Shown here in pieces: positions 1 to 30,809 of a stretch of DNA of 30,809 nucleotides; within the stretch, counting starts at the first letter, position 1, and each line of letters begins with the position of its first letter. The stretch is taken from positions 1 through 30,809 of IMG/VR virus record IMGVR_UViG_3300031565_005660; one strand, given 5' to 3'. The notes beneath the pieces were generated by a model. That model was not told the origin of the DNA, searched no databases, and saw only the letters and a program-made list of their open reading frames with translations. The DNA comes from a virus. The translations under genes were made by a program, and so were the position numbers.

Positions 1-849
1 GCAGGCTGTCCCCGCCCCGGTCAGGCGCACCCGGTTCCGCGTTACGAAGCTGCGATCAGCCAACCAGATGATGATGCAGTATGGCGTTCCGATACTCGTG
101 CTGATGATGTGGCAACCGTCTAGTTCGCAGTCAGTCACCGCAGACAGATAAATGAGATAGGGTCCCGTGTTGCTGTTATGAAGGAACTGGCAGCGATGGA
201 AACGATGGCGCGCCCCGCTCGTGTAGAAATAGAGGAAGCTCTTGGCATTCGGTATCGGCCCCTCAAAGTACACATTCTCGATGAGCCAATCCGAACAGCC
301 CGATGCGTTCACGCAGTTCCCCGTCTTGCCCGCCGGAAAGATCACGCTGAGATCGCGGACCTGCACGCCGTTCTTACTCGTCGCAGAGATACAGTGGGTT
401 GCGCCGGCAGCCGTGAAGTTCAGCACGACGCCGTCGCGGCTTGCTCCCAGGATCGCGATGTTATTGGCGGGGATCGTGATAGTAGCGGCAATGTCGTAAG
501 TCCCGCCCAGAATGAGCACCGTGTCGCCAGCCGCGCACGCCTCGATAGCCGTTTTCGGGTCGGAGTAGGGCGCGCCGGTCGGCGCGACGATTCGGAGCTT
601 TGCACGCGGCGCGAGGAGGTACTGACTGTGGTCGTCATTGAGGAGTGCCGTCAGCGCGTTGTGTGCGTGCGTGTGCGCGCCCACGGCCGCCGCGGTGCGA
701 CCGTATCCGCCCGGCGCCCTGAGCGAGCTGTAGACGGCGGGGGGAACCAGAATCCCGCTGCCGCCACGCCCCATAGCAGAACCGCCTACGGCGGTGCCGA
801 GGCGGGCGAATCTGCTGCGTCTTCCGATTTGTGCGATGGTCTGTCTCAT
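1..849 (-). CDS. Tail fibre/spike-like protein with parallel beta-helix character, 3' end outside window
   Basis: Reading the minus strand from an ATG at 849 gives 283 codons without a stop, so the gene continues past the left edge. Its ATG overlaps the stop of the upstream tail-tip gene (ATGA, 846-849). Near residue 65 it has a motif of the kind HNALTALLNDDHSQYLL, a signature common in phage tail fibre and collar proteins. From about residue 85 there are short beta-rich turns with G-D-T-V-L-I-L-G-G-T-Y-D, I-A-I-L-G-A-S and repeated N/D-G steps, the pattern of a right-handed parallel beta-helix such as phage tailspikes use for receptor or polysaccharide binding. It is the last gene seen in the tail operon, as expected for a receptor-binding protein. 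Enzyme activity cannot be judged because the C-terminal part is missing. Confidence 0.8.
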   Translation of the reverse strand, partial: MRQTIAQIGRRSRFARLGTAVGGSAMGRGGSGILVPPAVYSSLRAPGGYGRTAAAVGAHTHAHNALTALLNDDHSQYLLAPRAKLRIVAPTGAPYSDPKTAIEACAAGDTVLILGGTYDIAATITIPANNIAILGASRDGVVLNFTAAGATHCISATSKNGVQVRDLSVIFPAGKTGNCVNASGCSDWLIENVYFEGPIPNAKSFLYFYTSGARHRFHRCQFLHNSNTGPYLIYLSAVTDCELDGCHIISTSIGTPYCIIIWLADRSFVTRNRVRLTGAGTAC

Positions 850-3065
850 ACCGGATACCAGACCGTCTCCCACTCTGTATAGCAGTCGGGCTTGCGCGGC
901 CCCCAGTGGTGCTTGAGTCCCACTATCGCGAGTCTGTCGGCCGCGTCTATGCCGATTGTTAGGCCGGAGATATAGACGCAGTGGCGCCGTTCCGCGGTCT
1001 CGTAAGCGACCGTGCGCCAGGCGAAGATGTCGGGGTTGCGGAATCCCATCGTGTCCCAGAAGATAGTAGCGAGGTCGTTACAGTCCGCCTGCGTCACCCA
1101 ACCCGCGTCCTCGAAGCGTTCCAATCGTCGGAAGCCCCGGTAGTAATCATCGGCTGGGTTGCTCTCACAGTTCACGTCGGCGAGCCAGCATGTCAGCGGC
1201 TCCCCTATTGCCGTTCTGCCGTGCGTCTCCACGCCAGTATAGGAGAAGGCATTGCGCCGGCGCGCTGCCGCCGCGAGTGCCGAAGTCGTCCCAACGATAT
1301 TATGAACCGTGCCCGTATCCACGTAGCAGATGGGGCGGGTGCCGATGATACCGGATCGTAAGATGGCGAGTTCCTCTCCGCAGTACCGCGCTATGCGCTC
1401 CATAAATTCCCATGCCAACTGCCCCGGCTGCGCCTGCCACAGCGGTTCCTCGGGACGCCCCCAACTCAGAATCCAGCCCGAGCAGGAGGCGAAGACGCAG
1501 GCCGTCGTATGCCAGCCGCACTTCGCCGCGGCATGGAGGAGGGCATCTTCCGCGTCCCAGCCGTCGAAGACGGGCCAACTCTCGTCGCACTCGATCTGCC
1601 GGGTCCGCGTCGTCGCGTCGGCGATAGTCGCCCGGACGCGCAGGAGATTCGGGCGACCCGGCACCTGCTCCCCTTCCGACCGCGTGACGTAGCCAGTCAG
1701 CATGACGGCCAGCGCCTCCGAATCGTCATCATAACGCCAGCCGAGTTCCAGCTTCGCCCATCGCATGAAGAGATAGTCCGCGAACCCCCCGAGGTCGCCC
1801 GCGTCCCACACTACGTTAAGTTCAGCATGGGAAACATCTGCCTCATCGTTCTCTACAACGTCGATACTGTCGATCATGTGGGAGTAGTATTCGGTACTGC
1901 CGGCGGAGGGCGCTTGCACGATAGGCGGCCAGTAGGCTCCAGCCGCGTAGAGTTCGGGGAAATACGGAAACTTGTAGGACATGGGGAGGTTGGCTTGCGG
2001 CGCGAGATCGCCCATGCCATCATAGGCGGTGTCGTAGCCCCAGATCGTTTCGACCTCAAGCTCGACGTTGTCGGTTCCGCGGTGATCGACATTATCAATA
2101 CTCAATGCCGGATCGACGTCGGCGCCGACGAGTACCGGGACCCAGTGGCGAGTATAGATCATCGGATGATCTGCCCGGATTCTGTCGGCGTTGCGGATCG
2201 GCGAGGTGTAATAGTTCGTGGTGCTGCCCGATTCGACAACGGGATCGGGGCCGACGATGCCATGCAATCCGACGATGGCCTGCCCGCCCGTGTACTCGAC
2301 GGTGATCTGGCCGCCTGCATCCGGCCAAATGTCGCCGTCGCCCTGGAAGAAGAACCAGCGGCCGCCCCCGCTAGAAGGACGGATACCGATGCCGCCCGCG
2401 ATATGCATAATCATAAGCGTCAGCGACTTCCAGGTATCGCCCTTGCGGGGATAATCCCAGCCGATATTTCCGATACCCGCGTAGCTTACGACTCCCCCCG
2501 CGAGCCACGTTCCGATGTAGGCTTCGCCGTCATGCGTGATATAGAGTTCGTAGGCGACTTCGTCCCCTGCCGGCGCGGGCGGCCCCCAGAAGACAGAGAG
2601 GTATGGCGGGTATGCTTCGAGGTCGTAGTCGTGCGGTGCTGGCATAGCGGTGAAGGACACGACGAAGTTGGGGGCTTCCGGGTGAAAGAAGGCGCTCTCG
2701 ATCTGCCCGTAGGTATCAATGCACCAGAGGCCGGTCAGCGGCGCCGCTCCATCGCCTCCGCCAAACCAGAGTGGCCGTTCTTCCCAGGTCCCTATGTTCT
2801 GCGTCCACTGGTCGAGTTCGGTATGCCAGGGGTAGTGATAGGGCGTCGGGATGCTCAGGGTATACGGTCCGAGTTCCAGGGTACTGAATGCCGGCGTTGG
2901 CGGTGTTCCGACTGCGCTACCATAGGGATAGCCAAGGTAATCCCACCACTCTTCCCAATCCGCGGCCATAGCCGAATGCCAGGCCCAGCCGGGGTCTGTG
3001 ACATATCCCTCGACGCCCTTGGTATAGACGGTGAGACGCGCTATCGGAATGCAACGTTCGGGCAC
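846..3065 (-). CDS. Large tail-tip / baseplate hub-like structural protein
   Basis: 739 residues from a GTG at 3065 that directly follows the TAA of the upstream gene; GGAGGT lies five bases before the GTG. The protein is unusually rich in Trp, Tyr, Gly and Pro in its first half, with no signal peptide or membrane segment. Residues of roughly 430-720 have the look of a phage hub (gp27/gpD-like) region: a Y-V-T-R-S-E-G step, a helix with W-E-F-M-E-R-I-A-R-Y-C-G-E-E, as in hub domains that read 'assess the first residues at the local site', and a late RLERFEDAGWVTQADC segment. Its place after the tape measure and collar-like genes and before a fibre gene fits a tail-tip role. The family is inferred from position and pattern; I do not recognise a specific homologue. 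Confidence 0.72.
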   Translation of the reverse strand: MPERCIPIARLTVYTKGVEGYVTDPGWAWHSAMAADWEEWWDYLGYPYGSAVGTPPTPAFSTLELGPYTLSIPTPYHYPWHTELDQWTQNIGTWEERPLWFGGGDGAAPLTGLWCIDTYGQIESAFFHPEAPNFVVSFTAMPAPHDYDLEAYPPYLSVFWGPPAPAGDEVAYELYITHDGEAYIGTWLAGGVVSYAGIGNIGWDYPRKGDTWKSLTLMIMHIAGGIGIRPSSGGGRWFFFQGDGDIWPDAGGQITVEYTGGQAIVGLHGIVGPDPVVESGSTTNYYTSPIRNADRIRADHPMIYTRHWVPVLVGADVDPALSIDNVDHRGTDNVELEVETIWGYDTAYDGMGDLAPQANLPMSYKFPYFPELYAAGAYWPPIVQAPSAGSTEYYSHMIDSIDVVENDEADVSHAELNVVWDAGDLGGFADYLFMRWAKLELGWRYDDDSEALAVMLTGYVTRSEGEQVPGRPNLLRVRATIADATTRTRQIECDESWPVFDGWDAEDALLHAAAKCGWHTTACVFASCSGWILSWGRPEEPLWQAQPGQLAWEFMERIARYCGEELAILRSGIIGTRPICYVDTGTVHNIVGTTSALAAAARRRNAFSYTGVETHGRTAIGEPLTCWLADVNCESNPADDYYRGFRRLERFEDAGWVTQADCNDLATIFWDTMGFRNPDIFAWRTVAYETAERRHCVYISGLTIGIDAADRLAIVGLKHHWGPRKPDCYTEWETVWYPV

Positions 3066-4973
3066 TTAGACCTCCGCCCAGCTTCCGGTCGCGTTCGATG
3101 GCATGACGGCGCAGCGAAAGAGCCGGGAATCGCCGGCTACGTCCTGAAATCCAAAGAGCAAACTGGCATCATCGCAACGCCGGAGGCTACCCTTTGCATA
3201 GTCGGCGTCGGGGAAATCGACGGCATCCGTCTCGCACTCGATGGGGACGGCAGTCCAGTCAAACTCGCCCGCGACCGCGTCCCACAATCCGCAGGCCTGA
3301 TACCAACGATAGATACCAGCCTCATTGCGTAACCCCAATCCCACCGCCATAGCGCCCGCGGGCATCACATCCAACTCGACGAATTCGAAGCCGTCTCCGA
3401 TCACTGGTATATCTCCTGCCGGAATCCACTTCTCCCTAGTTAGGAAGCCGGTTCGTATCGGTCCCGGCGTCGGTCGTTCTATCAGGGCAACGAGAATCGT
3501 CCCCGTAAACCATGCCGCGGACAGGTCCCAAACATCGGGTGTCGCGGAGAGTGCGCTGAGGTCGGGGCTATAGTTGTCAGTCACTCCGTCGGCGTGAATG
3601 TCATCCAGCGCAAGGCCGCCCGCATCGTCAATACCAACGCGCCAGAGGTCGGCGGGGCGGGGGCGGAGTAAACAGGTGGATATGGGTTGGCCGACATACC
3701 GGATGAGAATAGCATCGTAGTAAGACGGCATCGTGCTTGAGGTGCTGAGACTGGGCGTGGCATTTCCGAGCGAAGCCGTCTTGCTGCCCCTGAGATACAG
3801 GGGATGCGTATGATAGTCCATGCGGCTCGGTCCGCTCGGCCCAGACAAGCATGTCATGGTCGGCCCACCAGTTCCACAGGTACCCGTCAGGTCGTGCTCG
3901 TGATTTCCGCCCGTAGCATGAGTATGAAGCGGCGTGGTGATAACGTGGGTATGGGTAGGATTGAGAGTGCCCTCAATAGTTCCGACATTAGCGTCAGTCG
4001 CGCCCTTCAGCAACAGGCCTCTATAGTCTGGCAGGCCCTCGCTTCCGTCGCACGCGAGCCAACCGACGGGAATATCATCTGCGATCCCATCCCAGAGGGC
4101 AAGCAATCCGGGGGCAATACGCCCGGCGGCAGACCCTTCCGCGAGATGAACACAGAGGCATCTAGGGTCCCCGGCCACTGCCGTCTCGATTCCGCAAGTC
4201 GTACCGAGTGTATTGTCCTCCATGGCCGCAATACAGCCCGTGATACTGTAAGTATGCTCGTGGCTTATCGCCATTACCGTCTCGCCCGTTCCCCTCGTAA
4301 CGATTGGCGTCGATGCGCCCCACCACCCTGCCACACCCGAACCGGATGCCGTATGGGTATGAGCAATCCATCCGTGTACGTGGGCCGCCTCGGCGTGCGT
4401 ATGCCCGACCGATTGCGAACTTCCACCTTCCGCACCGACAGCACCGGCGGCTGGTGTGCCCCGAAGATACCGTTCGTTCTCCATCAGGATCGTCCAGCCG
4501 AAGGGCAATCTCGCCGCGAGGTCAGTCCAGAACATTACCTCGTCGGCAGACATAGTCGCCGCGCCGTTACTCTTCAGCCAGGTCCAGTTCCGCCAGAGCG
4601 GCAGGTGGTCATCATCAGCCAAATCGAGATCGCTGGAAGCGAGGACGGAGGTCGTAGACCCTATGCTAGCCCCGACGAGCGTCATATGTCCGTGCAATAT
4701 AGCGGGAGCATAATCGGCAAGCGGCTCAATCCAATGGTGCGTAACTCCAGGTGGTGTCACCTCGCGTAGTCCTGTACCATGTGTATGCGACCCACTCGCC
4801 ACATGCGTATGCGGCGATGTATGGTTGTGCTCATCTGCCCCGCCAGTGCCGCCAGCCACCGCCGCGCCGCGCGGAAATCTGCCGTCGAGTTCCGTCACCC
4901 TACTCCAGCCAGCACCATACGGCAGGGTGTCCTGGGAGGCAACGATGATTCCAGCGGGGATGACGACGGCCAT
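3066..4973 (-). CDS. Tail protein with three collar-like His-rich units
   Basis: 635 residues, ATG start, four bases after the preceding small gene. Three successive segments share the pattern of the phage tail collar domain, each with an 'LP-x-GW' entry and an 'F/Y-x-R-G' step, followed by clusters of HTH/HTHA. Unit 1 covers about residues 17-67 (LPYGAGW, RFPRG), unit 2 about 156-210 (LPFGW, RYLRG) and unit 3 about 301-361 (IPVGW, DYRGLLLKG). A further H-T-H-P and Y-Y-D-A-I-L-I-R-Y ending near residues 388-426 resembles the end of a collar domain. Residues 440-635 form a separate beta-rich C-terminal domain of unknown fold. His clusters in collar and long-tail-fibre tips of other phages bind metal ions; that is inferred here. 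Likely a tail-tip or fibre-attachment protein. Confidence 0.75.
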   Translation of the reverse strand: MAVVIPAGIIVASQDTLPYGAGWSRVTELDGRFPRGAAVAGGTGGADEHNHTSPHTHVASGSHTHGTGLREVTPPGVTHHWIEPLADYAPAILHGHMTLVGASIGSTTSVLASSDLDLADDDHLPLWRNWTWLKSNGAATMSADEVMFWTDLAARLPFGWTILMENERYLRGTPAAGAVGAEGGSSQSVGHTHAEAAHVHGWIAHTHTASGSGVAGWWGASTPIVTRGTGETVMAISHEHTYSITGCIAAMEDNTLGTTCGIETAVAGDPRCLCVHLAEGSAAGRIAPGLLALWDGIADDIPVGWLACDGSEGLPDYRGLLLKGATDANVGTIEGTLNPTHTHVITTPLHTHATGGNHEHDLTGTCGTGGPTMTCLSGPSGPSRMDYHTHPLYLRGSKTASLGNATPSLSTSSTMPSYYDAILIRYVGQPISTCLLRPRPADLWRVGIDDAGGLALDDIHADGVTDNYSPDLSALSATPDVWDLSAAWFTGTILVALIERPTPGPIRTGFLTREKWIPAGDIPVIGDGFEFVELDVMPAGAMAVGLGLRNEAGIYRWYQACGLWDAVAGEFDWTAVPIECETDAVDFPDADYAKGSLRRCDDASLLFGFQDVAGDSRLFRCAVMPSNATGSWAEV

Positions 4974-4976
4974 CGC

Positions 4977-5195
4977 CTATGCCTTGCCCTCTACCGGGTT
5001 GCCGAGTTCGTTGATAGTCATCGGGTAGTACACGGTCTTCTCCTGCGCCTCGTCGCCGAGAATCGCCGCGGCGCGGTCCTTCGCCTCGTCGAGATCGCGC
5101 GCAAAGACCCGCACCGTCGTTACGCGCTTCATCTGTCCCTCGGGGCTCATATGTTCCGCGCACGCCAACTCAAACGACCACTGTGCCTCCGCCAC
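4977..5195 (-). CDS. Small tail-module protein of unknown function
   Basis: 72 residues from a GTG at 5195. This start is chosen over an in-frame ATG at 5240 because AGGAGG lies at 5202-5207, six bases upstream of the GTG, and because the longer form would overlap the tape measure gene by 35 bases with an Arg/Thr-rich tail unlike the rest. The protein is soluble, mixed alpha/beta, with a basic patch (QMKRVTTVRVFARD), an acidic helix (DLDEAKDRAAAI) and a C-terminal Y-Y-P-M-T-I-N-E-L-G-N-P-V. It sits between the tape measure and the collar-like protein, where siphoviruses often keep a small tail-tip protein. No family recognised. Confidence 0.7.
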   Translation of the reverse strand: MAEAQWSFELACAEHMSPEGQMKRVTTVRVFARDLDEAKDRAAAILGDEAQEKTVYYPMTINELGNPVEGKA

Positions 5196-5205
5196 GATTC
5201 GCCTC

Positions 5206-8200
5206 CTAGTAGTTTTGGTACGTCTCCTCGTGCTCGACATGTCGGTCCCACCATACGTCTATCGCTTCATCGGCCGTACGCTTCAGTTGCTCTTTCGAGT
5301 TCACCTCGCCGACGTTGATCACGATGCCCGGTTCATTCGCCTCGGTCGGCCTCCTCGACGCTATCCAATCGGGTCTGTCTCCAGGCGCGGGTATGTCTTC
5401 GAGCCGCCAGTCGGGGTTATCACCCAGAATCGGCGTCCGATCCATCCGCCAGTCGGGGATCGCGGCGGGGGCCGTTATCTCGTCCGGCCTCCAGTCGGGA
5501 ATCTCTCGGGGCGCCCGCTCTGGAATGAGCGGAAGATCGTCAAAGGTGACGGGGATTTGTGCTCGCGCGGCCCGCAGTACCGCGGATTCTATGCGGTCCA
5601 TTCCACTCAGAAGTTCGTCGGGATGCGTTGCGGCACCCGGAGGCATCCAGTCATCGGGGAGGCGGAACTCGCTTGCGAAGACTTCCTGCCCTCGGAGTCC
5701 TGGCGACGGTTGCTCCTCGTTCCATCCCTGGACCTTACTGTCATCCATCCTCGCGAGTTGCTGGAGTAACGCTGTCTGACCTTGTGCGACGGCCGCGCCG
5801 AGCACGTCCGCCCCCCTCTGCCAGTCGGGGTTATCGCCGGGCGCGGGCACATCCTGGATTCGCCAGTTCGGATTGTCGCCGGGGGTCGGTAGCCGATCTA
5901 TCTGCCAGTCGGGATTATCGCCGGGCGCCTGCTCGTAAGCCAGGGGGAAGTCGCCCCACTCTACGGGCGGGCGGGCAACCTGGAAGTTGGTCTGTGCCGG
6001 CACCTCTGCCGCCTGAATCGCCACGCCGACGGGTGGGCCGAGTACATCTGCCCTCGGCCACCAGTCCGGCATATCGACCGCCATCCGATCCTGCTCTTCG
6101 AGCGCCTTGCGGATCGCCGCGAGATCGGTCTCGGCCCGCTCCCATATCTGAAGAAGCCGAATATCCGCCGGGTTGTTACGGAAGGCCTCGACTGCCGCGC
6201 TAACTTGCCGCTCCTGCCATGCCTCCTGTTCGCGCAGGAAACCAGCGCGCGCTTCGGGCTTCCCCCTGGCCTCGGCAATGCTCGCCATAAGGCCGTATCG
6301 CTGCGCCATCTCCGCGCCACGCAGATAGCCAGGGATGCTCTTGGCCGCGTCCGCCAGAGTCCCCGCGGCTGCCCCCAGGTTGCCCGCTGCGCCGCTCAAA
6401 GAGCCCGCCGCCCCTACCAGTGCCTCTCCCCCGGTAGCGACGCCCCGTGACGCCGCAGTCAAGCCGTCAGCCTTCTCTGCGAGCTGTTGCCCCCCACGAT
6501 TCAGGGCGGCGGTCGCCTCCTCTATCGAATCGGCAACGTCCCCGAAGGCCCATACGCCCTCGCCCAACTCGCGGATATCGCCCTGGGCCTCGCGCCCGCG
6601 CCCGAGTTCGAGTCCGGATACGGCCTCCCGCAGACCATAGAGCCACTCGGAGTAGGCCGCCCCTCGTTCTATCGCCGCGCCCTTCATGCCGCCGAAGAAG
6701 CCCTGGCCCTGCTCAAACCGCGCCCGCTGCTCGTCGAAGAAGGCGGAAGCGGTTGTACCCCATTCCTCGACGCTTTCGCCCAACGCCGCCAGTCCCGCGC
6801 GCCCCGCCTCATATGCCTTGCCGGTAGCGAGGAAGCCGGTAGCCGCCCCGCCTGCCGCACCCCACGGCCCTAGTGGAGCACCCGCTAGACCTCCCGCGAC
6901 CGCCCCCGCGATCTGTGTCTTCAGGGCGGCCACGTCAAGTTCCATGCCCAGGGGAAGTTTGATCGTCGTCCCTAGGCTCTTAGCCAATGTATCCAGTCGG
7001 CCTAGGACCTCCTGCACGATGGCTTGACCCACCGCGACCATCGCATCCATGAAGGTCCGCGCCCAGTCCCATATGCCCTGCCGCTGCTCAATGAGATAGC
7101 CGATAGCGCCGACGATCCGACCGATCCACATGACGACAAAGTTGGCGGCCGTGCCGACCCGGTCCGCGACGGCATCCCATACGGTGTCCCAGTTCTCCGA
7201 GAGCCAGTCGAGCCAGGTGCCGACCTTCTCGCCCGCGGCGTCCATGGCAAGCCCCACGGTATCGACGAGCCGCTGCCAGCGGTCGCTTTGGGAAATCTCT
7301 TCAGCAAGCGCGGACATCCGGTCGGCGATATCGCCTGCACCCTCCAGGACCTTCCGCACCAATCCGGCGAAACTAGAACCGACAGTCACAAACATAGCTT
7401 GCGCGCGGGCCTTGAACCTATCCCAGGCATAGCCGACAGTAGCTGCAACCTGCGCCAGAGCACTACCAGTCGCGCCCGCCGCCTGACTAATTGCTGCCAG
7501 GTCCGACGAGAAGCTGGAAGCCTCGCCCCGCGTCAGCGACATGGCTGCTCGTAATGCCCGCATTTCCAAGCCCATGTTAGCAAGGGCCGCGGGGTTGCCT
7601 GCGGCCAGTCGATTAAGGGCGTCGATAGCGCCGGCGAGTCCCTTGGTGCGGATGAAGGTGGAGGCCTGTTCTACGCCGACCGTCCGAAGTGCGTCCGCGA
7701 ACTCCTTCGCGGGATCGAGGAAGCTTAGCATAATCCGCTGGAGCGAGGTCCCGGTCATCGACGCGTCAATACCTGCTTTTGTCATCGTCGCAAATGCCGC
7801 ACCGACTTCTTCTATCTGCACTCCTGCGGCTGCCGCCGTAGCAATGGCGGGGCCGATGGCCTGGGCCAAATCTCCGAACGTGATAATGCCGAGTTCGACC
7901 GTCTTGAACATCACATCCGAGATATAGCCAGCCTTCTCGGCAGCCATGCCATAGGCCTGAAGGGTACTAACGATCAGGCGGGAGGCGGTGGCCACGTCCG
8001 TCATACCGGCAACGCTGGCCTCAGCCGCGACGCGCACGATCTTCAGGCCTTCGGCACCCTTGAATCCGGCCGAAGCTACGTCGTAGAGACCACGGGCAAC
8101 TTCGGCAGGAGCCTTGCCGATGTCGCGGGCTATCGCGAGGGCGTCGGCAGAGAGTTGGGCGAGGCTAGCGTCCGTCGTCCGAGTGATGGTGTTGACGTAG

Positions 8201-8649
8201 CGCATCATCATCTCGAACGAGGCTGCTTCCCGCGTCGATATCGTAAATGCCGCAGCCGCCGCTAGTCCCGCGATCAGGGCCGCTCGCGTGAATGCCTGGA
8301 GTGCCCTTACGCCGGTCTCGGCAATCCAGGTCACGATGCTCCGGCCGAGGTTCACCACGGCGGTGAGAATACCGCGGAACACATCTAGGGCTCGGATTCC
8401 GAGCGCGGCGATACCGACCAGCGGTGCCCGCAGGGATACGCCGATGAACTGGACGGCCCGACCAAGCATCGAAGCGCGTCCAGCCGCCATAGACATACTC
8501 TCCCCGGCCTCGCGCATGGTGCGGCCGGCTTCCCGCCGCAGGCGCTGGACGTGATCGATAGTGCGCTGGAGCGACCCGCCGAACTGTCTCAGCGGGCCCT
8601 CTGCGCGGTTTACGGCTTCAAGCACAACTTCAAGTCGTCTTCGTTCCAC
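5206..8649 (-). CDS. Tail tape measure protein (TP901 family type)
   Basis: 1147 residues. The GTG at 8649 directly follows the TAA of the frameshift extension of the tail chaperone, in the same frame. Residues about 100-380 match the TP901-type minor tail / tape measure core: A-R-D-I-G-K-A-P-A-E-V-A, YDVASAGFKGAE, GITFGDLAQAIG-like and A-G-I-D-A-S-M-T-G-T-S-L-Q-R. A Gly/Ala-rich segment near 575-625 (AGAVAGGLAG) could insert in membrane at DNA entry. Residues 630-880 are helical and Ala-rich. The C-terminal 250 residues are unusual, with seven copies of a 14-residue Pro/Trp repeat in two arrays. By the usual rule of about 0.15 nm per residue the tail would be near 170 nm (inference). It scaffolds tail tube assembly and sets tail length. 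Confidence 0.93.
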   Translation of the reverse strand: MERRRLEVVLEAVNRAEGPLRQFGGSLQRTIDHVQRLRREAGRTMREAGESMSMAAGRASMLGRAVQFIGVSLRAPLVGIAALGIRALDVFRGILTAVVNLGRSIVTWIAETGVRALQAFTRAALIAGLAAAAAFTISTREAASFEMMMRYVNTITRTTDASLAQLSADALAIARDIGKAPAEVARGLYDVASAGFKGAEGLKIVRVAAEASVAGMTDVATASRLIVSTLQAYGMAAEKAGYISDVMFKTVELGIITFGDLAQAIGPAIATAAAAGVQIEEVGAAFATMTKAGIDASMTGTSLQRIMLSFLDPAKEFADALRTVGVEQASTFIRTKGLAGAIDALNRLAAGNPAALANMGLEMRALRAAMSLTRGEASSFSSDLAAISQAAGATGSALAQVAATVGYAWDRFKARAQAMFVTVGSSFAGLVRKVLEGAGDIADRMSALAEEISQSDRWQRLVDTVGLAMDAAGEKVGTWLDWLSENWDTVWDAVADRVGTAANFVVMWIGRIVGAIGYLIEQRQGIWDWARTFMDAMVAVGQAIVQEVLGRLDTLAKSLGTTIKLPLGMELDVAALKTQIAGAVAGGLAGAPLGPWGAAGGAATGFLATGKAYEAGRAGLAALGESVEEWGTTASAFFDEQRARFEQGQGFFGGMKGAAIERGAAYSEWLYGLREAVSGLELGRGREAQGDIRELGEGVWAFGDVADSIEEATAALNRGGQQLAEKADGLTAASRGVATGGEALVGAAGSLSGAAGNLGAAAGTLADAAKSIPGYLRGAEMAQRYGLMASIAEARGKPEARAGFLREQEAWQERQVSAAVEAFRNNPADIRLLQIWERAETDLAAIRKALEEQDRMAVDMPDWWPRADVLGPPVGVAIQAAEVPAQTNFQVARPPVEWGDFPLAYEQAPGDNPDWQIDRLPTPGDNPNWRIQDVPAPGDNPDWQRGADVLGAAVAQGQTALLQQLARMDDSKVQGWNEEQPSPGLRGQEVFASEFRLPDDWMPPGAATHPDELLSGMDRIESAVLRAARAQIPVTFDDLPLIPERAPREIPDWRPDEITAPAAIPDWRMDRTPILGDNPDWRLEDIPAPGDRPDWIASRRPTEANEPGIVINVGEVNSKEQLKRTADEAIDVWWDRHVEHEETYQNY
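5365..5532. repeat. Array B of 42-bp repeats in the tape measure gene (4 copies)
   Basis: Four head-to-tail units of 42 bases start at 5365, 5407, 5449 and 5491, each beginning with CCAGTCGGG or a one-base variant on the plus strand. On the coding strand each encodes 14 residues with the pattern P-x-x-G-D-N-P-D-W-R; the two middle units (AAIPDW, REIPDW) have lost the GDN. They cover residues 1040-1095 of the tape measure protein. Confidence 0.9.
5821..5946. repeat. Array A of 42-bp repeats in the tape measure gene (3 copies)
   Basis: Three units of exactly 42 bases start at 5821, 5863 and 5905 with the same CCAGT(C/T)CGG opening as array B. They encode residues 902-943 with APGDNPDWQ, TPGDNPNWR and APGDNPDWQ. 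The spacing and the conserved P-G-D-N-P-(D/N)-W core show common origin with array B, 288 bases away. Confidence 0.9.
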
Positions 8650-9003
8650 TTATATAGGCGTCAGCCTATGTCTCCATCCCGGCCCGTCATCTTCCGGGTC
8701 CAGTCGGCCCAGAACGTGCAGGCCGCGTCCCGAACCGCTACTCGCGTTCGTATGCGACTGCCGCTGCTGAGATTCCAGCGCCTCATGTTCCGAGACCGCA
8801 TCGGCAATCGCTTCTATCGCCGCCATAAGGAGCCAGGGTTGATCGGCCGTCCCGCCGGCGCAGGGCAGAAAGCCAGCCTGGTAGTGGCGGTATGCCCTGG
8901 TAGCGAGGGAGAATGCGGCGCTTTCGGCGGACGGTTCTTCGTCCGCGAGGACGCGGCGCGCCTCCTCGCGGACCCAACGCAGGAACCGCCGCTCTAGGCT
9001 TCC
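8650..9003 (-). CDS. Frameshift extension of tail assembly chaperone (gpGT-like T part)
   Basis: This 117-residue reading frame is -1 relative to the chaperone gene and stays open from the end of that gene to a TAA at 8650-8652, filling the gap before the tape measure. It has no ATG, GTG or TTG in its first 59 codons, so it has no normal start. Reached by a -1 slip on the five-G run at 9002-9006, it would extend the chaperone from 171 to a 286-residue product (169 + 117). The peptide is protein-like: Arg/Glu helix (ERRFLRWVREEARRVL), a Trp-Leu-Leu-Met-Ala-Ala helix, then a polar tail. Position, size and frame match the G/GT arrangement of lambda and many siphoviruses. The product is inferred; the open frame is seen directly. 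Confidence 0.78.
   Translation of the reverse strand, partial: GSLERRFLRWVREEARRVLADEEPSAESAAFSLATRAYRHYQAGFLPCAGGTADQPWLLMAAIEAIADAVSEHEALESQQRQSHTNASSGSGRGLHVLGRLDPEDDGPGWRHRLTPI
8654..8669 (-). promoter_or_regulatory. Small hairpin just before the tape measure start
   Basis: ATAGGC and GCCTAT form a perfect six-pair stem around a four-base loop, ending five bases before the GTG of the tape measure gene, which has no good Shine-Dalgarno site of its own. It may tune translation of the tape measure by coupling to the upstream frameshift product. It is short enough to be chance. Confidence 0.35.
8941..8973 (-). promoter_or_regulatory. GC-rich 11-bp stem-loop downstream of the frameshift site
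   Basis: GTCCGCGAGGA at 8941-8951 is the exact reverse complement of 8963-8973, with an 11-base spacer that itself contains GGCGCGCC. In the mRNA the stem begins 28 bases after the G run at 9002-9006. It is not followed by a U tract, so it is not an intrinsic terminator. It may help ribosome pausing at the slip site, though the spacing is longer than the usual 5-9 bases. Confidence 0.5.
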
Positions 9004-9509
9004 CCCTCGTCCCCGTCCTCCATCTCGATACCCTGGAATTCGCGGATCGTATCCCGTACCCAGTCCGTCACATCAGGACTGAGGTCGCGGAACACACTCC
9101 AGTTAGCGCCCTGCTCGCGGAAGGTCACATCCCTGCCATCGTGAATCAACTTGAAATCGACCACGGACAGGTTGACAAGAACGCGGAGCTGCTCGACCAT
9201 ATCCATATCGAAGCGACTATGAACCGTCTTCCTTGTCTGTCGACGGCCGCGAGGCACTTCGAGTTCGTACTTCTGCCCCGCGGATAGGTACTGGTCGCGC
9301 TGCGTTCCCGTCCAGCCCTTCAGTCTGATAAAGTAGGTATCGCTGAGTCGGACGGTGCCATCGGAGTTGCGCCCCTCGGGCAGGTAGAACGTTTGCTCCT
9401 GCGGCCCTACGCGCATCTTGGCGACGAGGTTCATATCCTCGTCCTCGGTTGGCGGTTCCGCCTTTGTCTCCGGTGTCTCGGAGAACTCCGGCGCGTCTTC
9501 TAGTCCCAT
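8994..9509 (-). CDS. Tail assembly chaperone (gpG-like, short form)
   Basis: 171 residues, ATG at 9509 with AGGAGG eight bases upstream. It lies between the tail tube and tape measure genes, the standard place for the chaperone that coats the tape measure during tail assembly. The N-terminus is acidic and likely disordered (residues 1-25). Residues 27-115 form a beta-rich region with a D-T-Y-F-I-R-L-K-G-W-T-G step, and the C-terminal part carries W-V-R-D-T-I-R-E-F-Q-G before a Glu/Asp tail (MEDGDEGEA). The last codons hold a slippery G run leading to a longer -1 product. No enzymatic motif. The assignment rests on gene order, size and the frameshift layout. Confidence 0.82.
   Translation of the reverse strand: MGLEDAPEFSETPETKAEPPTEDEDMNLVAKMRVGPQEQTFYLPEGRNSDGTVRLSDTYFIRLKGWTGTQRDQYLSAGQKYELEVPRGRRQTRKTVHSRFDMDMVEQLRVLVNLSVVDFKLIHDGRDVTFREQGANWSVFRDLSPDVTDWVRDTIREFQGIEMEDGDEGEA
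9002..9006 (-). promoter_or_regulatory. Candidate -1 ribosomal slip site
   Basis: The chaperone frame reads GAG GGG GAA GCC TAG here. The five consecutive G bases let the tRNA on GGG re-pair one base back, giving GGA AGC CTA in the -1 frame. It is not a perfect X-XXY-YYZ heptamer, since the following GAA cannot re-pair fully. It lies two codons before the zero-frame stop, as in many tail chaperone genes. Confidence 0.6.
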
Positions 9510-9542
9510 GAGACTCGCCTCCTAGTGTGTGATATCGCCGGA

Positions 9543-10403
9543 CTATCCATCCAGCGTCCAGTCCGTCAGCAGATATGGCATCTCGACGACGATGTCGCCG
9601 CGAGCCGGAATCTGCAGATCGGCATTCCGTGCCTTCAGGCCGTTCAGCGTCAGCGTCATAGTCTGCGCGGGGCTGACATCGGAACAACTACAAAATGTCA
9701 TAACGTGATCGGCTCCCGCTAGCAGGCAGTCCTGAAGATCGACGTCTGCATCGGCGAGAAAATAGGTCAGTGTCCCACCGATCTCTGACGGCCCTTCATC
9801 GAGAAAGTCCCATATGCGCTCAGGGTCCCTTGTCGTCACGGTCCCCGCGATCACCGGCATGGGTTCCAGGCCATTGCGGCAGTAGAACTCGAACGCCCGC
9901 AGGTCCCGCGTCTCGTCCCATGTCATCTCGAACCAGCGGTAGGCACGAGAGGAGAAGAACGACATATCACCGGGGTCGGCTGCGAGCTGTGCGACTTTCC
10001 CGCCGATCAGGTTTACGTCGGCATTCAGGCGGCCGCCGGCGTCACACCGCATCGTGATATCGCCGATCTTGCAGTCCTGGATGATCGCGCGGTAGACATC
10101 CGCGCCCTTATGGTATCCGATCTTGATCGTCAGCCACTGGAGTTCGCCAGTGACCGCGCTTCGCTTGGCGTACTGGAGGAAGTGTGGGTCCTCTACGGCC
10201 GTAATGCTAAGGCCGACCTCCGCCAGCGTCATCCCTTCGCTGAGTTCGACGGGGTCCCAGTCACCGACCGAATAGAGCGGCTCGATACCGCTCGGCACAT
10301 TCATGTGCGGCCGGTCGATAATGCCCAGGGCGGAATAGCCCACCGCAGGGATTCCCTTCGCACCCTGTGTACCATAGAAACACCTACCGTATGCTCCCTT
10401 CAT
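9543..10403 (-). CDS. Probable major tail tube protein
   Basis: 286 residues, ATG with AAGGAGACAGGGACG directly upstream, a strong ribosome site that fits a highly made protein. The sequence is beta-rich and soluble with alternating hydrophobic strands (VELSEGMTLAEVGLSITAV, DITMRCDAGGRLNADVNLIG) and a C-terminal TMTLTLNGLKARNADLQIP strand pair, as expected for siphovirus tail tube subunits. It starts 20 bases inside the end of the GT9 glycosyltransferase gene and is followed by the tail chaperone. Four Cys residues occur (C8, C113, C120, C183 approximately) plus a CSCSD stretch near 236. Identification is by position, size and fold pattern rather than a specific motif. Confidence 0.8.
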   Translation of the reverse strand: MKGAYGRCFYGTQGAKGIPAVGYSALGIIDRPHMNVPSGIEPLYSVGDWDPVELSEGMTLAEVGLSITAVEDPHFLQYAKRSAVTGELQWLTIKIGYHKGADVYRAIIQDCKIGDITMRCDAGGRLNADVNLIGGKVAQLAADPGDMSFFSSRAYRWFEMTWDETRDLRAFEFYCRNGLEPMPVIAGTVTTRDPERIWDFLDEGPSEIGGTLTYFLADADVDLQDCLLAGADHVMTFCSCSDVSPAQTMTLTLNGLKARNADLQIPARGDIVVEMPYLLTDWTLDG

Positions 10404-11415
10404 CGTCCCTGTCTCCTTGAGGGTCTATTCGCGGCCCAGGCGAGCGCAGTCGCTCAAGCGCCGCGGAAACGACCTGCGTCGGCTCTACAGCCGAAACGCA
10501 AGAACCAGGGACGTCCAACTCGCCGACCTTGCAGTCGGCATTCCAGCACGGCCAGCAGTCAAGCCCCTCGGGCTCAAGTGCTGTTACATCGTAACGCGGC
10601 CCCACAGACCCGGCCGCGGAAGTGGCGCAGAAGACGGCGACGGACGGCACCCCCAGGGCAGCCGCTAGATGCATCGGCCCTGTGTCGCCCGAAACAACAA
10701 GGTCACAAGCCGCCAGGAGCCCCGCCAAAGACCGGATATCCATCGCCGGCGGCTTTTTACAGCAGGGCAGAATCTCATCGCCGAAGCCGACGACGGCACA
10801 GCCCTCGTGTGCCAGGTCCTTCGCGACGCGCAGCATCCCGCGGTATCGCCGCGACTCCCAACCCGTCTTCATAAAGACCGCGACGACGGGCTCGCCTTCG
10901 CGACGCCAGCCTTCGACGCCCTCCCTACCCATAGCGACTTCCTGCTCGGTAAGCGCGAAGTGGGGCCGCGCATCCTCAATGTCGAAATTCCAGTAGTCGC
11001 CGAAACAGAGCGCCGCCGGTCTCTCGGTCCGGCCCGGATGATGTTCGAGCCAGCCGTCCATGATCACGGAATGCACGGGCGATTCCCAGTGGATACCATT
11101 CCCAAGGCCGTTTATCATCGGCGCGTAGTTCGGGTGGGTGATGATCTGGCATTCGGCCCCATTATCCATCAGCATCCGCGCGGCTGGGGTAAGGCATAGA
11201 ACGTCTCCGAAGCCGGAACGCCGGCGCACGAGATACCGACCCACGCATAGTTCCTCTGCTCGTGGAATCTCTACCTGGCCAGCGTCGACCAATTCCTTCG
11301 CGAGGGACTCGGGAACTCGCGCAAGCCAGCCCTTGGACTCGTCGAAATGGACGACGCCCAGAGGGTATCGAACCTTCTGGGCACCATAGCTCCGTATCGC
11401 GCGCATCCTTAGCAT
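10384..11415 (-). CDS. GT9-type glycosyltransferase (heptosyltransferase-like)
   Basis: 343 residues. Two blocks mark glycosyltransferase family 9: an N-terminal RYLVRRRSGFGDVLCLTPAA at 60-79, matching the 'hR-x-x-G-x-GD-hhhh-P-x' start of the first Rossmann fold, and SGDTGPMHLAAALGVPSVAV at 242-261, the nucleotide-sugar binding loop. A C-terminal CWPCWNADCK with a later SC matches the Cys cluster common in this family. Residues 1-55 form an extra N-terminal piece. The enzyme would transfer a sugar from an activated donor; donor and acceptor are unknown. It is odd in a tail operon: it overlaps the tail terminator gene by seven bases and the tail tube gene by 20, so it is co-expressed with them. 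ATG at 11415 is used; ATG at 11406 is possible. Confidence 0.88.
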   Translation of the reverse strand: MLRMRAIRSYGAQKVRYPLGVVHFDESKGWLARVPESLAKELVDAGQVEIPRAEELCVGRYLVRRRSGFGDVLCLTPAARMLMDNGAECQIITHPNYAPMINGLGNGIHWESPVHSVIMDGWLEHHPGRTERPAALCFGDYWNFDIEDARPHFALTEQEVAMGREGVEGWRREGEPVVAVFMKTGWESRRYRGMLRVAKDLAHEGCAVVGFGDEILPCCKKPPAMDIRSLAGLLAACDLVVSGDTGPMHLAAALGVPSVAVFCATSAAGSVGPRYDVTALEPEGLDCWPCWNADCKVGELDVPGSCVSAVEPTQVVSAALERLRSPGPRIDPQGDRDDEGSIR

Positions 11416-11873
11416 GATGGCGGGTTGATCTCCCTGCGGGTCGTCATCTCCAGCAGTATGGGGTCTATCTGCTCGCCATGCTGCTGAATCAGTCCTAGCA
11501 GGCGCTGGTCCTCCACGCGCCCCGGTCCGTCGCCGCCCTGTACGACGAAGGCGGCGGTCTCCCGCGTGAGGTCGAGGAGCGCCGCCATGGCGGTATCGCC
11601 CCAGGTATCGAGCAAGTCGGCGCGCCGGTCATTGTGGCCGATATCGCGGGCGATCAGGATGAGCCAATGCCATACCCCTTCCTCGACGCCGATCCCCAAG
11701 GACTCGATCTCGATAGAGGGGCCGATAAGCACCACGCAGGGTCTGTCGGGCAGGCGCCAGAGGCGGCCACGAGTTACAACATCGACCCCCATGCCCGCCA
11801 ACTCTGTGCGGAGCTTGGTGAGGATCGCAGCCGCCTGTGCTGCCGTGTTAAACCCGGTTGTCAGGATCGCCAT
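11409..11873 (-). CDS. Probable tail terminator / completion protein
   Basis: 154 residues, ATG at 11873, one base after the stop of the gp10-like gene; the run GGGGGGG before TGAC serves as ribosome site. The N-terminus is helical (AAQAAAILTKLRTELAGMG), followed by strands with R-P-C-V-V-L-I-G-P-S and W-H-W-L-I-L-I-A-R-D, the layout of siphovirus tail terminator proteins (lambda gpU / HK97 type) that form the ring closing the tail tube. Gene order (connector, closure, gp10-like, this, tail tube) agrees. No catalytic motif. The C-terminus (EMTTRREINPPSC) overlaps the next gene. Confidence 0.7.
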   Translation of the reverse strand: MAILTTGFNTAAQAAAILTKLRTELAGMGVDVVTRGRLWRLPDRPCVVLIGPSIEIESLGIGVEEGVWHWLILIARDIGHNDRRADLLDTWGDTAMAALLDLTRETAAFVVQGGDGPGRVEDQRLLGLIQQHGEQIDPILLEMTTRREINPPSC

Positions 11874-11874
11874 G

Positions 11875-12423
11875 TCACCCCCCCAATCCCGTCACGAGTT
11901 GCCGAAGGTCATTCATAAAGAACGGCACATACTTATCAAACGCCGGATGCAGGTATGGCTGCGGGTGAATGCCGGGATGGATGACCTTGCGGACGATGGT
12001 CTTGGCACCCCGCTTGCGGCTCAGTACCAACCGGCCCGTCTTGGAGCGGAACAGTGCCCGACCCGTCGCCAATTGCGTTCCGGCTCGCGCCGTAAACGCC
12101 AGCGCCTTCTTCGTCTTCGGCTTGATCTCGTAGGCCCGCTTCTGCGGCCCGTAGAGTCCGGTCCCGTACTCTACATACGGGCCGTAGTCCTCGTCGGTGC
12201 CGACCTTCGCTCGCGTCTGCTTCCCCTGCCGACTGATGTCGGTGTGGATACTGGAACGTAGGATATCCGTCGCCACGGGTGTCCGTCGCTTCGCCTCCCG
12301 CTCTATGCGGAGCCCATAGGAGCCGACTAGGAGCGATGACCGCTTCTGAAACTGGTCCGGTAGATCATCGGCCCACCTGCGAAGCTCGTCTGCCTTTTCG
12401 ATTCTCACCGCAACGCCAATCAT
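11875..12423 (-). CDS. HK97 gp10-like minor tail / neck protein
   Basis: 182 residues, starting four bases inside the upstream gene (ATGA). The sequence has the marks of the HK97-gp10_like family: an N-terminal helix with E-L-R-R-W-A-D-D-L, a basic A-K-R-R-T-P-V-A-T-D-I-L-R-S-S-I-H stretch at about 64-80 (the T-P-V-x-T-G-x-L-R-x-S motif), and E-D-Y-G-P-Y-V-E-Y-G-T-G at 98-109. A basic central insert (GRALFRSKTGRL) and a C-terminal QPYLHPAF complete the family pattern. It acts in joining head and tail; the protein is strongly basic overall. Confidence 0.88.
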   Translation of the reverse strand: MIGVAVRIEKADELRRWADDLPDQFQKRSSLLVGSYGLRIEREAKRRTPVATDILRSSIHTDISRQGKQTRAKVGTDEDYGPYVEYGTGLYGPQKRAYEIKPKTKKALAFTARAGTQLATGRALFRSKTGRLVLSRKRGAKTIVRKVIHPGIHPQPYLHPAFDKYVPFFMNDLRQLVTGLGG

Positions 12424-12791
12424 GCCGGTTGGTCCTTTGATTCCCGGAGTCCGATCTCCAGCAGGTGCGGTATGTTCGGGGTCGGCCCGAGGTAGTCGTG
12501 ATAGCGACTTGGGGTCCCGTTCACGAAGAAGATGCGATTCTGCCAGACGACCTTAGCGCGTTCGGGAATGACTGCATCCTCCGAGTACATGATGGCATCG
12601 CTCTCGATCAGGTAGCCGACCGGACTCTCCGTCAGAATCTTCCCATCCTGGTGAATAGCGCAGGGGTGGTCGGCGAGGTCCGGGGCATCCGGGTAACCCT
12701 CCAGGACCTGCCCATCCACTGCCTCGCCCGTATCGAGGTAGTAGATATCGGCGGTATGGGTAAGCAGTGATTGAAGTTCAGCGTCTGCCAT
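12420..12791 (-). CDS. Probable head-closure / head-tail joining protein
   Basis: 123 residues, starting three bases after the connector gene's stop. It is a small beta-rich protein (THTADIYYLDTG, CAIHQDGKILTES, DAVIPERAKVVWQNRIFFVNG) with the length and strand pattern of siphovirus head-tail joining (stopper) proteins such as HK97 gp7 / SPP1 gp16. The motif of a D-x-I-x-Y-x-x-D-A-V-I-P-x-R-x-x-V followed by FFVNG is typical for the barrel that plugs the connector. Assignment rests mainly on length, fold pattern and position between the connector and the gp10-like protein. Confidence 0.68.
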   Translation of the reverse strand: MADAELQSLLTHTADIYYLDTGEAVDGQVLEGYPDAPDLADHPCAIHQDGKILTESPVGYLIESDAIMYSEDAVIPERAKVVWQNRIFFVNGTPSRYHDYLGPTPNIPHLLEIGLRESKDQPA

Positions 12792-12794
12792 CGT

Positions 12795-13508
12795 CTATGC
12801 CTTGTACGCCGCCGCGGGGAGTCGGGCCGCGTCGAGGAAGTCTTTCTCTAGCGCCTCTGCCTGCTTGAACAACGAAGCGACCATCGTTCCGATTCCACCC
12901 ATATCTTTCGTGTAGGGTCCGAGAGTCAGGCGGCCGCCAGAGGCCACTACCGTCGCCGCACCGCCCGTCGCCATCACTGCCGTCGCCACCGCCTTGCCCG
13001 CCATAATGAGCAGATCGGCGTCCTCGGTCGGTACCGTATCGGCAGTAGCGTGCCATGCCGTATAGATCACCGCCAGGGTTGTCGCACTCTCCGGGCGAGG
13101 CATGATGCGAACCGTACCACCCGGCATATCCTGCTCCCACTTCGTCCCGAACTGCCGCGCCCAGTGCTCCAACTTCTGCCGGTAGATATCCACCTGCGAA
13201 GGCTGGTTGAAGTCCATAATCACGTCGCCGGCGGCCAGCGCCTCCGATAGGGTCGAGGTGTCGCCGATCAGTTCGCTCAAATCCTCTAGTGCGTCGATGG
13301 GGGCCAACTCAATACAGAGATAGCCGCCCGCGGGAAGGCTGTACTCCTCTACGTCCGCACTTACCGCAATCGTCCCAAGTACGTGGCGCGGCCGCTGCCT
13401 GGAATACATGCGGACCGCGTCCTTAACCGCCTGCGTCCACTGCGGGTCAGTCAGCCCCGCCCCGAAACCGAGCAGTTTCAGTTCCGCGATGAGTTCTACG
13501 TTGGTCAT
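12795..13508 (-). CDS. Probable head-tail connector (adaptor) protein
   Basis: 237 residues, ATG at 13508 preceded by CAGGAGAGAG. The N-terminal 40 residues (NVELIAELKLLGFGAGLTDP, then W-T-Q-A-V-K-D-A-V-R-M-Y-S-R) match helical adaptor proteins of the gp6/gp15 connector class, in which a Tyr-Ser-Arg helix packs against the portal. The C-terminal third is helical and Ala-rich with G-P-Y-T-K-D and a final helix QAEALEKDFLDAARL, like other adaptors. It is the first gene after an intrinsic terminator, so the neck and tail genes probably start a new transcript or rely on antitermination. It also restarts the structural gene order that the sugar cassette interrupts. Confidence 0.72.
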   Translation of the reverse strand: MTNVELIAELKLLGFGAGLTDPQWTQAVKDAVRMYSRQRPRHVLGTIAVSADVEEYSLPAGGYLCIELAPIDALEDLSELIGDTSTLSEALAAGDVIMDFNQPSQVDIYRQKLEHWARQFGTKWEQDMPGGTVRIMPRPESATTLAVIYTAWHATADTVPTEDADLLIMAGKAVATAVMATGGAATVVASGGRLTLGPYTKDMGGIGTMVASLFKQAEALEKDFLDAARLPAAAYKA

Positions 13509-13529
13509 GCGTTGGTGACTCTCTCCTGG

Positions 13530-13564
13530 CCATATAAAAGCCCCGGCCTATATAGGTGCGGGGC
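13530..13564 (-). terminator. Intrinsic terminator after the sugar-modification cassette
   Basis: On the minus strand GCCCCG (13564-13559) pairs with CGGGGC (13545-13540); inside, CCTATATAGG adds an inner stem. The hairpin is followed by TTTTATAT, a good U tract. It lies between the zinc-ribbon gene and the connector gene and would end transcripts of the cassette. Confidence 0.8.
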
Positions 13565-13593
13565 CTCTCCACTATGGCGATAGCTAAAGGCGA

Positions 13594-13896
13594 TTACATA
13601 CCGATTACCTGCGCGTCGATATCGTCGGGAACCCGCCGCATGATTCGTCCACACTGCCGGCACTTAAAGTCGCGAGGCTGCGAGGTTCCGGTTTCCTCGC
13701 GCGCTCTACGGTCCTGGCTCATATAGAGCCCCGTATCGCCCGCGGCCACCGGCTCGAACTGGCCGAATAGGGACGCTTCACAGGCGCCGCAGGTGTCCAG
13801 GGGCAGGTCGGTTGGCGAGGCCGTCTGCCCCTGAACGGGAGGTGAGGCGTGAGCAGCGGACGTTTTCCGCGTGATGTCTCGCATAGTCGTCGGCAT
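13594..13896 (-). CDS. Small zinc-ribbon protein, last gene of the cassette
   Basis: 100 residues from the ATG at 13896, which overlaps the stop of the upstream glycosyltransferase by one base (TGATG). A longer in-frame start at 13941 would add a Gly-rich extension inside that gene. Cys36-x-x-Cys39 and Cys79-x-x-Cys82 form a four-Cys zinc ribbon separated by 39 residues; the first 30 residues are polar and likely disordered. Function unknown: such ribbons bind nucleic acid or protein partners. It directly precedes a terminator, so it closes the cassette's transcript. It could be a regulator, an adaptor for the sugar enzymes, or a small virion protein; the sequence does not decide. Confidence 0.75.
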   Translation of the reverse strand: MPTTMRDITRKTSAAHASPPVQGQTASPTDLPLDTCGACEASLFGQFEPVAAGDTGLYMSQDRRAREETGTSQPRDFKCRQCGRIMRRVPDDIDAQVIGM

Positions 13897-14858
13897 CAGC
13901 CCATCGCTCCCTGGAGAAACTCTCGCCAGTCCGCCTCCCACCTATCTAATCCGCCGAACTCCTCGGCCCAGGCTCGCGCGCCCAGCGAAACCGCCTGCCG
14001 CCGCGCTAGAACCCGCGTCAATGCCTGACTCCACTGCTCGACAGCCGCGTCATCCGTCGCTACCACCGGCACTGTCTCCCCAACTGGCAGGCCATTCATC
14101 ATGCCGCCTTCGATGTCGGCGAACAGTCCCACATCACTCGCCACAATCGGTAGTCCACAAGCCAACGCCTGCAATCCCGCATAGGGGCAGCCATCTGCGC
14201 GGGACGGGGAGACGAAGATGTCTCCAGCAGCTATAGCTTCGGCCTCTGCTCCGATCCCCGCCCCGATCAGTCGGAACTCGATATCGGGCCGCCTCCTCGC
14301 GAGTGCCGCTATCACATCCCCGCCCTTCGGCATGGCGTCGCTCGGATAGATTGCGATGGGCCGTTCCCGCGCCGGATGCTGCCGCGGCTGGTACTCGTCT
14401 AGGTCCAGTCCGTTGGCGATGATCGCCGCCGGCTCGACTCCGTACATACCCTGCAACTCCCACTTGGTATAGTGGCTAACAGCTACGGTGGGTAGCCGCC
14501 GGTATTCGGCCTGTTGTATCTCGCCGAGCCGCATAGCCTCCGCTGAATTGCAGGCCAGTCCAATGCCCTTCCAGGTTCCATGGGCCACCGAGATTACCGG
14601 GCCGTCAAAGTCCACCAGTCCGCGGCCCCAGAAACCGTCCACGATAACCGCCTCAATGTCGTTCAGCGCGCCCGATGAGACAAGCCAGCGCCCTAGCAGA
14701 TCAGCCGCGCCAGCCTCGTCTACTCGCGCCTTCTGCGGCATGTCCGACCACGAGTAAAGCCGCGCGCCGAGCTGCTGCTCCACGTAATGGCCAAACAAAG
14801 GGACACCGCCAGGGTGTCCTTCGCTCCGCTTGTAGAAAGCTATGTGGGCGAGATTCAA
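13896..14858 (-). CDS. GT4-type glycosyltransferase (GT-B fold)
   Basis: 320 residues from a TTG at 14858 with AAGGA seven bases upstream. This start gives a family-like N-terminus (MNLAHIAFYKR); the longer frame to 14915 would run into the previous gene. Family motifs of retaining GT4 enzymes are present: A-N-G-L-D at about 148-152 and SPSRADGCPYAGLQALACG at about 217-235, the E-x-x-x-x-x-x-E region in which the first acidic residue appears as Asp222 and the second as Gln229, plus G-L-P-I-V-A-S-D-V-G. The usual second Glu is thus replaced by Gln, which may alter donor binding. The central sugar-donor domain is complete. It would extend a glycan; target unknown. Confidence 0.87.
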   Translation of the reverse strand: MNLAHIAFYKRSEGHPGGVPLFGHYVEQQLGARLYSWSDMPQKARVDEAGAADLLGRWLVSSGALNDIEAVIVDGFWGRGLVDFDGPVISVAHGTWKGIGLACNSAEAMRLGEIQQAEYRRLPTVAVSHYTKWELQGMYGVEPAAIIANGLDLDEYQPRQHPARERPIAIYPSDAMPKGGDVIAALARRRPDIEFRLIGAGIGAEAEAIAAGDIFVSPSRADGCPYAGLQALACGLPIVASDVGLFADIEGGMMNGLPVGETVPVVATDDAAVEQWSQALTRVLARRQAVSLGARAWAEEFGGLDRWEADWREFLQGAMG

Positions 14859-14868
14859 GTGGATATCC

Positions 14869-15099
14869 TTACCAGAATAACCCTGGCGCGCAAACGGCGC
14901 AGGGGTACCAACCACAACCCATCATGCTCCGCGCCTGTCCTTCCGAAATCGCAATCACGTCCTCTCCGGAAATCCGGGGGCAGTCCGGTCGGTTGTGCAG
15001 GCAGGTATCGAACCAGCGGCGATACATAGTTCCGGTTCCCGACTGCCCCGCCTGACGAACCACCATGGCATCCCGTTTGGCGGTTACCTCCATGGCCAT
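14869..15099 (-). CDS. Small Cys-rich protein in the sugar cassette
   Basis: 76 residues from the ATG at 15099, overlapping the TAA of the methyltransferase gene by one base (TAATG). It carries Cys33, His35, Cys40, Cys62, Cys67 and Cys70, with a YPCAVC pair near the C-terminus, enough to bind one zinc ion. The motif D-T-C-L-H-N-R-P-D-C-P and GCGWYPCAVC suggests a small treble-clef or ribbon fold. Nothing indicates an enzyme. It lies between a methyltransferase and a glycosyltransferase with tight overlaps, so it is co-translated with them. A longer start at 15156 lies inside the previous gene and is less likely. Confidence 0.68.
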   Translation of the reverse strand: MAMEVTAKRDAMVVRQAGQSGTGTMYRRWFDTCLHNRPDCPRISGEDVIAISEGQARSMMGCGWYPCAVCAPGLFW

Positions 15100-15722
15100 T
15101 AGCTCTCTCGTCTCCTCATGGTAAGCAGGGTGCATCGCAGGTTCGCGGTCTCCCAATCGTCGGATGGAAAGACCGTCTCATTGACGAACCGTATGATGTC
15201 CACCCAGTCCTCGTAATAGTCATGGATAGCCAACCAGCCGCCTGCTACTACATGCTCATGAAACCCCTCGTAGTCGCCGCGTATCCCTTCATAGGTATGC
15301 TCGCCATCAATGAAGAGCAGTCCAATCTCTCGCTGCCAGACCTTCGCGATTTCCCTGGAGTCGGCTCGAATGGGCGTCACCTGCGCCCCCAGCCCGAAAA
15401 GGTCAATGTTGAAATCGAAGCGCTCGCGGTGTTGGTCCCCGCCCTTCAGCCCGCTTGCCGGACTATACGGTCCCCAGGTGTCGATAGCCCAGACGTGCGC
15501 GCCCAGACCGGCCGCGGCACCCAATCCGAGCCGGCACGTCGACCGCCCGCGGAGGGAACCGATTTCTACGATAGCCTTGTCTGCGGGCACCCGCGCCGCG
15601 AGCCACGTAAGACGCTGCGCCTCATCCTCCTGTAGGTAACCCCAAACCCGTTTAGGGTGCGGGGTACATTTCAACGCCATCAGTTCGTTGTCGGGCGTCT
15701 GTGGTATCGTCGCCGTGTCCAT
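15099..15722 (-). CDS. Class I SAM methyltransferase, MTase_24 / sugar O-methyltransferase-like
   Basis: 207 residues from ATG at 15722 (TGATG overlap with the upstream methyltransferase; GGGAG six bases before). SAM-binding motif I is IVEIGSLRGRS at 51-61, the form used by MTase_24 and TylF/CmcI-like enzymes. L-L-F-I-D-G-E-H-T-Y-E-G at 135-146 and A-I-H-D-Y-Y at 165-170 supply the metal-binding Asp/His residues of that family. Family members O-methylate small molecules and sugars. Beside glycosyltransferases, methylation of a sugar hydroxyl is the most likely role. No membrane segment; cytoplasmic. Confidence 0.87.
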   Translation of the reverse strand: MDTATIPQTPDNELMALKCTPHPKRVWGYLQEDEAQRLTWLAARVPADKAIVEIGSLRGRSTCRLGLGAAAGLGAHVWAIDTWGPYSPASGLKGGDQHRERFDFNIDLFGLGAQVTPIRADSREIAKVWQREIGLLFIDGEHTYEGIRGDYEGFHEHVVAGGWLAIHDYYEDWVDIIRFVNETVFPSDDWETANLRCTLLTMRRRES

Positions 15723-16420
15723 CAGTCGCTCCCGCCAAGCCATGGCACCGCCGGGGGCTTCGCAACGATCACTTCTAGCGCGTCGCAGTCCGCCGCGATT
15801 ATAGAGAGCCCCGCCCTCATGCAAACCTCAAGCAGTTCGCCGGGATACCAGCGCCGGAAGTTCGCCGGCCAGTCGCCCCGGTCAGCCTCCTCGAATCGCT
15901 GCGGATAGCGCATCGCTGGAACCTGAAGCCATGCTATGCCATCGTCAGTCAGAACGCGCGGCAGGTCGCGCAGATACCGGACCACTACCTCTCTGTCCAT
16001 GTGCTGGAAGACCATGTGGGAGAAAGCAAACTGGATAGCACCATCCTTGATGGCTTCCAGCGAATATCCGCTGCCCTTTACGAGCACGACCTTCCCACCC
16101 TGCGTCATAATTGGCATCCGCTCGGCGGCCTGCCGCAGCATCTCGCCGCTTACGTCGAGCAGGTGGTAGGTCCCGACGACTGGGGCGAGATACTTGGCCG
16201 TCCTGCCGGTGCCCCCGCCGATATCGAGAACCGTCACCGCGGCACGATCCTCGAAGAAGAAATCGACCAGGCCGGCGAGATACTTGGCGTCCCTCTGCCC
16301 GCTCTCCTCAAACCATTCGGGACTCGCCCGGTAGCAGATGGCACTCGTCGAGTTCTCTTTCGCGAGTCGGTCCCAGAGCGCGTCCATCGAAGTCCCTGGG
16401 TCCCATTTGCCCTCAGGCAT
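15722..16420 (-). CDS. Class I SAM-dependent methyltransferase
   Basis: 232 residues, ATG at 16420 eight bases inside the phosphatase-like gene, GGAGGG upstream. Motif I is VLDIGGGTGRTA at 64-75, followed by H-L-L-D-V-S-G-E-M (acidic loop binding the SAM ribose), then D-G-A-I-Q-F-A-F-S-H-M-V-F-Q-H (motif IV region) and R-D-L-P-R-V-L-T-D-D-G (post IV). This is the Methyltransf_11/25 architecture; substrate is not set by sequence. Start and stop overlaps on both sides place it in the sugar cassette operon, so a sugar or a glycan-linked residue is the likely acceptor. A second methyltransferase of a different subfamily is adjacent. Confidence 0.87.
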   Translation of the reverse strand: MPEGKWDPGTSMDALWDRLAKENSTSAICYRASPEWFEESGQRDAKYLAGLVDFFFEDRAAVTVLDIGGGTGRTAKYLAPVVGTYHLLDVSGEMLRQAAERMPIMTQGGKVVLVKGSGYSLEAIKDGAIQFAFSHMVFQHMDREVVVRYLRDLPRVLTDDGIAWLQVPAMRYPQRFEEADRGDWPANFRRWYPGELLEVCMRAGLSIIAADCDALEVIVAKPPAVPWLGGSD

Positions 16421-17384
16421 AACCTAGACCCTCCAGTTGTCGTCGAATTTCGGCCTCGTCTACCGCCCCGCCCTCGGTGATCTGCGTCAATGCTATCCCC
16501 TCTATCCGCCGTGAGGGGGCCGCATCGAGCAGGTAGAGCAGCGTGGGAGTAACGTCTTCTACACTCACTTCCAAATTCTCGACTGGCCGTGCCTGTGGGC
16601 CCTTGTAGGCGATGATTCCGCGCCGCGTCGCCGGGTAGTTCGGCCCATGGCATAGACCCCAGCCATCCCCCTCGCGGGGTTCATCGGTCAAATCCAGCGC
16701 ATGGTCGGAAACAATGAATGTCCATTCGGGGTAGAGAGTGAACTCGAACCGCTGCAGCATCACCCGTATATCCGCCACGATGCTCTTCAGGGTCCGCTTC
16801 TGCCGGAACGTCCGATAGGCATAATGCGCGAGTCTGTCCAGGTCCGTCAAACAGAGAATGGCGAGATCGGGCTGCCCCTTCTTGAGTTCCACGAGGAATC
16901 TGTGCGCGAGTGCCCACCGGGCAGCATGGCAAGTCTCCATCAGGTCCTTGTCTGGACAGGCGAGGAAATCCCAGGAGGGCTCGCCTTGATGCGCGTAGTA
17001 GAGGTCGAGGTCGCGCCATGCCCAATCCACCGCCGCCTGCCGCGGGAATGTCCGATTCTTTTCGGGCGCGGGATACCCGCAGACGAGAAGCCGCCGCACC
17101 AACCGGGGCGGGTACGTGAAGGGCACATTGATCGCCACCGTTTCCATATCCGCGGCCGCGAGGTGGTCCCATACATAGGGCGGCCGCTTCAGGCCCTTAA
17201 GCATTCGCGGCTGTGGGACGTGCGGGATACCATGCCCCTCCGCCGTCAACCCCGTGAAGATGCTCGTCCAGGCGGGACCCGATAGTGCATGCGGGGAATC
17301 CAGAACGCCGGTATGGAAGCCGTCTTCCTCCAGCCAGTGCCGCCAGTCGTAGGAGTAGCCGTCAATGCCTACTACGAGAATCAT
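16413..17384 (-). CDS. Alkaline-phosphatase-superfamily phosphodiesterase/phosphatase
   Basis: 323 residues from ATG at 17384, overlapping the stop of the double glycosyltransferase (ATGA). The metal site of the superfamily is visible: Asp8 in VVGIDGYS, nucleophile Thr40/Ser41 in GPAWTSIFTGL followed by H-G-I at 51-53, D-x-D-x-x-x-H at 181-187, S-D-H at 226-228 and His246 in CHGPNY. The C-terminus has EDVTPTLLYLLD, which is the usual end of type I phosphodiesterase / nucleotide pyrophosphatase and related enzymes. No signal peptide or membrane segments, so cytoplasmic. Possible roles are hydrolysis of a nucleotide-sugar or phosphosugar, or transfer of a phospho-alcohol to a sugar. Such an enzyme among phage head genes is unusual. 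Confidence 0.85.
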   Translation of the reverse strand: MILVVGIDGYSYDWRHWLEEDGFHTGVLDSPHALSGPAWTSIFTGLTAEGHGIPHVPQPRMLKGLKRPPYVWDHLAAADMETVAINVPFTYPPRLVRRLLVCGYPAPEKNRTFPRQAAVDWAWRDLDLYYAHQGEPSWDFLACPDKDLMETCHAARWALAHRFLVELKKGQPDLAILCLTDLDRLAHYAYRTFRQKRTLKSIVADIRVMLQRFEFTLYPEWTFIVSDHALDLTDEPREGDGWGLCHGPNYPATRRGIIAYKGPQARPVENLEVSVEDVTPTLLYLLDAAPSRRIEGIALTQITEGGAVDEAEIRRQLEGLGYA

Positions 17385-19483
17385 GCCTGCGCCCTCCACT
17401 GCGCGACCCTTGCGCGGAATACCTTATCATCAGCGAGCGCCCTCTCCCGCGTACCCTCGGGCCGTCTGCCACCTGGAGCGAGGAAATGCCAGGCGAGGGC
17501 CTGGGTGTCAACGAGTAACTTCTTCTTACCGAGAAGGTGCAACCTAACGCTCGCATCGGATTCTTCCCGCTGTCCGAACCGGCTATAGCAATCCGCGAAC
17601 CCGCCGACCTCCTGGAGCGCACTCGCCCGATACATCCACGTCGAATATAAGTGTTCGCACTCCACGACCGCCTCGTCGGAGAACTGCCAGAACTGCAGCC
17701 TCGCATGGCCGGCCAGCAGATCGGCCAGCGTATTCGTCATCCCTCGCTTGGTGGCAAGAGGGCCGTATTCATGCAGGACTCCATCGCTGTGCATGGGATA
17801 GCAGCCGCCGACGGCCCCGACTTCGGGTTGGTTATCAATCAAGCGGTAAAGACGCTCTATGAAATCCGGTCGGGCTGGCAGAAGGTCGTCGTCAATTCTT
17901 AGGACGAGATCGGTCCCGAGATGTTCTAGCGCGATTTGATGGTTCGGACTGGCACCCCTTCCCGAACCCTGGACTATATCGCACGGGATACCGCTCTGCT
18001 CCCAGCGCTCGACCATCTGTTTGACGGCGGAATTGTCTCGTAAGGTTGGTTCGCCATCATTCACGATACAGATGGCATTCGGGCGCTTCGTCTGCACGTA
18101 GAGCGCCGATAGTAAGATCGCGAGGTATCCCGGTCTATCTCTCGTGGGGATACCTACGCCGAGCGTTTCCATCCCTGGCGGACTGGGGGCGCCGAGAACC
18201 GCGGCACCGCTGGATTTCGCGAGTGGAGTCCCTGGAACAGACTCGCGGACGGTTTCGGGTCCTCGGCGCTCCTTCAGTCCCAAGACATCGGCGATACCGC
18301 GGGCCATGCGCGCATATGTGAATCGCTGCCGCAGGTCCTCGGCGATCTCCCTCTGTTTCAACTCGTCGGGCGACTCCTCGAATACCCGCCGCATCCAGTC
18401 GGCGACGTCCGCGAGGTCGGGTTCGGCCCACAGCGGCCTTTCGTCAGCCTCATAGAGACCGAGGTTGTTGTTGCTCGGGGCCATCATGTAGGGGAACAAG
18501 TGCGCGTTCTCATCTGTAGCATATTCGAGTTGCCCGCTCCACCCGGTAGTACCGAGTCGGCAGCCGCAGGCCAGCGCCTCCAATCCCGTCAAGCCGAACC
18601 CTTCGACTCGTGCTGGCGCGAGATACGCGCCGTGCTGCGCGGCGCGCCGGTAGAATGCAGCAACTTCGCTATCCATCCATGGCGGTTGTGAATTGCCCAT
18701 GCCCATCTGATATATATACTCGACCCGCGGTGCCTTACTGCCGAGTCGCTTCCGCCATTCGGCAATGATCTCCCGGCACCAAGCATCGCGGCCATAGTCG
18801 TAGTTCTTGACTACGAGCAGAACTTTGTCGGAACGCTTGAATGCCTGCCCGTAAGCCTCCAGCGCGACATCAACGCCCTTGCGAGGCGACATAGCGCCGA
18901 CCATGGCGAAGATGAATGAGTTGCCGCCAATATCCATAATCGGACCGTCAGGACAAAACAGCGATGTATCGATTCCATTCGGAATGACCCGCAGGCGGTC
19001 CTCCGATACCCCTGCCGCACTCAGGGCATCTCGCACGGCACCGCTTACGCAGATGTTCCCCGTGAAGTGCTCTAAGAAGTACGCGACGTGATTACGTGGC
19101 GCGATGCTATTGTCGAAATGAAACCATGACCAGGAACCGGACGGCCCCTCGAATGTCCCCGCGTTGCAGAGCAGACTCTTTCCTATCGGGGGCTGGTCAC
19201 GATTTGCTCGCCACGTCTGCCGGTCCACCGAGAAGCCCATGCGTTGCAGTGCCAGAGTGACTTGCCGTGAGAGTGTGCAGAGGGAATGCCCACAACCCGG
19301 CATACAGGGGGTTCGATAGAGCGTCATATTCGATGTGGTCGGATCGTCGATGACCTCTACCGAGGACCCGAAACCGCCTAGTGCGTTAATTGGCAGAACC
19401 GTTGTCTCGCCCGCGCGAATCAACCAAATGCCCGAAAGCTGATCGACCCTGGACGTATTTCGTACCTTTACCGTTTCTGACAT
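17381..19483 (-). CDS. Two-domain glycosyltransferase: GT4 (GT-B) fused to GT2 (GT-A)
   Basis: 700 residues from ATG at 19483 with GGGAG six bases upstream; an in-frame ATG at 19537 would place an intergenic hairpin inside the gene. Residues 1-50 form a small beta domain (V-R-N-T-S-R-V, I-R-A-G-E-T-T-V-L-P). A short Cys segment with CMPGCGHSLC lies near 60-69. Residues 70-415 are a GT4 domain with VIPNGID at 166-172 and EGFGLTGLEALACG at 294-307, in which both family Glu are kept. Residues 440-700 are a GT2 domain: G-I-P-T-R-D-R-P, I-V-N-D-G-E, metal-binding RIDDDLLP at 530-537 and an R-E-E-S-D acceptor loop near 639-643. Two sugars could be added in sequence by one chain. It opens the cassette. 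Confidence 0.9.
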   Translation of the reverse strand: MSETVKVRNTSRVDQLSGIWLIRAGETTVLPINALGGFGSSVEVIDDPTTSNMTLYRTPCMPGCGHSLCTLSRQVTLALQRMGFSVDRQTWRANRDQPPIGKSLLCNAGTFEGPSGSWSWFHFDNSIAPRNHVAYFLEHFTGNICVSGAVRDALSAAGVSEDRLRVIPNGIDTSLFCPDGPIMDIGGNSFIFAMVGAMSPRKGVDVALEAYGQAFKRSDKVLLVVKNYDYGRDAWCREIIAEWRKRLGSKAPRVEYIYQMGMGNSQPPWMDSEVAAFYRRAAQHGAYLAPARVEGFGLTGLEALACGCRLGTTGWSGQLEYATDENAHLFPYMMAPSNNNLGLYEADERPLWAEPDLADVADWMRRVFEESPDELKQREIAEDLRQRFTYARMARGIADVLGLKERRGPETVRESVPGTPLAKSSGAAVLGAPSPPGMETLGVGIPTRDRPGYLAILLSALYVQTKRPNAICIVNDGEPTLRDNSAVKQMVERWEQSGIPCDIVQGSGRGASPNHQIALEHLGTDLVLRIDDDLLPARPDFIERLYRLIDNQPEVGAVGGCYPMHSDGVLHEYGPLATKRGMTNTLADLLAGHARLQFWQFSDEAVVECEHLYSTWMYRASALQEVGGFADCYSRFGQREESDASVRLHLLGKKKLLVDTQALAWHFLAPGGRRPEGTRERALADDKVFRARVAQWRAQA

Positions 19484-19502
19484 CCGAGGCTCCCGGAATG
19501 TA

Positions 19503-19531
19503 GGGGAGGGCGACAGATCGCCGCCCTCCCC
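19503..19531 (-). promoter_or_regulatory. Perfect 10-bp hairpin between capsid gene and glycosyltransferase gene
   Basis: GGGGAGGGCG at 19503-19512 is the exact complement of CGCCCTCCCC at 19522-19531 with a nine-base loop. On the minus strand it follows the capsid gene stop by 38 bases and precedes the next start by 19. There is no U tract after it, so it may be an mRNA 3'-end stabiliser or a partial or factor-assisted terminator rather than an intrinsic terminator. Confidence 0.7.
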
Positions 19532-19569
19532 ACTCATTGCGTCAGTCAGTCCAGTCGGTACCGTTCAGA

Positions 19570-22500
19570 CTACCAACCCACGCCCTGAACAGCCGGCTGG
19601 CAGGTGACGGTCGCAAGGCTGTTGCCTACGACCTTGGAGTAGCCGAAGCGGCTCATCACCGCAACTGTCTCACAGAGGGTATCCGGGTTGACAAACGCCG
19701 GAGCGGTGTAGAGCGGAATGAACGGGCAGTAGACCATGCCCGAGTCATACCAGTCCGCACCCTTGCGCCCAACGAGAATCAACTCGGTGGGCCAGAAATC
19801 GGGGTCGGCACCGTAGACCTTGTACTTCGGCTGTCCGTCCAAGGTCCCAACGCGGTTGATACCGACTTCCCACTCGGCGGCTTCCGCGTCTACGGTCGTT
19901 GCCGACCAACTCTCTAATCGCATCAGTCGAATCAGCGCGTTCGACCCGGCGACGGCCCAATTCGTGCGGGCGCGTCGCTGCGCCCGGACAAGGCCATCTG
20001 CCTGCAGGATGTGCCGGTAGAGTTCCTTCTGCCAGGTGCCAAGTTCGACGTAGCCGGCAGCCGGCAGGAGACAACCGAAGTTCACATTGCCGGCGGTGAC
20101 GTTACCAGCCGGGTCCGCGGCGGTTCGCATGGTATTCATGAGCAGGGCGACCACCTCTCGGGCGATCTCGTCTGCCATGAAGTTGACCATCTCCGCCTCG
20201 ATAGCGATACCGTGGTCTGCCCGCAGGTTCTGGCGGACTTCACTCGACCACTGCGCCCGCAACTTCTTCGTGTCCATGGTGATATCAGCGTGAGTCAGGC
20301 TGAGCTTCACCTGCGGTATAGTGGCCTGTTCAGAGACGTACTGAGCGTAGTCAGAACAGAACTCGCCCGGAATAGCCGGGTTGCCCAGCGTCGGGTCGTA
20401 GAGGAAGTCGAGGAAGTGGACCACGCCGGTCGACTTCGTCATGGGCTGAACGCTCATCAGTTCCATAACCCACTGGAGACGCGCCCACACCTGCCGGATG
20501 ATCGGCAGGACGTAAGGCACCGTCTGCGCGACGTTCGTGGTGCCCGTCCATTCGAGCATAGCGAACTGGGGCCGGTACTGCCGTAGGTTCGCCATCAGGT
20601 AGTTGGGGTACATGCGGATCACGTTTTCCACCACCGTGCGGAAGACGTGATTCGGGTTGCCGGGGTGGTACCCGTGGAAGGGGGCATCCCCGCCCAACGC
20701 CCTCGCAACCGGGTCGTCGGGATCGGTGGAACTGTGCAGGCCATTGTCGGGAATCCCCTCGCACAAGAGATCGAGAACTTCTTCGCGGCTCTCGGGGAGG
20801 AAGCGCGGGGAAAGTACGCCAAGCTGGAACTCCTTGGCGCGGTCCTCGCGGCTCTTTTCGGGGGTGGAAGCGACGTGGGCGGCGGTAATACCCATTCCGC
20901 CCGGACGGTTGATGATCAGCAGGCCGATCTCCTGAAGGGTGCGCTCGGTACGCTCATAGGTCGGCTGAAGCTGGTCGACTTCCGTGACCTCCGCCAACCT
21001 CTGCTCCATGAGCTTGCGCGCTGGCGGTTCCCATGCCTTGACCTCGTCGGTCTCCATGATCGCCGTGGTAGCGAGCTTGAGGGCCGCGGCCTTCTCCTCA
21101 GCCTTCTTCTCATCGGCCTGGCCCTGCACGTAAGTCGTAACGACTTCGGCTAGGCTATCAATACGCCCGGACATCTCACTAAGTTTGTCCGGTTCCTTCG
21201 TCTCCGTCTTCGGCTTGGGCTCTTCGCCGTCAACCTTTGGCGGATCGGCACCCGCGGCAGGCGGGTCGCCTTTCGTCTCCATGAGGACCTGTACGCCGGC
21301 GGTCGTGCCCTTGGCGACGGCCTCCTGGATGAGCTTCTGCAACTCTTCTGTGGTCATTTCGTCTAGCACCTCGTCGATGGTCTCTCCAGGAACATCACTC
21401 GACGAGGGAGCCGAAGCGGCTGCCGCAGGCTGACCGTCCCTCTCCCTGAAATTGCGAACGCCCGCGACCTCATCGCCCTCGTGGGCGGCAGCGCCTAGGA
21501 CGAAGTCCCAGCCGCCGAGGTTCGCGAGCGCCGTCTTCTCATCTACAATCTCAACTGTTTGTCCGTCTCTTACCTCCGTAGTCGTGATAGCGGCAGTGCG
21601 CGAACTCACCTGCACCGGAACGCCGTTGCGGACGAGCCGCTGCACATCAGCGCCTTTGCTAGTGTTGATAACGTCCGTCGCCCCCAGCAGGTGATTGCCT
21701 TCGAGCCGCAAGTCCCGCCAGGGGGTGCAGACCGTATCCATAAGCCGGGGCCGGCCGTCGGCAGGGTGGTCACCCTCGCCGAGCCACCGCTTCGAGCGGG
21801 CCGTGCCCTCCTTCGACTCCGCGACGATACTCTCAAAGAGGCCCTTGGGGTAGACTCGCCCATTCTTCGTGGGGGTGTCCGCAATACCGAGCAGGCATTC
21901 CACCGTCATAAGGTGGTCGGTGCTGCCCGCGGTCGTGGTCGTGTCCTTCTCGGCGACGATTCGGACGGGGGCGGTGTAGGTTTCGAGGAGTTCAGTCGTC
22001 TCGGCTTGCGCTGGAACATCGCCGGCGAGGGTCGCTTCGCCGTCGCCCGCCGGGGGTGCCGTGCGAATCGCTTCGGCGTCGTCAACGCGCAGAACGGCCC
22101 GCACCTGGCGAATGTCCTCCAGGGATACCGTGCCGTCCTCGCCTCGCTTCCATGCGGCCCGGTAGAGCTGCCCCTGGCCTCCACTGACGACCACGCGGTT
22201 GCCGAACGTGGCCTCCAGGCTCGGCCCCCACTCTTCCTCCGACCCGAAGGACTGGTAACCGTCCTTGATCGCCTTGCGGATGTCCCGCATGTCGGCCTCA
22301 TAGCTGCCGTCGATGCGAACGTAGACCTCCATGAGGGGCGACGTCTCAGCAGGCACCGGAAGGGCGGGGAACTCTTGCCCGTCGTCCATCGCGTAGATTG
22401 AGGCGCGGGCGTCCGGGAAGGCCTGCTCCCTCACCTTTCGCGGTGTCTCCATCACGACGGAATCCGCCTGCTCCAGGAGGATGCGCAACTCGGTAGCGCC

Positions 22501-22707
22501 ATCCTCGTCGCCGCGCTCCAATGCCGCGCGAATCTGTGCCTCGATGCTGTCCCTGACCTGGGCCATGTCTAGCGTCTCCCCTGCCGCTTCCTGCGGCGTC
22601 TTGCCGTGTCGCTTGTGGTACGCGATGGCGCAGATGCGCTTCGCGTCGGCCAGGGACTTCCCGGATTTCTTTTCGCTCGCCACGCAGGCGAGGTATTCCT
22701 TGGGCAT
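19570..22707 (-). CDS. Prohead protease - scaffold - major capsid polyprotein (gp21/gp22/gp23-like fusion)
   Basis: 1045 residues from ATG at 22707 (AGAGGC before it; an in-frame start at 22791 would read through a terminator-like hairpin). Residues 1-45 form a small Cys-containing module (C8, C26). Residues 265-420 resemble T4 gp21 prohead protease: KNGRVYPKGLF, then GEGDHP with catalytic His314, and VQVSSR with candidate Ser368/369. Residues 440-600 are charged, E/K-rich and helical, like a scaffold core. Residues 604-1045 resemble T4 gp23: A-H-V-A, QPMTKSTGVV at 754-763, KLRAQWSSEVRQNLRADHG at 815-833, and CPFIPLYTAPAFV before SRFGY. LxE sites at 591-593 and 637-639 are possible cleavage points, since gp21 cuts after such motifs. 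Fusing three separate T4 functions is remarkable. Confidence 0.85.
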   Translation of the reverse strand: MPKEYLACVASEKKSGKSLADAKRICAIAYHKRHGKTPQEAAGETLDMAQVRDSIEAQIRAALERGDEDGATELRILLEQADSVVMETPRKVREQAFPDARASIYAMDDGQEFPALPVPAETSPLMEVYVRIDGSYEADMRDIRKAIKDGYQSFGSEEEWGPSLEATFGNRVVVSGGQGQLYRAAWKRGEDGTVSLEDIRQVRAVLRVDDAEAIRTAPPAGDGEATLAGDVPAQAETTELLETYTAPVRIVAEKDTTTTAGSTDHLMTVECLLGIADTPTKNGRVYPKGLFESIVAESKEGTARSKRWLGEGDHPADGRPRLMDTVCTPWRDLRLEGNHLLGATDVINTSKGADVQRLVRNGVPVQVSSRTAAITTTEVRDGQTVEIVDEKTALANLGGWDFVLGAAAHEGDEVAGVRNFRERDGQPAAAASAPSSSDVPGETIDEVLDEMTTEELQKLIQEAVAKGTTAGVQVLMETKGDPPAAGADPPKVDGEEPKPKTETKEPDKLSEMSGRIDSLAEVVTTYVQGQADEKKAEEKAAALKLATTAIMETDEVKAWEPPARKLMEQRLAEVTEVDQLQPTYERTERTLQEIGLLIINRPGGMGITAAHVASTPEKSREDRAKEFQLGVLSPRFLPESREEVLDLLCEGIPDNGLHSSTDPDDPVARALGGDAPFHGYHPGNPNHVFRTVVENVIRMYPNYLMANLRQYRPQFAMLEWTGTTNVAQTVPYVLPIIRQVWARLQWVMELMSVQPMTKSTGVVHFLDFLYDPTLGNPAIPGEFCSDYAQYVSEQATIPQVKLSLTHADITMDTKKLRAQWSSEVRQNLRADHGIAIEAEMVNFMADEIAREVVALLMNTMRTAADPAGNVTAGNVNFGCLLPAAGYVELGTWQKELYRHILQADGLVRAQRRARTNWAVAGSNALIRLMRLESWSATTVDAEAAEWEVGINRVGTLDGQPKYKVYGADPDFWPTELILVGRKGADWYDSGMVYCPFIPLYTAPAFVNPDTLCETVAVMSRFGYSKVVGNSLATVTCQPAVQGVGW

Positions 22708-22735
22708 ATCGCCTCTATGAGTCACCACGCCCGGC

Positions 22736-22778
22736 CAAATAGAAACCCCCCGGTCTCTCTCGGCCGAGAACGAGGGGT
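22736..22778 (-). terminator. Terminator-like hairpin upstream of the capsid gene
   Basis: ACCCC at 22745-22749 pairs with GGGGT at 22774-22778, and an inner TCTC/GAGA stem (22758-22769) around GGCC sits within. On the minus strand TTTCTATTT follows. It lies between the 64-residue gene and the capsid start, only about 30 bases before the ATG. It could limit upstream read-through or protect the 5' end of the capsid message. Confidence 0.55.
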
Positions 22779-22780
22779 GA

Positions 22781-22813
22781 TGAAGCTTCACGGCCTGCCG
22801 CTAGCTAGGCGGC
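22781..22813 (-). promoter_or_regulatory. Palindrome and second hairpin in the capsid gene leader
   Basis: TGAAGCTTCA at 22781-22790 is a perfect 10-base palindrome, and GCCGC/GCGGC at 22797-22801 and 22809-22813 form a five-pair stem around TAGCTAG. With the adjacent terminator-like hairpin they fill the 140-base gap between 22708 and 22847, which holds no gene. No clear -35/-10 pair was seen here on the minus strand. Confidence 0.4.
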
Positions 22814-22847
22814 TGACCGGGCGTGTTATTCGCTTTGTGCTCTCGCC

Positions 22848-23042
22848 TCAGTCCAGAAAGATCACTCCGTCAGGGCCAGCCTGCACCACAGTCGTATGAG
22901 AAATGCGGGGGTCGTCGGGCTCTACGGCAGACATTCCCGCATAGCGATAGTTGCCGCCGCACATGTGAATATGCACTGCGACAATCGCCTTTCCGGGGTG
23001 CAGTTTCTCCTGGATTTTTGTCTCGTCCCATGTATTCCTCAT
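22848..23042 (-). CDS. Small protein upstream of the capsid gene, unknown function
   Basis: 64 residues, ATG at 23042 with AGGAGG seven bases upstream, an ideal ribosome site. The sequence has KAIVAVHIHMCGGNYRYAGM in the middle and an Asp/Pro-rich end (EPDDPRISH, PDGVIFLD), suggesting a compact beta protein. Two His and one Cys occur close together (H24, H26, C28). It lies between another small gene and the capsid leader. In other phages small proteins at this place are head decoration or assembly factors, but nothing in the sequence proves that. Confidence 0.75.
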   Translation of the reverse strand: MRNTWDETKIQEKLHPGKAIVAVHIHMCGGNYRYAGMSAVEPDDPRISHTTVVQAGPDGVIFLD

Positions 23043-23053
23043 GCTCTCGCCTC

Positions 23054-23251
23054 CTATATGCTCTCCGACTGCTCCGTTAGCCGTTCGGCCTTGTTCGCCT
23101 CCAGCAGCGGCCGCACTGCATCGCCAACGTGCAGGGTGACCGTATACCCGTCTACCGCCTTCGCTACGGACATGACCTCCACGCGCCGCCCGCTCTTGCG
23201 GCCAATGATCTCAGCCGCCTCTTCGGCGATACGCATGGCCCTCTCTAGCAT
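23054..23251 (-). CDS. Small alpha/beta protein, unknown function
   Basis: 65 residues from ATG at 23251, preceded by GGGAGGCGAGG. A longer frame to 23362 adds an Arg/Trp-rich stretch lying inside the Mu gpF-like gene and is not likely. The N-terminal helix (MLERAMRIAEEAAEIIGRK) is followed by strands VEVMSVAKAVDGYTVTLHVG and a C-terminal charged helix. It begins 11 bases after the gpF-like stop (11-base gap 23252-23261 minus one) and is followed by the 64-residue gene. No family recognised; a head-assembly role is possible from position alone. Confidence 0.72.
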   Translation of the reverse strand: MLERAMRIAEEAAEIIGRKSGRRVEVMSVAKAVDGYTVTLHVGDAVRPLLEANKAERLTEQSESI

Positions 23252-23261
23252 CCTCGCCTCC

Positions 23262-24329
23262 CTATCCCTGCGGATACCGCGGCGCCATCGGAGTCGGCAG
23301 GGGCGTGATCGCGCCCGTCCCGGCCAACGCCTGCGCCCGCAGTCGGTCCAAGTCATCCTCACTCGCTACAGCATCGCATTCGCAGTGCGGATGAGGTGTC
23401 GGCGGCAGTTCCCGACTCCCTACCGGGTAGCGCCTGCCCGCCCGTATAGCACACGTCGAGCAGGGCCGTGGACCGCATATCCACTCCAGCATCTGTATGC
23501 CCGCCGCCAGGTAGGTCGAGCGTCGTCCCTCCATCCGCGCCCGTACCGCCTCCGTCCGCGCTATTCGCTCGGCTTCCCACCCTTCCAGGTTGTCCCATAC
23601 TCCCCGGAGTTCGCTCCCCATGTCTGCCGCAGACATGCCCTCGTCGAGTCCCGTTATCATCGCCTTGCGAATCTCGACCTGCCATTCCATCGGCACGAGC
23701 TTCGTCAGCCTGTCGCCGTAGTAGCCGGCGTACTGTCCCATCTCGCCGACCGCCGCCGGGTCTTTGAGCAACCAATCCTCGGCGAACCCCAACTGCGCCG
23801 CGGCCTTACTCGATCCGTTCTTCATTGCCTCCTCGAAGGCGTTTCGAAAGCCCTCGCGGAACTGTCCGTCCAGGTTCTCCGGCAACTCTATGGACTGCAT
23901 CAGCACCCTCAGCGAACTCGTCGAGTCCTCGGCCTCCAGCATCGCCTTGCCCCGGAGTTGTGCCGCCAGGTTCTGCTTCTCCGTATCGTCCAGGCTCCGC
24001 AGGTTGACGATCCTCGCCCGCCACTCCTTGCGGACGAATCGCTGCCTCTGCTCCGGCAATCCAGCCGCCCGACGCCACTGCTCTCGCTCCCGTTCGACGG
24101 CAAGGTCCGCGTCGAAGGTGTCTCGTATCAACGGCACGAGCAACGACGGTTCCGGCGGCCGGTACCGCTGCCGGAAGGAGACCTCCCACTTCCGAGCGAA
24201 TGACTGGACGACTCGCAAGATAGGAAGCCGCCCCGGAAGGGCATTCGCCGCCTCAAGCAGGGCCAGGGTAGTTGTAGCTGCCCGCACCGCTAGGCGCAGG
24301 TTCTCGCGCCTCTGCGTTACCGCCGTCAC
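23262..24329 (-). CDS. Mu gpF-like head morphogenesis protein
   Basis: 355 residues from a GTG at 24329 with GGAG and AGAGG upstream; it overlaps the portal gene by 77 bases, which is long, so a later start is possible. The C-terminal region (about 255-330) has the Phage_Mu_F pattern: ERIARTEAVRARMEGRRSTY, then a W-I-C-G-P-R-P-C-S-T-C cluster and a T-P-H-P-H-C-E-C end. The Cys/His residues (C-x-x-x-x-C-x-x-C and HPHCEC) probably bind zinc. The N-terminal 250 residues are helical and charged. In Mu, SPP1 (gp7) and relatives this protein binds the portal and enters the procapsid, matching its place after the portal gene. Confidence 0.88.
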   Translation of the reverse strand: MTAVTQRRENLRLAVRAATTTLALLEAANALPGRLPILRVVQSFARKWEVSFRQRYRPPEPSLLVPLIRDTFDADLAVEREREQWRRAAGLPEQRQRFVRKEWRARIVNLRSLDDTEKQNLAAQLRGKAMLEAEDSTSSLRVLMQSIELPENLDGQFREGFRNAFEEAMKNGSSKAAAQLGFAEDWLLKDPAAVGEMGQYAGYYGDRLTKLVPMEWQVEIRKAMITGLDEGMSAADMGSELRGVWDNLEGWEAERIARTEAVRARMEGRRSTYLAAGIQMLEWICGPRPCSTCAIRAGRRYPVGSRELPPTPHPHCECDAVASEDDLDRLRAQALAGTGAITPLPTPMAPRYPQG

Positions 24330-25830
24330 CCTCTAGCTCCTTGTTCGCGAGCACCAATACCGCCTCCAATATCCCCTGCAGTGACTGCGCGCGCCGGCCC
24401 AACTGTTCCTCTGCCGCCCCCGCCAATTGCTCGCCTAAGTCCCCGAGCCAGCGCTCCTTCTCGTCCTCGGTAAGGCCCATGTAGTGATCAGCCACCATCT
24501 CAAGCGGGACTTGCAGGAAGTTCGCGATGATCTGCAAGGTCTGTGCCCGCATGTACTCGATCTCGGCGTTCTGCTTGGCGTCCGCGGTTGAAATAACCGG
24601 GAACTCCAGGGCGACTGGGTTCTTGATTGGGTCGTATCCCCGCAGGATGAGATGCAGGGTAATCACGATGTTGTGCCCATAGGCCAGCGACTTCTGCATG
24701 CCCCGAATCGTGCGGGCGAACTGGATATCCTCGTAAGAGATGTTGCCGCTGCCGATAGCGGCCCTCGCCGCCTCCGCGCCACCGAGGTTCAGGTAGCGCA
24801 TGGGAACGCCTAACCGTGCCAGGACAATCCCGCGATGGTACTCTACGTCCCGAATGACCTGGAGCTGTACGTTCGCCGGGGTGAGAAGCTTAGGTCCCGC
24901 GTCGGGGTAGTCCTTGCCCACGTAGGGCACGTAAAAATCCTGCGTGACTTCCGTCGGGTTGTCCCGTGTACTCGTGCCCTGGGTGGCCGAGAGCACCCGT
25001 CGACGCATCAACTTGTCCGCATACCGCTTGACTGCCGCCTCCTGGTCATCCCGGCCCATCTTCTCGGTTACCGGAACCCTATGGACCATCCGGTCCATGG
25101 CCCGCTGCCGCCGCGCCTGGACCATGTCATCTTCCATCGCGGCGAGCCGCATGTACTCCCGTTCGCACCCCAGTATGCCCCGGCCGTATGCTTCGTCGGG
25201 GTCAATGGGGTAGGTATACTGCACGACTTGCCACTCGGCGAAGGGTATCCCGCTACCGTCCTGCTTGTAGTAGGGGCGCTGCTCCCAGGGCGGGTCCTGC
25301 GGCAGGCCCCTATCATCCAGCCGCCGCCATATCTGATGCTCTGGCAGAAGCTTATACCTCACCACACGGCCACCAGCCGGGTCGAGTACTGGCTCCCTCA
25401 TCTCATTTCCGTGGGTGGCGAGGCGCCGAGCTATCCCGTTGCTTGACTCTCGGAGCTTGATCGCATCGCAGAGAAGTTCTACCTCCTCAGTTATTCGGTC
25501 TTCCTCGCACCGCACAAGAAACGCATTCCGCGCATCGCCCTCGTCCTCCGGTGCCGTCGCCACATCCGCGATCACGTCGAGCGCTTTGCCGATGAGCGCG
25601 GATTCATCCGCCATACGCTGGCGAATCGCATGCCGCTCCTGTCGGTTCCGACTCATCCGCCAGGGTCGCGTTAAGGTACTAATCAAATCGGCATCGAGGA
25701 GACCAACCTCGCCAGCCCCTAGCTCCGCGGGTACGCCCGCAAGCTGGTCAACCGTCGGGCCGAAATATGGAGACAGCGCCTTCGCGAGGCGCTGCCCGAT
25801 TCGCTGTTGAATTGCGGAGATCAGTCTCAT
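24253..25830 (-). CDS. Portal protein, T4 gp20-like
   Basis: 525 residues, ATG at 25830 with AGGGG upstream, nine bases after the terminase stop. The central part resembles the gp20 portal family: E-Y-M-R-L-A-A-M-E-D-D-M-V (about 215-230), R-V-P-V-T-E-K-M-G with a following K-R-Y-A-D-K-L-M-R-R-R, TQDFYVPYVGKDYPD in place of the T4 E-D-F-W-L-P-R block, and the D-V-E-Y-H-R-G-I-V-L-A-R-L-G-V-P helix. The last 70 residues are helical with a Gly/Pro-rich tail. It forms the dodecameric DNA channel at one capsid vertex. Pairing with a gp23-like capsid supports a T4-type head. Confidence 0.88.
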   Translation of the reverse strand: MRLISAIQQRIGQRLAKALSPYFGPTVDQLAGVPAELGAGEVGLLDADLISTLTRPWRMSRNRQERHAIRQRMADESALIGKALDVIADVATAPEDEGDARNAFLVRCEEDRITEEVELLCDAIKLRESSNGIARRLATHGNEMREPVLDPAGGRVVRYKLLPEHQIWRRLDDRGLPQDPPWEQRPYYKQDGSGIPFAEWQVVQYTYPIDPDEAYGRGILGCEREYMRLAAMEDDMVQARRQRAMDRMVHRVPVTEKMGRDDQEAAVKRYADKLMRRRVLSATQGTSTRDNPTEVTQDFYVPYVGKDYPDAGPKLLTPANVQLQVIRDVEYHRGIVLARLGVPMRYLNLGGAEAARAAIGSGNISYEDIQFARTIRGMQKSLAYGHNIVITLHLILRGYDPIKNPVALEFPVISTADAKQNAEIEYMRAQTLQIIANFLQVPLEMVADHYMGLTEDEKERWLGDLGEQLAGAAEEQLGRRAQSLQGILEAVLVLANKELEGDGGNAEAREPAPSGAGSYNYPGPA

Positions 25831-25838
25831 GCTAACCC

Positions 25839-27329
25839 CTAGACGTAAATCTCGAAGGCCTCCGCGTACTGGCTAACTTCCTGCCAGAATGCCATCACTA
25901 CCGCGTCGCCATCGTCTGTCGAGCGCCCGAGTCTCTTCTTAATATCATCCTTGCTCTCCACCTGAATCTTCCCGCCCGACAGAACCCGCCAGTGTGGTGC
26001 GGTCAAATCGCCAATCAACAGATCGTCGGGACGCAGGGCAATGGGCCGCCCCGATGCAGGATCGAGTATCTCCCGCATTCCCCACCAGGCCGCGCTCCGC
26101 TTGTTCGCGAACCCGAGTTCACCCGACCTGTCCTTGGCGTCCGTTCCCTCCGAAGCATTGAAGGGCTCGACCGCGAGGCCCTGTTCCTTCAGCCGGTCGA
26201 CCACGCCCGCCCCTATCCCAATCACGTCCACGATAGCCTTACCATTGTGCGCCTCCAGAATTCCCGCCACCGCCCCGGTCGTCGCCATGGTATCCTGCTT
26301 GGAGAAGCGACGAAGCTCCTTGATCGCGTCACCATGCCGTAAGGCAATGACGCTCATATCCGCTCCCGACCGCGCCACGTCCACGCCGCAACAGGTGAAG
26401 GGGTCCCAATCATCTGCGTCGTTGTGCTCCTTCCACCGCTCGTTCGCCGCCTCTACCCAGGAGAGCGGAATCACGCCATCCTCTTCCGACGAGGCGAACT
26501 CGCCCAGCACGCGGTTCTGGTAGACGGCCGAGTCCTCGCCCCACTGGAGCTTGCGCTGATCTGCCCACTCCTGGGGAACTCGCCTCGCTGCGATACATTC
26601 TGCGAGGGTCACATGCCGTACCCACCAGTCCTCATAACCCGGCTTGCGCTGGTGAATCTCGTAGAAGCGCCCCTGCGGTTCGCCCGGAGTGCTGATTGCC
26701 AGGGCGTAGCAATCTCCGCTTGCCAGCGCACCCTCGGCCGCGTCCCATGTCGCCGGCGGGATCGCCTTCGCCTCGTCAAACACGTAGAGGAGCCGGTCGG
26801 CGTGCGCGCCCTCGATGAGGTCCGGCTTATCGCTCGCCGCGGAGAATGCCTCGCCATGGCCGAGCTTCAGCATGAGCTGTAGCAACTCCGTCCGTTCGTC
26901 AAACCGGCCTCGCCCGACCCGTTCCCACCTCAGCCGGCGCGTCCATTTGTGCAGTTCCGGGGCGAGATAGTGGCTCAGTTGCCGCCAAGCACTCGCCGTC
27001 ATTACAGCCTTCCAGTCGCCCTCCATGTGATCACGGGTGAGCGCAAACCAGAGCACGACCCAGGCCGCGAGTGCTGTCTTTCCCGAACCATGGGGGGACC
27101 GGATCGCCGCGCGCCGTCTCGTCGGAAGTTCTTTCAGCACCTCAAGCTGATACGGGGTCGGCCCTTCGCCCTCGGCCCACTCGAAGCACTCCAAAACGAA
27201 ACGGTCGGGGTGTTCCCCGTAGATAACCGCGAAATCTTTGGCCAACAACACGTCAATGCCCCCGAGCAGGGCGTCTATGGCCTCGGGCCTGCCGCGAACC
27301 ACCTCCAGGATATCAGGGGGCGCGGTCAC
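25839..27329 (-). CDS. terL: Terminase large subunit (DNA packaging ATPase/nuclease)
   Basis: 496 residues from GTG at 27329, overlapping the upstream stop (GTGA), GGGAG before it. The ATPase domain carries Walker A SPHGSGKT at 78-85, Walker B LYVFDE at 181-186 and a coupling S-T-P at 213-215. The RNase H-like nuclease domain follows with Asp317 in GVDVARSG, Asp368 in IVDVIGIGAG and Asp472/473 in STDDGDAVVMA, the three acidic metal-binding positions. Length and order are normal for the family. It drives DNA into the procapsid through the portal and cuts the concatemer. It is directly followed by the portal gene. Confidence 0.96.
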   Translation of the reverse strand: MTAPPDILEVVRGRPEAIDALLGGIDVLLAKDFAVIYGEHPDRFVLECFEWAEGEGPTPYQLEVLKELPTRRRAAIRSPHGSGKTALAAWVVLWFALTRDHMEGDWKAVMTASAWRQLSHYLAPELHKWTRRLRWERVGRGRFDERTELLQLMLKLGHGEAFSAASDKPDLIEGAHADRLLYVFDEAKAIPPATWDAAEGALASGDCYALAISTPGEPQGRFYEIHQRKPGYEDWWVRHVTLAECIAARRVPQEWADQRKLQWGEDSAVYQNRVLGEFASSEEDGVIPLSWVEAANERWKEHNDADDWDPFTCCGVDVARSGADMSVIALRHGDAIKELRRFSKQDTMATTGAVAGILEAHNGKAIVDVIGIGAGVVDRLKEQGLAVEPFNASEGTDAKDRSGELGFANKRSAAWWGMREILDPASGRPIALRPDDLLIGDLTAPHWRVLSGGKIQVESKDDIKKRLGRSTDDGDAVVMAFWQEVSQYAEAFEIYV

Positions 27330-27787
27330 TTAGACTCCCTCAGCAAGTCGCGGACCTCGTTCAATGCTTCGTTCTTGTGCCTACGGGCATCTCGGGCAAC
27401 TGAAGCCGCAATGTATCTCCGGTGATCCTTCGGGAGGCGATTATGCGTCTCGCAGATAAATAAGAAATCATCAGCATCCACCAACTCCCGCACGGCCTTG
27501 CGGAACGCGCTGCTTTCTTTGCGAGCGTCTTCTCCCAACTCCGTTTCCAGAATTGACTCTATGCTATCTGCCAATAGCAGCTTGCCCGCATGGAGGCCGT
27601 CTTCGTAGGACTCCACGGCACAGTTCTCGCAATCTGGTTCCCGCACGGCCTCGTGGAGGGGGTCGGGTATATCCCGCGTTCGATTGGCGACAGATGGATC
27701 GGTCTCCCCAATTTCAGGATGCTCCGCGAGGAGTTTCTTTCCCGCGGCTATGTCTGCCTCGGTCACGGAACGCCGCTCCTCTCTCAT
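27326..27787 (-). CDS. Hypothetical protein between small and large terminase
   Basis: 153 residues, ATG at 27787 overlapping the upstream stop (ATGA), GGGGAGG five bases before. It is polar, charged and helical, with a C-E-N-C pair near residues 53-56, D-G-L-H-A-G-K-L-L-L-A-D and a basic stretch near the C-terminus (RLPKDHRRYIAASVARDARR). No membrane segment or known motif. The start and stop overlaps with both terminase genes make it part of the packaging operon; the CxxC pair alone cannot define zinc binding. I do not recognise a family. Confidence 0.8.
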   Translation of the reverse strand: MREERRSVTEADIAAGKKLLAEHPEIGETDPSVANRTRDIPDPLHEAVREPDCENCAVESYEDGLHAGKLLLADSIESILETELGEDARKESSAFRKAVRELVDADDFLFICETHNRLPKDHRRYIAASVARDARRHKNEALNEVRDLLRESK

Positions 27788-28497
27788 CTCGCCTCCCCTG
27801 GCTTCCCATCCAGCCCGATCAGTTCTTCCCGCAGCGCCAACAGTCCGCCAATATCCATGCCCAACAACTTGCCCGCCAGGATGTTCGCCAACTCCTGCGC
27901 CTTCCGCTCTGCCGTCTTCGGCTTCCCGTCATCGCCAGGTTGGTCGAGCTGCGCGACCCGGTAGAGTTCGGAGCCGATCTTCAGCCCGTCGCCCACGAGT
28001 TTCACGAGGTCGAGTATGCCCGGAGTTGTCATCTCTGTCCGATTGAACTTATCGCCATCCACGACCTTGACTCGCCTAAGTTTCATCTCCGCTAGTTGTC
28101 TCGGGTCTTTGAGTACTGCCAGAATCTGCCCCGCGAGTAGTCGGGCGATGGTGCGGAGAGCGATGGCCTCCTGGGAGAGGAGTTCCTGCTGGAGGATGTG
28201 GTCGGCGGCATGATCTTCGCGTGCCTTCGCCTCCGCTGCAAGCTCGGCCTTGCGCCGCTCATACTCCTGGTACTCATCCCATGCCCGCGCCCGGTCATTC
28301 CAGTGCCACTGCGCCGCGAGCGTACGCCAATACTGCCAACTCGGTTTGCGGCCTTTCTGCGGGAGTTTCACAATATCGCAGGCCTTGCGGACCGACCGCT
28401 CGGGGCCGAGGTTGCGGTACTTCAGGAAGCGCCTGAAGCATCGCATAGGCTCGTCTGCCCGCCTCTCCCACGGCTGTCTCTGCGCGGCCTCACCCAC
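27784..28497 (-). CDS. Probable terminase small subunit
   Basis: 237 residues from GTG at 28497 with GGAG seven bases upstream. The N-terminal 80 residues (C-F-R-R-F-L-K-Y-R-N-L-G, R-S-V-R-K-A, W-Q-Y-W-R-T-L-A-A-Q-W-H-W-N-D-R-A-R-A-W) look like the DNA-binding helix-turn-helix head of small terminases, where 'LG x R S' and the W-x-x-R-x-x-A-W-D pattern are frequent. A long charged helix follows (about 85-150), then a C-terminal helical region (LANILAGKLLGMDIGGLLAL). It would bind the packaging site and feed DNA to the large subunit. Placement two genes before terL fits. No experiment-like motif proves it. Confidence 0.65.
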   Translation of the reverse strand: MGEAAQRQPWERRADEPMRCFRRFLKYRNLGPERSVRKACDIVKLPQKGRKPSWQYWRTLAAQWHWNDRARAWDEYQEYERRKAELAAEAKAREDHAADHILQQELLSQEAIALRTIARLLAGQILAVLKDPRQLAEMKLRRVKVVDGDKFNRTEMTTPGILDLVKLVGDGLKIGSELYRVAQLDQPGDDGKPKTAERKAQELANILAGKLLGMDIGGLLALREELIGLDGKPGEAR

Positions 28498-28771
28498 GTC
28501 CGTTCTCCCGTCTCGCCACGAACCGCTCGTGCACCACGCAGAAGTCGCTGCCCTCTATCGCGGGTCTCCGACAAGGCTTGCCAGTGGAGATCACGAACCC
28601 CTCACATCGCCTGCGCGTCTCTCGTGGCGGCCGGCGTAGTCTCCGACTCCCGATCCCCTGCACGTCCAGCAACCTCTCTACCCTGTCCAAAGTGGGAGCA
28701 AACGCCTCTGGCGCATATCCCGCCATGTCTATCTGTCGCTGCCAGAGGGCGCCGAGGGTGAGGTTAGGCAT
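28490..28771 (-). CDS. Small Cys/His protein near the terminase, putative zinc binder
   Basis: 93 residues from ATG at 28771, which lies inside the end of the DNA methylase gene (8-base overlap); a GTG six bases earlier would add two residues. Cys56, Cys67, Cys78 and His81 follow the pattern C-x10-C-x10-C-x-x-H with G-K-P-C and G-S-D-F-C-V-V-H, a short zinc-binding motif found in several phage proteins. The first 45 residues are helical (LWQRQIDMAGYAPEAF). It overlaps the small terminase start by eight bases. It may be a DNA-binding accessory factor in packaging; function not established. Confidence 0.75.
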   Translation of the reverse strand: MPNLTLGALWQRQIDMAGYAPEAFAPTLDRVERLLDVQGIGSRRLRRPPRETRRRCEGFVISTGKPCRRPAIEGSDFCVVHERFVARRENGRG

Positions 28772-30035
28772 GGACACGCACCGCCTTGTCGCCAGTCAGG
28801 TTCTCCCAGCGGGCGAGTACAACGTCACAATACTTAGGCATGATCTCGCAACCGTAGGCTATGCGCCCCGTCTGCTCCGCGGCTATCAGGGTCGTGCCCG
28901 AACCGAGGAAGGGGTCGAGGACGGTATCGCCGGAGTCGGTACACGCTAGGATATACTCCTGCGGTAGGCCCACCGGAAACATGGCTGGATGCCCCATGTC
29001 TCGGCCGATATGCGGAGCGTGACGAAAGACGGTGCCTAGCGGCCGATGCGTTCGCACCTCCTTCGGTTTTGCCCGCTCAAGGGTTCCGTCTGCTTGCCGG
29101 TTCGTTATGCCCGTCCTGGTACCGGGTTCCTTGTTCTCAACCGTCAAATGGAGGTCTCTCCTCGCTACGCCAAAGACGAAGACCCACTCATGTTCTATTG
29201 GGAACATCGCTGTATTCTGCGCCATACTCCACGGCTGTAGGCGGTCCCATACGTTCCAACTCAGGAGCTTCATGCCCGCCGACTCAGCCGCGGCTATATA
29301 CTCATCCCAGTAACGCACCACGGCGTTCTCGCGCCGTACTATGCCAAGGTTCACCGCCTGCATCGCCGTGTATGCCGCCCACACCGGCAAGAAGCCCGCG
29401 ACGTGCGACACGTCAAGGTCGGCGTCTCCCCCGTATTCCCTCGCATCCATGTAGGGCGGAGATGTGAATAGTAGGGGCGCACGCCCTGTCCCCATAAGCC
29501 CGGCCACCGCCCCCGCGTCCGTACTATCCCCGCACATCACCCGATGCTTCCCCAGCGCCCACACCTCCCCCGGCTGGACCCGCGTCGGCCCCTCCTGCGG
29601 CTCGGGGATCTCGCCCTCTTCGGGCACAGGTGTCGGGTTCGCCGCTTCCAGTTCCGCCAGCAGCTTCCCCAACTCCTCCGGGTCGTACCCCGCCATCTCC
29701 AACTGCCCCACGTCCTGGAGGGACTTCAGGAGGTCGGTCAACGCCTGCGGGTCGGGTTCGGCCATCTGCGCGCTGCGGTTGTCCATTACGAGGAACGCTT
29801 CCGGGTAAGGCCCGTCGTAGACGTGGCAGGCGATCTGCACCCAGCCCTCAGCCTTCGCCGCCTCCCACAGTCCATGCCCCGCCAATATCGTCCCATCCGG
29901 CTGAATCACGAGGGGCTTCTGAAGTCCGTGCGTCCGCAGGCTTTCCCGCAGGACCGCCATCTGCGGCTCAGGATGCCGCTGATAGTTGCTGGGGTGCGCT
30001 TTCAGGTCGGCGATTGCGCGCTGCTCGACGTTCAC
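28764..30035 (-). CDS. ParB-like domain fused to DNA methylase (N4-cytosine/N6-adenine type)
   Basis: 423 residues from GTG at 30035, chosen because GGGGAGG (30041-30047) lies five bases upstream and because the GTG overlaps the stop of a small upstream gene (GTGA). The N-terminus is a ParB/Srx-like domain (LKAHPSNYQRH at 11-21, ILAGHG at 50-55). An A-L-G-K-H-R-V-M-C-G-D-S-T-D step leads to the methylase with catalytic TSPPYM at 191-196 and SAM-binding DPFLGSGTT at 374-382, an order (IV before I) of the beta class; SPPY suggests N4-cytosine but N6-adenine cannot be excluded. It has no linked restriction enzyme and probably protects phage DNA from host restriction or marks it for packaging. 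Confidence 0.9.
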   Translation of the reverse strand: MNVEQRAIADLKAHPSNYQRHPEPQMAVLRESLRTHGLQKPLVIQPDGTILAGHGLWEAAKAEGWVQIACHVYDGPYPEAFLVMDNRSAQMAEPDPQALTDLLKSLQDVGQLEMAGYDPEELGKLLAELEAANPTPVPEEGEIPEPQEGPTRVQPGEVWALGKHRVMCGDSTDAGAVAGLMGTGRAPLLFTSPPYMDAREYGGDADLDVSHVAGFLPVWAAYTAMQAVNLGIVRRENAVVRYWDEYIAAAESAGMKLLSWNVWDRLQPWSMAQNTAMFPIEHEWVFVFGVARRDLHLTVENKEPGTRTGITNRQADGTLERAKPKEVRTHRPLGTVFRHAPHIGRDMGHPAMFPVGLPQEYILACTDSGDTVLDPFLGSGTTLIAAEQTGRIAYGCEIMPKYCDVVLARWENLTGDKAVRVHA

Positions 30036-30133
30036 CCGCGCCTCCCCGTCAGGCTCTTCGCCAGGTCTTTCCTTGCCTGCTTCACAAGCGCGGCCGCCAG
30101 CCGCCACGGGCCCTCCTCATCCCTGATTCGCAT
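30032..30133 (-). CDS. 33-residue small protein coupled to the DNA methylase
   Basis: Starts at ATG 30133 and ends with TGA at 30032-30034, which overlaps the methylase GTG as GTGA. The peptide is M-R-I-R-D-E-E-G-P-W-R-L-A-A-A-L-V-K-Q-A and then R-K-D-L-A-K-S-L, an amphipathic helix with a basic end. The motif A-x-V-x-Q-A-x-x-D resembles small phage proteins with 'AIVxQAxxDY', though this is recalled from pattern and uncertain. A G-rich stretch and AGGAGG lie upstream at non-ideal distance. It overlaps the end of the upstream gene by 17 bases. Confidence 0.5.
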   Translation of the reverse strand: MRIRDEEGPWRLAAALVKQARKDLAKSLTGRRG

Positions 30134-30380
30134 ATGCTAGCCCCCGCCTCCTCGCCAACTCCCGATTCGCCCGCGCGGTTGCCCGCCGGTGCCGGCGTCG
30201 GTGCTCGTTAGGGGAGATCGTGTGCAGCAGACGCGCGAAGCGCAGGTAGCGCGCCACGCGCTGGATATCTCGTTCGGCCACATGCCGAGAATAGGTCTGA
30301 GGAGGCGTGGCTTTCCGGTAATCACGGATGGGGACTTCGGGGGTTTCCCGGCCCAGGCCCACTTGTCGCGGGTCCTGCAT
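30117..30380 (-). CDS. Small basic protein of unknown function, first leftward gene
   Basis: 87 residues, ATG at 30380. Highly basic with repeated Arg (RRRHRRATARANRELARRRG near the end) and a helical centre (ERDIQRVARYLRFARLLHTI), as in small phage DNA-binding or packaging-associated proteins. The ribosome site is weak. A second frame of 94 codons (30137-30421) overlaps it, but that one is Trp/Cys/Gly-rich and less protein-like. It is the promoter-proximal gene of the leftward operon. Function unknown; nucleic-acid binding is possible from charge only. Confidence 0.5.
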   Translation of the reverse strand: MQDPRQVGLGRETPEVPIRDYRKATPPQTYSRHVAERDIQRVARYLRFARLLHTISPNEHRRRHRRATARANRELARRRGLAYANQG

Positions 30381-30546
30381 GGTATTCCGTTTAGCCGGCG
30401 TTCTCGTCGTTTCGGCTCCACAAAGCGAAACCGGCCCCTGGGTCCAGGTTCGGGATGATCAGTCCCTACCTCGACTCAGACGCCGGCTCATATGCGCCAG
30501 CTCTTCCCCCAAACCCACAGGGCCAGGGGCTCGGTTGTCCAAATGA

Positions 30547-30576
30547 CCGTTACCACGGCTCAGGCGGCGTTGTCAA
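30547..30576 (-). promoter_or_regulatory. Weak leftward promoter candidate
   Basis: TTGACA lies at 30576-30571 on the minus strand. With an 18-base spacer the -10 position reads TAACGG, which is a poor match, so either an activator is needed or the real promoter is elsewhere. It is placed correctly to start the leftward operon. Confidence 0.3.
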
Positions 30577-30591
30577 GGGGTTGTACAGGGG
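30570..30591. repeat. Two tandem 11-bp repeats, possible operator
   Basis: TTGTCAAGGGG and TTGTACAGGGG follow each other with no gap and differ at two positions. One repeat equals about one helical turn, which would put bound proteins on the same face of the DNA. They overlap the leftward -35 box. Confidence 0.55.
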
Positions 30592-30617
30592 TCGCCAAAC
30601 TTTTTTTGGAAACCCTA

Positions 30618-30645
30618 TTGACATATAGCTTAGGTATGGTATAGT
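30618..30645 (+). promoter_or_regulatory. Rightward sigma70-like promoter
   Basis: A perfect -35 TTGACA at 30618-30623 and -10 TATAGT at 30640-30645 are separated by 16 bases. Transcription would start near 30652, giving a short leader with a GGGC-GAAG-GCCC mini-hairpin at 30664-30675 before the ribosome site of the rightward gene. Confidence 0.8.
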
Positions 30646-30688
30646 AGGTTAGACGCTAGACGAGGGCGAAGGCCCGAAGGGAAGGAAG

Positions 30689-30809
30689 ATGGAAGCGACA
30701 ATGAGAGTGGGCGATGTTGTAGTGCCGAAATGTGGAGACCCGGAGAACGAGGTCGGATATACCGGCAGGGTGGTAGCGATAATCCCAAGTCCCGGCGCGA
30801 CCTACCCTC
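30689..30809 (+). CDS. Rightward gene, 5' part only, small beta-barrel-like protein
   Basis: From ATG 30689 (preceded by GGGAAGGAAG) the frame is open to the window edge: M-E-A-T-M-R-V-G-D-V-V-V-P-K-C-G-D, then E-V-G-Y-T-G-R-V-V-A-I. An alternative ATG at 30701 has GGAAG five bases upstream. The pattern R-V-G-D-V-V-V ... G-R-V-V-A-I is common in small SH3/KOW-like barrels. It is the only rightward gene seen and sits under a strong promoter, so it is likely an early or middle gene. Too little is present to give a function. Confidence 0.72.
   Translation, partial: MEATMRVGDVVVPKCGDPENEVGYTGRVVAIIPSPGATYP

Follow-up and report, generated by a model that had tools for sequence, protein, structure and literature searches.

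A conserved run of glycosyltransferase, methyltransferase and alkaline-phosphatase-superfamily genes between phage capsid and adaptor genes, a candidate virion-decoration operon

The window, which is the whole stretch of 30,809 nucleotides analyzed here, from an uncultured phage lineage, carries seven ORFs between the gene of the capsid and that of the head-tail adaptor. The original prediction had placed a seven-gene set of these families between capsid and connector genes, and the ORFs, the families and their position could all be verified in the window. The features are given below.

19570-22791, minus strand: single 1073-aa ORF joining a prohead protease (Peptidase_S77) to a Gp23-type major capsid protein, upstream neighbor (PF03420, E 3.8e-9; PF07068, E 3.8e-38; PHROG 207 and 138)
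19503-19531, minus strand: hairpin with a perfect 10-bp stem, between the capsid stop and the GT4-GT2 start, without a T-run, recurring in relatives
17381-19483, minus strand: two-domain GT4-GT2 glycosyltransferase, 700 aa, in an ORF that opens at 19537 (PF13439, 3.2e-9; PF00534, 2e-8; PF00535, 1.4e-9)
16413-17384, minus strand: alkaline-phosphatase (AP)-superfamily enzyme, type I phosphodiesterase-like, 323 aa (PF01663, 22.5 bits, cut-off 23)
15722-16420, minus strand: class I SAM methyltransferase, Methyltransf_25/11 (PF13649, 6.2e-13)
15099-15722, minus strand: Methyltransf_24 protein, O-methyltransferase-like, 207 aa (PF13578, 2.4e-19)
14869-15099, minus strand: small Cys-rich protein, 76 aa, without a family above cut-off
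13896-14858, minus strand: GT4 glycosyltransferase, 320 aa, TTG start (PF13692, 1.8e-10)
13594-13896, minus strand: zinc-ribbon-like protein, 100 aa, with two CxxC pairs and no Pfam match above cut-off
13530-13564, minus strand: terminator-like hairpin followed by TTTTAT, also present in G002 (99.7% there) and missing from L004/L008 and L105
12795-13508, minus strand: head-tail adaptor, SU10_adaptor-like, downstream neighbor (PF24175, 4e-5, below cut-off)
10384-11415, minus strand: GT9 glycosyltransferase, heptosyltransferase-like, overlapping the start of the next tail gene (PF01075, 1.9e-13)
9543-10403, minus strand: probable tail-tube protein (phrog_290, 3.1e-9, annotated "minor tail protein")

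The genes are tightly packed, as had been described: five of the six junctions overlap (ATGA, 8 bp, TGATG, TAATG and TGATG) and the remaining one is a gap of 10 bases. The Methyltransf_24 gene starts at 15722 and the GT4 gene at a TTG at 14858. The ATG at 19537 was rejected as the start of the GT4-GT2 gene, since it is not preserved in the relative L004/L008 (one contig). Translation probably begins at 19483, and the hairpin at 19503-19531 would thus be untranslated. The window has two perfect stems of 10 bp or more with loops of 3-12 nt; this hairpin, with its 10-bp stem and 9-nt loop, is one of them, and 20 first-order Markov resamplings gave seven such stems in total (0.35 per window). Taken alone it is only modestly beyond chance, and its weight comes from its recurrence at the same place: L105 has a 14-bp perfect stem of unrelated sequence there, and L004/L008 the left hairpin with one G-C to G-U change.

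The right side is different. The terminator at 13530-13564 folds as described earlier, and a terminator scan of the window did not flag it, in our reading because its loop exceeds the limit of the scan. The same scan gave two other matches, fewer than the mean of 3.8 in shuffled sequences. This structure is confined to the closest kin of the window. It is missing from L004/L008 and L105, where the stop of the zinc-ribbon gene overlaps the start of the adaptor gene, and we therefore rejected it as a boundary of the cassette. Hence, the proposal of a hairpin-bounded set holds for the left hairpin and for the fold of the terminator, but the set is not in general bounded by a hairpin on its right. 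The zinc-ribbon gene, which overlaps the adaptor gene in these relatives, may lie outside the glycan set. No Rfam family was matched and no tRNA was found in the window.

The core order of the genes was found in three lineages: the window with G001 and G002 (98-100% over aligned DNA), G003 with G004 (around 82% DNA identity to the former), and G005 (about 50% protein identity). The sole intermediate relative found, L105, has a capsid 50-52% identical to that of the window and retains GT4-GT2, AP enzyme, methyltransferase, GT4 and zinc ribbon in this order at 46-56% identity (GT4-GT2 51-53%, Methyltransf_25 protein 55-56%, GT4 53-54%, zinc-ribbon protein 49%; adaptor 54%). The Cys-rich protein is 63% identical in L008 and has no match in L105 at E 1, and the Methyltransf_24 slot of L105 holds an unrelated methyltransferase. 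The five cassette genes shared with G005 (46-56%) have diverged like the portal, MuF, capsid, adaptor and connector genes (48-57%), and TerL is higher (69%). The five cassette enzymes are under strong purifying selection: in the comparison with the ~82%-identical relatives, their dN/dS is 0.075-0.126, close to the values of portal and adaptor. The range for portal, MuF, capsid, adaptor, h2t and TerL is 0.086-0.216, and all these ratios are rough because several dS values exceed 1. In capsid-based scans, five contigs among the matches listed have a capsid of this type (at least 52% identical), and all five carry the set; four of these contigs had first been found by cassette queries. A second, narrower capsid scan returned the same relatives, with L105 again the only intermediate. 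The set had been called an insertion; the synteny in L105 led us to reject a recent one.

The content of the set does vary. In L003 the GT4-GT2/AP junction contains an inserted DNA methyltransferase gene; the corresponding junction of L105 has a 264-aa gene without assigned function. Other genes also fill the slot of Methyltransf_24 and the Cys-rich protein in L105, and one lineage (L004) has gained a nucleotide-sugar-dehydrogenase-like gene before GT4. Since genes unrelated to glycans also enter, such as the DNA methyltransferase, the set is also a hotspot of gene insertion. TerL was a poor guide to the cassette. Of 176 confirmed TerL loci, 80 were kept, and six of these have the portal type of the window. 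The other 74 matched, apart from TerL itself, only in TerS, in the DNA methyltransferase, weakly in MuF at 3 loci and weakly in a single neck protein, so TerL is mobile relative to the capsid. Among TerL-relative records of at least 15 kb, PF00534 was above cut-off in 4/35 and PF01663 in 1/35. G001 carries a pseudopilin-like gene, which we take to be reminiscent of Armatimonadota.

None of 50,697 phage records matched the GT4 or the GT9 protein, and GT4-GT2 had two weak matches there and none among phages for its N-terminal 68 aa; its fold model (pLDDT 34.5) is useless. The usual GT4 motif is E-x7-E; at this position the window and L008 have D..Q and L105 has E..E. The single PADLOC match, of mad2 to the Methyltransf_25 protein (1.4e-13), probably reflects a shared fold. 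The GT9 gene at 10384-11415, ahead of the probable tail-tube gene, had been overlooked in the earlier description. It is 55% identical at the same place in L105 and is a second glycan locus, whose target may be the adjoining protein. The latter is probably a tail-tube protein, given the position of its gene before the chaperone and the tape measure.

The AP-superfamily enzyme is the new element of the set relative to the named phages searched. Its score against PF01663 (22.5 bits) falls just under the cut-off of 23, and the L105 orthologue reaches 43.5 bits; three of five records are above cut-off, G001 and G002 below. Seven residues (D8, T40, D183, H187, D227, H228 and H246 of the 323-aa form), which we take to be the metal ligands and the Thr/Ser nucleophile of the superfamily, are unchanged across three phage sequences, taken one from each lineage. 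The first six (D8 to H228) align with three archaeal members, and the alignment of H246 is unclear. The fold model has a pLDDT of 48, and the best 50 of 404 Foldseek matches carry titles that we assign to the AP superfamily, none with E under 0.001. The enzyme had no phmmer match among solved structures at E 1, none in the 50,697 phage records, and no hydrophobic (membrane) segment by hydropathy. Scans with the AP alignment, which gave four archaeal proteins among cellular genome contigs (23-32%) and four haloarchaeal ones among plasmids (22-27%), revealed no close cellular source of the cassette. Membership of the superfamily is thus supported at the level of sequence, and the reaction and substrate discussed below are putative.

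Some of this has precedents. In cluster O mycobacteriophages (Corndog), the genes between portal and protease encode an O-methyltransferase, a pair of glycosyltransferases and a putative N-acetylglucosaminyltransferase, enzymes proposed in 2015 to decorate the capsid with methyl and glycan groups (PMC4351075); they are also said to act on capsid and tail tube (PMC11600133). Glycosylated proteins are listed for Che8, Corndog and Myrna (PMC12363180), and Che8-type glycans are reported at the C-termini of capsid and tail-tube proteins (PMC12619734). In Maravista (F1, Che8-related), the glycosyltransferase genes lie toward the genome's 3' end (PMC11256854). Like cluster O (Corndog/Firecracker), our phage has an O-methyltransferase-type gene and glycosyltransferases within the structural genes, and Firecracker gp33 matches PF13578, as does the Methyltransf_24 protein. 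However, the Firecracker block lies between portal and protease and has no annotated AP-superfamily gene, whereas our set lies between capsid and adaptor. Four Firecracker proteins gave no phmmer match to the window's enzymes and only blastp noise (E 0.55 or more), so any likeness between the two sets would be one of function. The likeness to Che8 (cluster F) consists in phage-coded glycosyltransferases and in the reported glycosylation of mycobacteriophage capsid and tail-tube proteins; unlike in the Che8-type system, where the passages at hand mention no AP enzyme, our set has one, and the C-termini in the window show, in our reading, no obvious Ser/Thr-rich tail.

The place of the set has a counterpart in Streptomyces phage TurkishDelight, where the gp20 glycosyltransferase (two GT4 domains) is encoded between capsid and head-to-tail adaptor genes, but the annotation shows neither a methyltransferase nor an AP gene next to it. 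The TerL of this phage is 54% identical to ours, and tblastn at 1e-5 gave no match to its capsid. In Actinoplanes phage phiAsp2, pas33-pas35 encode a glycosyltransferase, a Methyltransf_24 protein (Pas34, 33% identical to ours) and a glucosyltransferase, but after the tail genes and with no AP enzyme annotated there. Between the cassette glycosyltransferases and those of Firecracker, phiAsp2 and TurkishDelight there was no phmmer match (best blastp E 2.5e-4 over 82 aa). To call the set the best candidate for an undescribed system was therefore too strong, as far as these sources go, given the cluster O blocks and the glycosylated proteins of Corndog (PMC4351075, PMC12363180). Among the literature listed (titles and starts of abstracts, with subscription papers mostly outside), we found no virion cassette of a phage that includes an enzyme of the AP superfamily.

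We suggest, with a probability of around 0.6, that the cassette is a late-expressed virion-decoration operon, whose products would glycosylate and methylate virion proteins in the cytoplasm. GT4-GT2 and GT4 would transfer sugars from nucleotide-sugars to a virion protein while particles are being built, the most likely acceptor being the capsid protein, whose gene lies immediately upstream; GT9, whose gene adjoins that of the probable tail-tube protein, would glycosylate the tail tube, and the SAM methyltransferases could cap the sugars with methyl groups. The soluble AP-superfamily enzyme may catalyze a phosphate reaction on the glycan or on its donor. It could split a sugar-phosphate or a nucleotide-sugar intermediate; transfer of phosphate to the glycan is less likely. 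The hairpin behind the capsid gene probably keeps the capsid message above that of the enzymes. Virion glycosylation gains support from the conserved synteny, the co-divergence with virion genes, the purifying selection, the lack of a membrane glycan exporter in the contigs screened (see below), the dehydrogenase-like gene gained in one lineage, the glycan genes near most cellular AP relatives and the precedents. Against it speak the lack of clear sequence similarity to the glycosyltransferases of Firecracker, phiAsp2 and TurkishDelight, the near absence of matches to GT4-GT2, GT4, GT9 and AP in the phage records, the C-termini without an obvious Ser/Thr-rich tail, the D..Q in GT4 and the entry of genes unrelated to glycans. 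The methylated, phosphate-containing virion glycan of the original prediction is partly supported: glycosylation is still the best explanation, while for phosphate what is supported is the superfamily of the enzyme. A complete version, in which the particle bears a methylated, phosphodiester-containing glycan of purely cytoplasmic origin, on which the soluble AP enzyme acts as a phosphotransferase, with GT4-GT2 serving the capsid and GT9 the tail tube, each beside its target, seems to us rather doubtful.

The cassette could instead alter the surface glycan of infected or lysogenic host cells, shutting out competing phages or masking the receptor like the genes of serotype-converting prophages. 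Surface polysaccharide loci typically contain glycosyltransferases, methyltransferases and AP-type enzymes, seven of the eight remote cellular AP relatives are near glycan genes (a proportion without a background rate for comparison), and the tyrosine integrase encoded by G001 makes lysogeny possible. Yet serotype-conversion (gtr-type) cassettes have a membrane flippase and a multi-pass transferase, and hydropathy revealed no candidate ORF for either, no polymerase and no clear multi-pass membrane protein in two long contigs of 54 kb and 57 kb, which may be incomplete. In this screen of ORFs of at least 60 aa (three hydrophobic segments at a cut of 1.6, where four control membrane proteins gave 7-9), the tape measure alone reached three segments. 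The cassette enzymes themselves lack hydrophobic segments, and their genes sit amid virion genes and co-diverge with them. We consider this explanation unlikely. It is more improbable still that these are loose accessory genes of separate, unrelated functions, gathered in a region after the capsid gene that is prone to insertions: the insertions in L003, L105 and L004 and the refilled slot in L105 would fit, but GT4-GT2, AP, Methyltransf_25 and GT4 have held their order across about 50% protein divergence at low dN/dS.

In DNA hypermodification, a base hydroxylase or hydroxymethylase feeds the glycosyltransferases. That the cassette builds such a base against host nucleases is very improbable: phage glycosyltransferases are reported to glucosylate phage DNA (PMC12619734) and a gene for a C5 DNA methylase is present in both G001 and G005, but Tet/JBP (PF12851) was absent from three of three records (a weak test, since control genomes matched only below cut-off), as was a thymidylate-synthase-like hydroxymethylase (PF00303; records possibly incomplete), the cassette-bearing G002 and G003 (both possibly fragments) have no C5 methylase, and genes of a DNA pathway would not be expected next to that of the capsid. 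The lack of flippase-like, Tet/JBP and hydroxymethylase genes weakens both this and the host-surface explanation.

Virion glycosylation has been seen mainly in mycobacteriophages, as far as the accessible literature goes, and the stable cassette described here belongs to another capsid lineage (gp23-type, with a fused protease). This suggests that virion decoration arose repeatedly, often beside structural genes. The decoration may include an AP-enzyme chemistry that has not been tied to phage particles in the literature and phage records searched. In our judgement, the set makes it possible to test, in a recombinant system, what a phage gains from a sugar coat in its natural setting.

Virion glycosylation is the best reading of the seven genes between capsid and adaptor in the window (probability about 0.6), because we found no membrane proteins for glycan export (no multi-pass ones in G001 and G005, two related viral contigs) and no DNA hydroxylase or hydroxymethylase; this favors the virion glycan of the original prediction. 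The window, a virus record of 30,809 bases, shows 100% identity to G001 (a 54,174-base IMG/VR contig) over the stretches compared, and all the phage genes named for it are on the minus strand:

Order of transcription, 5' part (-): ParB-like DNA methyltransferase, TerS, TerL, portal, MuF-like protein, protease-capsid ORF
Order of transcription, 3' part (-): seven-gene set, adaptor and connector genes, GT9, probable tail-tube gene (PHROG label 'minor tail protein'), tail chaperone, tape measure, tail proteins
19570-22791 (-): protease-capsid protein, 1073 aa, prohead-protease (Peptidase_S77) and Gp23 capsid domains
17381-19483 (-): GT4-GT2 (PF13439, PF00534, PF00535)
16413-17384 (-): AP-superfamily enzyme (PF01663, 22.5 bits; cut-off, 23)
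15722-16420 (-): first SAM methyltransferase (PF13649)
15099-15722 (-): second SAM methyltransferase, Methyltransf_24 (PF13578, 2.4e-19)
14869-15099 (-): Cys-rich protein, 76 aa
13896-14858 (-): GT4 (PF13692)
13594-13896 (-): zinc-ribbon protein, 100 aa, two CxxC pairs

The predicted set of mostly overlapping genes stands in its families and junctions (five of six overlap), but three starts had to be moved: GT4-GT2 to 19483 and GT4 to a TTG at 14858, by comparison with relatives, and Methyltransf_24 to 15722, from gene overlap. The proposed hairpin borders hold on the capsid side only. The window has two perfect stems of 10 bp or more (resampled mean, 0.35), one of them the hairpin 3' of the capsid gene (19503-19531), which has no T-run. 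The same gap in L105, part of contig G005, has a perfect 14-bp stem of different sequence, and in L004/L008, a single contig, pairing is preserved via G-U. Since the structure is kept while the sequence changes, we regard this hairpin as a genuine RNA element, where processing or attenuation probably takes place. The adaptor-side terminator (13530-13564) was seen in the window/G002 group alone; L004/L008 and L105 have an overlap between the zinc-ribbon stop and the start of the adaptor gene.

To look for the same gene order, viral contigs were scanned eight times with AP, GT4-GT2, adaptor, TerL, or capsid as query; three lineages were found to carry the set: G001/G002 (aligned DNA 98-100% identical), G003/G004 (about 82% DNA identity) plus the partial contig L018, and G005 (capsid 50-52%). 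All five contigs spanning capsid to adaptor (G001-G005) carry it. This is not merely an artefact of querying with cassette genes, because capsid-only scans gave the same five as the records with 52% identity or more. Identities to G005 are similar in the set (GT4-GT2 51%, AP 46%, methyltransferase 56%, GT4 53%, zinc ribbon 49%), downstream of it (adaptor 54%, GT9 55%), and in other virion genes (portal 50%, MuF 49%, capsid 50%, connectors 48-57%), with TerL at 69%, so the set diverged together with most virion genes. For the window-L008 comparison, dN/dS ratios, which are rough because several dS values approach or exceed 1, are 0.075 for GT4-GT2, 0.113 for AP, 0.108 and 0.095 for the methyltransferases, 0.126 for GT4, 0.128 for the zinc ribbon, and 0.289 for the Cys-rich protein; they are 0.119 for portal, 0.121 for MuF, 0.216 for capsid, 0.086 for adaptor, 0.174 for connector h2t, 0.181 for TerL, and 0.322 for TerS.

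Protease and gp23-type capsid domains are fused in a single ORF (1073 aa in the window, 877 aa in L105, 8097-10730) in a phage that also encodes a tape measure and tail chaperone. The N-terminal part of this ORF (window ~21999-22447) differs sharply between window and G002, with flanks at least 98% identical, and appears to be a swapped module. TerL, at most 77% identical, occurs in phage contigs L027-L101 (many of them short) without a match to the window portal or capsid, which suggests transfer of the terminase gene from one capsid lineage to another. The tail chaperone ORF in the stretch 8650-9509 (minus strand) terminates in GAG GGG GAA GCC TAG; a programmed -1 frameshift is likely because the -1 frame stays open for 116 further codons and a perfect 11-bp hairpin (8941-8973) lies directly downstream. 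In G001 (L011 10880-12782), a tyrosine integrase gene is followed by genes for a DUF4190-like membrane protein and a pseudopilin-like N_methyl protein, possibly host-derived cargo and a clue to the host.

The stretch could instead be a gene-insertion hotspot, and the drift of its variable slots speaks for this. At the GT4-GT2/AP junction, G002 (L003 8583-10013) has a gene for a 476-aa DNA N4/N6-methyltransferase, probably acquired by recombination there, since the L003 GT4-GT2 end is like the L008 version; in G005 this junction is occupied by an unrelated 264-aa gene. L004 has, before GT4, a nucleotide-sugar-dehydrogenase-like gene (12559-13290, 243 aa; TIGR03026 9.3e-21, below cut-off; PF00984 1.4e-7, above), and L005 and L018 have an equal-sized gap at its position. 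The protein is short, with a GGKCLPKD motif and no space for a C-terminal domain. G005 lacks a match to either Methyltransf_24 or the Cys-rich gene; an 86-aa ORF and a different methyltransferase (PF13489 3.4e-9) occupy their slot there. Because these slots vary among lineages, the core consists of GT4-GT2, AP, one methyltransferase, and GT4, the second methyltransferase slot being refilled.

DNA hypermodification would fit the C5 methylase encoded in G001 and G005, but the hydroxylase or hydroxymethylase that it would need was not found in the three records searched (the Tet/JBP control matched below cut-off only). Membrane proteins would be needed to export a surface glycan, but among G001 and G005 ORFs of at least 60 aa only the tape measure has three hydrophobic segments at a cut of 1.6 (four control membrane proteins, 7-9), and a looser cut of 1.3 gives a few further ORFs with 3-4, 7 in the G005 tape measure, and 9-14 in the controls. 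For virion glycosylation, soluble enzymes would suffice because virion proteins mature in the cytoplasm, and those of the cassette would act during this maturation. GT9 (10384-11415), adjoining the probable tail-tube gene (9543-10403), would glycosylate the tail tube. This pairing would agree with mycobacteriophages, whose capsid and tail-tube proteins are both reported to be glycosylated (PMC12363180, PMC12619734).

In the AP enzyme, D8, T40, D183, H187, D227, H228, and H246, whose roles we take from the nucleotide pyrophosphatase/phosphodiesterase family, are invariant in one sequence from each of the three phage lineages; in an alignment with three archaeal relatives, two of them strong PF01663 matches, the first six (D8-H228) line up. 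No hydrophobic segment was found in the AP enzyme, which sets it apart from the superfamily's phosphoethanolamine and phosphoglycerol transferases. Its model is weak (pLDDT 48), with AP-superfamily structures in the best 50 of 404 matches and none at E <0.001, and tblastn against 50,697 phage records gave no match. Eight remote cellular relatives were found: all four in genome contigs are near flippases, glycosyltransferases, nucleotidyltransferases, or epimerases, and three of four on haloarchaeal plasmids are near flippase, LPS-biosynthesis, or glycosyltransferase genes, the fourth having no glycan-type neighbor annotation in an incomplete plasmid gene table. Glycan genes near seven of the eight suggest a phosphate reaction tied to a glycan.

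The original prediction of an undescribed system was not borne out, since comparable glycosyltransferase sets exist. Corndog-type phages encode, in the portal-protease interval, an O-methyltransferase (gp35), glycosyltransferases (gp36 and gp37), and an N-acetylglucosaminyltransferase (gp38), described as detected in infected cells and not identified in virions; those authors proposed that the capsid receives methyl and glycan groups (PMC4351075). According to PMC12363180, which cites Freeman et al. 2023, Che8, Corndog, and Myrna have proteins found to be glycosylated. TurkishDelight and phiAsp2, with the nearest named TerL (about 54%), have glycosyltransferase genes among or after structural genes. 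The window set would function like these, with homology shown only for Methyltransf_24 and phiAsp2 Pas34 (33% identity). Its new element is the AP-superfamily enzyme, and its context is a different capsid lineage. The set is a real, conserved operon that probably decorates the virion.
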